Below, in pieces: positions 1 to 64,000 of a stretch of 64,000 nt of DNA. The notes under the pieces are model-generated. The model was not told where the DNA came from, made no database searches, and saw nothing but the letters and a program-made list of their open reading frames with translations. The stretch comes from Pseudomonas asplenii (lineage in GTDB: Bacteria > Pseudomonadota > Gammaproteobacteria > Pseudomonadales > Pseudomonadaceae), in assembly GCF_900105475.1 (NCBI RefSeq), contig NZ_LT629777.1, forward strand, positions 3,968,001 to 4,032,000, given 5' to 3'. Each line of letters begins with the position of its first letter. The first letter of the stretch is position 1. Position numbers and translations under genes: made by a program.

Positions 1-121
1 ACTCGAATGGGATATTCGCAACGGTGTGTTCTCCCGTCTTGGCCGGGCCCGTGGCATTGCAACACCCATCAGCGACGTTTTGGTGCCACTTCTTGCCGCC
101 GCGAGTGACGGCCCTGGTTGA
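1..121 (+). CDS. 2-dehydropantoate 2-reductase-like protein, C-terminal end (partial)
   Basis: An open frame runs from base 2 to a TGA at 119-121 and encodes about 39 residues beginning LEWDIRNGVFSRLGRARG and ending AAASDGPG. The pattern of charged helix, LGRARGIATP and DVLVPLLAA is that of the C-terminal helical domain of ketopantoate reductases (PanE/ApbA), where an R/HG-xxTP-N/S motif precedes the last helix. The enzyme would reduce ketopantoate with NADPH in pantothenate synthesis, or belong to a PanE-like paralogue. The start lies outside the window, so the active site cannot be inspected. Too short to be certain of the family. Confidence 0.65.
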   Translation, partial: LEWDIRNGVFSRLGRARGIATPISDVLVPLLAAASDGPG

Positions 122-216
122 TCCTGGCCTGCGCCCTCGCTGTCCTGGCTGATGGTCGTCGCGTATCGGGTCTCGATGTCGTCCGGCGAAGTTCGGTGTT
201 GGCGTCATGGTGAAAT

Positions 217-248
217 AAAAAACCCGACAGCCAGTGTCGGGTTTTTTC
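217..248. terminator. Bidirectional Rho-independent terminator
   Basis: A 7-bp stem, CCCGACA (223-229) with TGTCGGG (235-241), is flanked by A-run and T-run. It can end both the + strand reductase-like gene ending at 121 and the - strand glycine-rich gene ending at 262. Confidence 0.8.
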
Positions 249-261
249 GTCGCGGGGGAGG

Positions 262-612
262 TTACTTGCGACCGCCCAGTGCGCCGCCGGCGGCGCCACC
301 CAGGCCAGCGCCGATCGCTGCGCCGGTGCTGCCGCCGAGCTGGTTGCCCAGCAGCGAACCACCTGCCGCGCCCAAGCCGCCACCCAGGGCCGCCTTGGTT
401 TTCTTGCCTTTCTTGGCTGCCACGGCGCCGCCTGCTGCGCCGCCCAGGCCGGCACCGATTGCCGCGCCGGTGCTGCCACCCATCTGCTGGCCGACCACGT
501 TGCCCAGGACGCCGCCCAAGCCACCTCCGACTGCTGCCTGGGTACCCCCGGCAGCCATGGCGCCTTGGGTAAACAGGGCGCTGAGCGCCAGGACGGTAAG
601 TGCTTTACGCAT
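262..612 (-). CDS. Glycine-zipper repeat envelope protein
   Basis: The 116-residue protein has a clear Sec signal peptide (residues 1 to about 21, cleavage near AMA-AG). The mature part is almost all Gly/Ala with a lysine-rich break (AAKKGKKTKAAL, about residues 69-80). The block GGSTGAAIGAGLGGAAGGA occurs twice, on either side of that break, so the protein is an internal duplication. GxxxG zippers of this type pack transmembrane helices or oligomerise in the outer membrane. A GAGG Shine-Dalgarno lies about 9 bases before the ATG. It stands alone with its own terminator. The specific function is unknown. Confidence 0.75.
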   Translation of the reverse strand: MRKALTVLALSALFTQGAMAAGGTQAAVGGGLGGVLGNVVGQQMGGSTGAAIGAGLGGAAGGAVAAKKGKKTKAALGGGLGAAGGSLLGNQLGGSTGAAIGAGLGGAAGGALGGRK

Positions 613-1087
613 GTTGCGAACCTCGAAATGAATGGAGCGCCAATTGTCGCCGGGCGCGAGCGGGGACGCAAATGATCCAGAGGCCCGGGGCCGGTTTATG
701 TTTTTGGCGGTGTCCGGAACTTTCCTGTTTCGAGTAACAATCGGGGATGGGTAAACATAGGTTGTTGAATAGGCCGTTCATCGGAATTCATATTCGCCCG
801 AATGTTGACGATGACCGTGTTGTTGAGTAATTCCCAGATATTAACTGTGGTCTTTCAGGGGTTTTTGATAACCGATACGAACTACTTTGGTGCAAATACG
901 CTACTGACTGGGTTGGATGGGGCAAAACAGGGCTACCTATGGCCTTTTGCTTACCGATACCCCGTAAAAAACTGTGGTTATTGAAGGGGTTATGAATAAA
1001 ATTACACTCAAAATATCTTGTTACAAGTTTCCGGGATCCGTTATTATTACCTCGCGTTCACCTACCACGGTTTATGCATTCTTTAAG

Positions 1088-1122
1088 GCCCAAGCGTCCA
1101 TCAGCCGCTTGGGCTTTTTTTT
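1088..1122 (+). terminator. Strong orphan Rho-independent terminator
   Basis: GCCCAAGCG (1088-1096) pairs with CGCTTGGGC (1106-1114) and eight T follow. No + strand protein gene ends in front of it, which makes an unannotated small transcript upstream plausible. Confidence 0.75.
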
Positions 1123-1148
1123 GTCTGGCGTTTGTGGTTTGAGTCTTC

Positions 1149-1181
1149 GTTATAAACCTTATTATCAATAAGGTTTATAAC
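1149..1181. repeat. Perfect 15-bp inverted repeat, AT-rich
   Basis: GTTATAAACCTTATT (1149-1163) and its exact reverse complement (1167-1181) are separated by ATC. It lies between the orphan terminator and the 3' end of the histidine kinase gene. It has no T-tract, so it is not a typical terminator. Confidence 0.85.
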
Positions 1182-1249
1182 CCAAAGGCAAGTTCGCGGT
1201 CATCAACGGCTCTGTTCAACGGCACTCGGGCGAGCGCTCAGCAAGGCCA

Positions 1250-3226
1250 TCAGGTATGGATGATCACGTCCCGCACGCGGTTGGCCAGATCATCCAGGGC
1301 AAACGGCTTGGTCATCACGTGCATGCCGGCCGCCAAGTTGCCATCACCGATGACCGAGTGCTCGGCGTAGCCGGTGACGAACAGGACCTTGAGCCCAGGC
1401 CGGGTTTGCCGGGCCAGCTCCGCCAGTTGGCGGCCGTTCATGCCACCGGGCAGGCCGACGTCGCTGACCAGCAGGTCGATACGGATCGGCGACTGCAGTA
1501 TCTGCAACCCCTTCGCTCCGTCGCTGGCTTCCCATACCTTGTAGCCGCGTTCCTCAAGCAGATCGACCATGAGCATCCGCACCTGGGGTTCGTCATCGAC
1601 TACCAGCACCGTTTCCCCCGCCACGGCGTGCAGGGCTGGCGGTGCGCTACGGACAACCGCGGGCTCCTGGGCATCGGCGAAGTGGCGTGGCAGGTAGAGA
1701 CGCACCTGGGTGCCGTTGCCCGGTTGCGAATGGATGCGTACCTGGCCGCCGGATTGCAGGGCGAAACCATAGACCATCGACAGGCCGAGACCGGTTCCGG
1801 AGCCCAGGGGCTTGGTGGTGAAGAAGGGTTCGAAGACCTTGCTCAGGATGTCGGTCGACATTCCACAGCCGCTGTCTGCGACACTCAGGTACACATAACC
1901 ACCGGGCGGCAGTTCCAGGGCCAGGGCCGATGCCGAGTTGAGGGTGATGTTGGCGGTTTCGATGCGCAGATGACCGCCGTCGGGCATCGCATCACGAGCA
2001 TTGATGCACAAGTTGAGCAGCGAGTTCTCCAACTGGTTCTGGTCCACCAGGGTGGTCCACAGGTTCTCGGACAGTTTTGATTCGAGTTGGATCGATGGAC
2101 CGACGGTGCGCCGTATCAGGTCTTGCATTTCCTTGACCATCAGGTTGACGTTGGTTGCCCGGGAGTCGAGGGTCTGGCGGCGGGAGAAGGCCAGCAACCG
2201 ATGCGTCAGGGCGGTGGCCCGGCGTGAGGCGATCAGCGCGGCATTGATGTAGCGGTCGAGATTTTCCACGCGGCCCTGATTGATCCGGCTCTGGAGCATT
2301 TCCAGGCTGCCGCTGATGCCGGTCAACAGGTTGTTGAAGTCATGAGCCAGGCCTCCGGTCAGTTGCCCGACGGCTTCCATCTTCTGGCTCTGGCGCAGTT
2401 GTGACTCGGCCTTGGCCAGGGCCTGGGCCTGCTCCTTGTCGAGTGTGCAGTCGCGGCCCACGGCGTTGATGACCTCATTGGACGGGCTGGAGGACCAGTT
2501 GATCCAGCGGTAGCCGCCGTGCTTGCAGCGGTAGCGGTTCTCGAAGCGGCAAATGCTGCGTCCGGTCGCGGAGAACCGGGCTTGTTCAAGGCTTTGTTCG
2601 ATATCGTCGGGGTGGATCAGGTCATACAGGCTGGTGCCGAGCAGCTCGGCTTCGGACCAGCCCAGCGTGGTTTCCCAGGCCGGGTTGATGGCGATGATCT
2701 GGCCATCGAAGCTGCAGCGCAGCATGATATCCGACGAGAGTGTCCACAATTGGTTGCGGTCGTCGGTACGGGAGGCGACTTCTTGTTCCAGCGAGGCGTT
2801 GAGTTGCTTGAGGGCGATTTCCGCTTGGCGCCGTTCGGTGATGTCGTTGAAGAACACGGCGACTTTGTACGCCCCGGGACTACCGACACGGACTGCATGC
2901 ACGGCATACCAGCGATCGAGTGCCTGCGCCTGGTTTTCAAGACGTTGTTCGACCCCAGTCAGATAAACGTCACCGTAGATATCGCACCAGTATTGTTCGT
3001 GGGCCGGGAGCAGGTCCCGTACCCAGCGCCCCTTGGCGTTGGTGAGCCCGGTTTCGCGTTCGAACGCCGGGTTCATGTCGATAAAGCGGTAATCCACCGG
3101 TTTTCCGGTCGTATCAAACTTCATTTCGATAATGCAGAAGCCGGTGTCGACAGCCTCGAACATGGTTCGGTAGTGCATGTCTTGCTCGACGGTCTGTTCG
3201 AGCGTCCCGGTTTCTGGTGATTTCAT
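1250..3226 (-). CDS. Orphan hybrid sensor histidine kinase (PAS-PAS-HisKA-HATPase-REC)
   Basis: About 658 residues, with no transmembrane segments, so probably a cytoplasmic sensor. Order of domains: PAS domain (about 15-135, ending in a [15 protein letters not shown] linker); second PAS (about 160-275); HisKA with the H-box [10 protein letters not shown] (phospho-accepting His); HATPase with N-box [15 protein letters not shown]1 box DSGCGM and G2 box [11 protein letters not shown]; and a C-terminal receiver with VLVVDDE and an Asp in [10 protein letters not shown]. The receiver at the end suggests internal phosphorelay or feedback. The next gene lies about 180 bases upstream and has no regulator role, so the output partner is not visible here. 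I chose the ATG behind GGGG; an ATG at 3241 in frame is also possible. Confidence 0.9.
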
Positions 3227-3405
3227 GATTGCCCCGTGCATAAAAACTACCTGAATGGTCTCAGGGTGCCGCCTGCTGGTGAGTTTGGCTGTGCAGATGA
3301 AAAGAAGTTCGGGGGAGTCCGTTCTTGTCGTTTGACGGTCGTCGCCCAGAGGGAGGGGAGCCGCGGCCTGCCAGAGGCGGCCGCGTCTGCCGGAGTGCCT
3401 GCGCG

Positions 3406-3624
3406 TCAGTTGCCTTTCGCGTTCAGCTTGCGCAGTTCTTCATAGGTGGCCGACTGGACGAACCAGAAACCGGAGATGATGCACCAGATCAGCGTACCGC
3501 CGATCAGGCCGCCGAGGCCGGTCAGGAAGCTGCTGCTGAACATGGTGATCAGGCCGATCAGCCAGATGAAACCCAGGGCAATGTACAGAACGATGTTGTT
3601 GACGCCGATGACGAAGTCTTTCAT
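3406..3624 (-). CDS. Small two-helix inner-membrane protein
   Basis: 72 residues starting MKDFVIGVNN. Two hydrophobic segments (about residues 11-28 and 33-50) are joined by a glycine-rich turn, followed by a basic C-terminus (LRKLNAKGN). An AAGGAA ribosome binding site lies 5-6 bases before this ATG; the frame stays open another 50 codons upstream, but those codons read as non-protein and lack a ribosome site. I do not recognise a named family. It sits alone between the kinase gene and the Lrp regulator. Confidence 0.65.
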   Translation of the reverse strand: MKDFVIGVNNIVLYIALGFIWLIGLITMFSSSFLTGLGGLIGGTLIWCIISGFWFVQSATYEELRKLNAKGN

Positions 3625-3833
3625 GAGATTCCTTTTTTGGATGAAGTCCTGGGGGCGCTCACGCTGAGTGCCGCGTCGAACATCATATTTCCATGGGCGG
3701 CGGTTAACCAGCCATCTCGGGCAATATGGCGATCTTGACCGGGCACCGTTGAAAGGGATTCGGGCATCGGTCAAGGAAGGCCGTACAATGTCGTCCGTTT
3801 CTTTCTGGCCGTTTCAAGTGAGGCAAGCCATCC

Positions 3834-4313
3834 ATGGCTGAAATTCGTGACCTGTCGATCGTGTTGGATCGTATCGACCAGGCAATTATCGAGGTGTTGC
3901 GCCACGATGGACGCATCACCTACCAGAAGCTCTCCGAGCGCGTGCACCTGACGCCCAGGCCTTGCCTGGAGCGCGTGCGCAAGCTGGAGCAGTTGGGCGT
4001 GATCCGTGGCTACGGGGCCATTCTTGACGAAAACAAGCTGTCGCCCGGCCTGTCGCTGCTGGTGTTGGTGGCGTTGTCCGGACAGAGCGGGCGGTCGGCG
4101 CAGAGGGCCTTCGAAGCCAAGATTCGCGCTTGTCCCCAGGTGCTGGAGTGCCATCTGATCAGCGGCGCTTTCGACTACAGTCTGCGCATGCGCTGCCGGG
4201 ATATGGAGCACTATCGAGTGCTCACCGAGACCTGGCTCAATGATGAAGAACTGCACATCGACAAGCTGGTCAGCCACCCGGAACTGGCGATGGTCAAGAC
4301 GGCCATGGAATGA
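3834..4313 (+). CDS. Lrp/AsnC-family transcriptional regulator
   Basis: 159 residues, the usual family length. The N-terminal winged helix-turn-helix (about residues 10-60) includes LDRIDQAIIEVLRHDGRI and the recognition region TPRPCLERVRKLEQLG. An RGYGAILDENKL hinge leads to the C-terminal RAM (ligand-binding ACT-like) domain with the AFDYSLRMRCRD segment where these proteins usually have GxxDYxL. Such regulators sense an amino acid and control its catabolism or export. No obvious target lies beside it: the downstream delta-60 gene is about 200 bases away. The ligand cannot be predicted from sequence. Confidence 0.93.
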   Translation: MAEIRDLSIVLDRIDQAIIEVLRHDGRITYQKLSERVHLTPRPCLERVRKLEQLGVIRGYGAILDENKLSPGLSLLVLVALSGQSGRSAQRAFEAKIRACPQVLECHLISGAFDYSLRMRCRDMEHYRVLTETWLNDEELHIDKLVSHPELAMVKTAME

Positions 4314-4520
4314 GGTTGCGGCGCGCCAGAGCAGTGGTTTGGACAGCTGCGCCGTCCGGTTCCATACAAATGGCTCCCGGGGTCACTGGTATGGCGCGAT
4401 GAGCCACAAAACCTGTTATTTCTGACAGTTGTGCGGGGAAACCTCAATGGATTGAATAGCGGGCAGATCGCAACGGTGGCACAACCGCAGGCGACGTCCC
4501 TTTCATGGAGGAATCCCCTG

Positions 4521-5804
4521 ATGATGGTGCACGCGTTGCGCAGCAACCGGGTCAACCCGGCGGGTCAGCTGGACCGGGGATTTGGCTTCCTGGGCAAGGC
4601 GCTGGTGGTGTTTCCTGGCAGTCTGTCGAGCCAGGCCAATGATCTGCTGTTCTGTCCCGATGGAAAAATCCTCGTGGTCGCCAAGGTGGATCTGCCCGAC
4701 GGCGTGCATTTTGGGCTGGCCCGCCTCAACCCCGACGGCTCGATGGATGCCTCGTTCGGCCAGGGTGGCAGCCTGGTCGGTCGGTTCGACGCCGAGGGCG
4801 GGTCGACGGCTATCAGCCTGCGCCGTTTGTGCGATGGGCGGATTCTGGTGTTTGGCTTGCACTATCCCGATGACCGCCGAACCGTTCCGGCGGTGGCGCG
4901 GTTCTTTGCCGATGGTCGTCTCGATCCGTGCTTTGGCGAGCAAGGCATTCAACTGTTGCGCCTGCCCGGCAGGCTCTCCGAGGGCCCCCGTGACCATTGG
5001 CTGCCGCCGGGGCTGGCGGGTGTCGAGAATTGCTCCGGTAGTGTGCAACCTGATGGCAAGATCCTGCTGACCCTCAACCATAGCGATGGTGCCACTGACC
5101 ATGTGGGCCTGCTGGTACGTCTGCTGCCTGAGGGGGGGCTTGACCACAGTTTCAATGGCCTGGGGTTCGTGATGGTACGACGACGGCTGATGAATACCTG
5201 GCTCAGTTGTTCCCTGTTGCAGTCCGACGGCAAGATCCTGGTGGGTGGTTCGATCGATTTCCCACCCTGCGGCCTGATTGCCCGCTATCTGCCGGATGGT
5301 CAACTGGACCCGGCCTTTGGTCTTGAGGGTTACTTGTTCGTGCGTTTTGCCGACGCCAGTTCGATGGTCACGCGACTGGCCCGCAGCGCGCAGGGCCAAT
5401 TGTTTTGCGTGGGTAATCGTTTCGAGCCGTTGGGCGGTGCGTTGCAAGGCTTCAGCGCCAATGGCTGCATCGACCGGCGTTTCAACCGGGGCGCCGCCGT
5501 GTTGCTGGATATCAATGCGCCGGCCTGTCGCTGGGCGACGCTCACGCTGCAACCGGACGGGGCGATTCTCGCCGCCGGCTCGACGGTGGCCGGGTTCGGT
5601 TCGGATCTGCTACTGGCGCGTTACCTGCCGGGCGGTCAACCTGACCCCGACTTCGGCTCGGGCAAGGGCTACATGCGCACTCGTCTGGGCAAGAGCCTGG
5701 ACACCGTCACCGCGCTGGCGCTGCAAGGCGATGGGCGAATCCTGCTCGCTGGCCATTCACAGCGTGACACTTTCCAGGCGGTGGTGGTGCGTTATCTTGG
5801 CTGA
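4521..5804 (+). CDS. Delta-60 repeat (beta-propeller-like) protein
   Basis: 427 residues made of about seven copies of a roughly 55-60-residue unit with the signature DGKIL(V/L) ... ALARL-PDG--D--FG; examples are CPDGKILVVAKVD, LNPDGSMDASFGQGG, QPDGKILLTLNHS and QSDGKILVGGSID. This is the delta-60 family, thought to fold as a propeller. No signal peptide is visible. The ATG at 4521 follows GGAGGA by 8 bases. The in-frame GTG at 4431 has no ribosome site, so I use 4521. The function of these proteins in Pseudomonas is unknown; they are often annotated as exported or surface proteins. Confidence 0.8.
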   Translation: MMVHALRSNRVNPAGQLDRGFGFLGKALVVFPGSLSSQANDLLFCPDGKILVVAKVDLPDGVHFGLARLNPDGSMDASFGQGGSLVGRFDAEGGSTAISLRRLCDGRILVFGLHYPDDRRTVPAVARFFADGRLDPCFGEQGIQLLRLPGRLSEGPRDHWLPPGLAGVENCSGSVQPDGKILLTLNHSDGATDHVGLLVRLLPEGGLDHSFNGLGFVMVRRRLMNTWLSCSLLQSDGKILVGGSIDFPPCGLIARYLPDGQLDPAFGLEGYLFVRFADASSMVTRLARSAQGQLFCVGNRFEPLGGALQGFSANGCIDRRFNRGAAVLLDINAPACRWATLTLQPDGAILAAGSTVAGFGSDLLLARYLPGGQPDPDFGSGKGYMRTRLGKSLDTVTALALQGDGRILLAGHSQRDTFQAVVVRYLG

Positions 5805-5919
5805 ATCCGATCATCCGGCCAGCGTCGTGCCCGTATCGGATACGACCGTTGGGCTGCTGGTGTCGCATGGCTTCGTATGGATGCCATAGTGGATGCAGGT
5901 CCATTGCGGAGAGCCGTTC

Positions 5920-6420
5920 ATGTGGCGATTCAGTTTGCTGGTCGCAATGCTCTTGCTGGCAGGAGGTTGCTGGGCCGAAGACGTCCTCTATCGAACGCAA
6001 CAGGCTGTCGAGTTGGGCAGTGCCCGTACCGACATCCGCCTGCAATCGAAGTCGCCTGCGGCGGTCGATCTCTCCGATCACAAGAGTGGCGACCCCCTGG
6101 TCCTGGTGTTGTCTGGGGTATGGGCGAGCAAGGCGCCTTCGGCAGGGTACCACCTTTATCTCAATGTGCCTCTGGGGCTGCGGCCACAGGTTTCGGACCC
6201 CGGTCATCTCGGCGAGGTGAGTTTCTATGGGGCTCCCGAGCACTACAGTCACGAGAATCCCAAGGAGGTTGCCTTTTTCCTTGATGACGCGCTCGTGCGC
6301 TTACGTGCAGCCGGGCGCCTGGCAGGTGCCCCCTCCCTGACGCTGGTTCCCGTCAGGCCTGAAAGGCCAGGCGCGCAGGCTCGTATCGAAGAGATCTCCA
6401 TCATCGCGATTCCTCGTTGA
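5920..6420 (+). CDS. Lipoprotein resembling the tyrosinase C-terminal domain (possible copper caddie)
   Basis: 166 residues. The N-terminus MWRFSLLVAMLLLAGGCWA has a lipobox (LAGGC), so it is probably lipidated and held in the envelope. The remaining 140 residues are one domain. From residue about 60 it aligns with the last 110 residues of the next gene's tyrosinase: shared features are YLNVPLG/YLGLPEG, LGEVSFYG/VGTISMFG, a histidine-rich turn (PEHYSHENPK versus AHKAHHGSSK), LRAAGRL-GAPSLTLVPV/LKAGEVKEAPSVTLVPV and ISIIAI/ISLSAI. It ends 100 bases before the tyrosinase start. By analogy with Streptomyces MelC1-MelC2, it may deliver copper or assist folding; that is inference. The ATG at 5920 follows GCGGAGA. 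Confidence 0.75.
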   Translation: MWRFSLLVAMLLLAGGCWAEDVLYRTQQAVELGSARTDIRLQSKSPAAVDLSDHKSGDPLVLVLSGVWASKAPSAGYHLYLNVPLGLRPQVSDPGHLGEVSFYGAPEHYSHENPKEVAFFLDDALVRLRAAGRLAGAPSLTLVPVRPERPGAQARIEEISIIAIPR

Positions 6421-6520
6421 AGTAAAAGTTCCGCGGCATCTGGATGAAATTTCACTCACTGCTACGCTGAGGGTGCTGGCGATTTCGCATCAGCTAACTC
6501 GTGCGGTTCAGGGAGTGAAG

Positions 6521-8026
6521 ATGACTATCAGTCGAAGGACAGTGCTGCAGGCGGGAGTGATCGGTGGCGGCATGGCGTTGTTGCCGCTGGGGATGGTCAA
6601 GAAGGCTTGGGCTGCGCCGGCCAAGACTTTGGTGCGCTATAACGTGCTGTCCCCCGAGGGGCAGAAGATGTTGAAAATCTACGCGGGCGCTGTGAAGAAG
6701 ATGATGGCCAAGCCCGCGACCGATCCGCTGTCGTGGACCTTCCAGTGGTATATCCATGCGATTCCGGATGTCCACGCCGGGGACAAGTCCAAGACGGTGG
6801 ACAAGGTCTTCGGTGGGGCGGCTAGCCCGCAGAAGGCCCTTGCCCAGAGTGCCTGGTGGACCTGTGAACCACATGCCAGCGGTAACAGCGATGCATTCCT
6901 GCCCTGGCATCGGATGTATGTGATGTATTTCGAGCAGATCATCCGTGAGGTTTCCGGAGAGGCGGAGTTCACGCTGCCATTCTGGGATTACACAGGGCCC
7001 TACAGCGCGGCGGGCAACAACTATAGCGTGATGCCCAAGGAGTTCCTGCTCAAGGACGATCCGGTCTTCGGTTCGCTCTATCGCCCTGACCGCAATCCCG
7101 GCTCCAACGCCGGCAAGCCGGTGGTCGACTTTGGCAGTTCCCTCGACCTCGCGTGCATGAAGTGGCGCGACTACAGTAGCAAAATCGGTTTTTGTAGCAA
7201 CATCGACAACAATCCGCACGGCAGCCTTCATGACGATGTGGGGAACGGAAAAGGCATGGGAGAGGTGCCTTGGGCGGCCAATGACCCGGTCTTCTGGATC
7301 CACCATGCCAACATCGATCGGATCTGGGCCAGTTGGATCAAGAGTGGTGGCCAGAATCCCAACACCGGGAGCTTCCTCAACCAGACCTGGACGTTCGCCG
7401 ATGCGTCGGGGAAAGCGGTCAAGATCAAGACCGCCGACGTGCTCGACACGACGAAGCTGGCTTCTCCCTACGTCTATTCGGAGTACGCCCAGCGGCCTCA
7501 GGGTAGCCTGCCGTTTGCCAGCGGCGAGAAAAAATTCCTGTTGCTGGCCCAGAGCGCGCCGCCTGCAACGGCCAGTGCCATCACCCTGGGCGGCAAACCC
7601 ATCACTGTCGCCTTGTCGGTGGGCGGGGCCCCCGCACCTGCGGCCAATGCAGGTAAATCGGCGGCTCATACATTCAGTGCACAGGTGAAGGCATTGCCGG
7701 CCGTTCAGGAATACGCCTTGTCATTTGAGGCGATCGCCGCCAGCAGCGCGCCAGGCAACGCCTATAACGTCTACCTGGGGTTACCGGAAGGAAAGGCGCC
7801 GACTTCCGAATACCTTGTGGGTACGATCAGCATGTTTGGTGTTGGCGCGCATAAGGCACACCACGGGTCCTCGAAAAGTGCCAGTTTCCTGGTGGGCGAA
7901 CAGTTGCAGGTCCTGCTCAAGGCCGGGGAGGTCAAGGAAGCGCCGTCAGTGACGCTGGTTCCGGTGGGTGAGCCGGCTCCCGGGTCTGCACCGACCATTG
8001 GCAACATTTCCTTGTCGGCGATCTAG
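6521..8026 (+). CDS. Tat-exported tyrosinase / polyphenol oxidase
   Basis: 501 residues. A twin-arginine signal (SRRTVLQAGV, then a hydrophobic stretch and AWA-AP) predicts folded export with copper already bound. The type-3 copper site is recognisable: CuA candidates H79, H118 and H130 (EPHASGNSDAFLPWHRMYVMYFE region); CuB H233 and H237 (NPHGSLHDD) and H261 (NDPVFWIHHANIDRIW). The spacing of 12 between H118 and H130 is longer than the usual 9. The C-terminal 120 residues form a separate domain like the plant PPO C-terminal (KFDV) domain. It would oxidise mono- or diphenols to quinones in the periplasm. It is likely co-expressed with the lipoprotein gene upstream. I chose the ATG preceded by GGGAGTG; a Leu/Met extension to 6473 would destroy the Tat signal position. 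Confidence 0.92.
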   Translation: MTISRRTVLQAGVIGGGMALLPLGMVKKAWAAPAKTLVRYNVLSPEGQKMLKIYAGAVKKMMAKPATDPLSWTFQWYIHAIPDVHAGDKSKTVDKVFGGAASPQKALAQSAWWTCEPHASGNSDAFLPWHRMYVMYFEQIIREVSGEAEFTLPFWDYTGPYSAAGNNYSVMPKEFLLKDDPVFGSLYRPDRNPGSNAGKPVVDFGSSLDLACMKWRDYSSKIGFCSNIDNNPHGSLHDDVGNGKGMGEVPWAANDPVFWIHHANIDRIWASWIKSGGQNPNTGSFLNQTWTFADASGKAVKIKTADVLDTTKLASPYVYSEYAQRPQGSLPFASGEKKFLLLAQSAPPATASAITLGGKPITVALSVGGAPAPAANAGKSAAHTFSAQVKALPAVQEYALSFEAIAASSAPGNAYNVYLGLPEGKAPTSEYLVGTISMFGVGAHKAHHGSSKSASFLVGEQLQVLLKAGEVKEAPSVTLVPVGEPAPGSAPTIGNISLSAI

Positions 8027-8083
8027 GAGGCTAGACAGGCAGGCTTGAGAGGGTTGCCCCTTGCGAGCCTGCCGGCGTTGTGG

Positions 8084-10039
<1,956 letters not shown>

Positions 10040-10105
10040 GGGGTTGCCTTGCTTATTGTGTTGTTCAGGGGGCATGGTCAGCCCTGAGGGTATCTTTGCC
10101 TGGGC

Positions 10106-10139
10106 GGACCTCTTCGTGGGCATGTCCGCGAAGAGGTCC
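10106..10139. repeat. REP-like hairpin between aacS and the dehydrogenase gene
   Basis: GGACCTCTTCG (10106-10116) pairs with CGAAGAGGTCC (10129-10139). The loop TGGGCATGTCCG resembles the core of Pseudomonas REP sequences. There is no T-run. In an operon spacer it may protect the upstream transcript or lower expression of aacS. Confidence 0.55.
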
Positions 10140-10160
10140 CCAGGCTGCCAACCGTCTCGG

Positions 10161-10931
10161 CTACTGCGCCAACCACCCACCATCGATATTCCAGGCCGCG
10201 CCACGCACCTGGCTGCCAGCCTCGCTGCACAGGAACAATACCAGCTCCCCCAACTGCGGTGGTGTGACGAACTCCAGCGACGGCTGCTTCTCCGCCAGCA
10301 GATCATGCTGCGCCTGTTGCGGATCGATGCCGGTAGCCGCCCGATCGTCGATCTGTTTCTGCACCAGCGGCGTCAGCACCCAGCCTGGGCAGATGGCGTT
10401 GCAGGTGACATTGCCGGTGGCGGTTTCCAGGCCGACTACTTTAGTCAGGCCGATCACCCCGTGCTTGGCCGCGACATAGGCGGCCTTGCCCACGGAGCCG
10501 ACCAGGCCGTGCACCGAGGCGATGTTGACGATCCTTCCCCAACCCTTGGCGCGCATGCCCGGCAGGGCCAGGCGGGTGCTGTGGAATACCGAAGACAGGT
10601 TGATCGCGATGATCGCGTCCCAGCGTTCCACCGGGAATTCCTCGACCGCCGCCACATGCTGGATACCGGCGTTGTTGACCAGGATGTCGACGCCACCGAA
10701 CTCTCGCTCAGCATAGGCGAACATCTCGGCGATCTGCGCCGGGTCGCTGACATCGGCCGGGTGATGGCCGACCTTGCCGCCGAACTCGCGCACTTGGCTG
10801 AGCACCGCGCTGGCATCGCCGAAGCCGTTGAGAATCAGGTCGGCGCCAGCCTTGGCCAGGCTCAGGGCGATGCCCAGGCCGATGCCGCTGGTGGAGCCGG
10901 TGACCAGTGCGGTTTTTCCTTTGAGACTCAT
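10161..10931 (-). CDS. bdhA: 3-hydroxybutyrate dehydrogenase
   Basis: 256 residues, a classical short-chain dehydrogenase. The NAD-binding TGSTSGIGLGIA is at residues 11-22, NNAG at about 88, and the catalytic Ser in NIASVHGLVG with Tyr-x3-Lys in YVAAKHG. The CNAICPGWVLTPLVQKQI segment and the C-terminal GAAWNIDGGW are typical of (R)-3-hydroxybutyrate dehydrogenases. It oxidises 3-hydroxybutyrate to acetoacetate in the cytoplasm. It lies 10 bases downstream of the GntP permease gene and about 120 bases upstream of aacS, so all three are probably one transcript. Confidence 0.95.
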   Translation of the reverse strand: MSLKGKTALVTGSTSGIGLGIALSLAKAGADLILNGFGDASAVLSQVREFGGKVGHHPADVSDPAQIAEMFAYAEREFGGVDILVNNAGIQHVAAVEEFPVERWDAIIAINLSSVFHSTRLALPGMRAKGWGRIVNIASVHGLVGSVGKAAYVAAKHGVIGLTKVVGLETATGNVTCNAICPGWVLTPLVQKQIDDRAATGIDPQQAQHDLLAEKQPSLEFVTPPQLGELVLFLCSEAGSQVRGAAWNIDGGWLAQ

Positions 10932-10941
10932 AGTCGATTCC

Positions 10942-12333
10942 TCAGACGATGCCGGTGGCGTAGAACGTGGCGATCACCACGAAGACCGCCAGGGTCTTGA
11001 TCAGTGTGATGCAGAAAATATCTTTGTAGGCCTCGCGATGGGTCAGCCCGGTGACTGCCAGCAGGGTGATCACCGCGCCGTTGTGGGGCAGGGTGTCCAT
11101 GCCGCCACTGGCCATGGCGGCGACTCGGTGCAGCACTTCCAGTGGAATATTGGCGGCGTGGGCGGCGCTGATGAAGCTGTCGGCCATGGCCGCCAGGGCG
11201 ATGCTCATGCCACCCGAGGCCGAGCCGGTGATCCCGGCCAGCAGGGTCACGGTAACGGCTTCGTTGACCAGAGGGTTGGGAATGCTCTTGAGCCAGTCGG
11301 CCAGTACCAGAAAGCCTGGCAGCGAGGCGATTACCGCACCGAAACCGTACTCCGAGGCAGTGTTCATCGCGGCCAGCAGGGCGCCACTGACCGCGCTCTT
11401 GCTACCTTCGGCGAGCTTGCCACGAATCGCTCGGAAGCCGAATGCCAGCACCATGATGATGCCCACCAGCAAGGCCGCCTGGACCGCCCAGATGGCGGTG
11501 AGCTTGGCGACTTCGGTCTGCACCGGCGCGGCCATGCCGGGCAGGCTGAGGGTGTGGGTCTTACCGTACCAGAGCGGAATCCAGCGGGTGAACAGCAGGT
11601 TCATGATGCCCACCAGCAGCAGCGGCGAGAGGGCGATCCAGGGATTGGGCAGACGGATGTCCTCGGCGGTTTCCGGTTCGTTGCGCAACTGCGTGCCGTA
11701 GCCCTCGCCGGCGCGCTGGGCCTTGTTGCGCTGGCGTTGCAGGAACAGCATGCCGGCGCAGAACACGAATACCGTGCCGATCACGCCCAGCCAAGGCGCG
11801 GCCCAGGCGGTGGTGTTGAAGAAGGTGCTGGGGATGATGTTCTGGATCTGCGGGGTGCCGGGCAGGGCGTCCATGGTGAAGGAAAACGCGCCGAGGGCGA
11901 TGGTCGCCGGAATCAGGCGTTTGGGGATGTTGCTCTGGCGGAACATCTCGGCGGCGAACGGATAGACCGCGAACACCACCACGAACAGCGAGACGCCGCC
12001 GTAGGTCAGCAGGGCGCAGACCAGTACGATCACCAGCATTGCTTGGCGGGTACCAAGCAGGCGGATCGCGGCGGCGACAATGGAGCGGGAGAAGCCCGAC
12101 AGCTCGATCAGCTTGCCGAATACGGCGCCGAGCAGGAACACCGGGAAATAGAGCTTGATGAAGCCGACCATCTTGTCCATGAACACGCCGGTGAAGGCCG
12201 GGGCGACGGCAGACGGATCGGTCAGCAGGACGGCGCCGAGGGCGGCGATGGGGGCAAACAGGATGACGCTGTAGCCACGGTAGGCGGCAAGCATCAGCAG
12301 CGCCAGGGCTGCGAGGGCGATGATCACACTCAT
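10942..12333 (-). CDS. GntP-family permease, probably for 3-hydroxybutyrate
   Basis: 463 residues with about 12 hydrophobic segments and GntP signatures (FPVFLLGAVFGKLIE; a GGMSIALAAM loop; ASGGMDTLPHNGAVITLL near the C-terminus). GntP transporters take up gluconate-like or hydroxy acids with protons. Position as first gene of an operon with 3-hydroxybutyrate dehydrogenase and acetoacetyl-CoA synthetase makes hydroxybutyrate the likely substrate. A sigma-54 promoter lies about 55-70 bases before the ATG. Confidence 0.9.
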   Translation of the reverse strand: MSVIIALAALALLMLAAYRGYSVILFAPIAALGAVLLTDPSAVAPAFTGVFMDKMVGFIKLYFPVFLLGAVFGKLIELSGFSRSIVAAAIRLLGTRQAMLVIVLVCALLTYGGVSLFVVVFAVYPFAAEMFRQSNIPKRLIPATIALGAFSFTMDALPGTPQIQNIIPSTFFNTTAWAAPWLGVIGTVFVFCAGMLFLQRQRNKAQRAGEGYGTQLRNEPETAEDIRLPNPWIALSPLLLVGIMNLLFTRWIPLWYGKTHTLSLPGMAAPVQTEVAKLTAIWAVQAALLVGIIMVLAFGFRAIRGKLAEGSKSAVSGALLAAMNTASEYGFGAVIASLPGFLVLADWLKSIPNPLVNEAVTVTLLAGITGSASGGMSIALAAMADSFISAAHAANIPLEVLHRVAAMASGGMDTLPHNGAVITLLAVTGLTHREAYKDIFCITLIKTLAVFVVIATFYATGIV

Positions 12334-12388
12334 GGTGTGTCTCCAAATTGTTATTTTTGTAAGTTGGGTCTGAATCTCCGGTGGGAAT

Positions 12389-12404
12389 AGCGAGTTTCAT
12401 GCCA
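12389..12404 (-). promoter_or_regulatory. Sigma-54 (-24/-12) promoter of the hydroxybutyrate operon
   Basis: On the - strand TGGCATGAAACTCGCT matches TGGCACG-N4-TTGCW at 9 or more of 12 consensus bases, with the essential GG and GC exactly 10 bases apart. The predicted start is about 45 bases before the GntP ATG. The activator of this class is encoded directly upstream. Confidence 0.8.
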
Positions 12405-12465
12405 TATCAATAAGCTTTTGAAAAATAACGATATTCTATATTTTATGAACGCTCGGCTTTATGAA

Positions 12466-12483
12466 AGTCTCTAAAAAGAGACT
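12466..12483. promoter_or_regulatory. Upstream activator dyad, proximal copy
   Basis: AGTCTC-N6-GAGACT (extended to 8-bp arms, 12465-12484) lies about 60 bases upstream of the sigma-54 promoter. An identical dyad with the same N6 spacing occurs at 12643-12660. A repeated dyad upstream of a -24/-12 promoter is the expected binding site of the neighbouring enhancer-binding protein. Confidence 0.7.
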
Positions 12484-12503
12484 TTTTCGAAAGCGCCACA
12501 CCC

Positions 12504-12596
12504 CTGCAGGAGCCGGGGTTGCCCGCCAAGAACGATAACGCGGTGTTCCTGAAGGACCGAGTTGTGGGCATTCGCGGGCAAGCCCGGCTCCTACAG
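12504..12596. repeat. REPIN (paired REP sequences)
   Basis: Two 23-nt arms, 12504-12526 and 12574-12596, are near-perfect reverse complements (CTGCAGGAGCCGGGGTTGCC... and its partner). The AGGAGCCGGGCTTGCCCGC core is the well-known Pseudomonas REP type. It has inserted between the two activator dyads. Confidence 0.85.
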
Positions 12597-12642
12597 AGGG
12601 TGGTGTTTTCGGGAGCGGGGAGTGTCTCTATATTGGGATTTT

Positions 12643-12660
12643 AGTCTCTTCATTGAGACT
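12643..12660. promoter_or_regulatory. Upstream activator dyad, distal copy
   Basis: AGTCTC-TTCATT-GAGACT overlaps the last codons and stop of the activator gene, 177 bases from the proximal copy. An additional half site (GTCTC) occurs at about 12623. Confidence 0.65.
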
Positions 12661-14080
12661 CGCTAATGCCCAGCGCCACCATCTTTTTGTACAGGGTCGA
12701 GCGGCCCAGCCCCAATTGCCTGGCTGCGTCCACCACCTTGCCACCGCATTGCGCCAGGGTCGTCTCGATCAACTGCCGTTCGAATCGCTCTCGCGCGACG
12801 TTGAAGGTTTCGTTCCCCAAAGAGGCCATGACAGGAGCCTGCGTGCGCTCCAACGGACTGAAAGTTCCGATCGCGCCACGAATATCGGCAGCGTCCAGCA
12901 CCTGCGTATCGCTCAACAGCGCCGCCCGCTCCAGCACATTGCGCAGTTCGCGGATATTGCCCGGCCAGGCATGCTGGCCCAGCAATTCCAGCGCTTCGCC
13001 CGTCAGCTCATGATGGCTGCGCAACTCCTCCAGGATCGCCTCACTCAGTGCCGGCAAATCCTCCAGACGCTCACGCAGTGGCGGCACCTGGATCGGCAGG
13101 ACATTGAGGCGGTAATACAGATCGGCGCGGAACTCGCCGCGCTTGATCGCCGCTTCCAGATCGGTGGAGGTCGCGGCGATCACCCGCACATCACTGCGCA
13201 GCACTTCGTTGGAACCGACCGGCTCGAACTCCTTCTCCTGTAGCACCCGTAGCAGTTTGCTCTGCAGGGGCAACGGCATGTCGCCGATCTCGTCCAGAAA
13301 CAGGGTGCCGCCCTGGGCAATCTGCAGCTTGCCGGGCCGGCCCTTGCGGTCGGCACCGGTGAAGGCACCCGGAGCGGTGCCGAAGAATTCCGCTTCCAGC
13401 AGGGTTTCCGGAATCGCCGCGCTGTTGATGCTGACGAACGCCTTGTGCGCCCGCGGCGAGGCACTGTGGATGGCCTGAGCCAGCAGTTCCTTGCCGCTGC
13501 CGGTTTCACCCAGCAGCAACACCGGCGAGTCGGCACTGGCGCTGCGGCGGGCGCGGCGCTTGACCTCCAGGCTAGCGGCGCTGGTGCCGATGAAGTGGGC
13601 AAAATTGTACTTGGTCTGCCGCGCCCGCAGCAGCGAACGGGTCGAGGCCAGTTCTGCCTGCATGCTCTGGTAGCGCTTGAGCAGTGGCGACAGGCTGTGC
13701 AACTCGCCAAACAGGGCGAAGCCGATGGCGCCGATCACCACACCGGCATCGTCGTGGACCGGCAGGCGCATCACCACCAGCGGTTCCTTGGGCATGTCCT
13801 GCAGGTCCAGCAGAATCGGCCGGCCGGTGCGTACCACCTCGCGCAGCAGGCTGCCGGGGATCACGCTTTCGCACGGTTGGCCGATGGCCTGTTCGGCGCT
13901 GGTGAGGCCAAAACGCTTGGCGTAACGCTCGTTCATCCAGACGATCCGCGCATCGCGGTCAACGATCACCGTACCTTCGCTGGACTGCTCGATGCTTTCG
14001 AACAGCGAACGAATCGCCAGCAGGCGAACCCGCTGGTAGTCCTTGAGGCTTTCACGGTCGTTCATCGGCTTCTGGCTCAC
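12650..14080 (-). CDS. hbcR: Sigma-54-dependent activator of 3-hydroxybutyrate catabolism (HbcR-like)
   Basis: 476 residues. N-terminal PAS sensor (about 25-135), then AAA+ domain with Walker A GETGSGKE, the sigma-54 contact loop GAFTGA, Walker B GGTLFLDEIGD and R-finger region FRADLYYRLNVLPI, and a C-terminal Fis-type helix-turn-helix (VVDAARQLGLGRSTLYKKM). It lies directly upstream of a sigma-54 promoter driving permease - bdhA - aacS. The same arrangement is known in P. aeruginosa, where the activator (PA2005, HbcR) controls hydroxybutyrate use. The GTG start overlaps the yejF stop (GTGA), so it can be co-translated with yejF; an ATG at 14065 is the alternative. Confidence 0.9.
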   Translation of the reverse strand: MSQKPMNDRESLKDYQRVRLLAIRSLFESIEQSSEGTVIVDRDARIVWMNERYAKRFGLTSAEQAIGQPCESVIPGSLLREVVRTGRPILLDLQDMPKEPLVVMRLPVHDDAGVVIGAIGFALFGELHSLSPLLKRYQSMQAELASTRSLLRARQTKYNFAHFIGTSAASLEVKRRARRSASADSPVLLLGETGSGKELLAQAIHSASPRAHKAFVSINSAAIPETLLEAEFFGTAPGAFTGADRKGRPGKLQIAQGGTLFLDEIGDMPLPLQSKLLRVLQEKEFEPVGSNEVLRSDVRVIAATSTDLEAAIKRGEFRADLYYRLNVLPIQVPPLRERLEDLPALSEAILEELRSHHELTGEALELLGQHAWPGNIRELRNVLERAALLSDTQVLDAADIRGAIGTFSPLERTQAPVMASLGNETFNVARERFERQLIETTLAQCGGKVVDAARQLGLGRSTLYKKMVALGISESQ

Positions 14081-15690
14081 GGGCAGCCCGGGGTGGCGGT
14101 GTTGGTCAGGGTCGCTGCCAGCAACTCCCGGGTATACGGATGCTGAGGGTTGTCGAACACCGCGCAGGTACTGCCCCGTTCGACTACCTGTCCGTCCTTG
14201 ACCACGATCAGGTCATGGGCCAGGGCACGCACCACCGACAGGTCATGGCTGATGAACAGATAGGTCAGGCCGTGTTTGGCCTGCAGGTCACGCAGCAGCG
14301 CGACTACCTGTTTCTGCACCGTGCGGTCCAGGGCCGAGGTCGGTTCGTCGAGCAGGATCAACGCGGGTTTGAGCACCAGGGCCCGGGCGATTGCGATCCG
14401 CTGCCGCTGGCCGCCGGAGAATTCATGGGGGTAGCGATGACGGCTTTGCGGGTCGAGGCCGACTTCCTCGAGTGCCCGGATCACCTGGGCCTCGTGTTCG
14501 GCAGCGGTACCGGGGCAGTGCACCTCGATGCCTTCGCTGATGATCTGCGCCACCGACATGCGCGGGCTGAGGCTGCCGAACGGATCCTGGAACACCACCT
14601 GCATCTGTTTGCGCCACGGGCGCAGTTGCTTTTGGCTCAGCCCGTCGAGGGCCTGGCCCTGGAAGTGGATGCTGCCCTGGGCATCGAGCAGCCGCAGGAT
14701 CGCCTGACCGAGGGTGGATTTGCCCGAACCGGACTCGCCAACGATGCCCAAGGTCTTGCCCCGCTGCACGCAGAGGCTGATGCCATCCACTGCCTGTAGA
14801 TACTCTTTGCGCCGCAACAGGCCGCCGCCGATCTGGAAGCGTACGCGCAGGTCGTCGACCTGCAACACGCTTTCGTTATCGTCCAGCGCCAGTGCTTCCC
14901 CGGCCGGTTCGGCATCCAGCAGTAGGCGGCTGTAGGGGTGTTGTGGCTGGTTGAACAGGGTTTCGCAGTCGGCCTGCTCGACGCTTTCCCCGGCCTTCAT
15001 CACACAGACCCGCTGGGCGATGCTGCGCACCAGGTTGAGGTCGTGGCTGATCAGCAGCAGCGACATACCCAGACGTTGCTGCAACGATTTGAGCAGCAGC
15101 AGGATCTTGCGCTGCACGGTGACATCGAGGGCGGTGGTCGGTTCGTCGGCGATCAGCAGTTCCGGTTCGCAGGCCAGGGCCATGGCGATCATCACCCGCT
15201 GGCGCTGGCCGCCGGAGAGTTGATGAGGGTAGGCCTTGAGCCGTTCACGGGGTTTCTGGATGCCCACCAGTTCCAGCAGTTCGAGGATTCGTGCCTGGGC
15301 CGCCTTGCCGCCCATTCCTTTGTGCAGCATCAGGGTTTCGCCGATCTGCTTCTCGACCGTGTGCAGCGGGTTCAGCGAGGTCATCGGTTCCTGGAAGATC
15401 ATGGCGATGCGGTCGCCGCGAATCTGGCGCAGGGTGCTGTTGTCGGCCCCGAGCAGTTCCTGGCCGCGATAACGCACGCTGCCGGTGGAATGGCAGCCGG
15501 TCTGCGGCAGCAATTGCAGGATCGAATGGGCGGTGACCGACTTGCCCGAACCGGACTCGCCGACCAGCGCCAGGCATTCGCCGGCACGGATGTCCAGGCA
15601 CAGGTCGCGGACCACGGGTTGGCCGCCGAAGGCCACGGTCAGATGTCGGATTTCAATCAGGTTGTCGGTCATGGCGCGGGCCTGGTTCAT
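14077..15690 (-). CDS. yejF: Peptide ABC transporter, fused double ATP-binding protein YejF
   Basis: 537 residues containing two complete ABC cassettes: Walker [12 protein letters not shown] and [11 protein letters not shown]; signatures LSGGQRQR and FSGGQRQR; Walker B LLIADEPT and LILLDEPT. Each half ends in the oligopeptide-type extension ([24 protein letters not shown]). It powers YejABEF uptake of peptides; in E. coli this system imports microcin C and contributes to resistance to antimicrobial peptides. The start ATGA overlaps the yejE stop. Confidence 0.95.
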
Positions 15691-16709
15691 GAGCGGGGGT
15701 CGAAGGCATCACGCAGCGCCTCGCCGATAAAGACCAGCAGCGAAAGGATCAGCGCCAGGGTGAAGAAGGCGGTGAGCCCCAGCCACGGGGCTTGCAGGTT
15801 CTGTTTGCCCTGCCCGATCAGTTCGCCCAGCGAGGCGCTGCCGGCGGGCATGCCGAAGCCGAGGAAGTCCAGGGCGGTGAGGGTCGAGATGGCGCCGGTG
15901 AGAATGAACGGCAGGTAGCTCAGGGTCGCGTTCATGGCGTTGGGCAGGATGTGCCGCAGGATGATCTTGCGGTCGTTCAGACCCAGGGCGCGGGCGGCCT
16001 TGACGTACTCCAGGTTGCGGCCACGGAGAAATTCGGCGCGCACCACGTCGACCAATGCCAGCCAGGAGAATAAGGCCATGATCCCCAGCAGCCACCAGAA
16101 GTTCGGCTCGACGAAGCCCGACAAAATGATCAGCAGGTACAACACCGGCAGCCCCGACCAGACTTCCAGCAGGCGCTGACCGAGCAGGTCGACCCAGCCG
16201 CCGTAATAGCCCTGCAGGGCGCCGGCGGCGATACCGATCAGCGCGCTGATGACCGTCAGGGCCAGGGCGAACAGAATCGATACCCGGGCCCCGAAGATCA
16301 CTCGCGCCAGCACGTCGCGGGCCTGGTCGTCGGTGCCCAGCCAGTTCACCGCTGTGGGTGGGCTGGGCGCCGGTTTGTTGAGGTCGTAGTTGGGGGTGTC
16401 GGCGCTGAACGGAATCGGCGGGAACAGCATCCAGCCGCCATCACGGGTGATCAGTTGGCGCACGTAGTCGCTGCGGTAGTCGGCCTGGAACGGCAACTGG
16501 CCGCCGAACTCCTGCTCGGTGTAACGCTTGAACACCGGGAAATACAGCGAACCCTGGTAACTGAGCACCAGCGGCTTGTCGTTGGCGATCAGTTCACCGC
16601 CCAGGCTCAGGACGAACAGCGCCGCGAACAGCCAAAGCGACCACCAGCCACGGCGGTTGGCCTTGAACCGATCGAGCCGGCGGCGGCTCACGGGGGAAAG
16701 TTGTAGCAT
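15687..16709 (-). CDS. yejE: Peptide ABC transporter permease YejE
   Basis: 340 residues. A short cytoplasmic N-terminus, TM1 (about 25-45), a long periplasmic stretch containing YFPVFKRYTEQEFGG, and five further TM segments with the EAA loop EYVKAARALGLNDRKIILRHILPN. The C-terminal [12 protein letters not shown] is typical of the family. Start and stop overlap with yejB and yejF, indicating coupled translation. It forms the inner-membrane channel with YejB. Confidence 0.95.
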   Translation of the reverse strand: MLQLSPVSRRRLDRFKANRRGWWSLWLFAALFVLSLGGELIANDKPLVLSYQGSLYFPVFKRYTEQEFGGQLPFQADYRSDYVRQLITRDGGWMLFPPIPFSADTPNYDLNKPAPSPPTAVNWLGTDDQARDVLARVIFGARVSILFALALTVISALIGIAAGALQGYYGGWVDLLGQRLLEVWSGLPVLYLLIILSGFVEPNFWWLLGIMALFSWLALVDVVRAEFLRGRNLEYVKAARALGLNDRKIILRHILPNAMNATLSYLPFILTGAISTLTALDFLGFGMPAGSASLGELIGQGKQNLQAPWLGLTAFFTLALILSLLVFIGEALRDAFDPRS

Positions 16710-17770
16710 CAGGCGTTCCTCGCGGCGAAGTCGATACGCGGGTCGACCAGGGTGTAGCAGAGGTCGCCGATCAGTTTTATCAGCAGGCCGAACAGGGTGA
16801 AGATGAACAGCGAACCGAACACCACCGGGTAATCGCGCGACACCGCCGCTTCGTAACTCATGCGGCCCAGGCCATCGAGGGAGAAGATCACCTCGATCAG
16901 CAGGGAGCCGGCGAAGAACACGCTGATGAACGCCTGGGGAATCCCCGAGACCACCAGTAGCATGGCGTTGCGAAACACGTGACCGTAGAGCACCCGGCGT
17001 TCGCTCAGACCCTTGGCGCGTGCGGTGGTCACGTACTGGCGGGTGATCTCGTTAAGAAAGGAGTTCTTGGTCAGGATCGTCAGCGTGGCGAAGCCGCCGA
17101 TCACCAGGGAGGTCACTGGCAGCACCAGGTGCCAGAAGTAGTCGGCGACCTTGCCCAGCGTCGACAGTTGGTCGAAGTTGTCCGAGACCAGGCCGCGCAC
17201 CGGGAACCAGTTCAGTGAGGTGCCGCCGGCGAACAGCACGATCAGCAGCATGGCGAACAGGAACGCCGGCATCGCGTAGCCGAGGATGATCGCGGTGCTG
17301 CTCCAGATATCAAAGCGACTGCCGTGGCGGACCGCCTTGCGGATGCCGAGGGGGATCGACACCAGGTAGGTGATCAGCGTGGCCCAGAGACCCAGGGAGA
17401 TGGTCACCGGCATCTTCTCCAGGATCAGGTCGGTGACCTGTGCGCCCCGGAAGAAGCTCTTGCCGAAGTCGAGGTGGGCGTAACTCTTGAGCATCAGCCA
17501 GAAACGTTCCGGGGCTGGCTTGTCAAAGCCGTACTGGCGCTCGATGTCGGCGATCAGCTTGGGGTCGAGGCCGCGGCTGGCGCGGGACGAGCCGTGCAGT
17601 GCATCGCCACCACTACCGATCGCGCCGCCACCGCCGAGCCCTTGCAGGCGGGCGATGGCCTGTTCCACCGGGCCGCCGGGCGCGGCCTGGACGATGACGA
17701 AGTTGACCAGCAGAATGACCAGCAGGGTCGGGATGATCAGCAGCAGGCGCCGCAGGATATAGGCCGGCAT
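16709..17770 (-). CDS. yejB: Peptide ABC transporter permease YejB
   Basis: 353 residues starting [17 protein letters not shown], the usual first transmembrane segment of DppB/YejB permeases. A glycine-rich insert ([19 protein letters not shown], about 55-73) follows, and the EAA loop is [24 protein letters not shown]. The ATG shares its A with the yejA stop (TGATG). An open upstream extension to 17854 overlaps yejA and is not used. Confidence 0.94.
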
Positions 17771-19632
17771 CAGCGGTGTCCTCCGTCGTGGCCGCGCCGG
17801 ATCAGTTCGGCGGTCATCTGTTCGTTGGTCAGCGGGGTGGGGCTGACTTCCCACCAGGTCTCGATGGCCGCGTCATTGCTGGCCTGTATCTGCGGAATGC
17901 CGAAGCGGTTCCACCACACGGTGGAGATGCCCGGCGGGTAGTAGTTGGGGATCCAGTAGTAGTTCCACTGCAGTACCCGGTCCAGCGCGTGGGCGTAGCT
18001 GAGCATCTGCTTCTGGGTGTTGGCCTTGACCAGACCGTTGATCAGGCTGTCCACGGCCGGGTTCTGCAGGGCCATGAAATTGTTCGAGCCCGGGTCGGTG
18101 GCCGTCGAGGAACCGAAGAAGTTGTACAGTTCGATGCCCGGCGAGGTGGTCACCGGGTAGCCACTGACAATCATGTCGTAGTCGCGGTTTTTCAGGCGGT
18201 TGACGTATTGCGAGGGATCGATGCGGCGGATGTCCATGCGGATGCCGATCTGCGCCAGGTTGCGCTTGTAGGGCAACAGCAGGCGTTCCATGCCGTTTTG
18301 GGCATTGAGGAAGGTGAAGCTCAGCGGCTCGCCCTGGGCATTGACCAACTGGTCACCCTTGGGTTTCCAGCCGGCCTGTTCCAGCAGTGCCAGGGCCTGC
18401 AGTTGCTTGTCCCGCAGGTTGCCGCTGGCGTCGGTCTTGGGTGCTTCGAAAACCTGGTTGAAGACTTCGTCGGGAATCTGCCCGCGCAGCGGTTCGAGGA
18501 TCGCCAACTCGTCCTTGTCCGGCAGTTCGCGAGCGGCCAGCGGGGTGTTGGAGAAGAAGCTCTGCTGGCGCAGGTACATGTTGCGCATCATCTGCCGGTT
18601 GCTCCACTCGAAGTCCCAGAGCATGGCCAGGGCCTGGCGCACGCGGCGATCCCGGAACATCGGTTTCTGCAGGTTGAACACGTAGCCTTGGGACGGCTGC
18701 GGTGATTCCGGTGCCAGATGGGCTTTCTGCAGGCGGCCGTCGCTCAGCGCCGGGCTGTCATAGCCGATGGAGTAGGCGGTGGCGGAGAATTCGCGGTTGT
18801 AGTCGTAGGCGCCGCCACGCAATACCTGGCGGGCCACATCGGTGTCGCCGAAGTATTCGATGCTGAAGCGGTCGAAGTTGTACAGGCCGCGGCTGACCGG
18901 CAGGTCCTTGCCCCACCAGTCGGGGTTGCGGGCGAACGTGATGCTGCGCCCGGAGTCGACCTTGCTGACCCGATACGGCCCGCTGCCCAGCGGTGCTTCG
19001 TAGCCGCCGCCGTCGGCGAAGTCACGGGTTTTCCACCAATGCTCCGGCAGTACCGGCAGGGTCGCGATATCCAGTGGCAGCGAGCGGTTTTCGGTGTTCT
19101 TGAAATCGAAGCGGACCTGGGTCGGTGACTCGACCACCACGTCCTTGATGCCTTCGAACTGCATGCGGTAGCTCAGGCTGCCCTCGGTCATCAGCAGGTT
19201 GAAGGTGTAGCGCACGTCCTCGGCGGTGATCGGCGTGTTGTCGGCGAAGCGCGCCTTGGGGTTGAGGAAAAAGCGCAGCGACAGGCCGTCATCGGCGCGC
19301 TGCATCTTTTCTGCGACCAGGCCGTAGACCGTATAGGGCTCATCGAGGGAGCGCACCGCCAGCGGTGAATAGATCCAACCGTCGACCTGCGAGACGCCGA
19401 TGCCTTTGTCGATGTAAGGCAGAACATGGTCGAACTGGCCGATCTCGATCGCCGAACGCTTGAGGCTGCCGCCCTTGGGCGCGTCAGGGTTGGCGTAATC
19501 AAAATGGGTGAAGTTGGCCGGGTATTTGGGCGGCTCGCCGTACACCGTCAGGGCGTTTTGCGCGGGAGCGGCGTGAGCGACGCTGGCGAACATGGCCAGG
19601 GTGCTGAATGTCAGGGAGAGAACCAGTCGCAT
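17770..19632 (-). CDS. yejA: Periplasmic peptide-binding protein YejA
   Basis: 620 residues. Signal peptide [22 protein letters not shown]; then an SBP family 5 domain ([28 protein letters not shown] split around the mature N-terminus; [29 protein letters not shown], a family hallmark). It captures peptides for YejBEF. First gene of yejABEF, with a REPIN upstream. The chain continues directly into hbcR, so peptide uptake and hydroxybutyrate regulation share part of one transcript. Confidence 0.94.
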
Positions 19633-19680
19633 CGTCAGCCTTGAGGACGGTGTGAAAGTTGGCTTGTGGCAAGCCTAACG

Positions 19681-19814
19681 CTGTGGCGAGCGGGCTTGCC
19701 CGCGCTCGGCTGCGAAGCAGCCGTGAAGCCGGTTTTCTCGGTGTTTCTTATGTACCGAGGGTCCGGTTTCAGGGCCGCTGCGCGACCCAGCGGGGGCAAG
19801 CCCCCTCGCCACAG
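19681..19814. repeat. REPIN (paired REP sequences)
   Basis: CTGTGGCGAGCGGGCTTGCC... (19681-19706) and a reverse-complement partner (19789-19814) match at 24 of 26 positions. The TGTGGCGAG-GGGCTTGCCC type is characteristic of P. fluorescens-group genomes. It fills the gap between yejA and the parvulin gene. Confidence 0.9.
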
Positions 19815-19870
19815 GCGCTGGCTGCCACAAGGGGCGGTGGTTGCCCCGAAGAGCAACCCTCGTCGGCGGA

Positions 19871-20152
19871 TCAGTCCTGGCGGCTGGTGACTTCCAGCAG
19901 GTGGTAGCCGAACTGGGTTTTCACCGGGCCCTGCACGGTATTGACCGGCGCGCTGAAGACCACGGTGTCGAATTCCTTGACCATCTGGCCTGGGCCGAAG
20001 GAACCCAGGTTGCCGCCGTCACGGCTGGAAGGGCAGGTGGAGTTGGCCTTGGCGATTTCGGCGAAGTCGGCGCCGCCTTCGATCTGGGTCTTGAGTTCGT
20101 TGCATTTGGCTTCAGTGGCAACCAGGATGTGACGGGCAGTGGCTCGTGCCAT
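19871..20152 (-). CDS. ppiC: Parvulin-type peptidyl-prolyl isomerase (PpiC)
   Basis: 93 residues, the size of a single-domain parvulin. Family motifs: ARHILVATEAKCNELK, FAEIAKANSTCPSSRDGGNLG, FGPGQMVKEFD and VKTQFGYHLLEV. No signal peptide, so it acts in the cytoplasm, catalysing cis-trans isomerisation of X-Pro bonds. It is monocistronic. Confidence 0.95.
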   Translation of the reverse strand: MARATARHILVATEAKCNELKTQIEGGADFAEIAKANSTCPSSRDGGNLGSFGPGQMVKEFDTVVFSAPVNTVQGPVKTQFGYHLLEVTSRQD

Positions 20153-20278
20153 GGTGGGGTACTCCTTTCAGGAAAATGTTGAGCCTACCGGATTCAGGCG
20201 GCTTTTTCCTGGCAAAAGTTCCTCGGTGGCGCTGCGGCAGATAGCCCGTGGCCCTGTACGACTCCAACCCTTGAGTAA

Positions 20279-20842
20279 TCAGACGGGAATCAACCCCGCT
20301 TCCTGATAGGTCAGCATCAAATCGTCAAACAGATTGAGGTCTGCCCTTGTCCGCGCTATCAACTGCGCACCTGCGACCGCGGTGTAGATGGCGCGGGCAC
20401 GACGTTCACAGGCTGGCCCAGCGTCCCAGCCAGCTTCTGCCAGCACTTCGGCGAGCCATTTCACATTGACGTCCGCAAATGCCTTGACCTCTCTGGACAC
20501 CTGATCGGGCAGATCCTCGTATTCTGCGGCCATGAAGCTGGACAAGCAGAGCCTGTTATCGGCCTTCAAGGATTTACGAAATATGGACGGGTACAGCCGC
20601 ATGCACTGCTGCGGATCTGGGTTAGAAGTCCGTATCTCTTCAAGCACCGCCAGCGTGTCTTGCCAGTAGCGTTGCGCAACGGCAGCGCCCAAGTCCGCTT
20701 TGCTGGGAAAGTGGTAGTAGATGCTCGCATTCTTGATACCGACTTCCTCGGCAATGCTCCGGAAATTGATGCCGCTGTATCCATGCAACTGGGCTGCGGA
20801 TCTTGCCGCAGCCAGGATGGCCTCCCGGGCGTTTTCGCTCAC
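20279..20842 (-). CDS. TetR-family repressor
   Basis: 187 residues. The N-terminal helix-turn-helix is clear (ILAAARSAAQLHGYSGINFRSI region; VGIKNASIYYHFPSKADLG). The C-terminal ligand domain resembles the AcrR/YcdC type with the CLSSFMAAEYEDLP segment. It is divergent from a glutathione S-transferase gene, and the intergenic region has two related palindromes, so it probably represses that gene and itself. The ligand is unknown; an electrophile is likely from context. Confidence 0.92.
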   Translation of the reverse strand: MSENAREAILAAARSAAQLHGYSGINFRSIAEEVGIKNASIYYHFPSKADLGAAVAQRYWQDTLAVLEEIRTSNPDPQQCMRLYPSIFRKSLKADNRLCLSSFMAAEYEDLPDQVSREVKAFADVNVKWLAEVLAEAGWDAGPACERRARAIYTAVAGAQLIARTRADLNLFDDLMLTYQEAGLIPV

Positions 20843-20900
20843 GTGTAATCCTCGACATTGATTCAGGCCTGCGTGGCTCGCATTCTACTCGTGTCGAGCT

Positions 20901-20920
20901 TACCTGCCAATTGACAGGTA
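20901..20920. promoter_or_regulatory. TetR operator palindrome 1
   Basis: TACCTGCCAATTGACAGGTA is palindromic except for one pair. It contains a TTGACA -35-like hexamer at 20911 and a second TTGACA at 20926 follows. Bound repressor would block the promoter of the GST gene. Confidence 0.65.
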
Positions 20921-20955
20921 GGGTATTGACAGGAAGGAAATCTCCGCTCAATCTT

Positions 20956-21007
20956 TACCTACCTACCTACCTACCTACCTACCTACCTACCTACCTACCT
21001 ACCTACC
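20956..21007. repeat. (TACC)13 tetranucleotide microsatellite
   Basis: Thirteen perfect TACC units occupy the region between the promoter-like sequence and the GST start codon, and run directly into operator copy 2. Such tracts change length by slipped-strand mispairing. Confidence 0.95.
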
Positions 21008-21019
21008 AACTGACAGGCA
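21000..21019. promoter_or_regulatory. TetR operator-like copy 2
   Basis: TACCTACCAACTGACAGGCA matches operator 1 at 17 of 20 positions and overlaps the last two TACC units. The unit itself resembles the operator half site TACCT. Confidence 0.5.
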
Positions 21020-21031
21020 GGTAAATCTGGC

Positions 21032-21736
21032 ATGACTACTTCACAGCAACGTGTTGACGCTCCCACTGTTTCCCCGATGAAAATCTACGACTGGTTCGAC
21101 GGACCGTACCCAGCCCGAGTGCGCATTGCGCTCGCGGAAAAAGGGCTATTGCCGACGATTGAATTCGTATCGGTGAATCTCTGGACCGGCGAGCACAAGG
21201 AACCGGAGTTCCTTGCCATCAACTACTCAGGCACGCTCCCTGTGCTTGAACTCGAAGATGGAACGCGGATCGCAGAATGCACCGCCATTACCCAGTATCT
21301 GGACAGCCTGGACGGCAAGCCGACGCTGACGGGCGAGACGCCTCTGGAGAAGGGGCTCATCCACATGATGACCAAACGCGCCGAAATCGAGTTCCTGGAT
21401 GCCGTGAGTGTCTATTTCCATCACGCCACTCCCGGTCTGGGGCCGAAAGTCGAGCTGTATCAAAACGCTGAATGGGGCGCAAAGATGGGCGAAAAAGCGA
21501 TCAGAGGCATGGGTTATTTCGACAACCTCCTCAAAGATCAACCTTTCGTTGCGGGCGATAAATTTTCGATGGCAGACATCGCTGTGCTGGGAGGGATGAT
21601 CTTCGCCTCGCTGGTAAAACTGCCGGTACCTGAAGAGTACGTCGCGTTGCGAGCCTGGCATGCCAAAATGCAAGAACGCCCAAGCGTTCAGACTTGGCGC
21701 GCTCTGGTTGAGCAAGGTGCACCGAAAAACCAGTGA
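21032..21736 (+). CDS. Glutathione S-transferase family protein
   Basis: 234 residues. N-terminal thioredoxin-like domain: MKIYDWFDGPYPARVRIALAEKG (split motif; the active Ser/Tyr position is occupied by Y/P-type residues), NYSGTLPVLELEDGTRIAECTAI with the conserved cis-Pro and ES-type (here EC) glutathione contact. C-terminal all-helical domain with KFSMADIAV. It would conjugate or reduce electrophiles with glutathione in the cytoplasm. The first 15 residues before MKIYDWF are extra compared with typical GSTs, so the start could be the ATG at 21077; the ribosome site before 21032 is weak (AGGT at 10 bases). Likely repressed by the divergent TetR protein. Confidence 0.9.
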   Translation: MTTSQQRVDAPTVSPMKIYDWFDGPYPARVRIALAEKGLLPTIEFVSVNLWTGEHKEPEFLAINYSGTLPVLELEDGTRIAECTAITQYLDSLDGKPTLTGETPLEKGLIHMMTKRAEIEFLDAVSVYFHHATPGLGPKVELYQNAEWGAKMGEKAIRGMGYFDNLLKDQPFVAGDKFSMADIAVLGGMIFASLVKLPVPEEYVALRAWHAKMQERPSVQTWRALVEQGAPKNQ

Positions 21737-21746
21737 TTGAGCAACG

Positions 21747-21780
21747 GCGCATCCACTGCGACTACGGGTAGTGGATGCGC
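21747..21780. terminator. Hairpin after the GST gene
   Basis: GCGCATCCACT (21747-21757) pairs with AGTGGATGCGC (21770-21780). The stem is perfect over 11 bp but lacks a T-run, so it may be a processing or weak termination signal. Confidence 0.45.
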
Positions 21781-21889
21781 TGTCAACGTTCTTGCAGCGC
21801 AATATGACGACGGCTGATTGCGGAAGAAAAACTCACTTCTGTGTCCGCGAAGGGTTGAGCCCTAGAGGCTTGCCTGCGAAGGCGTCTTC

Positions 21890-22981
21890 TCAGGCACCCA
21901 CTGCCTTGCGGGGCGCCTGCTCGCGCAAGCGTTGCGCCGCCCCGCGCAGCAACCGTTCGGTCGCCTCCCAGCCCAGGCAACCGTCGGTGATCGACACGCC
22001 GTACTTGAGTGACGGGCTCAGCGGCTGACAACCTTCGAACAGATGACTCTCCAGCATCATGCCAATCAGCGAACGGTCGCCCAGCAGGCGCTGCTCCAGC
22101 ACATCGGCGAACACTGCCGGTTGGCGCAGGGGGTCCTTGCCGCTGTTGGCATGGCTGCAATCGACCATCATCCGGCTCGCAATGCCCTGTTTCTCCAGCC
22201 CCGCCCGGGCCAGGGCAATGCTGCGGGCATCGTAGTTGGGGCCACGATGCCCGCCGCGCAACACCAGGTGTGTATCGGGGTTGCCGGCGGTCTGGATGAT
22301 TGCCGGGTGCCCCTGTGCATCGACGCCGAAATGCCGGTGCGGGTGGGCCGACGAACGCATGGCGTCACTGGCGATGCCGACACCGCCGTCGGTGCCGTTC
22401 TTGAAACCCACGGGCATTGGCAGGCCACTGGCCATTTCCCGGTGGATCTGCGATTCGGTGGTTCGGGCGCCAATGGCGACCCAACTCAGCAGATCGTCGA
22501 AGTAGCTGGCCGCCATCGGCTGCAGCAGTTCGGTCGCGATCGGCAGGCCCATGCGCAGTATCTCGCGCATCAGTTCGCGTGACAGTGCCAGGCCGCCGGC
22601 CATGTCATCACTGCCATCCAGGTGCGGGTCGTAGGCCAGGCCTTTCCAGCCGACCGTGGTACGCGGCTTTTCCACGTAGGCGCGCATCACCAGCAGCATC
22701 TGGTCGCTGACGTCATTCGCCAGGCTGGCCAGATGGCCGGCGTATTCAAGCGCTGATTGCGGGTCGTGGATCGAGCAGGGGCCGACGATCATCAGCAGGC
22801 GCGGGTCTTTGCCATCAAGGATGGCGCGTACTGCCTCGCGTTGGCGGGCGACCTGATCGTTCAGGGTCGTATCGAGGGGCAACTGCTGCTTGAGTTGCAG
22901 GGCCGTCGGCAGGCGCTGGGTCAGCGGCTCGTTGGCGGACGAAAGGGCGGACAGTGGCAAGGCAGAGAGAGATGAATGCAT
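21890..22981 (-). CDS. aroF: 3-deoxy-7-phosphoheptulonate (DAHP) synthase, class I
   Basis: 363 residues, typical for class I AroF/G/H enzymes. Motifs: MIVGPCSIHDP, RAYVEKPRTTVGWKGL, GARTTESQIHREMASGL, VGFKNGTDGG, LRGGHRGPNYD and MVDCSHANSGKD. It condenses phosphoenolpyruvate and erythrose 4-phosphate, the first step of aromatic amino-acid synthesis. I cannot assign Tyr-, Phe- or Trp-sensitivity from sequence alone. A long leader with an aromatic-rich peptide and an attenuator hairpin precedes it, so it is very likely controlled by charged aromatic tRNAs. Confidence 0.95.
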   Translation of the reverse strand: MHSSLSALPLSALSSANEPLTQRLPTALQLKQQLPLDTTLNDQVARQREAVRAILDGKDPRLLMIVGPCSIHDPQSALEYAGHLASLANDVSDQMLLVMRAYVEKPRTTVGWKGLAYDPHLDGSDDMAGGLALSRELMREILRMGLPIATELLQPMAASYFDDLLSWVAIGARTTESQIHREMASGLPMPVGFKNGTDGGVGIASDAMRSSAHPHRHFGVDAQGHPAIIQTAGNPDTHLVLRGGHRGPNYDARSIALARAGLEKQGIASRMMVDCSHANSGKDPLRQPAVFADVLEQRLLGDRSLIGMMLESHLFEGCQPLSPSLKYGVSITDGCLGWEATERLLRGAAQRLREQAPRKAVGA

Positions 22982-23026
22982 GTTCGAGATTCCTTGGGCT
23001 GGCGGCGGGTCTTCCCGCGCGCGGCC

Positions 23027-23179
23027 CTATTGCGGTGTTCGACAATCAGCCGGATGGGCTGTGAGTGTGTGCTTGCCACCTGTGAGTGACCGTTCGGAGG
23101 CGGCGTGCTGTCCCGAGCGGAGGTTGCTAAATCGCCAGGCGGTGGTGAGTTCGTAGCGGTAATAGGTGGCGTAGTTCAT
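23027..23179 (-). CDS. Small translated ORF in the DAHP synthase leader
   Basis: 50 codons starting MNYATYYRYELTTAWRF with GAGGA placed 8 bases before the ATG, the best ribosome site of the leader. The first 17 residues hold four Tyr, one Trp and one Phe. It lies between the attenuator terminator and the synthase gene, ending 45 bases before the synthase ATG. It could be a second regulatory peptide or a small protein; the later residues show no motif. Confidence 0.5.
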   Translation of the reverse strand: MNYATYYRYELTTAWRFSNLRSGQHAASERSLTGGKHTLTAHPADCRTPQ

Positions 23180-23238
23180 GTCGGTATTCCTCGATTCGAA
23201 ATGTCTGTTGAAGCGGTTCGCGTAAAAAGTGCAGCCCT

Positions 23239-23278
23239 GAAAAAACAAAACCCCCGGTCGGGAGGCCGACCGGGGGTT
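23239..23278 (-). terminator. Attenuator terminator of the DAHP synthase gene
   Basis: Read on the - strand, a 13-bp stem (23266-23278 with 23249-23261; core CCCCCGGTCGG) is followed by TTTTGTTTTTT. It is placed about 50 bases after the stop of the aromatic leader peptide and about 260 bases before the synthase start, the geometry of a translation-controlled attenuator. Confidence 0.85.
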
Positions 23279-23327
23279 GTTGATTCTCTGGTAGGCGACC
23301 CCTTGAGTAGTGGGCGCCGGTTGGGTA

Positions 23328-23459
23328 TCAGGCGCGCCAGTGGCTAAACCAATACCCAAAATAAAAGCCTGCGGATGCACCAGCGGTTTTCACCCAGGCA
23401 GCCGCTGGCGAGCGCAGGGCGCTGGCAGTTGGGCAAGGCATGGAATGAATGGGGCGCAT
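23328..23459 (-). CDS. Aromatic leader peptide (attenuator) for DAHP synthase
   Basis: A 43-codon ORF encodes a peptide ending GFYFGYWFSHWRA: within 13 residues there are three Phe, two Tyr and two Trp. Directly around these codons TTGGGTAT (23321-23328) and ATACCCAA (23352-23359) can pair, giving the 1:2 hairpin of an attenuator, and the terminator hairpin follows. Stalling at aromatic codons when charged tRNAs are scarce would release a competing structure and permit readthrough into the synthase gene. Too short to be found by ordinary gene callers. No strong Shine-Dalgarno is visible (GGAGACGTACC before the ATG). Confidence 0.75.
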   Translation of the reverse strand: MRPIHSMPCPTASALRSPAAAWVKTAGASAGFYFGYWFSHWRA

Positions 23460-23620
23460 GGTACGTCTCCGATGGAATGGCCCTGAGCTTACTCGAGGCT
23501 TGTCGGCCAGTTCAATCAGAAATTTCTATGGCCTGCGGTATGTAGCCGCTATCGTTTAAATAAATTAAACGTTTATGACACACTCATCGGACGCTTCCGA
23601 TCCGAATATCAGGCAGGACC

Positions 23621-24379
23621 ATGACTCACTTGACCATTGCCGCCGCCCAGTCCTGCTCCCTGGCTGGCGATCTGGAAGGCAATATCCAACGGCATCTTCA
23701 TTTCATGCAGCAGGCGGCAGGGCAGGGGGTGCAGTTGCTGGTCTTTCCCGAACTGTCGCTGACCGGCTACGAGCGCAACCTGGCTGCGGCACTGGCGATT
23801 ACGCCGGATGCGCAGGTCTTGCAACCCTTGGCCGATCTGGCGCGTGAGTTACGGCTGGTGACCGTGGTCGGCATGCCGATTCGTCTGGCCGATGATGCGC
23901 CGTTGCTGATCGGCGCATTGACATTCAAGGCCGATGGCTCTCGCCAGCTCTACAGCAAACAGCATCTGCACGAGGGTGAGGAGCAGGTGTTTACGCCAGG
24001 GGCCGGAGGCGCAGGCTTGAGCTTCGGCAATGACACTGTCGCTCTGTCGGTTTGTGCTGACTTTTCCCACGCCAGTCATGCCCTCCAAGCGGCTCAATCC
24101 GGCGCTAACCTGTATGCATCGAGTGTATTGATCAGCGAGAACGGTTATGCCGCCGATACCGCCTTGCTTCAGGGTTATGCCCGTGAGCACCGCATGGCTG
24201 TGCTGATGGCCAATCATGGGGGTGTCACCGGCGGCTGGATGTCGGCCGGGCGTAGTGCGATCTGGGCGGCAGGCGGGGAATTGGTGGTCGCTGCGGCGGG
24301 TGCGGGTGATGCACTGGTGATCGGCCGACGTGTGGCCGGTCACTGGCAGGGTGAGGTTGTGGAGGTCGAGGGGTTGTGA
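23621..24379 (+). CDS. Carbon-nitrogen hydrolase (nitrilase superfamily) amidase
   Basis: 252 residues. The catalytic triad is visible: Glu in VFPELSLTGYE (about residue 47), Lys in LYSKQHLHEGEE (about 112) and Cys in ALSVCADFSH (about 148). The family cleaves amides or ureido groups of small molecules. The substrate is not identifiable. Its stop overlaps the GTG of the next acetyltransferase gene, so the two are co-translated. It is divergent from the DAHP synthase leader. Confidence 0.92.
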   Translation: MTHLTIAAAQSCSLAGDLEGNIQRHLHFMQQAAGQGVQLLVFPELSLTGYERNLAAALAITPDAQVLQPLADLARELRLVTVVGMPIRLADDAPLLIGALTFKADGSRQLYSKQHLHEGEEQVFTPGAGGAGLSFGNDTVALSVCADFSHASHALQAAQSGANLYASSVLISENGYAADTALLQGYAREHRMAVLMANHGGVTGGWMSAGRSAIWAAGGELVVAAAGAGDALVIGRRVAGHWQGEVVEVEGL

Positions 24380-24834
24380 AGCGGGACTGGCGTTTTCGTC
24401 CGGCAACCGAGGCGGATCTGGAGTTTGCCCGGACGCTGACGCGCCGAAACATGATGGCCTACTACTGTCAGTACGATCTGCTCTGGCAGGAAGAAGCTTT
24501 CGATGTCGCCTGGGCGGGACGGCAGAATGCCCTGTTGTGCGAGGGGGAACAGATTCTCGGTTTTGTCAGCTTCAGCCGCGACGCCAGAGCGTTGTATATC
24601 CGTGAACTGCAACTGGTCGAGGTTGGGCGGGGGCAGGGGCTGGGCAGTTGGTTGATCGTGCAGGCGCGTGACATCGCCTTCAGGGAAGGACGACCGGAGG
24701 TGCGCTTGACCGTCTTCAAGAGCAATCCTGCCAGGCGGCTCTATGAACGCATGGGATTGGCGGTCGTCGGGGAGGACGAATGCTTCTTTCGCATGAGCGT
24801 TGGGGCTTTGCGCGCGGGCTCTGGAAACGTCTGA
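24376..24834 (+). CDS. GNAT-family N-acetyltransferase
   Basis: 152 residues. Motif A (acetyl-CoA binding) is LQLVEVGRGQGLGSWLI, with the Q/RxxGxG/A loop, followed by VRLTVFKSNPARRLYERMGLAVVGEDECFFRM, the classic motif B and beta-strand pair. It starts with GTG overlapping the TGA of the amidase gene (GTGA). The substrate amine is unknown. Confidence 0.92.
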   Translation: MKRDWRFRPATEADLEFARTLTRRNMMAYYCQYDLLWQEEAFDVAWAGRQNALLCEGEQILGFVSFSRDARALYIRELQLVEVGRGQGLGSWLIVQARDIAFREGRPEVRLTVFKSNPARRLYERMGLAVVGEDECFFRMSVGALRAGSGNV

Positions 24835-24900
24835 CGGTATTTTGGGATTGAACTTACCCCTCGATATTTTGAGGTGCATACTGGATTCAAACGGGTGGTT

Positions 24901-25122
24901 TCATTCCTCGTTGCGATTGTCCGTATCGAGGATGACACCGTCCTTCATGCCCAGCAGGACCGCCACCTTATGGGCTTCCCCACGTCGTCCCTTTTTTCGC
25001 CCGGCGAGCACTTGATAGGTGGTTGCCGGGTCGACGCCATGCTCGCGTGCAAACTCCTGAACCGATTTTCCTTGATGTTCCAGCCAAGCCTTGGCTTGTG
25101 CGGCGGTGCGAATACCGGGCAT
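24901..25122 (-). CDS. Phage-type small DNA-binding protein
   Basis: 73 residues. A helix-turn-helix is likely at about 22-42 (VQEFAREHGVDPATTYQVLAG), followed by a basic GRKKGRRGEAHKVAVLLGM segment. Size, divergent arrangement with an XRE repressor and AT-rich operator between them are those of a phage Cro/repressor pair. No other phage genes are nearby, so it appears to be a remnant or domesticated switch. Confidence 0.75.
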   Translation of the reverse strand: MPGIRTAAQAKAWLEHQGKSVQEFAREHGVDPATTYQVLAGRKKGRRGEAHKVAVLLGMKDGVILDTDNRNEE

Positions 25123-25123
25123 A

Positions 25124-25194
25124 GTTCAAAACCGTTCAAATTTGTTTAATTTTGTTGAATTCACCCCCGTTGGGGGTTCTTTACTTGGGATAAT
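25124..25194. promoter_or_regulatory. Divergent operator/promoter of the phage-type regulator pair
   Basis: Direct repeats GTTCAAA at 25124 and 25134 and the inverted form TTGAATTC at about 25155 are candidate binding sites. A -10-like GATAAT at 25189-25194 lies only 8 bases before the XRE start codon at 25203, implying a leaderless transcript. Confidence 0.45.
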
Positions 25195-25202
25195 ACATCC
25201 AA

Positions 25203-25568
25203 ATGAGTGGAATTGGTTCCCGCTTACGGCAAGAGAGGGAGCGACTTGGATTGTCGCAGAAGGCTTTTGGCGAAATCGGCGGCGTTGAAGCCAACGCCCA
25301 AGGCAAATATGAGAGTGGTGATCGTGCGCCCAAGGCGGACTATTTGTCGCGGGTAGCCGAGCGCGGTGTTGACGTGCTGTATGTCCTGACCGGCGGCCGG
25401 ACGCCGACACTGGTCGACAATCTCAGCTCCAGCGAAGAAAAGGTGCTGGGCAGCTACCGTACCCTGCGCAAGGAAGACCAGGAAGCGATTCGCCAGTTGA
25501 CCACCACGCTGGCCGAAGCCATCGCCTCCTACGGTTCCAAGGGCCGTCGGGATCCTCACGATCGCTGA
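25203..25568 (+). CDS. XRE-family (cI-like) repressor
   Basis: 121 residues. N-terminal helix-turn-helix: RLRQERERLGLSQKAFGE... with GGVEANAQGKYESGDRAPKADYL, a standard XRE domain. The C-terminal half (SSSEEKVLGSYRTLRKEDQEAIRQL) is a short helical extension found in phage-derived regulators, with no LexA-like peptidase. No Shine-Dalgarno is present before the ATG. It faces the small DNA-binding gene. Confidence 0.85.
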   Translation: MSGIGSRLRQERERLGLSQKAFGEIGGVEANAQGKYESGDRAPKADYLSRVAERGVDVLYVLTGGRTPTLVDNLSSSEEKVLGSYRTLRKEDQEAIRQLTTTLAEAIASYGSKGRRDPHDR

Positions 25569-25709
25569 AACGCGGTCGCCATGTCGTTATCCACACAAGC
25601 GCTTATAGCGCTATGACACTCTTATGTGACGCTTGCAGCTAGGTCTGGCCGCCGGTTTTTTGCTAAGGTGGTCAATAATCTGATAAGACCATATGCGCGA
25701 GGTGTCTGC

Positions 25710-26348
25710 TTGATTAGGGTGCTAGTTGTCGATGACCATGATCTTGTGCGTACAGGCATTACGCGGATGCTTGCCGACATCGATGGCCTGCAGGTGGTGG
25801 GCCAGGCGGAGTCGGGAGAGCAGGCCCTGCTGAAAACGCGGGAGCTCAAGCCTGATGTTGTGCTGATGGACGTCAAGATGCCGGGCATCGGCGGTCTTGA
25901 GGCAACGCGCAAATTGCTGCGCAGCCACCCTGATATCAAGGTCGTGGCGGTTACCGTGTGCGAGGAAGATCCGTTTCCGACCCGGCTCATGCAGGCCGGG
26001 GCTTCGGGCTACCTGACCAAGGGTGCGGGGTTGGCGGAAATGGTGCAGGCGATTCGCCTGGTGTTTGCCGGACAGCGCTACATCAGTCCGCAGATCGCCC
26101 AGCAGATGGCGCTCAAGTCCTTCCAGCCGGCCAGTGAATCGCCGTTCGATGCCTTGTCCGAGCGAGAAATCCAGATCGCCCTGATGATCGTCGGGTGCCA
26201 GAAGGTACAGATCATCTCCGACAAGCTCTGCCTGTCGCCGAAAACCGTCAACACCTACCGTTACCGGATTTTCGAGAAACTGTCGGTCAGCAGCGATGTC
26301 GAGTTGACGCTTCTGGCTGTTCGCCACGGCATGGTCGATGCCGGCTGA
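25710..26348 (+). CDS. gacA: Response regulator GacA
   Basis: 212 residues beginning (TTG) [21 protein letters not shown]. Receiver with D8/D9-type acid pair, the phosphorylated Asp in [11 protein letters not shown] and Lys in YLTKGAG. C-terminal LuxR-type [41 protein letters not shown]. GacA, activated by the GacS kinase, switches on the Rsm small RNAs and so secondary metabolism and biocontrol traits. The TTG start follows GAGGT and is the start known for gacA in fluorescent pseudomonads; extending to 25626 adds non-homologous residues. uvrC follows after 2 bases. Confidence 0.97.
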
Positions 26349-26350
26349 CA

Positions 26351-28174
26351 ATGACTGATCCGTTCGATTCAAGCGCGTTTCTTTCTACCTGTAGTGGTCG
26401 TCCTGGTGTGTATCGCATGTTCGACAGCGATGCGCGCCTGCTGTACGTGGGCAAGGCCAAGAACCTGAAGAATCGCCTCGCCAGCTACTTCCGCAAGAGC
26501 GGCCTCGCCCCCAAGACCGCCGCCCTGGTGGCGCGTATCGCCCAGGTCGAAACCACCATTACCGCCAACGAGACCGAGGCGCTGCTGCTGGAGCAGACGC
26601 TGATCAAGGAGTGGCGGCCGCCTTACAACATCCTGCTGCGCGACGATAAGTCCTATCCCTATGTGTTCCTCTCGGATGGCGACTATCCGCGCCTGAGCAT
26701 TCATCGCGGGGCGAAGAAGCTCAAGGGCAAATATTTCGGGCCTTATCCGAGTGCTGGCGCGATTCGCGAGAGCCTGGCGCTGTTGCAGAAGACGTTCCAC
26801 GTGCGCCAGTGCGAGGACAGCTATTACAAGAACCGTACCCGACCGTGCCTGCAGTATCAGATCAAGCGCTGCAAGGGGCCCTGTGTCGGTTTGGTCGAGC
26901 CTCAGGTATACGCTGAGGATGTACGCCATTCGGTGATGTTCCTTGAAGGGCGCAGCAATGCCCTGACCGATGAACTCAATGCCGGCATGGAGCAGGCGGC
27001 CAGTACCCTCGATTTCGAGAAGGCGGCCGAACTGCGCGACCAGATTGCACTGCTGCGCCGGGTGCAGGACCAGCAGAGCATGGAAGGCGGTACCGGTGAT
27101 GTCGACGTGATCGCCGCGTTCGTCAACCCGGGTGGCGCCTGCGTACACCTGATCAGCGTGCGGGGCGGGCGGGTGCTGGGCAGCAAGAACTTCTTCCCGC
27201 AAGTGGGCATCGATGACGATGTTTCCGAGGTCATGGCGGCCTTTCTCGGCCAGTATTTCGTCAGCAGCCCCGAGCGCGACCTGCCCAGTGAGCTGATCGT
27301 CAACGTGGTCCACGATGACTTCCCGACCCTGATTGCCGCCATTGATGAGTTGCGCGGTCGCGAACTGAGCATCAGCCACCGGGTGCGCGGCACCCGGGCA
27401 CGTTGGCAGCAACTGGCAGTGACCAACGCCGAGCAGGCCCTGACTGCCCGTTTGGCCAACCGCCAGCATGTGGCGGCGCGGTTCGACGCGCTGGCCGAGG
27501 TGCTGGATCTGGACGAACCGCCACAGCGCCTCGAGTGCTACGACATCAGTCACTCCAGTGGTGAATCGACCGTGGCTTCCTGCGTGGTATTCGGTCCGGA
27601 AGGGCCGATCAAGTCCGATTACCGCCGCTATAATATCGAGGGCGTGACAGCCGGCGACGACTATGCGGCGATGCATCAGGCGCTGACCCGCCGTTTCAGC
27701 CGGTTGAAGGAAGGCGAAGGCAAGTTGCCGGATATCCTCCTGGTGGACGGTGGCAAGGGGCAGTTATCCATGGCCCGCGATGTGCTCAATGAGCTGGCGG
27801 TACCGGACCTGATCCTGCTCGGCGTGGCCAAGGGCGCGACACGCAAGGCCGGTTTCGAAACCCTGTACCTCAACGATGCGGCCCACGAATTCACCCTCAA
27901 GGGCGACTCGCCGGCACTGCACCTGATCCAGCAGATCCGCGACGAGGCCCACCGTTTCGCTATCACCGGACACCGTGCGCGCCGCGGCAAGACTCGGCGT
28001 ACTTCGACCCTGGAAGGGGTGGCGGGTGTCGGGCCGAAGCGGCGGCGCGAGCTGTTGAAACATTTTGGTGGCTTACAGGAACTGTCCCGTGCCAGCATCG
28101 ACGAGATTGCCAAGGCACCGGGAATCAGTAAAAAGCTCGCTGAGTTGATTTATGCAAGCCTACACAGCGAGTAG
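26351..28174 (+). CDS. uvrC: Excinuclease ABC subunit C
   Basis: 607 residues, the family length. N-terminal GIY-YIG nuclease (GVYRMFD...[18 protein letters not shown], with the Y/Y/G/R residues), UVR/UvrB-interacting motif ([20 protein letters not shown]), RNase H-like 5' nuclease with [10 protein letters not shown] and LLVDGGKGQ, and C-terminal HhH pair ([32 protein letters not shown]). It makes both incisions in nucleotide excision repair. The gacA-uvrC order is conserved in gammaproteobacteria. The ATG lies 2 bases after the gacA stop; the longer frame to 26195 overlaps gacA and is rejected. Confidence 0.97.
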
Positions 28175-28206
28175 AATGCCCTTTCACTTCGTAGCCAGTT
28201 GTGCCG

Positions 28207-28767
28207 ATGAATATCCCTAATCTGATCACCGTTTTACGCGTTGTACTCATCCCGATCTTCATTCTGTTGTTTTACCTGCCGTACCACTGGAGTTATATAG
28301 CGGCAAGCTCGGTTTTCGCGTTTGCCGCAGCGACGGACTGGCTCGATGGCTATCTGGCCCGGCGCCTGGAACAGAGCACGCCGTTCGGTGCGTTCCTGGA
28401 CCCGGTGGCCGACAAGCTGATGGTCGCGGTGGCCCTGGTCCTGCTGGTGCAGGAGCATGGCAACTTCTGGCTGACCTTTCCGGCGGTGGTTATCATCGGG
28501 CGTGAGATCGTGGTGTCGGCTCTGCGCGAGTGGATGGCCGAGATCGGCGAGCGTGCACAGGTTGCGGTCTCGAAGATGGGCAAATGGAAAACTGCCGCGC
28601 AGATGCTGGCGCTGGTGATCCTGCTGGGCAACCCTTCGGCTTTCAGCTTATGGGTACTGCTCGGTTATAGCCTGTTGATGGTCGCTGCAGGCCTGACCTT
28701 GTGGTCGATGCTGCAGTACCTGCGGGCAGCCTGGCCGCATCTGCGGATCAATGGCGAAAATAAATAA
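28207..28767 (+). CDS. pgsA: CDP-diacylglycerol-glycerol-3-phosphate 3-phosphatidyltransferase
   Basis: 186 residues starting [18 protein letters not shown]. It carries the CDP-alcohol phosphotransferase motif D-x2-D-G-x2-A-R-x8-G-x3-D-x3-D (in [20 protein letters not shown] followed by LDPVADK) and five to six membrane helices. It makes phosphatidylglycerol phosphate at the inner membrane. Downstream of uvrC by about 30 bases, in the usual Pseudomonas order. A GTG at 28201 is a possible earlier start. Confidence 0.96.
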
Positions 28768-28786
28768 AACTTTTTGAATCAAGGGG

Positions 28787-28814
28787 TTGACGTGGTGTGC
28801 AAAATCTATAGAAT
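28787..28814 (+). promoter_or_regulatory. Promoter of tRNA-Gly
   Basis: TTGACG (28787-28792), a 16-bp spacer and TAGAAT (28809-28814) give a strong sigma-70 promoter. A GC-rich GCGCAT element follows before the tRNA. Confidence 0.75.
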
Positions 28815-28832
28815 GCGCATCACCAAGACGAC

Positions 28833-28908
<76 letters not shown>

Positions 28909-28955
28909 AATATTGCGCTACAGAGTTCCACTGAATTCTATAAGCGATTGAAATC

Positions 28956-28976
28956 AGGGCCTTTAGGCCCTTTTTT
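28956..28976 (+). terminator. Terminator after tRNA-Gly
   Basis: AGGGCCT (28956-28962) and AGGCCCT (28965-28971) form a short GC-rich hairpin followed by a T-run. Confidence 0.75.
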
Positions 28977-29130
28977 CGTTCCAGCGGGAACCACTGAAAT
29001 CCAGCACTATCCGGTGCGTTTAAGTCCAGGATTGAGTCCAGAATCCTGACGCGTACCGAATCGGTTTGATGCTGGAGCAGTTTGCGCAACGAGATGAGCA
29101 TCTGGCCCTGACTCTGTTCAGGAGCTCGCG

Positions 29131-30147
29131 ATGGCACTCTCAGAAATGACAGTTCGGCATGCCCGAATCACTGGTAACGACTACACCCTCGGTGACAGTG
29201 ATGGTCTCACACTCAACGTGACGGCCAGAGGTGGAAAAGTCTGGCTCTTCCGCTACTACTGGGCGGGCAAGCAGAAGCGCATGTCCTTGGGTTGTTACCC
29301 GCAAATCTCCCTCAAAGATGCACGTACTCGACGTGACGAGGCGCGCGCCTTGGTTGCCCAGGGCATCAATCCCTATGAGCATCGTAAACAACAGCGACTT
29401 GCTGTTCATGCTGCGAAGGAGCACACCTTCGAGGCCGTGTTCAATCAGTGGGTAGCGTTCCGCAGGCTAAGCCTGAAGGAAGGGCGCCAGAGCACGCTCT
29501 CGCAGATCTTGAGAATCTTCAATAAGGACGTCCTGCCCACGCTGGGCGGACGCTCCATCTACGATATCAATCGTCACGATCTATTGGATTTGCTGAGCAG
29601 GATCGAACAGCGCAAGGCCTTAACGACTGCCGAAAAATGCCGGACCTGGTTCAACCAATTGTTCCGCTATGCGCTGGTGAAGATCGAGGGGTTGGAACAC
29701 AACCCGGCTTCAGACCTCGATGTGGTCGCACTTCCCAAGCCTCCCGTGACGCACAATCCGTTTCTCCGAATGGACGAACTCCCGGGGTTAATGGCCGCGC
29801 TTCGAAACTACGGCGGTGCCAACCAAACTCGGCTTGGCCTTCGGTTGTTGTTGCTGACCGGTGTCCGCACGGGCGAATTGCGGTTGGCAACACCCGACCA
29901 GTTCGATCTGGAGAAGCGTTTGTGGGTCATACCGGCGGAGGTGGTGAAGCAGCTCCAGTTAGCGATGCGAAAGCCGAGTAAGCAGATCCAAAACGTACCG
30001 CCCTACATCGTGCCGCTGTCGGTGCAGGCGCTCGAGATCGTGCGTCACTTGCTGGACCAGGTTGTTCCGGCACAGCGCTACTTGTTTGCGCATCGAAGCG
30101 ATTCATATGACGGATTCCTCGGCCGCCACTCGACTAAATCCCAATGA
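29131..30147 (+). pseudogene. Truncated P4-type tyrosine recombinase (integrase)
   Basis: 338 codons. N-terminal DUF4102 domain (DGLTLNVTARGGKVWLFRYYW region; MSLGCYPQISLKDARTRRDEA), SAM-like core-binding domain (about 95-190) and the start of the catalytic domain with Arg I in TGVRTGELRLATPDQFDLE. Homology stops at about codon 322 (RYLFAHRSD) and the rest of the frame is foreign; family members continue about 80 residues more with the HGxR motif, second His and the Tyr nucleophile, all missing. It cannot recombine DNA. Position next to tRNA-Gly marks the edge of an integrated island. Confidence 0.85.
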
Positions 30148-30430
30148 CCCCTGGGTAGACTTTGCGGTGACTTCCATTTCTCGCTCGGTTGGACGTGCGC
30201 CCGTAGTTCTGCCCAATATCGGTGGGTCTATCCCTAACGATATGTTTGCCAATTCCCTCGGGTTACCAACGCTGTGGATACCTCATTCCTATGCAGCCTG
30301 TGCTCAGCATGCGCCAGATGAGCATCTGTTGACCGATATTGTTCAAGAGGGGCTGAGGATAATGGCGGGGCTGTGGTGGGATTTGGGAGCACTTGAATTC
30401 ACATCGCGGACTCACGGAGTAACCACGTAG
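30105..30430 (+). pseudogene. M20-family metallopeptidase, 3' fragment
   Basis: About 105 codons resembling the C-terminus of ArgE/DapE-like peptidases: NPNDPWVDFAV, VVLPNIGGSIPNDMF, LGLPTLWIPHSYAACAQHAPDEHLL and IMAGLWWDLG. The His and Glu/Asp in the HSYxxCxQHAPDEH stretch are typical of the last metal-domain segment. The 5' two-thirds are absent; the fragment abuts the truncated integrase, so one deletion or recombination explains both losses. Confidence 0.7.
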
Positions 30431-30785
30431 TGTTTCGCGGCTTCCTGAAGTGCCGCAATTCGTGATCATGTCAGCGTTGGCCTTCTGAGCGTTCACTCTG
30501 CGGCAACGATAAACAAAATTCTTGGTATTGGTTGGACGTTATACGGGCGACATACTCGGGGCAGGCGAGTGAGTCTGGTGTTAGAAAAATAAGTGATTCC
30601 TTATCTCGCCACAGTACGGCGAGCTAGAGAATCTCGCATAAACCTCGCGCTGCAACACAACGCCCGCTTACGTTTGATTATCGACTAGATCGATTTGCAT
30701 CTGCCCTGGGTGTCGTCGACACCCCCTGAAAACACAATAACTCTTGATTCGGCCGCCACGGCCATCAGCAGGCCAGGGGAACAAC
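30431..30785. other. Intergenic leader before the DUF3100-like gene
   Basis: No gene seen. Holds two hairpins: CTCGCC...GGCGAG at about 30606-30624 and GGGTGTC-GTC-GACACCC at 30708-30724. The second may end readthrough from the peptidase fragment or sit in the leader of the next gene. Confidence 0.5.
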
Positions 30786-32114
30786 ATGCAACATACCCAA
30801 ACCGTGACGCTCGGTGATAACCGAGCCGTGTCCGCAACAACAAAACTTTATATCTGGGCTGCCGTTATTCTCCTCTGCGCCGAACTGATCGGTTCAGTCA
30901 GCATTCCCTTGGGCCCCGGGAAGGTCGTGCTTCTTCCTATGGTATGGGCCTTGCTGCTCGGCGCCGCCGTAGGAATTGCCAGCAAGCGCATGCCCGGAAC
31001 GATTGGTATCGATACCCGCGCTCAGGTGCGTTCCGCCTCAATCTTGCAGCCGGCTCTGCTGATTTTCATCGCCAAACTCGGCTTGGTGGTGGGCGGGTCT
31101 TTGCCGGTGGTGTTTGCGTCCGGTTGGGCTCTGGTCTTTCAGGAGTTCGGCCACTTCGTCGGCACGGTGCTCTTAGGTTTGCCGGTGGCCCTGCTGCTTG
31201 GGATCAAGCGAGAGGCGGTAGGCGCGACGTTCTCCGTAGGGCGTGAGCCAAGTCTCGCAATCATTGGCGAACGCTACGGCATGGACTCGCCCGAAGGGCG
31301 TGGCGTGCTCGCTGAGTACCTGACAGGTACGCTGTTCGGGGCGTTGTTCATTGCCATTGTTGCCGGCTTCGTCACCAGCCTGGGCATCTTCCACCCGAAC
31401 TCCCTGGCCATGGGCTCGGGTATCGGCTCAGGCAGTATGATGGCAGCGGCAGCGGGTGCGATCGCCGCCCAACAAACCCCTGAGGTGGCTAAGGAAGTCA
31501 TGACGCTGGCAGCAGCGTCTAACTTGATCACCACGACGATCGGCACCTATTTCACGCTATTCATTTCGCTGCCTTTGGCCGTGTGGGGTTACCGTGTCCT
31601 TGAGCCGATGATTGGGCGGACCACCAAGGCGTCTACCGCTCAGCATGGGCCGATGCACGATGAAGTCTCACTCGAGACTGTCGAGCTGGGTTGGCTTGGC
31701 AAGGTCAGCGCATGGTTGGCCGCCTGCGCGCTGGCATTGATCGCCAACTACGTGGGCTACAAGACGCTGTCGGGGGACGCGTTCGTGGGCGTGGCGCTCA
31801 TGTTGTTTGCAGCGTTTGTCGGTGAGGGGGTATGTAGCCTGCTGCGCCGCAAGATTCCTGCTGTATGCATCGTCTCGCTGGTGGCGATGTTCATGACCTC
31901 TCCGCTCTGCCCCTGGGCTACGGAGATTGCTCGCCTTACCAGCTCGATCAACATCCTGGCCGTCATCACTCCGATGCTGACCTTCGCAGGGCTCTCGATC
32001 GCGAAAGATATCTCGGCTTTCCGCCGTTTGGGTTGGAGGATCGTGCTGGTGTCGTTCCTGGCCAACCTCGGTACTTTCATGGGAGCGGTGATGATCGCAG
32101 AATTCTTCCATTAG
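30786..32114 (+). CDS. DUF3100-like multispanning membrane protein
   Basis: 442 residues with about 11 hydrophobic segments and glycine-rich loops (IPLGPGKVVLLPMVWALLLG region; SLAMGSGIGSGSMMAAAAGA). I believe this is the DUF3100 family, proteins of unknown function that often neighbour amidohydrolases or M20 peptidases. The M20 fragment just upstream agrees with that. The ATG at 30786 follows AGGGGAA; the frame extends to 30744 without a ribosome site. A transporter role is likely but unproved. Confidence 0.65.
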   Translation: MQHTQTVTLGDNRAVSATTKLYIWAAVILLCAELIGSVSIPLGPGKVVLLPMVWALLLGAAVGIASKRMPGTIGIDTRAQVRSASILQPALLIFIAKLGLVVGGSLPVVFASGWALVFQEFGHFVGTVLLGLPVALLLGIKREAVGATFSVGREPSLAIIGERYGMDSPEGRGVLAEYLTGTLFGALFIAIVAGFVTSLGIFHPNSLAMGSGIGSGSMMAAAAGAIAAQQTPEVAKEVMTLAAASNLITTTIGTYFTLFISLPLAVWGYRVLEPMIGRTTKASTAQHGPMHDEVSLETVELGWLGKVSAWLAACALALIANYVGYKTLSGDAFVGVALMLFAAFVGEGVCSLLRRKIPAVCIVSLVAMFMTSPLCPWATEIARLTSSINILAVITPMLTFAGLSIAKDISAFRRLGWRIVLVSFLANLGTFMGAVMIAEFFH

Positions 32115-32209
32115 CAGCATTCGCTAGGCATGGCATGACGTGGCGCGGCCTAGCGCCGCGCGCAGCCCTGGCACTTTACTAACGTTACAACGCTGGCCGC
32201 TATTGGACC

Positions 32210-33085
32210 TCAACAGCATTTCTTCGCCAAATCAGCGATCGCGTAGCCTAGCGCCGCGTGATTCTGCCGCATGAATGCTGCGTAGTATTTGACAGATGGT
32301 GCTGGAGGATCTGTTACGAGTACCTCCAGTTTTCCTGAATCGATTTCTGACTGGAAAAGCTCCTTGGGCATGCAGCTCGTCCCTAAGCCGGCACAGACAA
32401 GTCCCTTCAGCGCAAATAGGCTGTTGCTACCATAAACTCGATCGAAATCCACACCGGCTTCGGCAAATATGGCCTCGCAGCGAATGGTCAACGCCGAGAG
32501 AGGCCCTTGCAGAATAATAGGCACCTTCGCCAGTTCTGGGATGGTGACTACCCGTCCCGAAATCGGACTTCCGGGAGTGGTCAGCCAGGCGAAATCCACA
32601 TTCTGTAGGTAGAGTGAGGCCATTGCCGGGGTCAAGTACTCCTCCGTGAGCACGACAATATCAAGCTGGCCACTGAGAAGCTTTTCCTGAAGTGTGGCAG
32701 ACATGTCGACCTCCGGATGTACCGCCACATCGGGGTAAACCGCCTTGACCCGCTCGACGAACGAAGTGAACCACGTCAGCGTGGCCAGCTCTGTGATGCC
32801 CATCCGGACTGTGCGAGCCACGCGGGAGGCGGATTTGCGCAGCTCGTCCAGTTTCCAGAAGGCTTGCAGCAGGTCTTCTGAGGTAGCAAGCACTTCTCTA
32901 CCTTTAGCCGTGAGATTGTTCTTCTGCCCGTTCTCTTCAAAAAGTGGAGAAGAAGACTGGCGTTCAAGTTCTTGTAGACGTTTCGTCGCGGCGGATTGCG
33001 TGATGAAGAGTTTGCTGGCGGCCCGGTTCAGCGTGCCCAGTTTGGTGGTCCAGTAGAAGGTTTCGATTTGCTTTAAGTTAGCCAT
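32210..33085 (-). CDS. LysR-family regulator (second of a coupled pair)
   Basis: 291 residues starting MANLKQIETFYWTTKLGTLNRAA, with HTH recognition TQSAATKRLQELERQ. The effector domain shares with two other regulators in this window the segment MGITELATLTWF. Its ATG overlaps the stop of the preceding LysR gene (TAATG), so the two are made together, which is unusual for LysR genes. It converges on the DUF3100-like gene. Confidence 0.9.
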   Translation of the reverse strand: MANLKQIETFYWTTKLGTLNRAASKLFITQSAATKRLQELERQSSSPLFEENGQKNNLTAKGREVLATSEDLLQAFWKLDELRKSASRVARTVRMGITELATLTWFTSFVERVKAVYPDVAVHPEVDMSATLQEKLLSGQLDIVVLTEEYLTPAMASLYLQNVDFAWLTTPGSPISGRVVTIPELAKVPIILQGPLSALTIRCEAIFAEAGVDFDRVYGSNSLFALKGLVCAGLGTSCMPKELFQSEIDSGKLEVLVTDPPAPSVKYYAAFMRQNHAALGYAIADLAKKCC

Positions 33086-34017
33086 TACTGATTCCCTTTT
33101 TGAGCAGGGCCAGCAGTCGCCCCCATGAAAGCCTCTGTGAATTGACACGTGACTTTGGCTATCTGGACGACAGCTCGATAGAAAGGGCTATAGGTGTCTG
33201 CCCGAACCAAAGCTACGTAATTGACAGTGGGTAACGACGGGACCGTCTGGATTTCGCATAGTCTTCCGGCGTCAACGAAGCCCGAAGCAATGCAGTGGGG
33301 GAGGTAGCTTATGCCCAGACCAGAGATCGTGAGACCGACCAAGGCAACCAGGCTATTGCTGGGGATCAAACTCACCGGTTTCAGGTTCTGGGTAGAAAGC
33401 CACTCCTCCATCAATACACCTGAGCCGGACAGGTTGCCTTGGGCCAATAGGGTGAAACGGCTGAGCTCCGTCAACTCTACCTTGCCTTCAGGCGGCGCCA
33501 GTGAGGGTGCCGCATACCAGCCATTTAGGACCTCTCCGAGAGGCGACTTGATCACTCCGTTGTGGCTGAATGCGTCAGGTACGACGATGAGATCCAACTG
33601 ACCATTGATCAGGCTGTCCTTGAGCCGGACGCTAAGCTCAACTTCAGGCTCAACCCTCACCCTCGGGTACTTTTCCGCCATGGTCGCGACGAATCGAGGC
33701 AGCCAGGTGAGCGCGCTCAGTTCGGTGATGCCAATGCGTAAATGTCGGCTCAATACCTCGTTGCTCATCAAGCTGCTTTCGAGCACGTCATATTGCAGGA
33801 GCACTTTGCGTGCTTGATCTATGACCTCACCTGCCTCGAATGTGATTCTTGCCGCTCGGCCCGACCTGTCAAAAAGCGCGAAGCCAAACCACTCCTCCAG
33901 ATCTTGAATCTGTCGCGACACCGCAGATTGTGCGATGCCTAATCGCTGGGCGGCGGCTTCGAAGGTACCCAGGTCTACGATCGCTACCAAAGCGCGGAGC
34001 TGTTTGAGCGTGGCCAT
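33085..34017 (-). CDS. LysR-family regulator (first of a coupled pair)
   Basis: 310 residues starting MATLKQLRALVAIVDLGTFEAAA; HTH core IAQSAVSRQIQDLEEWFG. Effector-binding domain with LRIGITELSALTWLPRF and the ISGLGISYLPH motif shared with the LysR at 43.6 kb. An ATG four codons earlier (34029) is possible; I prefer 34017 because it aligns with its two paralogues. Divergent from the ABC transporter genes, so it probably controls them. Confidence 0.9.
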   Translation of the reverse strand: MATLKQLRALVAIVDLGTFEAAAQRLGIAQSAVSRQIQDLEEWFGFALFDRSGRAARITFEAGEVIDQARKVLLQYDVLESSLMSNEVLSRHLRIGITELSALTWLPRFVATMAEKYPRVRVEPEVELSVRLKDSLINGQLDLIVVPDAFSHNGVIKSPLGEVLNGWYAAPSLAPPEGKVELTELSRFTLLAQGNLSGSGVLMEEWLSTQNLKPVSLIPSNSLVALVGLTISGLGISYLPHCIASGFVDAGRLCEIQTVPSLPTVNYVALVRADTYSPFYRAVVQIAKVTCQFTEAFMGATAGPAQKGNQ

Positions 34018-34172
34018 AAAATTACTCATGCGTTTTAGGAATGTTTTTAGTTCATAAAATATCCCTTTGTCTACTTTATTTTAAGCGGTACAAATGAGTC
34101 ACCGAGCACCCCCGACAAGAAAGCTCGAGCGAAAGAATTTTCAATCTGCTCACATAAATACGAGGGTTCACC

Positions 34173-34997
34173 ATGAAGTTTTCCTCCCTAGGCCCAATTG
34201 CGGCACTCGCGCTGCTCGCCGCTTCTTTCAGTGTCGCCGCTCACGCCGATCAGCTTGCTGAAATCAAATCTCGCGGGGCCCTCGTATGTGGGGTTTTAAG
34301 TACGCTCGATCCGTTTGGCTATATGGATCCGAACACTCGTGAAGTGGTCGGCTACGATGTCGATTTCTGCAAGGGTGTCGCGAAGCAGTTGGGCGTGAAG
34401 CCGGAACTGCGTCAGTTGTCTCTCGATGCTCGTATCCCGGAGCTTAGCCAGGGACGTGTCGATGTACTGGCCGCAGTACTGGGGTACACACCTGCGCGTG
34501 CCACCCAGATTGCCTTTTCCGATGCTTATTTTCTTTCTCTGCAGAAACTTGCAGTGCAGCAAGACAGTGGCTTGAACGCGTTGGCAGACCTGAACGATAA
34601 GCGGATCAGCTCAATCAAGGGATCCAGTACCCAGAATTTTGTGAAGGCAACCATTCCAGGGGCCAAGATTGTCAGTTACGACGATGCACCTTCAGCCTTT
34701 ATGGCGCTGACGCAGCGCAAGGTGGATGGGTTTGGATTGACCGAGGCAATGCTTCGTCGATTCATCATCAAGTTGGGACCAGAGGCTACACTGAAAGTTA
34801 TCGACGCTCCTTTGGGGCAGGAGCAATGGGGGCTCGGAATCAAGAAGGATGAGCCTCAGTTGCTAGCAGCCGTCAATACAGCGCTCAATAAAATGGAAGA
34901 GTCGGGCGAGGCCCAGGCGATTTTTGACAAGTGGTTGGGCAAGGACAGCGTCTACCATATGGAGCGCACTTTCAAAGTCGAGCCGATCAAGCCCTGA
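34173..34997 (+). CDS. Amino-acid ABC transporter substrate-binding protein
   Basis: 274 residues. Signal peptide (MKFSSLGPIAALALLAASFSVAAHA), then an SBP family 3 fold: IKSRGALVCGVLSTLDPFGYMD, VVGYDVDFCKGVAKQLGV, LSQGRVDVLAAVLGYTPAR, KRISSIKGSSTQNFV and the C-terminal AIFDKWLGKDS. It binds a polar amino acid in the periplasm. First of four transporter genes followed by an oxidase and RidA. Ligand not identifiable; the neighbours suggest a D-amino acid or glutamate analogue. Confidence 0.93.
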   Translation: MKFSSLGPIAALALLAASFSVAAHADQLAEIKSRGALVCGVLSTLDPFGYMDPNTREVVGYDVDFCKGVAKQLGVKPELRQLSLDARIPELSQGRVDVLAAVLGYTPARATQIAFSDAYFLSLQKLAVQQDSGLNALADLNDKRISSIKGSSTQNFVKATIPGAKIVSYDDAPSAFMALTQRKVDGFGLTEAMLRRFIIKLGPEATLKVIDAPLGQEQWGLGIKKDEPQLLAAVNTALNKMEESGEAQAIFDKWLGKDSVYHMERTFKVEPIKP

Positions 34998-35049
34998 TCT
35001 CCTTTAGGTCGCGTAGCCGGGGCGAAAGCCCCGTGCTTGGAGAAGCCCC

Positions 35050-35751
35050 GTGCCTGATTTTTTCAAGTCTGTCTTATTATTATTCAATGCGCCTTATGGA
35101 GAAATTTTACTTCAGGGGATTCTACTCACAACTTGGCTGACATTGTTCAGCTTCGTCCTGGCGGTGATACTCGGAACCTGTCTTGCGATGTTGCGAGTGT
35201 CCGGAAACGCATTTTGCGAACGTCTGGTCGCAGCTTACGTTTCCTATCAGCAAAACGTGCCAATGTTGGTTCATATACTGCTTTGGTATTTTGGCGTGTC
35301 GAATGTGCTTCCCATGTTCATGCAGGACTCTCTTAACTATTTTGGTTCAGAGTTCATCTATCCTGCTATCGCCATTGGGTTGTGCATGGCTGCCTATTAT
35401 TCCGAAGATATTCGAAGTGGCTTGCGAGCCATCCCTCATGGCCAGCATGAGGCATCGCGGTCTCTTGGATTGAGTTATTTAAAATCCATGCGCTACGTGG
35501 TGATTCCGCAGGCGTTAAGAATATGTGCTCCTCCTTTTATCAATCACACTGTGCTGCTTTTTAAGAACACCAGTTTGGCGATGGCGGTAGGGGCTGCGGA
35601 AATGACGTATGCAGTGCGTGATATCGAAAATCAGACCTTTCTCACCTTTCAAGCGTATTCCATCGCAACCTTGTTTTATTTGGTGGTGTCGCTGGCCCTG
35701 ATGGCGTTGGGAAGCTATGTCGCTCATCGCACCCGCATTCCGACGAGGTAG
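35050..35751 (+). CDS. Amino-acid ABC transporter permease 1
   Basis: 233 residues, five transmembrane segments of the HisM/GltJ type. The EAA loop is SGLRAIPHGQHEASRSLGLSYLKSMRYVVIPQALR (positions about 120-155). Starts with GTG after GGAG. Local DNA is notably AT-rich relative to the core genes, consistent with acquisition. Confidence 0.92.
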   Translation: MPDFFKSVLLLFNAPYGEILLQGILLTTWLTLFSFVLAVILGTCLAMLRVSGNAFCERLVAAYVSYQQNVPMLVHILLWYFGVSNVLPMFMQDSLNYFGSEFIYPAIAIGLCMAAYYSEDIRSGLRAIPHGQHEASRSLGLSYLKSMRYVVIPQALRICAPPFINHTVLLFKNTSLAMAVGAAEMTYAVRDIENQTFLTFQAYSIATLFYLVVSLALMALGSYVAHRTRIPTR

Positions 35752-35753
35752 GT

Positions 35754-36491
35754 ATGTTCGAAATTATTGCGAATAACTGGCAACAGCTATTGGTCGGGCA
35801 ATATCCTCAAGGGCCATTGGGCGGCCTGGCACTGACGATGATACTGTCAGTCCTCGGGCTCGTCATCGCGTTCCCACTGAGTGTGGTGTTGGCGTTCTGT
35901 CGGATATCACCCTACAAGATGCTCAATATCCCTGCGACGGTCCTGGTTTATGTCGTCCGCGGGTTACCGTTGGTTATGCTTGTGTTCTGGAGCTATTTTC
36001 TTGTTCCTGTGTTGGTAGGCCAAAGTGTAAGTGGATTCACTGCATTAATTTGTACATTAGTGATTTACGAGGCCGCCTACCTTTCTGAAGTGGTCAGGGC
36101 GGGGATTCAATCCATTCCGGAGGGGCAGGTCGAGGCCGCACGTTCGCTGGGTATGAGTTACAGGAAGACAATGTTCAAAGTTGTTCTTCCTCAAGCATTG
36201 TATAACATGGTTCCCAGTTTAATCAGTCAGTTCGTTTCTCTCATCAAAGAGACTTCGATTGGGTATGTTATCAGCGTTCAGGAAATCACATTCTCGGCCA
36301 ATCAAATCAATACTCAGTTGCTCACGAAGCCATTTGAGGTTTTTGCAATCCTAGCGCTTACCTATTACATCCTGTGCTTCTGTTTGACACAGCTTGCAAA
36401 ATGGGCTGAACGCCGGACGACGCAAAAACGTTTAGGTTTAAGATCTCCGAAGGGGGGTGAATTAAATGATCAAATTCTCGAAAGTCAATAA
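35754..36491 (+). CDS. Amino-acid ABC transporter permease 2
   Basis: 245 residues with five transmembrane segments ([39 protein letters not shown]). EAA loop: [20 protein letters not shown] followed by [15 protein letters not shown]. Starts 2 bases after permease 1 and overlaps the ATPase gene by 26 bases, so translation is coupled. Confidence 0.92.
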
Positions 36492-37194
36492 GTGGTATGG
36501 CGAATATCAGGCCCTTGTCGAGGTGACCGCCGCAGTTGCGCAGGGTGAGGTTGTCGTTGTATGTGGTCCCTCGGGTTCGGGTAAGTCGACACTGATCAGA
36601 ACGGTTAATCGATTAGAAGAGATCCAAAAAGGCAGCATTCATTTAAATGGACAAGATATACATGCCGAAGGCTTGGACCTTAATGCCTTTCGGACCCAAG
36701 TCGGCTTTGTGTTCCAGCAATTCAACCTGTTTCCGCACTTATCGGTCGTGGAGAATATTTGCCTGGCTCCATTAACGGTGCGTCATCAAAGCAAAGCAGA
36801 GACTAAGTCGAAAGCCATGTCGCTTTTGGAGCGTGTGGGCTTGGCTCATAAGGCTGAGGCTTACCCACAACAACTTTCTGGCGGACAACAACAACGTGTC
36901 GCCATTGCCAGGGCGCTGGCAATGGATCCCCCTGTGATGTTGTTCGATGAGCCTACCAGTGCGCTCGATCCGGAAATGGTAGGGGAGGTATTGGCCGTGA
37001 TGAAGGAGTTGGCCAGGGATGGGATGACCATGGTGTGCGTAACCCACGAGATGAATTTCGCCCGTGAGGTTGCAGATCGAATCTGGTTCATGGACAAGGG
37101 AGCGATTTTGGAGGAGGCGAAGCCTGCTGTGTTCTTCTCAGCGCCTGAACACCCGCGTGCGCAGGCTTTCATTTCGGACTTGCGTAACCACTGA
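36466..37194 (+). CDS. Amino-acid ABC transporter ATP-binding protein
   Basis: 242 residues, GlnQ/HisP type. Walker [14 protein letters not shown]-loop [10 protein letters not shown], signature [15 protein letters not shown], Walker [15 protein letters not shown] and switch His in VTHEMNFA. Energises the permease pair. GGGGGTG precedes the ATG inside the permease gene. Confidence 0.96.
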
Positions 37195-37204
37195 GAGTCA
37201 TCCA

Positions 37205-38479
37205 ATGAGCGTCACAAGTGATTCAGATGGGCGAGATGTCGTGGTTGTAGGCGCGGGTATTGTTGGGTTGTCCATCGCCCTTAGACTTCAACTTGAAGGA
37301 TGTCGAGTTACAATAATTGACCATAACGAACCCATGACCGGCTGTTCTGCGGGGAATGCCGGTTACTTTTCTGAAGCGAATATATTTCCGCCGGCAACGC
37401 CGGATCTCCTTCTTCAATTGCCTCGGCTGCTGTTCTCGAAAGAAGGGCCTCTGGTGATCAAGCCGGCTTATCTGGGGCGCATGATCCCTTGGTCAATGCG
37501 CGCGGTGAGCGTGTTGAAACCCGCGCCCTATGCGAAGGTGATGAACGCGCTTTCGAGCTTGATCATCCGTTCTCAGGACAGTATCAACGAGCTCGCCAGT
37601 GCTACGGGTGCTGCTCATCTCATTACCCGTAACGGCGGACTGCATGTATACCGCTCTGAGGACGCACTCAAGGCAAAGCTCAAGGCGCTGCCCAATTGGG
37701 AAAACCAGGGTGTTACGGTCGAAGTTCTGGATGGTCCGCAGGTGCGCGCCTTGGAGCCTGCTCTTGCGAGCAATGTCATCGGCGGCCTTTATTTTCCTCG
37801 ATCGGGTCGGTGCAGCGATCCCAAGGAGCTTGGACTTCACTATTTCAGGTATTTGATCGAGAAGGGCGCGAAGTTCCTGCGGTCCACCTATCTCGGCGTG
37901 GAAAGGGACATGAATGGCATGCTTGAGGTTGTGCTGTCGGGACGGCGACTGACGGCCGCCAAGGTCATTATTTCTACCGGACATGCCGCTGACAAACTGC
38001 TACAGGGATTTGGTTACAAGTCCGCTCTGGTTGCTGAGCGCGGATATCATCTGATGTTGGCTGATCCAGGCGTGAGCCTGAGCCGCCCAATTGTATTTGG
38101 AGAGGCGTATTTTGCCGCTACGCCGATGGACAGAGGGCTTCGCTTCGCGGGTACAGCTGAATTCTGCCGTCCGGATGCACCGCCGGACATGCAGCGATCA
38201 TACATGCTTCAACAGTTGGCGAAGCAATACCTCCCCAGTCTTACCTGTGCCGCGGGACAACCGTGGATGGGCGTACGGCCCTCGCTGCCGGATGGCCTGC
38301 CAGCGATAGGCCAAGTGGCTGGGCAGCCGGGTCTTTTCTACGCCTTTGGTCACGCACACAACGGGCTGACGACATCCGCCGTCACTGCGCAATGCGTAGC
38401 GTCTCTTGTGCTGGGCCACCAGCCGCCTGTTGATCTCAGGCCTTTCGACTATAACCGCTTCGGCCATTCAGCTTTTTAG
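37205..38479 (+). CDS. FAD-dependent D-amino-acid dehydrogenase-like oxidoreductase
   Basis: 424 residues. N-terminal dinucleotide fold VVVVGAGIVGLSIALRLQLEG followed by an acidic end (TIIDHNEPMTG); SAGNAGYFSEANIFPPATP resembles DadA; C-terminal FAD contact YAFGHAHNGLTTS. The family oxidises D-amino acids (or glycine derivatives) to imines, passing electrons to quinone or oxygen. Sits 10 bases after the ABC ATPase and 11 before RidA: import, oxidation and imine hydrolysis in one operon. Start ATG after GAGAG; the upstream extension overlaps the ATPase. Confidence 0.88.
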   Translation: MSVTSDSDGRDVVVVGAGIVGLSIALRLQLEGCRVTIIDHNEPMTGCSAGNAGYFSEANIFPPATPDLLLQLPRLLFSKEGPLVIKPAYLGRMIPWSMRAVSVLKPAPYAKVMNALSSLIIRSQDSINELASATGAAHLITRNGGLHVYRSEDALKAKLKALPNWENQGVTVEVLDGPQVRALEPALASNVIGGLYFPRSGRCSDPKELGLHYFRYLIEKGAKFLRSTYLGVERDMNGMLEVVLSGRRLTAAKVIISTGHAADKLLQGFGYKSALVAERGYHLMLADPGVSLSRPIVFGEAYFAATPMDRGLRFAGTAEFCRPDAPPDMQRSYMLQQLAKQYLPSLTCAAGQPWMGVRPSLPDGLPAIGQVAGQPGLFYAFGHAHNGLTTSAVTAQCVASLVLGHQPPVDLRPFDYNRFGHSAF

Positions 38480-38490
38480 GATATTTATAA

Positions 38491-38841
38491 ATGCCCATCA
38501 TCGAACGTTTCGAGCAGAACTCTATTAATGCGCGGGTCGTGCGCGCCAACGGCTTTGTTTTTGTTGGCGGTCAGACTCCAGACGATCTCACCCAGGATAT
38601 CGCGGGCCAAACGGTCCAAGTACTTAAAAAAATCGACCATTATCTTAAGTCAGTAGGCCTGGATAACACCCGGATCGTATCGGCTCAGGTATGGGTCAAG
38701 GATATCGCTCGCGACTTTGACGCAATGAACGCGGTTTGGGCGGCATGGGTACCACAGGGACACGTACCTGCACGGGCAACGGTTGAAGCGAACTTGCGGT
38801 ATGAGGATATGCTGGTTGAGATAGCGGTCACCGCGGTTTGA
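38491..38841 (+). CDS. RidA-family imine/enamine deaminase
   Basis: 116 residues (YjgF/RidA fold). The conserved Arg lies in HVPARATVEANL and the C-terminal Glu in MLVEIAVTA. It hydrolyses reactive imines to keto acids and ammonia, matching the product of the adjacent amino-acid oxidase. Last gene of the operon. A hairpin (38864-38871 with 38879-38886, AGCGCTTT) separates it from the convergent pxpA. Confidence 0.92.
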   Translation: MPIIERFEQNSINARVVRANGFVFVGGQTPDDLTQDIAGQTVQVLKKIDHYLKSVGLDNTRIVSAQVWVKDIARDFDAMNAVWAAWVPQGHVPARATVEANLRYEDMLVEIAVTAV

Positions 38842-38906
38842 TCCTTATTGTTTTTCGCCGCAAAGCGCTTTGAAGGGCAAAGCGCTCCTTGACTGTGCTA
38901 GTTGTG

Positions 38907-39683
38907 CTACAGGCCTTTTCGTTCGGTGAGCGATTGGAGTGTCCAACCATTCGCCTGCAGGCAATGCTTGACCGCAGCGGCCATCTCTAAGGCCTCTGAT
39001 GAGTCGCCGTGCACACAAATGCTATCGATTTTTACCGGCAGACGGGTCCCGGTTACCGTGGTGATATGATTCGTCTCGATCATGTCCAGTACCCGCCGCG
39101 CCGCGATCTCCGGATCATGTATTACTGCGCCAGGCAGCTTGCGAGACAGAAGGTACCCACTTTCGTCATAAGCACGATCCGCAAAGATTTCCCGCGCCAC
39201 CCTCAGGCCTGCTCGTTCGGCCACACGCTCCGTGAGGCTATAGGGCGGGATGACGAAGATCATGTCAGGATCCACTGCTTTTACGGCGTTGACGATCGCT
39301 TGGGAAAGTCCTTCGTCCACCGCCGCCATGTTTCCAAGCGCTCCATGCGCTTTGAAGTGTGTCACCCGGCCGCCATGAAGCTTGGTGACAGCCTGCAGAG
39401 CACCTATTTGATAGGCGACGATCTGCTCGATGTCTGCGGGCGATTGCCCAGGTATCTGGCGGCGACCAAAGCCCCATAAATCCATAAAGCCTGGATGCGC
39501 GCCGATGCCGACGTTTTCCTTTAAGGCCTTGGTGACGGTGTCTCTCATTACGAGAGGGTCACCTGCGTGAAAACCGCATGCCACATTGGCGGATGTCACG
39601 ATTTCCAAAAGCGCGGCATCGTTTCCCATGGTGTACGGGCCATAGCTTTCCCCCATGTCGGAATTCAAATCGATGAACTTCAT
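38907..39683 (-). CDS. pxpA: LamB/YcsF-family 5-oxoprolinase subunit A (cluster 1)
   Basis: 258 residues. Family motifs: IDLNSDMGESYGPYTMG, SANVACGFHAGDP, GIGAHPGFMDLWGFGRR, HGALGNMAAVD and DSICVHGDS. PxpA acts with PxpBC in the ATP-dependent opening of 5-oxoproline to glutamate in E. coli. Overlaps the carrier-like gene by 4 bases. Last gene of the MFS - pxpB - pxpC - carrier - pxpA operon. Confidence 0.93.
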   Translation of the reverse strand: MKFIDLNSDMGESYGPYTMGNDAALLEIVTSANVACGFHAGDPLVMRDTVTKALKENVGIGAHPGFMDLWGFGRRQIPGQSPADIEQIVAYQIGALQAVTKLHGGRVTHFKAHGALGNMAAVDEGLSQAIVNAVKAVDPDMIFVIPPYSLTERVAERAGLRVAREIFADRAYDESGYLLSRKLPGAVIHDPEIAARRVLDMIETNHITTVTGTRLPVKIDSICVHGDSSEALEMAAAVKHCLQANGWTLQSLTERKGL

Positions 39684-40120
39684 TCAATCGCTCCTTGGCA
39701 ACGCAGTTTGAATAAGGCTGCGCCGTAATCAACGGTCGTGCCTGGTTTCACCAGTACCTCTTGAATCACCCCATCGGAATGGCTGATGACGGGAAAAAGC
39801 AGGAATCCAATTTGGATGAAACCTACCGTTTCCCCGGCCGTAATAGTGCGTTCTTGACCGTATACGTCATAGCGCCTCGCCGGATGAAAAGGTAGAAAGC
39901 TCCCGATTCCTGGACTCTCAATCACAGGGGAGGGCGCCGCTGCCGGGAGCAGCAGTCGCGCTGATTGTGTGGTTGCGGTTACCGGCAACGTCTGCCGAGG
40001 GGAAATTGCCTTTTTGACGAGCCGAACGCTGAGCGTCGCGCTATCCAGTTCGAGTTCCTCAAAGTGGCTGGCGGCAAACGCACGGCAAAGTTCGCTGATT
40101 TCCGTAAAACTCATGGACAC
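39680..40120 (-). CDS. Biotin-carrier-like protein without the biotin lysine
   Basis: 146 residues. N-terminal helix region FTEISELCRAFAASHFEELELD and C-terminal biotinyl/lipoyl-like domain (about 75-140) as in AccB subunits, ending IQEVLVKPGTTVDYGAALFKL. Where carrier proteins have the hairpin E-(V/A)-M-K, this protein reads FIQIGFLLFP, so the biotin-accepting Lys is replaced by Phe106. No biotin carboxylase gene is present in this operon, unlike the cluster at 56-60 kb. It may be a structural subunit that no longer carries CO2. Overlaps both neighbours. Confidence 0.85.
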   Translation of the reverse strand: MSMSFTEISELCRAFAASHFEELELDSATLSVRLVKKAISPRQTLPVTATTQSARLLLPAAAPSPVIESPGIGSFLPFHPARRYDVYGQERTITAGETVGFIQIGFLLFPVISHSDGVIQEVLVKPGTTVDYGAALFKLRCQGAIE

Positions 40121-41055
40121 ATGACCCCTCGAAGCGTTGAAAGCCTGTCGAAGTAGTCTTGTTCATCTGCTTCCGCTTCGGCAGCCTCTTCAATCGAGCA
40201 ATGTCGAAATTGTATGATCTTGCCCGGCGCGAATTGCGCGATAAGCCTCAGGTCGCTTGAAATCACCGAACCTAACCGTGGATATCCGCCAGTAGTCTGT
40301 GCATCAGCAAGCAGTACGATGGGTTGTCCACTCGGTGGTAACTGGATCAAACCCGGCAGGACACCATAGGAAAGCAGCTCAATATGACTGGCAAACTGAA
40401 TCATCGGTCCTTCCAGTCGGAAACCTATCCTGCTGCTTTGCCTGGATATGGTCCAGTCTGCCTCGCAGAAGGAACGCACATGCGCCTGGGACAATTGGTC
40501 CATTTCAAATCCCGGTACAAACCTGATGACGTTACTGTCAGGTATACCTGGTGGTGAGGCGCCAAAACTGTAGTGTGTCTCAGATGATCGGTCGCTTCGT
40601 ATGGCGAGCCGGTCACCGGCTCTAAGTGTCCGGCCGTGATGCCCGCCGAATCCGCCTTTCAGATCAGTGCTGGCGGATTCCAATACTGTCTCAACATCGA
40701 GCCGGCCAGCGAAAGTGAGGTATCCGATACCACCGTCGGGACCAGATTCAATTCGCAGTATTTGTCCCGTATGACCAGTGGTTCTCCACCAGGGGGGAAG
40801 TTCTTTGCCATCCAGCAGGGCCTTGCCAGTTGTGCCCGTCACGGCAAATGCCTGAGTCGTCAGAAAACGTATCTCGATAGGGAATATCAGTACCTCAATG
40901 GCTGGTCTGTTGGCCTCATTTCCCAACAGTGCGTTTCCCACCTGCAAGGCGAGGGCGTCAAGCGCACCTGAAGAACCCACCCCCAGTTTCCGATGACCAA
41001 ATCGTCCTAGATCTTGCACGCTACACCCAGGCATGCACTTCAAAATTTCGATCAT
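40111..41055 (-). CDS. pxpC: PxpC-like carboxyltransferase-family subunit (cluster 1)
   Basis: 314 residues of the AHS2/PxpC family: CSVQDLGRFGHRKLGVGSSGALD at the N-terminus, YLTFAGRLDVETVL, GGFGGHHGRTLRAGDRLAI and GLIQLPPSGQPIVLLADAQTTGGYPRLG near the C-terminus. The GSRSTY motif of typical members is replaced by ESASTD, so it has diverged from the standard type. It forms a complex with PxpB. Confidence 0.9.
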   Translation of the reverse strand: MIEILKCMPGCSVQDLGRFGHRKLGVGSSGALDALALQVGNALLGNEANRPAIEVLIFPIEIRFLTTQAFAVTGTTGKALLDGKELPPWWRTTGHTGQILRIESGPDGGIGYLTFAGRLDVETVLESASTDLKGGFGGHHGRTLRAGDRLAIRSDRSSETHYSFGASPPGIPDSNVIRFVPGFEMDQLSQAHVRSFCEADWTISRQSSRIGFRLEGPMIQFASHIELLSYGVLPGLIQLPPSGQPIVLLADAQTTGGYPRLGSVISSDLRLIAQFAPGKIIQFRHCSIEEAAEAEADEQDYFDRLSTLRGVMCP

Positions 41056-41711
41056 GCTGTGACACCCAGGATTTCAAACCTCACCGTATCGCCCGGAGCA
41101 AGCAGCGCCGGAGGCGTGATACGGTGATCGAAGAACACCGTATCGGTCGTGCCTATCAAATTCCAACCGCTAGGCAAGGTGGCCGCAGTGACCCCGGCCT
41201 GGCTGCCACCTATGGCCACAGTGCCCTTGCTGACACTGGCTCTTGGCTCCGCGCGACGGGGTATATGCAGTTGCGGATCTAACCCGCCCAGATAAGCAAA
41301 ACCTGGATGAGCCCCCAGGCAAAAGACGGTGTACTCGGCCATTGCGTGGCGCTTAACGAATGCGTCGATCGGCAGGCCCGCATAATGTGCTGCTTGAGCG
41401 AGATCAGCTCCGCCGTCACCGCCATAATGGACACCGATAGTAACGGTAGAGGTGATTCGTGCCTGGCTTTGCTCTGCACATTGGTCCCAAAGCTCTGATA
41501 GCAGTGGAAAGGCGTTTTCCCTTGCGCCTACGGAGTCAAGGATCAGCAGCAGGTTGTTCATACCTGGCACTGTTTCGACCAAGCCTGGGAGGCAGCGGCA
41601 GGCTGTGTCTAAAGACCAGTAGATCCTCTGCATCCCGATAGAAGCCTGACCTTGTTGGGACTCGATCAGAATCCCTCGCGTGCCCATGCGGTGATATTTT
41701 GGAGCGTTCAT
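41052..41711 (-). CDS. pxpB: PxpB/KipI-like subunit (cluster 1)
   Basis: 219 residues of the AHS1 family. VHYGGDGGADLAQAAHYAGL, FCLGAHPGFAYLGGLDPQLH, PRRAEPRASVSKGTVAIGGSQ (split here as one continuous family block) and GWNLIGTTD. The usual APGFPYL tract reads AHPGFAYL. The ATG at 41711 follows GAGG. Overlaps pxpC by 4 bases. Together with PxpC it would phosphorylate and open a lactam ring. Confidence 0.9.
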   Translation of the reverse strand: MNAPKYHRMGTRGILIESQQGQASIGMQRIYWSLDTACRCLPGLVETVPGMNNLLLILDSVGARENAFPLLSELWDQCAEQSQARITSTVTIGVHYGGDGGADLAQAAHYAGLPIDAFVKRHAMAEYTVFCLGAHPGFAYLGGLDPQLHIPRRAEPRASVSKGTVAIGGSQAGVTAATLPSGWNLIGTTDTVFFDHRITPPALLAPGDTVRFEILGVTA

Positions 41712-41866
41712 CGTGCCTCGCGTTGAGCGCCAGATCTGAGCTGAGCAATCACCTGATCGCCTCATCGGCGATGCGGTCTGGCGACTTGCTTTAGAGAGAC
41801 GCGGTAGTTGATTTCATGACCGAGATGCAACCCACGGCGCTAGCCGAGGCTTGCCAAGCGGCTTGC

Positions 41867-43204
41867 TCATGAACTGATATGTTCCAGCGGTTGTTTGCGG
41901 GTTTCTTTCCCGACAAACGCGATGATTAAAGCGAAAGCCAAAAGCACCGCGCCCACTATTCCAATCACCAGCCTAATGCCTCCCGCCGCGAATATCGCGG
42001 GGATCGCAAAGGGGATCATTGTCGCCACTAGCCTTGCGACGGCACTGCACGTGCCGGTTCCTCGCATCCGAAGCCGGGTTGGGAAAAGTTCGGACAAGTA
42101 GATGGCTTGCCCTACGACAACGACGGTATAAATCGACGATATGAGAAGGAAACCTACGCCGATCAGAGTGGCTTCATCCGTCAAAGATACGTAGACGGCA
42201 GCTAAAACAGCCGCGCAAATGGCCGCGCAGACGAGGATGGGTTTTCTACCCACCCGGTCCACCAAAAGTAGAGCGATTAAGCCTCCTACGGGCCCGCCAA
42301 AACTCATGATTGTGTTCCACTGCAGCGACTTCACGATGCCAAGCCCCTGCTGAACAAAGAACGAAGGCAACCAACTGACGAGACCGTACAGGCAAATTTG
42401 GATAGTGATCATGATGGATATGCCCACCACCATCTTGGAGCGTTGACCTCTTTGGAAGAGATCCCCGATGGCTGCAGTCTCGATGGCCGCAGCCGGCCCG
42501 GTGGGATGTGAAGGAGCGAGAGGGGCAACGTTCATCGATTTTTCCACCGAGGAGACAATTGCATCCGCTTCGTCAAATCTGCCTTTGGATGCGAGCCAGC
42601 GTGGAGATTCCGGCATGGACTTTCGCAGTCCCCAGATGATCAGCGCTGCGACGCCCGCTATGCCGAACATCCACCGCCAACCCAGGTTTGGTATGACCCA
42701 CAGCGCACAGGCACCAGCGACGAACAAGGCGGACTGGGCAATAAAAGACAAGAATGCAACGAGTCGGCCGCGCTTCGCAGGCGGAACGAACTCGCTCAAT
42801 GTGGCAAACCCCAGAACCAGTTCGCCCCCCAAGCCTATACCCATCAGAAAACGCAAGCCGATCAAGACGTACATGTTTGGAGAGAACGCGGCGGCTAAGG
42901 ATGCAAGGCCGAAAATCGCCAAATTGATCTGGTAGCAATAGCGCCGGCCAATCCGATCACCAAGGATGCCGGAGGTCCAAGCACCAATAATAAATCCCAT
43001 GAAGGTCGCTGAGATAAACCAAGCATTCAGCTGCGTGGTGCTCCACTGTTCAGCTAGAAGTGCTCCCAGCACGCTGCCCGCCAAGGCGAGTTCAAAGGAG
43101 TCGAGAAACAAGCCCGCGCCGATCATGAAAATCAGCCGGTAGTGAAAACGCCCGACCGGGAGTCGATCCAGTCTGCTGGCAATACTGAGCTCGGAATGCT
43201 TCAT
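41867..43204 (-). CDS. MFS metabolite:proton symporter
   Basis: 445 residues with 12 transmembrane helices. Motif A-type loops SGILGDRIGRRYCYQ and LLVDRVGRKPIL; the FLSEFVPPAKRGRLVAF-type loop after TM4-5 and LSELFPTRLRMRGTGTCSAVAR are those of the aromatic-acid/metabolite MHS branch. First gene of the pxp operon, 155 bases upstream of pxpB, so probably imports the substrate. A shared operator lies about 195 bases upstream. The ATG at 43204 follows GACGAG; a TTG at 43219 is an alternative. Confidence 0.9.
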   Translation of the reverse strand: MKHSELSIASRLDRLPVGRFHYRLIFMIGAGLFLDSFELALAGSVLGALLAEQWSTTQLNAWFISATFMGFIIGAWTSGILGDRIGRRYCYQINLAIFGLASLAAAFSPNMYVLIGLRFLMGIGLGGELVLGFATLSEFVPPAKRGRLVAFLSFIAQSALFVAGACALWVIPNLGWRWMFGIAGVAALIIWGLRKSMPESPRWLASKGRFDEADAIVSSVEKSMNVAPLAPSHPTGPAAAIETAAIGDLFQRGQRSKMVVGISIMITIQICLYGLVSWLPSFFVQQGLGIVKSLQWNTIMSFGGPVGGLIALLLVDRVGRKPILVCAAICAAVLAAVYVSLTDEATLIGVGFLLISSIYTVVVVGQAIYLSELFPTRLRMRGTGTCSAVARLVATMIPFAIPAIFAAGGIRLVIGIVGAVLLAFALIIAFVGKETRKQPLEHISS

Positions 43205-43590
43205 GCGCTTACTCGTCAATGAGTGGTTGGGCTTTGCTTAGCGATCGCCCGGTTGCGGCAGAGGATTCAGGTTTTGATGTGTTGAGTTGGTCGCAGCAGC
43301 GCGGGTCTCAACGAGCGGTGTTCGATGCTGGTGGTGCATCTTTGCCCTCCCAGTGTTTGTTGTTTTGTGGATAGTACGATGGGGTCGTGAGTCATTTAAG
43401 CGATATTTAGTGATCGCTCAAATTCACTTTTTTTCATGTTTTGGTGCGGCTGCGCTGTTGCCATTGGATTGTGGTGCTGTTCGTGGCGAGCAAGCGTTTT
43501 GCTCATTCAGAAGGGCTCGGCATTGCGGGATCGGAACTTTAGAGATAGTTTCGATGCTCGTATCTTTACTTTTATTCATGAGGTTTTTCA
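43205..43590. other. Divergent promoter region between the MFS gene and LysR gene
   Basis: About 390 bases with no gene. Holds the operator dyad at 43399-43418 near the centre and a T-rich stretch to its right. Confidence 0.6.
43399..43418. promoter_or_regulatory. Operator dyad, copy 1 (GCGAT-N8-ATCGC)
   Basis: AGCGATATTTAGTGATCGCT. Its reverse complement shares GATC-x-CTAAATATCGCT with the rraA upstream site at 44615-44631 (16 of 17 positions). Placed between divergent MFS and LysR genes, where LysR proteins bind. Confidence 0.7.
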
Positions 43591-44511
43591 GTGATCACGT
43601 TCAAGCAGCTCGAGGCCATTTACTGGATTGTCGAGTTAGGTAGCTTCGAATCTGCGTCGACGAAGCTGAACATGTCTCAGTCGGCAATTTCCAAACGAAT
43701 ACAGGAGATGGAGGAGGCCTTTGATACTCCCATTTTTGACCGAACGAAACGCAGTGCGCGACTGACCGAAAAGGGGACGGAGCTTTTCGAGTACGCGGCC
43801 GAAATGCTCCGTCAACGCGACTATCTTTTGGAGCGAATCAGCTCCAAACAGGTTCTGGTCAGACGTTTCAGGCTTGGCGTAACGGAACTGACGGCGCTGA
43901 CCTGGCTGCCGGCGCTGATCGAGAGTATTCGAGATGCGTATCCCATGGTCGCCCTGGAGCCATCTGTCGAACTTAGCTCGGAACTGTTCAAGAAGTTGGA
44001 GGCAGATCAACTCGACCTCATCATCATCCCGGACGTTTTCAGCGATGCGAGATTTGTCTCGACACCGCTCAAAACGGTAGAAAATGCTTGGATGAGTGCT
44101 CCGCACCTCTTCGATCGTCCCTGCCCAGTCGATCTACAGGAGTTGGCTTCATTTACTGTGCTGACGCAGGGAGGGAGTTCAGGAACGGGGCTGATCTATG
44201 ATCGATGGTTTGCACAGCATAATGTGCGCTTTAATCGCGCTATCACCAGTAACTATCTGGTCGCCCAGGTGGGGCTCACGCTGTCAGGGCTCGGTATCAG
44301 CTATCTCCCCAAGGAATGCTTGGCCCCGCTATTGGAGCAAGGCCTGCTCAGGGTGATCGAGACGCGGCCAGGGCTGCCACAAGTGCGTTACGCAGCGTTG
44401 CACCGTGCTGACCGATTACTGGGGCTAAGCGTGGAGGTGGCGCGACTGGCCGCGCAAACCTGTGATTTCGGGACAATGCTTCTGCAGGGGCGCCACTCAG
44501 CCGTGGGTTGA
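43591..44511 (+). CDS. LysR-family regulator of the catabolic cluster
   Basis: 306 residues (GTG start after GAGG). HTH: FKQLEAIYWIVELGSFESAS with SQSAISKRIQEMEE. Effector domain segments LGVTELTALTWLPAL and LSGLGISYLPKE are nearly the same as in the LysR at 33-34 kb, marking them as paralogues. Divergent from the MFS-pxp operon and upstream of rraA; the shared dyads suggest it controls both. Confidence 0.92.
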   Translation: MITFKQLEAIYWIVELGSFESASTKLNMSQSAISKRIQEMEEAFDTPIFDRTKRSARLTEKGTELFEYAAEMLRQRDYLLERISSKQVLVRRFRLGVTELTALTWLPALIESIRDAYPMVALEPSVELSSELFKKLEADQLDLIIIPDVFSDARFVSTPLKTVENAWMSAPHLFDRPCPVDLQELASFTVLTQGGSSGTGLIYDRWFAQHNVRFNRAITSNYLVAQVGLTLSGLGISYLPKECLAPLLEQGLLRVIETRPGLPQVRYAALHRADRLLGLSVEVARLAAQTCDFGTMLLQGRHSAVG

Positions 44512-44602
44512 TAGCCGCGCGTGCGCTGCCTGTCCTTCGACTCGCCATATAAGAAGGAACGAGGCTTTCTCTCTAAACTGATGCAACGTTTCATCACTCT
44601 AG

Positions 44603-44631
44603 GCGATCTTTTTTGATCGCTAAATATCGCT
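44603..44631. promoter_or_regulatory. Operator dyad, copy 2, with an extra half site
   Basis: GCGAT-CTTTTTTG-ATCGC (44603-44620) has the same N8 spacing as copy 1; a third ATCGC half lies at 44626-44630. The site ends about 73 bases before the rraA start codon. Confidence 0.7.
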
Positions 44632-44703
44632 AAAAGTATCTGTTTGCCTTCCATAAGATTAATGGGCAGCCCCCAGGGCTCCCACCTTATCCGGAGGTTT
44701 CTC

Positions 44704-45369
44704 ATGTCATTGCCAGGTACTCGTATTCTTCCTTCTCCTGCGCTCGCTTCTTCGGAAACGATCGAATCCTTTCGCAGCGTTGTAACGCCTCATATCAGTG
44801 ACAACCTGGGTCGTCACATTGGTGCCCGCGGGCTCAATCGATACAACCGGACGGGCAAGCTGGTGGGAACCGCGCTGACAGTTAAAACCCGACCGGGCGA
44901 CAACCTTTACATTTATAAGGCGCTCACGATGATCGAGCCTGGCCACGTGTTGGTTATCGACGCGCAAGGCGACGAGACCAACGCAGTCATCGGTGAACTG
45001 ATCAAGCTCTACGCAGAACAACGGGGCTGCGTAGGCTTTATCGTAGACGGGGCGATCCGTGATGTAGCCGCTTTCGAAAACACGCCGCTATACGCCCGCA
45101 GCGTCGTGCATTGCGGTCCGTACAAGAGCGGTCCTGGTGAGATTAACGTGCCTGTTTCCATCGGCGGCATGATCGTAAACCCAGGTGACATCATTGTGGG
45201 AGACGAGGATGGCTTCGTTGCCTTTTCCCAGGCAGACGCACCTGAAGTGTTGCGCAAGGCGAAGCAGCACGAGGCCCATGAAGAAGAAGTGAAAGCCGAA
45301 ATCGCCAGTGGTGAGGTTTATCAGGCATGGCTTGATAAAGTGCTGAAAAACAATGGCTTGGCTGGATAA
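44704..45369 (+). CDS. RraA-family aldolase/decarboxylase
   Basis: 221 residues. Family motifs: VVTPHISDNLGR, LVGTALTVKTRPGDNLYIYKAL, GHVLVIDAQGD, GFIVDGAIRDVAAF (Arg-Asp pair that binds substrate and metal) and VNPGDIIVGDEDGFV. Catalytic members cleave 4-hydroxy-4-methyl-2-oxoglutarate to two pyruvate or decarboxylate oxaloacetate; the presence of the RD pair points to an enzyme rather than an RNase E inhibitor. The ATG follows GGAGG. The aminotransferase gene begins 12 bases later. Confidence 0.9.
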   Translation: MSLPGTRILPSPALASSETIESFRSVVTPHISDNLGRHIGARGLNRYNRTGKLVGTALTVKTRPGDNLYIYKALTMIEPGHVLVIDAQGDETNAVIGELIKLYAEQRGCVGFIVDGAIRDVAAFENTPLYARSVVHCGPYKSGPGEINVPVSIGGMIVNPGDIIVGDEDGFVAFSQADAPEVLRKAKQHEAHEEEVKAEIASGEVYQAWLDKVLKNNGLAG

Positions 45370-45381
45370 GGGGACAGGTCG

Positions 45382-46590
45382 ATGAGTCAGCAGTTTCTAT
45401 CCGAACGCGTATTGGGCATCGCGCCGTCCCCCAGCGTCGAAGCTAACGCTTTAGTAGGCAAGCTCAGGGCTGAAGGCAAGGACATCGTCAACTTCACCAT
45501 TGGCGAACCCGATCTGGATACCCCGGGGCACATCCTGAAAGCCGCACAATATGCGATGGAGCATGGGGAAACCCATTACACGAGCACCACAGGCACACTC
45601 GCTTTACGCGAAGCCATTATCTTGAAATTGCAGCGTGACAACGGTGTCTCGTATGGCCTGGACGAAGTCGTTGCGGGCTGTGGCGGCAAGCACATTATTT
45701 ATCACGCCCTGGCGGCGACGCTGAATCGTTATGATGAGGTGATCGTTCACACGCCGTACTGGGTGTCCTACCCGGATATCGCCAAACTGAACGATGCCAC
45801 TCCGGTCATTATTCCTGGCTGCGAGTCGAATGGATTCAAGCTCCAACCCGCGGAGCTTGACGCAGCAATTACTCCGAAAACGAAGTGGGTGATCCTCAAT
45901 ACTCCGAACAATCCCAGTGGCGCAGTCTACAGCGAGGCAGAGCTGGAAGGCCTAGCCAAGGTATTGAGAAAGCACCCGCACGTGCTGATCATGTCCGACG
46001 AAATCTACGAGCATTTCGTTTACGGCGAATCCGCCCATCTGTCACTCGTCAAGGTGGCGCCCGATCTAAAAGAGCGGACTCTGATACTCAATGGCGCCTC
46101 GAAAGGCTACGCGATGACGGGCTGGCGTCTGGGCTTTGGGGCCGGCCCTAAATTCCTGATCGCTGCGATCGGCAAACTGTTGTCCCAAACGACCACGTGT
46201 CCTAGCTCGATCAGCCAGGCCGCGGCAGTCGCAGCCTTTGCCGGTGATCAAGCGCCTATCCAGTCCATGCGCGAAATCTACACGGCACGCAGGGAGCGTA
46301 TGGCTGAGCTGCTGCGTCCCGTTGGAGGCGTGACTTTCACTTTGCCCGACGGTGCTTTCTACATCTATGCCAATGTCGCTGGACTTATAGGTAAGAAAAC
46401 CCCAGCGGGAGTAAGCATCCAATCGGACACCGAACTGGTCAAATTTCTGTTGGAAGAAGGGGGCGTGGCCACCGTGGCCGGAGCGGCATATGGGCTTTCG
46501 CCCTATGTTCGACTGAGCTTCGCGAGTTCGATGGACGTCATTGAAGAGGGCTGTAAACGGTTCCAAATGGCCTGCGAAAAATTGTCCTGA
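45382..46590 (+). CDS. PLP-dependent aminotransferase (aspartate aminotransferase type)
   Basis: 402 residues, fold type I. NFTIGEPDLDTPGHI at the start, TPYWVSYPDIAKL, NTPNNPSGAVY, SDEIYEHFVYG and the PLP lysine in NGASKGYAMTGWRLG; C-terminal Arg in YVRLSFASS binds the substrate carboxylate. It would move an amino group from a dicarboxylic amino acid. Between an RraA aldolase and a dicarboxylate symporter gene, which fits conversion of a glutamate analogue to its 2-oxo acid. Confidence 0.93.
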   Translation: MSQQFLSERVLGIAPSPSVEANALVGKLRAEGKDIVNFTIGEPDLDTPGHILKAAQYAMEHGETHYTSTTGTLALREAIILKLQRDNGVSYGLDEVVAGCGGKHIIYHALAATLNRYDEVIVHTPYWVSYPDIAKLNDATPVIIPGCESNGFKLQPAELDAAITPKTKWVILNTPNNPSGAVYSEAELEGLAKVLRKHPHVLIMSDEIYEHFVYGESAHLSLVKVAPDLKERTLILNGASKGYAMTGWRLGFGAGPKFLIAAIGKLLSQTTTCPSSISQAAAVAAFAGDQAPIQSMREIYTARRERMAELLRPVGGVTFTLPDGAFYIYANVAGLIGKKTPAGVSIQSDTELVKFLLEEGGVATVAGAAYGLSPYVRLSFASSMDVIEEGCKRFQMACEKLS

Positions 46591-46662
46591 AGCTAACCCC
46601 TCCACGCGCGCCTCTCCAGGCGCGCATGAAAGATCATTTATTAAAATAAAAGGCGAATAGCC

Positions 46663-47919
46663 ATGAATAAGCCACGCATACCCCTAGTTATTCAAATAAT
46701 GTTGGGGCTGGCCGCTGGTATTGTAGTTGGCGCGATCCTTCATCAATTCCCAGAATTGCGCCCATGGATGATCAGTAATGTTCTTCAACCTGCCGGCGAC
46801 ATTTTTATTCGTTTGATGAAAATGATCGTCGTCCCGATCGTCTTTGCCTGCATGGTTGTTGGCATTGCGGGTAGCGGTGATGGCAAATCCTTAGGTCGCG
46901 TGGGTGCAAAAACCCTGGGCTATTTTTTTGCGGTCACCACCACCGCCATTATCGTGGGGTTGGTCATTGGCAATCTGCTGCAGCCAGGTACAGGCACAGA
47001 CCTGGCCAGCCTGAAGGCTGCGGATATCAATATTGCGGCGACCAGTACAGCCAATCACGGTATCGCGCAGATAATCCTGAATATCATCCCTGATAACATC
47101 GTCGATGCCATGGCAAAGGGCAATTTGCTACCAGTGCTGTTCTTTGCCGTTATGTTCGGGCTTGGCGTATCGAAGCTGCCCAAGGAGCGCAAGCAGCCAC
47201 TGATCGACAGCCTGCGCGGCGTTTCCGAGGCGATGTTCAAGATAACGTCGATGATCATGGCGTATTCACCCATAGGCGTTTTCGGCATGATCGCAGTGAC
47301 CGTCGCGAACTTCGGGTTCGGATCACTCCTTCCGCTGGTCAAGCTGATTCTCGTCAGCTACGCAGCCATCATTTTCTTCGCTTTCGCCGTATTGGGTTCG
47401 ATCGCCAAATTTGCAGGCATTGATTTCATCGGTCTGATCAAGCATCTCAAAGATGAACTGATCCTGGCGTTTTCCAGCGCCAGCTCGGCAGCGGTCATGC
47501 CGCAGCTCATGGCCAAGTTGGAAACCTTTGGCGCACCGCGGTCGTTGGTCAGTTTCGTTGTGCCGATTGGATATTCTTTCAATCTGGACGGGGCGTCGTT
47601 GTTCTTGGGTATCGGTACGTTGTTCGTTGCGCAGCTTTATGGCATTGACCTGAGCCTCTCCACCCAGGCCTTGCTGGTCGTTACGATGGTTTTGACCTCG
47701 AAAGGGGCAGCTGGCGTCCCTGGGTTCATGTTTGTCATTCTGTCCGCCACGTTGGCGAGCGCGGGATTACCGCTGGAGGGAATTGCATTTATTGCGGGTG
47801 TGTACCGCCTGATGGACATGCCTACTACTGCGTTGAACGTCCTGGGCAACGCACTGGCACCGCTGGTGATTGCCAAGTGGGACGGCGTTTTTCAAGGTAG
47901 TTGTCGCGTCACCGTCTAA
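46663..47919 (+). CDS. Dicarboxylate/amino-acid:cation symporter, C-terminus replaced by IS end
   Basis: 418 residues of the GltP/DctA (DAACS) family: MKMIVVPIVFACMVVGIAG, FSSASSAAVMPQLM (serine-rich hairpin), GYSFNLDGASLFLG and MPTTALNVLGNALAP. The last native residues are about KWDGVF; the final SCRVTV and the stop come from the terminal repeat of the IS at 47898. Only a short tail is lost, so the protein may work. It would import glutamate- or aspartate-like compounds. Confidence 0.9.
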   Translation: MNKPRIPLVIQIMLGLAAGIVVGAILHQFPELRPWMISNVLQPAGDIFIRLMKMIVVPIVFACMVVGIAGSGDGKSLGRVGAKTLGYFFAVTTTAIIVGLVIGNLLQPGTGTDLASLKAADINIAATSTANHGIAQIILNIIPDNIVDAMAKGNLLPVLFFAVMFGLGVSKLPKERKQPLIDSLRGVSEAMFKITSMIMAYSPIGVFGMIAVTVANFGFGSLLPLVKLILVSYAAIIFFAFAVLGSIAKFAGIDFIGLIKHLKDELILAFSSASSAAVMPQLMAKLETFGAPRSLVSFVVPIGYSFNLDGASLFLGIGTLFVAQLYGIDLSLSTQALLVVTMVLTSKGAAGVPGFMFVILSATLASAGLPLEGIAFIAGVYRLMDMPTTALNVLGNALAPLVIAKWDGVFQGSCRVTV

Positions 47920-48966
47920 CTATGCTGCTCTTTTCTCGACTGGCTGCTCCCGATCAGGGTTCAACAGCACCGTACCCATCGGCTCCCAGTTTCGCGTCTG
48001 TCCAGACCAGCGTTCTGGGCTTCTCTCCCGGGCTTGCTCGTACAGCTCATGACGCCGAGCCAGGATCTGATGATCCTGACCACGGTGCCGTTCGGCCGGG
48101 GTCACAAAGCGGATTCGGCTGTGCCGGTGCTCGTGGTTATACCAACGCATAAAGTCCCTGACCCAGGCGCGTGCGGCGTCCAGGCTGGCAAAGCCATCTG
48201 CCGGCCATTGCGGGTAGTATTTCAACGTCCGAAACAGTGATTCCGAGTACGGGTTGTCATTGCTCACTCGCGGTCGGCCACGTGACGGCGTGATGCCCAG
48301 CTCATGCATTTTGCTCAACAGCGTCAGCGATTTCATCGGTGCTCCATTGTCCGAGTGCAGCACCAGTGGCTCGTGCAAACACTGCTCGCCGATCACGCTA
48401 CGTTGCAGTAGCGCAGCCGCCTTCTCACCGCTTTCTTCTTCGTAAACCTCCCAGCCCACGGCCTTGCGGCTGTAAATATCCTCGATCAGGTACAGGTAGT
48501 AATACTTTCCGCGCACCGGAGACGGCAGGTAGGTGATGTCCCACGACCACACCTGGTTCGGCCCTTTGGCGGCATACGTCGTCGGTGCCACGTGCCGCCT
48601 GGGGCGCTGGCTACGACCACGATGCTGCTGTTGGCCTGCCGCACGCAGCACCCGGTAAAACGTCGACTCCGACGCCAGATAGAGCTGCTGATCAGCCAAC
48701 CTCGGTACGATCTGGCTCGGCGGCAAATGGCCGTAGCCCGGGCTGTTACACACGTTTAGGATCGCTTGTCGTTCGACCTCGCTCAGCGCATTGCGCGGCC
48801 TGGATCGTACCGTGGTCGTTCGGGCGTCTGCCTGAACCGCATCAGTTTCAGTCCAGCGCTGCACGGTTCTGAGCGAGAGACCGACTTCCTGGCAGGCCTT
48901 GATTTTCCGGGCGCCGGCCATCCGGGCTTCACTCAACCAGGTCACCAGTAATTGCCGTTCCGGCAA
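47920..48966 (-). CDS. IS3-family transposase OrfB (DDE integrase)
   Basis: 348 residues. An HTH_21-like N-terminal region precedes the rve domain, with Asp in WSWDITYLPS, Asp in LHSDNGAPMKS and Glu in DNPYSESLFRTLKY, the complete D-D-E triad. Starts 5 bases after the OrfA stop, so it is a separate reading unit or produced by frameshift. Intact. Confidence 0.93.
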   Translation of the reverse strand: MPERQLLVTWLSEARMAGARKIKACQEVGLSLRTVQRWTETDAVQADARTTTVRSRPRNALSEVERQAILNVCNSPGYGHLPPSQIVPRLADQQLYLASESTFYRVLRAAGQQQHRGRSQRPRRHVAPTTYAAKGPNQVWSWDITYLPSPVRGKYYYLYLIEDIYSRKAVGWEVYEEESGEKAAALLQRSVIGEQCLHEPLVLHSDNGAPMKSLTLLSKMHELGITPSRGRPRVSNDNPYSESLFRTLKYYPQWPADGFASLDAARAWVRDFMRWYNHEHRHSRIRFVTPAERHRGQDHQILARRHELYEQARERSPERWSGQTRNWEPMGTVLLNPDREQPVEKRAA

Positions 48967-48971
48967 GGCGG

Positions 48972-49472
48972 TCAGTTGTCCTCGTTGTCGATCCCCCAGT
49001 AGTCGTTGAGCTTTTTTCGCAGCACCAGCAACGCGGCGGTTTCAGCCAGCGCCTTGTCTTTGCGGCGCAGCTCGCGCTCCAGTTCCTGGATGCGTTTCTT
49101 GTCCTTGCGGGCTTGCTCGCGATCGTCTTTTTGCTGGGCTTTGTCTGCCTTCTGGCCGTTGATGCAGGCTTGCCGCCAAGCCTTGATTTGCTCGGGGTAC
49201 AGGCCTTTGCGACGGCAGTATTCAGCCAGTTCAATTTCGGACAAGCCGGCGGTTTCAAGGACGACGGCAAACTGGGCTTCGGCTGTCCAGTTCTGGGCCG
49301 ATGGGATGTTCTCGGACACTGCGTTTCCTTCAGAGCGGGCCTTTCTGCGCCAGTTGGCCAATGACATGTCGCTGACCCCTTCGCGCCGAGCAACCTCGGC
49401 CATCGACAGGCTCAGTGGGGGAAGCAGCATTTTGAGCAATGCGGCTTTGCGTTCCGGTGAATAGTACGGCAC
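48972..49472 (-). CDS. IS3-family transposase OrfA
   Basis: 166 residues from a GTG preceded by GGAAAGAGA. HTH (LSMAEVARREGVSDMSLANW) followed by a lysine/glutamate-rich coiled coil (QKADKAQQKDDREQARKDKK) with a leucine-zipper-like LERELRRKDKALAETAALL, for dimerisation and contact with OrfB. The frame stays open to 49529 but those codons lie at the IS end. Confidence 0.88.
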   Translation of the reverse strand: MPYYSPERKAALLKMLLPPLSLSMAEVARREGVSDMSLANWRRKARSEGNAVSENIPSAQNWTAEAQFAVVLETAGLSEIELAEYCRRKGLYPEQIKAWRQACINGQKADKAQQKDDREQARKDKKRIQELERELRRKDKALAETAALLVLRKKLNDYWGIDNEDN

Positions 49473-49670
49473 GAACAGTCTCTTTCCGCCCCCGATCTGC
49501 GTTTTCAGGAAAATTCGGAGAGGCGACAACTATCCTGACACCGGGGGGGGAAGAGAAAAAAGCTGAATCGCAACATTCAGGCGCTCGCTCCGCTGCATCC
49601 CAGCAGAACGAGTCGGCTTGAGGATGTGTTTGCAAACTGGCGGGGGAACGTAACGATGCGCACGGGAGAG

Positions 49671-50295
49671 CTATAGCGTTGCTGGATGAGTTAGCTCAAC
49701 AAGCGCAGTCGCGTCGAGGTCTGATAGCTGCGGGACCCCTAGCAGTCCCAGGTCTCGCGTTAGCTCATCCTTGATCAGCTTGATTGCATGGGACACGCCG
49801 GCCTCTCCTGCCATGGTTGCAGCGTAATTAAACGGTCTACCGACAAATACGGCCTTGGCACCCAAGGCCATCGCTTTTATCGCGTCCGTGCCGCGTCGTA
49901 TGCCGCTATCGAGCATCGTAACCATGTCAGGCGCTGCCTCGATAATCCTTGGGAGGATCACCAATGGGGCAACACTGCTGTCGAGCTGCCGCCCGCCATG
50001 ATTCGATACGATGATTCCATCGACACCGAAGTTGGCAGCTTGGGTAGCGTCCTTTGGATTCAAGATGCCCTTGATGATCAGGGGGCCTTTCCAACGGGCG
50101 CGAATCTTCGCGATATGTGCCCAATTGAGATGTCCCCTATCGGAAAAATCCCTTAGGACGTATGCCGACATGATCGGAGCCCCGCGGGTAGCGTAGTTAT
50201 TCTCGAAATGAGGCATCCCGTGCCGATAGAGTGTTTTAAAGAAAGTGCTGATTAACCAAGTGGGATGGCTAATGCCTTGCACTGCAAGGCGCAGG
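49671..50295 (-). pseudogene. FMN-dependent 2-hydroxy-acid oxidase, 3' fragment
   Basis: About 207 codons from the C-terminal half of the LldD/glycolate oxidase family: LIIKGILNPKDATQAANFGV (FMN Lys), GIIVSNHGGRQLDSS with the catalytic His and Arg, MLDSGIRRGTDAIKAMALGA and AVFVGRPFNYA. Full enzymes have about 380 residues; the 5' half was removed where the IS remnant begins at 50296. Not functional as it stands. Confidence 0.8.
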
Positions 50296-50753
50296 TGTAG
50301 TGGTCTACCAATCCCGGACACCTTTTTAGGCGAGAATGTTCGTCAGATCGAGGTGTCAGATGACCAAAAAATGCCGAACAGGGATCGCATGCTCACAAAA
50401 AAACGACGGTCGAGCGGCCCGACATCCCTAATATTTTGAACCGGGAGTTTGATGTGCCTGCTCCTGAGCAGGTCTGGTGTGGCGATATCACTTACATCTG
50501 GGCTCAAGGAAAATGGCAGTACCTCGCGGTTGTGCTGGATCTTTTTGCCCGTCGTGTTGTGGGCTGGGCATTGTCGGGAAAGCCGGATATCGACCGTGGG
50601 CTACATGACGGCTCAAGAAGCTCTGCGGGATATCAGCCATTTCTTGATGCACAGATACAACTGGGTTTGACCGCACCAGTTGAACGGCGGGCTGCCACCG
50701 GCTCAGTCCGAGAAAAAACTTAACATCGTGTCCGGGATTAGTTGACCACTACA
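50296..50753 (+). mobile_element. Internally deleted IS3-family remnant with both ends
   Basis: Ends TGTAGTGGTC...ATCCCGGACAC (50296-50321) and its reverse complement (50728-50753) agree at about 24 of 26 bases. Inside are the first codons of an OrfA (MTKKCRTG), then an OrfB piece (VPAPEQVWCGDITYIWAQGK, LDLFARRVVGWAL), a jump to the OrfB tail (GYMTAQEALRDISHFLMHRYNWV) and stop codons. At 458 bp with ends kept it resembles a MITE in the making. Confidence 0.8.
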
Positions 50754-50754
50754 C

Positions 50755-52560
50755 TTCGATAACACTGGCATCTATGCGTTGCTAAAGCGTCGCTTGGATG
50801 TGATTGTCGCTGCTGATTGTGGTGCTGACCCTCAGTACCTGTTTGAAGACGTTGAGAACCTGGTACGCAAAGCGAAGATAGATTACGACGCCAAGATCGA
50901 ATTCATCGACCCCTCCAGTCTGGTGGCGCTCCTGCCACCTGGCGATCCACGTTGGAAGCTGTTTGGTACGCCGGAAAGCATCACGCCTCTACCCGGTGAG
51001 GCTTTTCTTGTGCTGGCACGCATTACGTACTGTGATGGAAAAACAGGCTGTCTATTGATCGTCAAACCACGGGTGTCCAGCACAACGCAAGTGCAGATGT
51101 CATTTGACATGATTGGTTATGCTGACCGTCATTCGGAGTTTCCTCAGGAGAGCACCCGTGATCAATTCTTTGATGAGGCGCAGTGGGAGAGTTACCACGG
51201 TCTTGGTCTGACGCTTTCCAGTGTGCTTCAGAGCGATCTGCTTGACGCCTTGTCGTCTTGGGTCGCCAAAGGTCAGATAACCGGACTTTTAGCCTCCAAC
51301 GTCGTACCCACCGATACTCCAAATCGTCGCCAGCGCATTACACAGACGTTGAAAACTTCCCTAGGTGTGGGGATTTCGGCTAGCTTGGTGCTAGCTGTCT
51401 GGCAGGCATTTGATCAGCATCGGAGCAGTGAACTAGCCGGCCGAGCGCGTTACGACGCACTTTATCTGGAGGTGGAGAAATCCCTTGGTGGCCACGACAA
51501 GGTGTCGGTAGCGACGTTGACGCGTCAGCTTCGCAGTCTCAGCGATATGGCAACTGTTGTTGGCGATAGGAGTCTATTATCCAGAGACATGCAGTATCTC
51601 AGCAGCTATATCAAAGAGTTATGCCCCGGGCCCAAAGGTAGCTTGCCAGATGAAACCTGCGATGGCTATCGCTCAGCCATTTCAGTCAAGTCTGAAAAAG
51701 GTGCTACGGAACAATACTGGTCGGGACTCGCACCAGTGGTTAACGAAGTTGAGCGCGTGTTGGCAAGTAAACCTGTCAAATCACCGGAACAGGTTGCTAT
51801 ATCTCAGCACCCTAGCAGCGCACAGGTCGCTCGAAAGCCTGAAGTTGAGCACATGTCGGCAAGTAAACCCGTTAAACCGACGAAGCAGGTTGTTAGTTCC
51901 AGTACGTTGAAATCCCAAAACGATAACTCGGTTTCTGGCGATTCCGTTCAGCCCTCCAAACCGGTTATAGCTGCTATCGCTGCACCTGTGCCAACAGAAC
52001 CGCAGTCAGGACCCGAACCAGCGACAGAAATTGCAAAAAGCGATATGCCTCTGGTTCCAGAGCTTTCTGGTGAATCTAGCGTCGAGTCTAGTCCGAACGC
52101 ATCTCCCTCTCAGGAAACGGAGTTACAGGCAAATCCCACTGCGATCTCTCAGGAGAATACCGACACGTCTACTTCGGTTCCTGGCTTCCCTGTAACGACT
52201 GAGACTGACAAAGTTTCCAGTGAGGATTGCAAGCGTCCAGAGACGCAACGCGTGGTGCTTTATACTCAGATTTATTCTGAAGATGAACGAAGTACAGCCC
52301 GTGATTTCCTCAAAAGACTGGCAGAGTCGAAAGTAAACATAATGGGCATCGAAAACGTCGTAGCCAGCGCTGTACGCAAAGGGGTTGCGGGACCACTACC
52401 ATGGCCTCAAGCGACGTTCATCTATCACATGGATACCGAGGCCAACTGTGCTCGTTACCTTGCTCGGGATTTCTCATCTACAGCGAAGGTGATAAAGCTT
52501 TCTGCGTTTTTACCAGCGATGCCAGGTGTCATTGAGTTCTGGTTACCGCCGGGAAATTGA
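50755..52560 (+). pseudogene. Patatin-like phospholipase, 3' fragment with long C-terminal region
   Basis: An open frame of about 600 codons starts right at the IS end with FDNTGIYALLKRRLDVIVAADCGAD, the stretch that follows the catalytic DGG of patatin proteins; the Ser and Asp of the dyad are upstream and missing. After the patatin end (to about 150) come a hydrophobic segment (SLGVGISASLVLAVWQAF), a low-complexity Ser/Pro/Thr linker (about 320-480) and a folded-looking C-terminal domain (about 490-600). The first possible start in frame is TTG at 50779. Probably not a working lipase; the tail may once have been a membrane-anchored partner domain. Confidence 0.65.
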
Positions 52561-52631
52561 TGGACTAGGTAGTGGACGCGAGCCCTATCACAAATCCTCA
52601 GACTTACTGCTGTCCCTCATTCACACCTGCA

Positions 52632-52655
52632 GAAAAAGCCCGACGGAGTCGGGCT
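52632..52655 (-). terminator. Terminator of the hypothetical gene at 52.7 kb
   Basis: AGCCCGAC (52637-52644) and GTCGGGCT (52648-52655) form an 8-bp stem with 3-base loop; read on the - strand it is followed by TTTTTCT. Confidence 0.75.
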
Positions 52656-52686
52656 GGAGTGAAGTACCGCTACAGGCTGCACCCGA

Positions 52687-53001
52687 TCATCCCTCGACCG
52701 GCTCACCCTGAAGCGACAGGAGCAGATACGGCCCTCCTTCAGGTGAATCCATAAACCTCAGCGTCAGTGCCACAGAGCCTTCCTTGTGCTCAGACACGTC
52801 CAGTTCAAAATGAACCTGCCGCACCGCGGGGCACTCGTTGTGTACCTTGGCCACTGCCTGGAACACCTCAGACAGCCGGTTACCGAACATGAATCTCCGG
52901 CGGTCAGTCGGGTCCAGCAGCACCTTGGTCCATACCGCTGATGTGAACCCGATGGCGTGATCCATCACAGGGCCAACGCATTGTTTTTTCATTTGGGGCA
53001 T
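52687..53001 (-). CDS. Hypothetical protein
   Basis: 104 residues starting MPQMKKQCVGPVMDHAIGF. GGAGA lies 7-8 bases before the ATG and a clear terminator follows, so it is a real transcription unit. Mixed alpha/beta composition, no signal peptide or membrane segment. I do not recognise the family. The second ATG (MKKQ) is a possible start. Confidence 0.6.
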   Translation of the reverse strand: MPQMKKQCVGPVMDHAIGFTSAVWTKVLLDPTDRRRFMFGNRLSEVFQAVAKVHNECPAVRQVHFELDVSEHKEGSVALTLRFMDSPEGGPYLLLSLQGEPVEG

Positions 53002-53081
53002 CTGATTTCTCCAGGATTGAGAGAAACCATCTGCCCCGACCGGGAGGTGATATCCCGGTTACGGCGATTGAACGTGAAACG

Positions 53082-53507
53082 TCAAGCGGTGCAGCAGGTC
53101 ACGCTTGTCTTGTTGAGCGCCTGCAAGGCAAACACTCGCCATCTGTGTGAAATCAGAAAGCCTTTAAGTTCCGTGGCTTCCCGCCGAGCAATCCTTGCCG
53201 ACTCATAAGCCTCCTGGCTCAAGTCCTGGTGCGCCTGCTCGTAGCGCGCCGCCATCCGCTGTTCAACTGCCCAAACCTCTGCAGTCGTTTCACAGGGGCG
53301 TTGCCAAGCAATCTCCGATGCCCCAATGACACCGGACAGCACCCGTTGATCATCATCGCCTGCACAGGCTATGGGCTTTCGCCGATAGACCCTGGCTCGC
53401 GTGTAGTAAACCTCTACCGTCCGTGGATCGAATGAAGCTACGGCACTGAGCGTCGGATACGCATGCAGCACTCCTAGGGGCGGGACGGACCTCGCCCCAT
53501 AGGGCAA
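53082..53507 (-). CDS. Hypothetical protein
   Basis: 141 codons; a helical, charged C-terminal half (AVEQRMAARYEQAHQDLSQE; SARIARREATELKGFL) suggests a coiled coil, while the N-terminal third is less protein-like. No strong ribosome site at the first ATG, so the start may be later. Lies 80 bases upstream of the other hypothetical gene, same strand. Family unknown. Confidence 0.4.
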   Translation of the reverse strand: MPYGARSVPPLGVLHAYPTLSAVASFDPRTVEVYYTRARVYRRKPIACAGDDDQRVLSGVIGASEIAWQRPCETTAEVWAVEQRMAARYEQAHQDLSQEAYESARIARREATELKGFLISHRWRVFALQALNKTSVTCCTA

Positions 53508-54598
53508 GGAAGTCCCTATGGATGGATGTCAGGTTAAAGCCGCAGCCAGATACCGACGCAGGCGAAAAAGCACCCGAAACGCAAACTGCGAAATCGATCA
53601 GCAGCCGGTACGACCAAGCAGCGAAGTGAGCTATCCGCCATGTCGTCCCGACGAAAAATCAGGGGCAGGGCAGTGAGTGTTAGGTGGGTGTGCCAACCTG
53701 CAGCACACCCATTAAGTGAAAGCCGATGAACATCGAACCTCACAGGAGGCCGGCATTCGGATCAGCAAGTCAGCCTGGGGCCGACGAAGTCAAAGAGGAG
53801 CGATCAACGCTCGAAGGTGCAACAGCGGGGCTTCGCGATTCTCCGGTTTCGTGAAACAGAATGCGGAGAACTCTTCGCCCGACGGGGAGAGGTTTCCCGC
53901 GTGGGTAGTTACAACGGATGGTCCTACTTGAAGAACCTCAATGTAGTAAACAGCACGCTCCCTGCAATCCCTTGCAGTGCTTTCATGACGACTACCATGT
54001 GCATGTGCACGGTGTTTCATTAGACCTCCAGATTTCAGTAGGAGGGCCTGCCCATACAGGCGAGGCCCGTATTGGGAAAAATTCAGAGCAGTAGTCCCTC
54101 CACCTACCGCAATGGCAGTCGATTGGTCGCATCACTGGAAGCTTGGCGACCTGTGGGGGATCATACGCAATGGCGCATCGTAGCCCTTCAGATCCCAAGC
54201 TACTTGGCATGTGCCGACAAGGTCAGCAGTTCGCCCCCACACAATGGATACATCGACTACTGGCTGTCAAAGCCCCATCTGCAACAGATGTTTTCCGGTG
54301 GGGCTGACCTGTACGAGACCCGGAAAACAATGGCATGTATTGCTCTGCTACAGGTGTAGGGCGCATGCGGTTACTGCTGTCGAGCGCTGTTGCGTCTCGT
54401 GTGCGAAAGCGCGTCTCGCCAGCTTGCTTCTGGGGGCACTCACGCTTGGCTAGCCTGTGTCACTGAAGGACCAAAGGGAAAGGGAGCTGTCTGGTTGGGC
54501 GCTAAGTGGGCGGAAGCTGCCCTTCGTGGAGGGCAGCAGTCGGCCAGAGCAATCATCGGAAGCCCAGCAGCGAGTTCGTAATGAGCAACTTCAAAACT
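53508..54598. other. Region of 1.1 kb without a recognisable gene
   Basis: Several short ORFs overlap on both strands and none has family features. The best ribosome site is GGAGGT before a - strand ATG at 54020 (76 codons to 53790). Overlapping it in another frame is a 26-codon hydrophobic peptide (MHMVVVMKALQGIAGSVLFT...). The stretch is typical of decayed island DNA at the edge of the accessory region. Confidence 0.45.
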
Positions 54599-55921
54599 CT
54601 ACTCTGCCAACGGTAACTGTAACCGGCTTCGATGGGATAAGCCTGCTTGCAAGGCAAATGCAACTATCACGGTAGATGGCGCGGAAAAGCTGCTCAGGCC
54701 ACCGCCGGAAAACATCAACGCAAGACCCAATGCGGTAGCACCAAACCAGGCCGTCAAGCCCACCGGGTTAAACGCGACCACCCGCTTGAGCGCTGCCACG
54801 TCACTGCGTCCGTAGATAATCTGCGCCAACGCCACACCCACCCAGGCCACCACGAAAATCCCCTGATAGGCCAACGCCTTCAGGATGTAGGCAAACACGT
54901 CCGCGAGCATCAGGCCGTAGACGATCACCCCCACTGTCACTGCCCACATCAGGTACGAACCACGAAGGCCAAATCGACCAAAAAACGCCTGCATGTTCAG
55001 GGTCGCCAAGTAATAGTTGGCGGTGTTGATGCGTGTTTGCGTGGCCCAGACAAACAGTAATCCCCACAGGCCCATCAACTGCAAAATCGCCATCACCACC
55101 GAGACTTCGTTCAGCGCGCCTTCGTGTGGAATGCTGCTGACCAGGTAAATGCCCGAGGCGCCGTTGAGCAGAAACGTCACCGCGTAGAACGGAATGCCGA
55201 AGTTCCAGCGCCCATGGTACTCGGCGTCTTCAGGTTTGCCAAAACGCGCATAGTCGAAGGTGAACAGCATCAACACCCAGACGCCCATGTAGGCGACAAA
55301 ACAATTCCACCAGCCGAATGCACTGGGTGTTGCCGGGCCGAAGTCCAGCCATTGCGGTTGATAGCCATAACGGCTAATCGATAGCCCCACCGCCACCAGC
55401 AAACCAGCGAGGTACACCGGCAGCAACACGCCGTTGAGCTTGTCCAGCCAGTGCTGCACGCTGCCCAGGATCATCGGTACGCTGTAGAGCACTACCGCCA
55501 ATGCCGCAAGCGGATAGACCAGTTCCGGGTACAGGTGATTGAGCGCGACGGCGATCACCGAACCTTCAAACACCGCGTAATAGATCGCGGTCGAGAAGAA
55601 AATCAACGTCGCCAGGCACGCCCCGGTGCTGCCGAACAGCAGCCGTGAAAACAGCGCAACCGACAAACCGCTGCGAATCGCAAAACGGCTGAGCACGCTG
55701 TTGACCAGTCCATAACTGATCACCGACAGAACCATGCCAATCAGCGCATTGCGCGTACCGAACGACAACGCCAGTGAAGCACCCACCACGATGTAAAACA
55801 TCGCACTGCAAACCGCCCACCAAGCCATGGTCAGGGACAGTCGGCCCATGCGCGATTCGGTGGGAACAGGATGATGCGCCGGGTCTTGCCCGGTTTGACT
55901 CGATTGCGATAAAGCAGCCAT
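54599..55921 (-). CDS. NCS1-family (cytosine/purine/hydantoin type) permease
   Basis: 440 residues with 12 hydrophobic segments. RMGRLSLTMAWWAVCSAMFYIVVGASLA resembles the first NCS1 helix pair; further, LFGSTGACLATLI, FTFDYARFGKPED and WATQTRINTANYYLATLNM. NCS1 carriers import nucleobases, hydantoins or related small rings with a cation. Last gene of the second Pxp cluster, about 110 bases after pxpC, so probably supplies its substrate. ATG at 55921 follows TTGGAG. Confidence 0.88.
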   Translation of the reverse strand: MAALSQSSQTGQDPAHHPVPTESRMGRLSLTMAWWAVCSAMFYIVVGASLALSFGTRNALIGMVLSVISYGLVNSVLSRFAIRSGLSVALFSRLLFGSTGACLATLIFFSTAIYYAVFEGSVIAVALNHLYPELVYPLAALAVVLYSVPMILGSVQHWLDKLNGVLLPVYLAGLLVAVGLSISRYGYQPQWLDFGPATPSAFGWWNCFVAYMGVWVLMLFTFDYARFGKPEDAEYHGRWNFGIPFYAVTFLLNGASGIYLVSSIPHEGALNEVSVVMAILQLMGLWGLLFVWATQTRINTANYYLATLNMQAFFGRFGLRGSYLMWAVTVGVIVYGLMLADVFAYILKALAYQGIFVVAWVGVALAQIIYGRSDVAALKRVVAFNPVGLTAWFGATALGLALMFSGGGLSSFSAPSTVIVAFALQAGLSHRSRLQLPLAE

Positions 55922-56032
55922 ATGCGTGAACTCCAAGACCGGACAAAGGTTGAAGCGCGGGCAGCCATCACCGCACCGAAGTGCGGCGTTGGTATACCGT
56001 CAGGCATGGCCCGCGCTAAACGGAGGGCAGAA

Positions 56033-57007
56033 TCAGGAAGGGAACAGCTTGCTCAGGCAACTGAGTTTTTTCTTATGGGAACGTCGCGCTTCCAGCGCCT
56101 CTTCGAGGGTTACCGCGATAAAGCGGGCCTTCTGGTTGGGTTGCATCTGGCCGATCAAATCGAGGTCGGCGCTGATCACCGTGCCTATCATCGCGTAGCC
56201 GCCACCGGACACCGCATCACGATGCAGCACGATGGGTTCGAGCCCGGCAGGCACCTGGATCGAGCCGATCGGGTAGCAACTGTCGACGATGTTCGACGGA
56301 TCGGAACCGGCTCCGAACGGTTGCTCCCGGGGCTGAAAGCTCAACGCGCTGCCACCCTTGAAGCGATAGCCGATGCGGTCGGCTTCCGAACCGACGGTCC
56401 ACGGCTCGGCGAAAAAGCTCTTGGCCGCCGATTCGGTCAAGCGGTGGTAGTACAAACCGGGCACCACCCGTAGGGTGATTTCGCCACCCAATGATTGCCG
56501 CAGCGCCATGGGTAAACTGGCCCCGGCGCGGCTCTTGCCGCTGGCGATGCCGACGGGCAACTCGTCGCCCGCGATCAGACGCCGACCCCGGAAACCGCCG
56601 AGCGTGCCCAGCGCATAGGTGGACCTGCTGCCGAGTACCACCGGCACATCAATTCCACCGGCCACCGCCACATAAGCGCGGGCCCCGGCCTTGGGAAAGT
56701 CAAAACGCAGCACTTGCCCGGCCTTCACCGTGAATGCGGTGTCGTGATGCATTTCCACACCATCGACCCGTGGCGTCATGTGCGCGCCGCTGACCGCCAC
56801 CAATGCATCCTGTTGAAACTCCAACTCAGGCCCGAGCAGCGTGCATTCCAGCGCTGCCAACCCTGCCGGGTTCCCGACCAATTGATTGGCCGCGCTCAAG
56901 GCGTATTGATCAAGCGCGCCAGACGGCGGAATGCCCAAGTGGTAATACCCTTCGCGGCCCAAGTCCTGTACCGAAGTGGCCAGGCCGGGTTTGATGACCT
57001 TGATCAT
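56033..57007 (-). CDS. pxpC: PxpC-like biotin-dependent carboxyltransferase subunit (cluster 2)
   Basis: 324 residues, AHS2 family: LATSVQDLGREGYYHLGIPP, YVAVAGGIDVPVVLGSRSTYAL (with the standard GSRSTY), GGFRGRRLIAGDELPVG and DAVSGGGYAMIGTVIS. Overlaps pxpB by 4 bases. In a cluster with biotin carboxylase and carrier it likely acts as part of a biotin-dependent amide carboxylase/hydrolase. Confidence 0.93.
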   Translation of the reverse strand: MIKVIKPGLATSVQDLGREGYYHLGIPPSGALDQYALSAANQLVGNPAGLAALECTLLGPELEFQQDALVAVSGAHMTPRVDGVEMHHDTAFTVKAGQVLRFDFPKAGARAYVAVAGGIDVPVVLGSRSTYALGTLGGFRGRRLIAGDELPVGIASGKSRAGASLPMALRQSLGGEITLRVVPGLYYHRLTESAAKSFFAEPWTVGSEADRIGYRFKGGSALSFQPREQPFGAGSDPSNIVDSCYPIGSIQVPAGLEPIVLHRDAVSGGGYAMIGTVISADLDLIGQMQPNQKARFIAVTLEEALEARRSHKKKLSCLSKLFPS

Positions 57008-57876
57008 GCCAACACCTCCTGCAACGACTTGGGATAACCAACGGGATCGGCGAGGAATGCGTCCAGCGAAAACTCCACCGGCCGAATCCGCAGGTCAAAG
57101 CAACCGGCTTCCACTTCGGCCACCGCGTGGTCGTAGGCTTCACGCTCTATCGGCTTGAACTGCACGATGTCGCCTGGATGGAAAAACACCATGTGTTCTT
57201 TCAGGTACGCGAGGTTCTGTTGCGGGTCGTAGATCGGCGCGGGGGTGACGCCAAACATCTGATAACCGCCGGCGCCGCGCACCGAGTAAATACAACCAAA
57301 GCAGCCGCCGTGACCAAGGGTCAATTTCGGTGTGTCGGTGCGCGGGCGCAGGTACTTGGGCACCTGCAACTGATGCTCGCGCTCGACCATCTGGAACATG
57401 AACGGCAGCCCCGCAACGAAGCCGACCATCGAGACAAACCACGGCGCGCCACTGTGGGCTGCGATGAATGCATCGACATCGGCCAGACCGTTGATCCGTG
57501 CGGCGTACTCCAGGTCTGTGGCGTTCGGGTCTTGATGGCGGTCGCGAAAACGCATCAGGGTTTCGTGGGTCCAGGGATCGTTGTAGAGCACTGGTATCTC
57601 GATAATACGCGTCTGCAACGTACGCTCGGCAACGACTCCGGCCTCGGCAGTTTTTACCGCTTCGAGCAAGGTACAGGGGGCGATGCGATCTGGATCGAAA
57701 CGAATCTGGAATGACGCGTTGGCGAGGCAGATATCGAGCACGCCATCCAGCGCCAGCCGTTCCACTGCGCGGGTGACGGCCAGGCCTTTGAAAAAGGCGT
57801 CCAGGGACATGCTGTCGCTGACTTCTGCAAACAAATGCTCATCGGCGCCAAAGCTGTAGCGGATGGGCGTACTCAT
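57004..57876 (-). CDS. pxpB: PxpB-like carboxyltransferase subunit (cluster 2)
   Basis: 290 residues, AHS1 family, longer than the cluster-1 counterpart by about 70. PWFVSMVGFVAGLPFMFQM, LGHGGCFGCIYSVRGAGGYQ, MFGVTPAPIYDPQQNLAYL and FFHPGDIVQFKPI. Together with PxpC it forms the urea-amidolyase-like pair. Overlaps accC and pxpC. Confidence 0.92.
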   Translation of the reverse strand: MSTPIRYSFGADEHLFAEVSDSMSLDAFFKGLAVTRAVERLALDGVLDICLANASFQIRFDPDRIAPCTLLEAVKTAEAGVVAERTLQTRIIEIPVLYNDPWTHETLMRFRDRHQDPNATDLEYAARINGLADVDAFIAAHSGAPWFVSMVGFVAGLPFMFQMVEREHQLQVPKYLRPRTDTPKLTLGHGGCFGCIYSVRGAGGYQMFGVTPAPIYDPQQNLAYLKEHMVFFHPGDIVQFKPIEREAYDHAVAEVEAGCFDLRIRPVEFSLDAFLADPVGYPKSLQEVLA

Positions 57877-59246
57877 GCTTCACCTCCGCTGCGGCGCTCG
57901 GCCAGCCAGATTTCCAGGGTGCCGGTGTGAAAGTCGGCGCTGTGCAGCCACGGTTGTTCCAGCAATTCACCGTGCAACGCCAAGGTGTTGGCCATGCCGG
58001 TGAGCGTGGTGTGCGCTACCGCCATTCGCGCTCGGGCCAGCGCTTCGGCGCGATCCGCACCGTGAATAATCATTTTGGCCAGCAGAGAGTCATAGTACGG
58101 CGGCACACGGTAGCCTTGATACAGATGCGTGTCGACGCGAATGCCCTCGTTGTTCGGCCAGATCAGAGCCTCGACCAGGCCTGGACTCGGGAAGAAATCC
58201 CGCGCCGGGTCTTCAGCGTTTAGGCGCATTTGCAGGGCGGCGCCGTTGAGTCGAATGTCACGTTGCCTTAAGCCCAGCGGCTCGCCGCCAGCGATGCGCA
58301 ACATGGCCTGGACCAGGTCGATGCCAGTGATCAGTTCGCTGACCGGGTGCTCCACCTGAATCCGCGTGTTCATCTCGATAAAGAAGAACTCGCCAGTGGC
58401 GTCGTCATACAAATATTCCAGGGTTCCGGCGCCCTTGTAACCCAAAGATTCGGTCAGGCGCACGGCGCTTTCACAGAGGGTTTCGCGTTGCTGTTGGCTG
58501 AGGACTGGCGACGGCGCTTCTTCAAAAATTTTCTGCCGGCGCCGTTGCAGCGAACACTCGCGCTCAAACAAATGCACCGCGTGCTGACCGTCGCCCAATA
58601 CCTGCACTTCGATGTGCCGGGCCTTGCTGATAAACCGCTCCAGGTACACCGCGCCATTGCCGAAGGCCGCTTGGGCTTCGCGTTGGGAGCGGGGAAACTC
58701 TTCAGCCAGTTGCTCGGCATTTTCCGCCAGCCGAATACCGCGCCCGCCACCACCGGCCGAAGCTTTGATCAACAACGGGTAGCCAACGGATTCAGCAGCC
58801 TTGAGCGCCGACTCAACGTCGAACAGTTCACCCGGCGAGCCCGGTACCACCGGCACGCCAGCGGCTTGTGCGGTAAGTCTTGCCTCGGCTTTATCGCCCA
58901 TGCGACGGATCGTCTCCGCACTCGGGCCGACGAAAATGGCGCCGGCAGCCACCACCGCATCGGCGAATTCGGCGTTCTCCGACAGAAAGCCATAACCGGG
59001 ATGCACCGCGTTGGCGCCCGTGGCTTTTAAGGCGCCGAGTAAGGCCTCGACGTTCAGGTAACTTTTGTCGGCACGGGCCGGGCCAAGAATGTGCACCTCA
59101 TCGGCCATGCGCGCGGCCTGGGAATCGACGTCTGCCTCGCTGCACGCAGCAACGGTGGGGATACCCATTTCTTTGGCCGCGCGGATAATCCGCACGGCGA
59201 TCTCGCCACGGTTGGCGACCAGCAATTTATGAATGGCTTGGGTCAT
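57873..59246 (-). CDS. accC: Biotin carboxylase (AccC type)
   Basis: 457 residues. LLVANRGEIAVRIIRAAKEMG, ATP-grasp loop KASAGGGGRGIR, catalytic FEECxxQRR-type site here FERECSLQRRRQKIFEEAPS, and EMNTRIQVEHPVSELITGID. Carboxylates biotin with ATP and bicarbonate. A chromosomal fatty-acid accC normally sits beside accB elsewhere; this copy serves the Pxp cluster. The ATG at 59246 follows GAGGG. Confidence 0.95.
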   Translation of the reverse strand: MTQAIHKLLVANRGEIAVRIIRAAKEMGIPTVAACSEADVDSQAARMADEVHILGPARADKSYLNVEALLGALKATGANAVHPGYGFLSENAEFADAVVAAGAIFVGPSAETIRRMGDKAEARLTAQAAGVPVVPGSPGELFDVESALKAAESVGYPLLIKASAGGGGRGIRLAENAEQLAEEFPRSQREAQAAFGNGAVYLERFISKARHIEVQVLGDGQHAVHLFERECSLQRRRQKIFEEAPSPVLSQQQRETLCESAVRLTESLGYKGAGTLEYLYDDATGEFFFIEMNTRIQVEHPVSELITGIDLVQAMLRIAGGEPLGLRQRDIRLNGAALQMRLNAEDPARDFFPSPGLVEALIWPNNEGIRVDTHLYQGYRVPPYYDSLLAKMIIHGADRAEALARARMAVAHTTLTGMANTLALHGELLEQPWLHSADFHTGTLEIWLAERRSGGEA

Positions 59247-59256
59247 GATCGCACCC

Positions 59257-59502
59257 TCACTCGTGGTCGAGTGTTGCGACGACTTGACCAGGCTCCACCG
59301 GATCACCGTCTTCTACCAAAAAGGCACTGAGGCGACCGGCCGTCCCGGCGGTCAGTTCGGAGAACTGCTTCATGACCTCGATCAGGCCAATGACCGTGTC
59401 GGTGCTAACCTGCGTGCCGACCTCGACGAAGTTCGCCGATTCTGGAGTGGCTTTGCGGTAGAAGGTCCCCGGCAACGGGGTGATTACAGTGTGTTCAGCC
59501 AT
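59257..59502 (-). CDS. accB: Biotin carboxyl carrier protein (short)
   Basis: 81 residues, a bare biotinyl domain: TPLPGTFYRKATPESANFVEVG, then IEVMKQFSELTAG with the biotin-accepting Lys, then VEDGDPVEPGQVVATLD. Starts after GAGGA. Ten bases upstream of accC. Contrast with the cluster-1 carrier, which has lost this lysine. Confidence 0.95.
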   Translation of the reverse strand: MAEHTVITPLPGTFYRKATPESANFVEVGTQVSTDTVIGLIEVMKQFSELTAGTAGRLSAFLVEDGDPVEPGQVVATLDHE

Positions 59503-59593
59503 GTCTGTTCCTCTTGGAATAGTTGTAGAAAGGCAGGCAAAAAGTGAATCGGTGAGCAAACCTTGGCGTCTGTTTGCCAAGTGTTTTTTTGTC

Positions 59594-60352
59594 TCAGCGC
59601 GGTGCTCTGACCGCTATGCCCGCGCCATTGAGTGCATGACGCGTGGCTTCGACCAATGCCAGGGCACCCGGTGTGTCGCTGTGCAAACAGATGGAATCGA
59701 ATTCAATCGCCAGGTCTTCGCCCTCGACGGTGCGCACCACGCCTTGTTGGCAAGCACGCAGCACTCGCTCAGCGACGTGGTCCGGGTCGTAAGCCTGCAC
59801 GTTGCGGGTAAAGACAATGGAGCCGCTGAGGTCATATTCGCGGTCGGCGTAGAACTCGCGGATCACCGGTTGGCCGAGTTCCGTGGCAACCCGCCAGATC
59901 ACCGAGTCAGGCATGCAATACAGCAGCAACTCAGGTTCCAGACGCTGTAGGTTCTCCACCAGCAAACGGGCGGCCTCTTCGTCTCGGGCCAGGTGCATGT
60001 AGAGCGCACCGTGGGGTTTGATGTGTTGTAGGGGCACGCCTTGAACCCGGGCGAGTTCACGCAAGGCGCCCAACTGATAGAGCATGTCATCAACCAGTTC
60101 CTGGGCCGGCGCATTGATATGCCGACGGCCAAAACCAACCAGGTCGCGAAACCCCGGATGCGCGCCGATGGCCACGCCCAGGTACTTGGCCTGCTCGACG
60201 GTGCGACGCATGGTGCTGGGGTCGCCGGCATGAAAACCGGTGGCGATGTTGGCCGAACTGATAAAGCCCATCAGTTCATTGTCGACGCCATCGCCGATGG
60301 TCCAGGGGCCAAAGCCTTCGCCCATGTCCGAGTTGAAATCTATGACCTGCAT
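59594..60352 (-). CDS. pxpA: LamB/YcsF-family 5-oxoprolinase subunit A (cluster 2)
   Basis: 252 residues: [71 protein letters not shown] and [11 protein letters not shown]. First gene of the operon pxpA - accB - accC - pxpB - pxpC - permease. ATG at 60352 follows GGAGCAAGGG; the frame extends 13 codons further without support. Confidence 0.94.
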
Positions 60353-60435
60353 GACCCTTGCTCCCGACGCTTGTGACTTCATGCAGGCCAAGTTAGATTC
60401 TCGTTGACCCCTTGGGAAGATCTATTATCAGATTG

Positions 60436-60459
60436 GGTATCTTCTGAAAAACAGATACC
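60436..60459. promoter_or_regulatory. LysR-type operator between pxpA and the LysR gene
   Basis: GGTATCT (60436-60442) and AGATACC (60453-60459), separated by 10 bases, lie in the divergent promoter region. A second ATTATCAGAT-like element precedes it at about 60424. Confidence 0.55.
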
Positions 60460-60477
60460 AAGTCACTTGGAGTGCCC

Positions 60478-61395
60478 ATGTCTCTAACCCTGCGTCAAAT
60501 CCGTTATTTCGTCGCCACGGCCGAGATTGGGCAAATCTCTCAAGCCGCGATTCATTTGAATATTTCCCAGTCGGCGGTGACCACAGCGATTAAGGAACTG
60601 GAAAGCATCCTTGGCACGCTGTTGTTCCAGCGCTCGGCCCAGGGCATGAGCCTGACCGACGCCGGGCGGCACTTTTTGAATCGGGCCTACGTGATTTTGC
60701 GCAGCGTCGATGACGCGTTAAACAGCCCCTTGCCGGACATCCGCGCCAGTGGTTTGTTGCGCTTGGCAGCGAGCTACACGGTGATCGGTTACTTCCTGCC
60801 GCACCACCTGCAACGGCTTGAACACTGGCATCCGGACGTGACCATCGAAGTTCATGAGCAGGAGCGGCAAGCTATCGAACAAGGCTTGCTGGAAGGTCGT
60901 TTTGATATGGCCGTGGTGCTCACCGCCAACCTTACGCACCCGGATATCGTTTCAGAGATTCTCTTCAACTCCGAACGGCGGTTATGGCTGCCCAGCCACC
61001 ATCCGCTTTGCGAACGCTCAGCGGTCAGCCTCGCCGACGTCGCCAAAGAACCCTACATCCTGCTGACCGTCGACGAAGCCGAACAAAGCGCCATGCGTTA
61101 CTGGGAACATGCGCATCAACAGCCAAACGTGCGGGTGCGGACCAGTTCAGTTGAAGCGGTGCGCAGTATGGTTGCCAATGGCAGCGGTGTGGCAATCCTC
61201 TCGGACTTGGTACACCGCCCCTGGTCACTGGAAGGAAAACGCATCGAAACCCTGACGGTCACCGACAAGGTGACACCGATGAGTGTCGGATTGGCGTGGC
61301 ATCGAGAGCGCGAATTCAGCCCGGCGATGCAGGCGTTCCGTAATTATTTCCACGATGCATTTTTGGCGCCGCAACAGCTGTCGGCTCGACGCTGA
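60478..61395 (+). CDS. LysR-family regulator of Pxp cluster 2
   Basis: 305 residues. HTH LTLRQIRYFVATAEIGQISQAA with SQSAVTTAIKELESILG; the effector domain has the GTLLFQRSAQGMSLTDAG linker and VANGSGVAILSDLVHRPW of CysB/CynR-like members. Divergent from pxpA with a dyad between. ATG follows TTGGAG at 5 bases. Not closely like the LysR trio of the island. Confidence 0.93.
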   Translation: MSLTLRQIRYFVATAEIGQISQAAIHLNISQSAVTTAIKELESILGTLLFQRSAQGMSLTDAGRHFLNRAYVILRSVDDALNSPLPDIRASGLLRLAASYTVIGYFLPHHLQRLEHWHPDVTIEVHEQERQAIEQGLLEGRFDMAVVLTANLTHPDIVSEILFNSERRLWLPSHHPLCERSAVSLADVAKEPYILLTVDEAEQSAMRYWEHAHQQPNVRVRTSSVEAVRSMVANGSGVAILSDLVHRPWSLEGKRIETLTVTDKVTPMSVGLAWHREREFSPAMQAFRNYFHDAFLAPQQLSARR

Positions 61396-61537
61396 AAACA
61401 GCGAAAACCATGTCCTCCTTTTGTGGATGTGCGATCAGCGCTTTGGGCTATTTGCGACCTGTTGTGACGGGAAAACTTTGGTCGTTTTCTGACTGTCGCG
61501 AATGTCCGGTTTTGGCTGGAAGAGGGGCCCTTATCGA

Positions 61538-61735
61538 TCAGACTCCCGGCAGCGGTTGCCAGCCTGCTGCGGTGCGCCGCTCCACGTGGGCGGGTTGACC
61601 GTCCATGCGCAACAGGTACAGCCAGCCATGCTGGACCAAGTCGCGCACCACGGCGTGCTTCTCGATGACCCGGTCGATCATGGCCTGCGGCGCTTCTATC
61701 ACCACATGCAGGCGCAGCGGGCGATGCATCCACTG
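61538..61735 (-). pseudogene. DUF2309 (DabA-like) protein, 3' fragment
   Basis: About 64 codons, PLRLHVVIEAPQAMIDRVI, HAVVRDLVQHGWLYLLRMDG, resemble the C-terminus of DUF2309/UPF0753 proteins (DabA inorganic-carbon transport subunit). The rest is cut off where the transposase fragment begins. A DabA relative beside carbonic anhydrase and cyanase genes would fit bicarbonate metabolism. Confidence 0.6.
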
Positions 61736-61764
61736 TTGTGCAGGCCGGCCAGCAGGCGGGCATT

Positions 61765-62250
61765 GATCTCGCCACTCCCTATTTCTGGATTGATGCCACC
61801 TACGTCAAAGTACGGAAGGCCGGCCGTATTGTGTCGGGCGCCATCATAATCGCCGTGGCGGTGAACACCCATGGTGGCCGGGAAATCCTGGGCATGCGCG
61901 TCGGCCCTTCGGAAACCGAGCCATTCTGGGCGGACTTCCTGCGAAGCCTCATGCGACGCGGCCTGCGCGGTGTAAAGCTGGTGATCTCCGATGCCCATGA
62001 AGGGCTTGAGGCCGCCGTATCCAAGGTCTTCCATGCGACGTGGCAGCGCTGCCGAGTCCACTTCATACGCAATGCCATGGCTCATGTCGGTAAAGGCCAG
62101 CGAACGATGGTGGCGGCACTGCTGCGCACGGTCTTCGCCCAGGACAACTGCGCAGAATGTCATCAGCAGTGGCGGTTGATGGCTGACCAGTTGCGAGAGA
62201 AGTATCCGAAAATCGCTACGCTCATGGATAACAGTGAGGATGAAGTGCAA
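61765..62250 (+). pseudogene. IS256-family transposase, internal fragment
   Basis: About 160 codons: PYFWIDATYVKVRKAGRIVS (first catalytic Asp), SETEPFWADFLRSLMRRGL, VISDAHEGLEAAVSKVF (second Asp), WQRCRVHFIRNAMAHV and AALLRTVFAQ. N-terminal third and the Glu-bearing C-terminal part are gone, so it is a dead remnant between the DUF2309 fragment and the DUF2790 gene. Confidence 0.88.
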
Positions 62251-62269
62251 GTTCTAACCTGCAAGCGGC

Positions 62270-62524
62270 TCAGTTCGTACAACCATTCCCCATTACGTGG
62301 TATTCCATGATGTGCCGGTCGCCCTTGGAATCGTCGTAAGTCAAATGCATCGGTACTACATCGCAGACATTGGGTACCTGAGTAATCGCTACAACGTGCG
62401 CAATATCCAGGTCCTGAGAGTAACGATAGGGCTCGACCGTAACCTGTGTGGTCTGAGCCTCCTGCTCATCGGCCATAGCAACAGAACCGATGCAGACTAG
62501 GAGTAAGACGAGTAAGCGTTTCAT
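62270..62524 (-). CDS. DUF2790 small secreted protein
   Basis: 84 residues with a signal peptide (MKRLLVLLLVCIGSVAMA). Mature part VEPYRYSQDLDIAHVVAI, VCDVVPMHLTYDDSKGD and YHVMGNGCTN fits DUF2790, a Pseudomonas family of small periplasmic proteins with two cysteines. Function unknown; some members respond to phosphate or copper. ATG follows AGGTGA. Confidence 0.8.
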   Translation of the reverse strand: MKRLLVLLLVCIGSVAMADEQEAQTTQVTVEPYRYSQDLDIAHVVAITQVPNVCDVVPMHLTYDDSKGDRHIMEYHVMGNGCTN

Positions 62525-62633
62525 GGCAATCACCTGTATTGAGGGCGTGAGAAGTCCAGAGCACGCAAGCGGTGCTCAGTGGTAATAAGAGTTGGGGTGT
62601 ACCCGGCGCCCGCAGACGCCGGGTTGAGGTACA

Positions 62634-63104
62634 TCAGAAAGGCTTGGTAGGCAGGTACTTGCCGTCCAGGGTGATCACGGCTCGGTGACCACCGTCCGGA
62701 TCTTCGACTTTCTTGATGTCCAGCTTGAAGTTGATGGCGCTGATGATGCCGTCGCCGAACTTCTCGTGAACCAGTGCTTTGAGGGTGGTGCCGTATACCG
62801 ACATCATTTCGTAGAAACGGTAGATGGTCGGGTCGCTTGGTACGCCGTCGAAGAAGCTGCCCCGAATGGGCATCGATTGCAGTAGAGCGACTTGATCAGC
62901 ATCAAGATCGAGTTTCTCGCCCACGACCTTCGCGGCGGCGGCAGGCAGCGGGTGCTGGCCAAGCAGGGCTGCAGTGACGAAGGCTTCGGACAGGCCGGTG
63001 CCGTCAACGATCTCGGCGAAAGACAAGTCCTTGCGGGCCTTGGCCAAAATGATGACTTCGGTCAGTTCTTGGCGAGCGGTGCGGGTGGCTTGAGTCTGGA
63101 TCAT
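62634..63104 (-). CDS. cynS: Cyanate hydratase (cyanase)
   Basis: 156 residues, as in E. coli. The catalytic Arg and Glu are in [11 protein letters not shown] and the Ser in [10 protein letters not shown]. It converts cyanate and bicarbonate to ammonia and CO2 as a decamer. Downstream of carbonic anhydrase, which recycles the CO2. A GC hairpin (62601-62608 with 62617-62624) without a T-run follows. Confidence 0.97.
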
Positions 63105-63143
63105 GGTAAATCTCCTGGATAGGTAGGGGTGCGAGTTCAGATT

Positions 63144-63803
63144 TCAGGCAACGTGCCTGGCTTGTTGGGAAACAGCGTGGACTTCCGGGTTTTCTGCGAG
63201 GGATACAAAGGCCCCGGTGCGGCCATCGAAGGCGTCGATACGGCCAGTCTCGATGTCATAGATCCAGCCATGCAGGGTTACGCGGCCTTCTTCAAGCGCC
63301 AGGCGAACGGATGGGTGGGTCTGGATATTGGCCAGTTGCGCGATAACGTTTTCGCGCACCATGGACGAAACCTTGCTCGGTTGATCAGGGTGCTTGCGGG
63401 CTTCGTTAACCACCTTCGCCGAGTCGGCGTAGCGCAACCAACCGGCCACTGCGGGCATATGGTCGAGGCATTTACAGGTGGCAATGGCGGTCATCGCACC
63501 GCAGTCGGAATGGCCGCAGATCACGATGTCGGCGACGTTGAGTCCGGCGACCGCGTATTCCACCGAGGCCGAAACACCGCCTGGCTCTGGACCATACGAC
63601 GGCACGATGTTGCCGGCGTTGCGGATGACAAACAGATCGCCTGGCTCGCGTTGAGTGACGAGTTCCGGTACCAGCCGGCTGTCGGAGCAGGAGATGAATA
63701 GAGCTTTCGGGTTCTGCTGATTGGCCAGGTCCTTGAACAGCTTGACGCGTTCAGGGAAGGCATTTTTTTGGAATTTCAGAAAACCGTCGATGATCGCTTT
63801 CAT
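63144..63803 (-). CDS. cynT: Beta-carbonic anhydrase of the cyn operon
   Basis: 219 residues. Zinc ligands Cys in [12 protein letters not shown], His and Cys in [10 protein letters not shown], with the Asp-Arg dyad of SDSR. Supplies bicarbonate for cyanase. Start [14 protein letters not shown] as in CynT; the longer frame to 63875 crosses the cynR promoter region. Confidence 0.96.
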
Positions 63804-63886
63804 GGTTGCTGTCTCAATGTTCGCTGGGTGTGGAACAAAGATTAAGCAACACATGGCATAAGGTAAAAGTCTCATTTATTATGGTT

Positions 63887-63899
63887 ATTATCAGATAAT
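63887..63899. promoter_or_regulatory. CynR-type operator palindrome
   Basis: ATTATC-A-GATAAT is a perfect palindrome 16 bases before cynR and 84 bases before cynT, in an AT-rich divergent promoter region. Confidence 0.6.
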
Positions 63900-63914
63900 C
63901 TTATGAGTTAACGC

Positions 63915-64000
63915 ATGCTTGCTCGCCCTATCCAATATTTTCTCGCGGTTGCAGAACATCTCAGCTTCACCAAGGCGGCAGCAGCGTTGCACGTCTCTCA
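63915..64000 (+). CDS. cynR: LysR-family regulator CynR (N-terminal part)
   Basis: Begins MLARPIQYFLAVAEHLSFTK and continues with the LysR helix-turn-helix to the end of the window. Divergent from cynT-cynS, the position of CynR, which activates the operon with cyanate. The remainder is outside the window. Confidence 0.9.
   Translation, partial: MLARPIQYFLAVAEHLSFTKAAAALHVS

Follow-up and report, generated by a model that had tools for sequence, protein, structure and literature searches.

The window analysed here, a 64,000-nucleotide stretch (64 kb) of Pseudomonas asplenii DNA, holds a conserved unit of 17 genes at 32210-47919, as delimited from the window and from its comparison with Pseudomonas sp. 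EpS/L25. The genes are arranged as follows.

32210..33148, reverse strand: LysR2, a paralogous LysR regulator (Pfam HTH_1 and LysR_substrate; syntenic copy in EpS/L25)
33085..34029, reverse strand: LysR3, a paralogous LysR regulator (Pfam; copy in EpS/L25)
34173..34997, forward strand: substrate-binding protein of an amino-acid ABC importer (SBP_bac_3; dN/dS 0.036 against EpS/L25)
35050..36491, forward strand: two permeases of the ABC importer (BPD_transp_1)
36466..37194, forward strand: ATPase of the ABC importer (GlnQ-like, under the equivalog cut-off)
37064..38479, forward strand: DadA-like FAD amino-acid dehydrogenase (PF01266)
38491..38841, forward strand: Rid-family protein, imine/enamine deaminase type (PF01042)
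38907..39683, reverse strand: pxpA, LamB/YcsF (PF03746; NF003814 above cut-off)
39680..40120, reverse strand: lysine-less biotinyl-carrier-like protein (weak match to TIGR00531)
40111..41055, reverse strand: pxpC, CT_A_B (PF02626; TIGR00724 above cut-off)
41052..41765, reverse strand: pxpB, CT_C_D (PF02682; TIGR00370 above cut-off)
41867..43219, reverse strand: MFS transporter, first in-frame ATG at 43204 (Pfam/NCBIfam; 96% identical in EpS/L25)
43591..44511, forward strand: LysR1, the proposed activator (Pfam/NCBIfam LysR)
44704..45369, forward strand: RraA-family lyase of the E-X20-R-D type (PF03737; PRK06201 above cut-off)
45382..46590, forward strand: class I aminotransferase (AAT), aspartate-aminotransferase type (closest solved relative 6f77, aspartate aminotransferase A)
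46663..47919, forward strand: GltP-like glutamate/aspartate symporter (PF00375)

A sequence-only reading had described nine open reading frames in the interval 38907-47919. All nine lie where it placed them and belong to families that Pfam and NCBIfam confirm; the content of that interval stands, but it ends short of the conserved unit, and the third operon (the ABC importer, the DadA-like oxidase and the Rid protein) had been overlooked.

EpS/L25 carries the same 17-gene island on two contigs: the genes from LysR2 through pxpC lie on one, those from pxpB through GltP on the other. Both contigs end at pxpC in pieces of an IS4/5-family transposase, and pxpC is split by an IS; a shortened operon in this strain is ruled out, as pxpC, the carrier, pxpA and the ABC operon are on the other contig. 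Between the two islands, dN/dS is 0.015-0.114 where calculable and 0.25 for the carrier, indicating purifying selection. In the window, the low-GC region starts next to a tRNA-Gly gene and an integrase, and an IS abuts gltP. The symporter tail is altered at this IS junction; its end matches IS-bearing plasmids and differs from EpS/L25. A plasmid search returned 19 records with short matches only: a 56-bp piece within the aminotransferase gene (three Rhizobium records) and a stretch of roughly 40 bp where the IS joins (16 Pseudomonas records).

PxpA, PxpB and PxpC are encoded together, the gene set of a 5-oxoprolinase. E. coli likewise has a PxpABC 5-oxoprolinase operon, and the window operon resembles such operons in joining the three genes to a secondary transporter and in having no biotin carboxylase gene. 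It differs from them in that PxpC falls below its equivalog cut-off (NF045499, 281.9 bits against 500), in an additional lysine-less carrier and in operators shared with RraA-AAT-GltP. Compared with pxpTABC of Corynebacterium glutamicum, as described in PMC13274462, the window has a LysR protein in place of the GntR repressor PxpR and an MFS transporter in place of the NRAMP-like PxpT. The carrier, which had been called degenerate, indeed has no biotinyl lysine: alignment to 4hr7 places Phe at that column, the (A/V)MK(M/L/Q) motif is absent, and the lysine is missing likewise in P0006 and in the EpS/L25 carrier. Nineteen of 20 PxpC neighbourhoods encode a lysine-less homologue as a second carrier beside an intact one; by sequence comparison, then, the lysine-less protein represents a second carrier that Pxp clusters conserve. 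A second Pxp-type operon in the window (54599-60391) is, like these 19 neighbourhoods, of the type with biotin carboxylase and BCCP; clusters of that kind share PxpA/B/C homologues with the 38907-43219 operon, which lacks both AccC and an intact carrier. Counting against the single-unit reading set out below, this PxpB at E 1e-55 was found only in its own genome among 398 genomes, and the carrier at E 1e-15 only in its own genome among 144.

What links the two operons that flank LysR1? Both are preceded by the same conserved LysR operator-promoter, AAAAGCGAT-N14-AAATATCGCT-N22-TANNAT, and the window contains three sites to consider.

43365..43436, reverse strand: Operator 1 and promoter of the MFS-pxp operon, AGTGA...AAATATCGCTTAAA-N18-TACTAT (PWM 18.1 bits)
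44594..44665, forward strand: Operator 2 and promoter of the RraA operon, GGCGAT...AAATATCGCTAAAA-N18-TAAGAT (PWM 54.7 bits)
34029..34100, forward strand: Operator 3, with a AAATATCCCT core, before the ABC-DadA-Rid operon (PWM 3.7 bits)

The PWM was built on 45 distinct promoters taken from other genomes (L038 removed beforehand) and a sequence-only profile from 44 of these (L090 removed beforehand); duplicate promoter blocks (L044) were left out of the set, and RraA loci L092-L117 out of the promoter alignment. After these three promoters, the next-best match in the window scores -24; random sequence (6.5 Mb, one strand) reaches -30 at best, and none of 300 column-permuted PWMs scores above their maximum of -19.8. 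On the 6.53-Mb genome itself, the profile reports exactly two sites at E up to 10, Operator 2 (3.4e-11) and Operator 1 (0.00144). Both have the same 22-nt spacing to the -10 box. Operator 1 retains 26 of 29 high-information columns, and its PWM score is far under those of the training sites (leave-one-out median 90 bits). In EpS/L25, the profile recovers both homologous sites, that of Operator 1 at 33.3 bits by PWM, together with one weak additional match. Upstream of RraA, the ATATCGCT element is present in every one of the 44 Pseudomonas/Pantoea loci that include LysR1, and in one of the four that lack it, and in relatives additional LysR1-type sites precede transporter operons adjoining RraA or AAT. 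LysR1 itself has HTH_1 and substrate domains, and its gene lies beside its putative targets, as in LysR-type regulons. We infer from these patterns that LysR1 binds the two sites and activates from them, and co-regulation of the RraA-AAT-GltP and MFS-pxp operons by LysR1 is highly probable. The regulon link of the earlier reading is supported by the PWM, the own-genome profile and the EpS/L25 sites. The matching dyad on which it had been founded, GCGAT-N8-ATCGC, exists on both sides but is rejected as the conserved operator because its register differs, covering the downstream half of the operator before the MFS gene and the upstream half before RraA. The dyad has exactly two matches in the 64 kb, where 0.22 are expected and two of 100 shuffles reach two, and this count taken alone is weak evidence. 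For a longer word, GCGATATTTAGYGATC, the 6.53-Mb genome contains two exact copies, which lie on opposite strands in the two promoters, and five further places with two mismatches. Weak operator matches elsewhere include two (G149 and G181) whose surroundings (L211, L212) contain no query gene and one in EpS/L25 (C11, L226), none of them pointing to a further target; weak matches were also seen in G084 and G157.

Operator 3, the third-best PWM match in the window, contains an exact AAATATCSCTWWR match, is kept in EpS/L25 and is similar to sites that adjoin LysR3/LysR2 in L072 and L078; the genome-wide profile, searched at E up to 10, did not report it. Given its differing core and this missing profile match, the third operon may belong to LysR2 and LysR3 alone. 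The LysR2/LysR3 pair adjoins LysR1-RraA in L043, L060 and L072 and adjoins RraA in L078; by sequence, these regulators probably control ABC-DadA-Rid through an operator related to that of LysR1. Two products of this operon score below curated cut-offs: the DadA-like protein (PRK00711, 179.9 bits against a cut-off of 383) probably starts later than annotated, past the ATPase gene, and the Rid protein scores 51.7 bits against 106.25 for TIGR00004.

The LysR-RraA-AAT core occurs commonly, in most cases with no pxp gene nearby. LysR1 is in the locus at 44 of 48 Pseudomonas/Pantoea RraA loci, and a PRK06201-type RraA at 72% identity or more occurs in 25 of 298 sampled Pseudomonas genomes. The two operons are kept together in EpS/L25, but pxp genes are absent from the fetched flanks (up to 10 kb per side) of 45 of the 48 loci; independent occurrence, which the sequence-only reading had itself counted against its proposal, is therefore largely what is found. 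Could the island simply have accreted near one LysR gene, with one regulator now common to two operons of different substrates, 5-oxoproline for pxp and another acid for the RraA operon? The rarity of nearby pxp genes, the tRNA-Gly and integrase, and the IS beside gltP would all fit such a history. The column conservation, identical spacing and EpS/L25 counterpart of Operator 1 argue against it, as does the fact that other pxp lineages adjoin RraA/AAT elsewhere (P. gingeri L073/L074, Cupriavidus-type L092/L093/L113 and LB-090624 L166), and we consider it improbable. Three apparent new families were dropped: f120 and f121 are antisense ORFs over pxpB and pxpC in L073/L074, and f26, without a Pfam match, was dropped solely for overlapping RraA_D genes.

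Taken together, we favor the reading that 32210-47919, as a single unit, serves the catabolism of an acidic amino acid resembling glutamate and of the corresponding lactam; to this reading we give a probability of roughly 55%. The genes, operators, co-conservation and purifying selection can all be read directly from the DNA. The parts of this arrangement are known; their combination under a shared switch is undescribed. In the proposed mechanism, LysR1, at an operator ending 22 nt before the -10 box, would activate both RraA-AAT-GltP and MFS-pxpB-pxpC-carrier-pxpA. The lactam would enter via the MFS transporter, and both GltP and the ABC importer would take up the free amino acid. Ring opening by PxpABC would be ATP-dependent and biotin-independent, the lysine-less carrier serving as a structural subunit; AAT would remove nitrogen from the L form, and the DadA-like enzyme with Rid from the D form. 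The resulting 4-substituted 2-oxodicarboxylate would then be split by RraA, yielding pyruvate and another acid. Every reaction here is predicted, and we put the pathway as drawn at slightly below even odds. In the mammalian hydroxyproline route, 4-hydroxyglutamate is converted to 4-hydroxy-2-oxoglutarate and then to pyruvate and glyoxylate. The proposed pathway is similar in that a 4-hydroxy-2-oxodicarboxylate would arise by transamination and then undergo aldol cleavage; the mammalian route uses another aldolase family, whereas here an RraA-family protein would act, after lactam opening, in a bacterial regulon.

Is RraA an aldolase? It belongs to PF03737 (143.8 bits against a cut-off of 24.5), and its best solved match is 3noj. 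The alignment to 3noj displays D-X20-R-D, the motif of HMG/CHA aldolase; E-X20-R-D replaces it in the window protein and at 80 of 80 loci. The protein also scores below two curated aldolase models (TIGR02798, 117.1 against 304.5 bits; NF006731, 124.6 against 179 bits), so that the earlier assignment to the HMG/CHA type is not supported. The P. putida F1 enzyme (3noj; PMC5065237) is of the same RraA fold family, and its Arg-Asp at the pyruvate/metal site recurs in the window protein; a further difference is that no aromatic-ring genes are among the window genes examined. The protein could instead be a dehydratase, decarboxylase or hydratase on the 4-substituted 2-oxodicarboxylate, as the motif change suggests and as an RraA-like dehydratase/decarboxylase in alginate use illustrates (PMC8563752). 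The retained Arg-Asp speaks against this, and Glu could perhaps substitute for Asp as a ligand; we regard the non-aldolase alternative as unlikely.

The substrate might also be quite ordinary: GltP would import aspartate or glutamate, AAT would form oxaloacetate, RraA would decarboxylate it to pyruvate, and Pxp would convert ordinary 5-oxoproline to glutamate. The nearest models and structures of AAT are aspartate aminotransferases (PRK06107 equivalog, 538.9 bits against a cut-off of 617), and the symporter, called a dicarboxylate carrier in the sequence-only reading, is of the SDF family but GltP-like rather than DctA-like (PRK11283 equivalog, 556.1 against 638 bits). PxpA and PxpB exceed curated cut-offs, and PMC5065237 reports oxaloacetate decarboxylase activity for HMG/CHA aldolase. 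Several features of relatives argue against this account. Several loci have RraA without GltP and an organic-acid-type MFS in its place. An aconitase/isopropylmalate-isomerase-like large subunit adjoins RraA in five Burkholderia/Paraburkholderia loci, and genes for CoA-transferase III, acyl-CoA dehydrogenase, a hydratase-like protein and a RipC-like lyase (167.3 against the RipC cut-off of 375) adjoin sister RraA_D-AAT clusters; aspartate use would need neither. The latter gene types resemble those of an itaconate/methylsuccinate degradation cluster (PMC12290011); none is among the window genes examined, and a search of the window's own genome for the RipC-like lyase was empty, an answer that by itself shows nothing. 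The methylsuccinate/itaconate-type genes favor 4-substituted glutamates over plain aspartate, and we hold the ordinary-substrate account to be rather improbable.

Returning to the single-unit reading, we tentatively suggest a 4-substituted glutamate as the substrate class, our best-guess candidates being 4-hydroxy-, 4-methyl-, 4-methylene- and 4-hydroxy-4-methyl-glutamate and their 5-oxoproline forms. By gene content, a C6-branched compound appears more likely given the sister clusters than from the window alone. More doubtful still is the idea that bacteria have a route dedicated to C6-branched amino acids of plants, namely 4-methylene-, 4-methyl- and 4-hydroxy-4-methyl-glutamate together with the lactams of these compounds, in which an unusual Pxp with a non-biotinylated carrier, a transaminase or DadA/Rid and an E-X20-R-D RraA lyase would act in turn, with a sister-cluster branch leading by decarboxylation to methylsuccinate/itaconate degradation. 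Among the matches listed in the open-access literature, none describes a bacterial catabolic route for 4-substituted glutamates.

The locus offers a regulon that can be tested through its precisely defined operator, along with two enzyme types, the PRK06201-type RraA and the Pxp enzyme that has a lysine-less carrier. If the proposed pathway is true, it would connect lactam opening to 2-oxo acid cleavage, give a function to the recurrent "RraA family" annotation and hint at how plant-associated bacteria may use 4-substituted glutamates.

All nine genes of the proposed catabolic cluster are present, in the families that the sequence-only reading had assigned: MFS, pxpB, pxpC, carrier and pxpA on one side of the regulator gene LysR1, and RraA, a class I aminotransferase (AAT) and a glutamate/aspartate-type symporter (GltP) on the other. 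To the left of this cluster, a lower-GC stretch holds a third operon and a pair of further LysR genes (LysR2/LysR3). The features discussed here are as follows.

32210-34029, two LysR genes
34029-34100, plus strand, site 3, before the ABC operon
34173-38841, third operon: amino-acid ABC importer, DadA-like FAD enzyme, Rid protein
38907-47919, MFS-pxpB-pxpC-carrier-pxpA, LysR1 and RraA-AAT-GltP
43365-43436, minus strand, site 1, before MFS-pxp
44594-44665, plus strand, site 2, before RraA
54599-60391, second pxp-type operon: pxpA, intact carrier (EVMKQ), biotin carboxylase, pxpB, pxpC and a transporter that weakly matches the NCS1 type

A tRNA-Gly followed by a phage-type integrase (28833-30147) probably marks the left border of the lower-GC island, and a DUF3100 protein is encoded at 30744-32114, after the integrase and before the two LysR genes. 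On the right side, an IS3-type transposase gene directly abuts the gltP stop codon. Because the final ~40 bp of the gltP reading frame (47877-47919) match P. syringae-group plasmids and the tail is unlike that of EpS/L25, a Pseudomonas sp. with the same island, the C-terminal tail of GltP is probably IS derived. Just past the IS lies a truncated FMN-dependent dehydrogenase (49671-50321); several relatives also have FMN dehydrogenases (family f15) close to RraA. A cyanase and a carbonic-anhydrase-like gene (62634-63875) lie at the window's right end.

Is there an operator common to the two sides of the cluster? The proposed dyad, GCGAT-N8-ATCGC, does occur twice in the window (0.22 matches expected), but the element conserved before RraA in other genomes is larger, AAAAGCGAT-N14-AAATATCGCT-N22-TANNAT, and ATATCGCT lies at most 160 bp before RraA in 47 of 54 loci (L038-L091). 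A PWM built from 45 distinct promoter blocks, with the window and EpS/L25 left out, gave 54.7 bits before RraA, 18.1 bits before MFS-pxp and 3.7 bits before the ABC operon; the fourth-best match in the window was -24.3 bits, random sequence (6.5 Mb, one strand) gave -30.0 bits at best, and column-permuted PWMs reached a maximum of -19.8 bits over 300 trials. Of 29 high-information columns, sites 1 and 2 each agree with 26 and site 3 with 18; in sites 1 and 2, 22 nt separate ATCGCT from a -10-like hexamer. Against a leave-one-out median of 90.4 bits for the training sites (lowest regular score, 39.9; outlier, -28.7), site 1 at 18.1 bits is weak. When a sequence-only profile from 44 of the 45 blocks (the outlier, L090, omitted) was run over the whole genome of the strain (6.53 Mb, one contig) at E values up to 10, two sites were returned (3.4e-11 and 1.4e-3), and site 3 was not among them. 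The PWM found no match at the second pxp-type operon, which has its own divergent LysR gene at 60472. The MFS leader also contains a 33-codon open reading frame with a plausible ribosome-binding site (43238-43339, minus strand), which may encode a leader peptide or have arisen by chance.

Across the genus sample, the profile matched in 29 of 298 genomes (E 0.01, stricter filters). All 25 genomes with RraA at 72% identity or above are among those matched, a rate that is partly circular since many of them supplied training promoters; the remaining 273 genomes yielded four matches, three weak (G084, G157 and G181) and one strong (G256), the last preceding an aminotransferase 67% identical to AAT (L210). 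Among 48 Pseudomonas/Pantoea loci (L038-L085), the element is present in all 44 that include LysR1 and in 1 of the 4 that lack it (Fisher 2.3e-4, not a clean probability, as the loci are related and some come from one genome). Sites also precede other genes: as a second site, an operon of MFS and 2-hydroxyacid dehydrogenase in L073, L074 and L077 (39, 34 and 31 bits), and elsewhere MFS4-RraA_D2, RraA_D being a further RraA-family type, beside LysR8-RraA_D1-AAT in L206-L209 (60 to 72 bits).

In EpS/L25, operators 1 and 2 score 33.3 and 44.6 bits. One contig (L038) reads pxpB-OprD-MFS-LysR1-RraA-AAT-GltP, with an OprD-type porin gene between MFS and pxpB, and another (C5, L225) reads LysR2-LysR3-ABC-DadA-Rid-pxpA-carrier-pxpC. 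At pxpC, each contig passes into pieces of an IS4/5-family transposase; the gene is thus split by such an element, and the two parts were probably once contiguous. DNA identity to the window is 75 to 79% and dS exceeds 1.1 or is saturated; dN/dS is 0.015 to 0.114 in the 12 noncarrier genes where it is calculable (four are saturated), and the carrier, at 0.25, evolves faster than its neighbors.

The core of site 3, AAATATCCCT, differs from those of sites 1 and 2. Based on its conservation in EpS/L25 and its resemblance both to the L072 sites adjoining a LysR3/LysR2 pair and to the site before RraA in L078, a locus without LysR1, site 3 is probably the operator of LysR2/LysR3. In L043, L060 and L072 this pair adjoins LysR1-RraA-AAT-GltP, which connects the third operon with the process served by the other two.

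How general is the partnership of pxp and RraA? EpS/L25 keeps both operons, on two contigs; against a partnership, most genomes have the RraA operon without nearby pxp. In 80 RraA loci screened with flanks of up to 10 kb (some contigs being shorter), pxp genes occur in 3 of 48 Pseudomonas/Pantoea loci (L038, L073 and L074) and 3 of 32 others (L092, L093 and L113). We estimate that chance would give 0.3 in the 48, taking a 6-Mb genome to hold roughly two pxp clusters (Poisson 0.004, with two of the three loci from related P. gingeri strains). The Pxp proteins of P. gingeri, Cupriavidus-type genomes and strain LB-090624 (L166) are 31 to 54% identical to those of the window and thus belong to separate lineages that lie near RraA/AAT. 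LB-090624 (L166, L170) has RraA_D, AAT, pxp, ABC, GltP, Rid, DadA and LysR3/2 homologues within ~25 kb; it also has an E-type RraA with one in-frame TGA (L171, G081:C55:230152-230799) and a second copy on another contig. Of the 20 best PxpC neighborhoods outside the strain's own genome, 17 (L148, L150-L161 and L163-L166) show another arrangement that combines AAT, biotin carboxylase, pxp and the ABC importer, and 16 of these 17 stretches have no RraA. The window-type PxpB was found in 1 of 398 genomes (E 1e-55) and the window-type carrier in 1 of 144 (E 1e-15), in each case the strain itself. A protein database added one carrier (78% identity), but rarity is not proven, because the same search missed the 54%-identical EpS/L25 carrier. 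The open-access literature, among the matches listed, contains no description of this system; one report describes a root-attachment defect in pxpABC mutants of P. protegens Pf-5 (PMC13390462).

The carrier, previously called degenerate, lacks the lysine; the presence of a lysine-less carrier in 19 of the 20 best PxpC neighborhoods identifies it as a conserved second carrier of Pxp clusters in Pseudomonas (the L161 copy is apparently frameshifted, its site unreadable). An intact EAMKM carrier occurs in the same 19, including L153 and L165, and L167 has neither. The window operon (38907-43219) retains the lysine-less carrier without AccC or an intact carrier, and we infer a structural role for it.

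What is the substrate? An acidic amino acid would fit AAT, GltP and the amino-acid ABC importer, and RraA suggests that a 2-oxo acid is cleaved or decarboxylated. RraA had been taken for an HMG/CHA-type aldolase; E-X20-R-D in 80 of 80 loci, in place of the D-X20-R-D of that enzyme, and failed curated cutoffs set it apart. RraA_D genes occur in 10 of the 48 Pseudomonas/Pantoea loci; six of the 10 have at least one gene for a CoA-transferase III, acyl-CoA dehydrogenase, hydratase-like protein or RipC-like lyase, and five have sulfopyruvate-decarboxylase-like TPP genes, whereas the 38 loci without RraA_D have neither set. For the strain itself, no RipC-like lyase was returned, an empty answer that proves nothing. 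L093 combines pxpA/C/B, AAT, three RraA genes, a TPP-enzyme subunit, aldehyde dehydrogenase, CoA-transferase III and an HpcH/HpaI-type lyase; drawing on the itaconate/methylsuccinate cluster biochemistry in PMC12290011, such a chain could yield methylsuccinate or itaconate from a 4-methyl- or 4-methylene-2-oxoglutarate precursor. An aconitase/isopropylmalate-isomerase-like large subunit beside RraA in five Burkholderia/Paraburkholderia loci (L110, L112 and L115-L117; small subunit checked in L110 alone) suggests a hydratase step. Based on these methylsuccinate/itaconate-type and hydratase-like genes in relatives, we rank 4-substituted glutamates first as candidate substrates and aspartate/oxaloacetate second.
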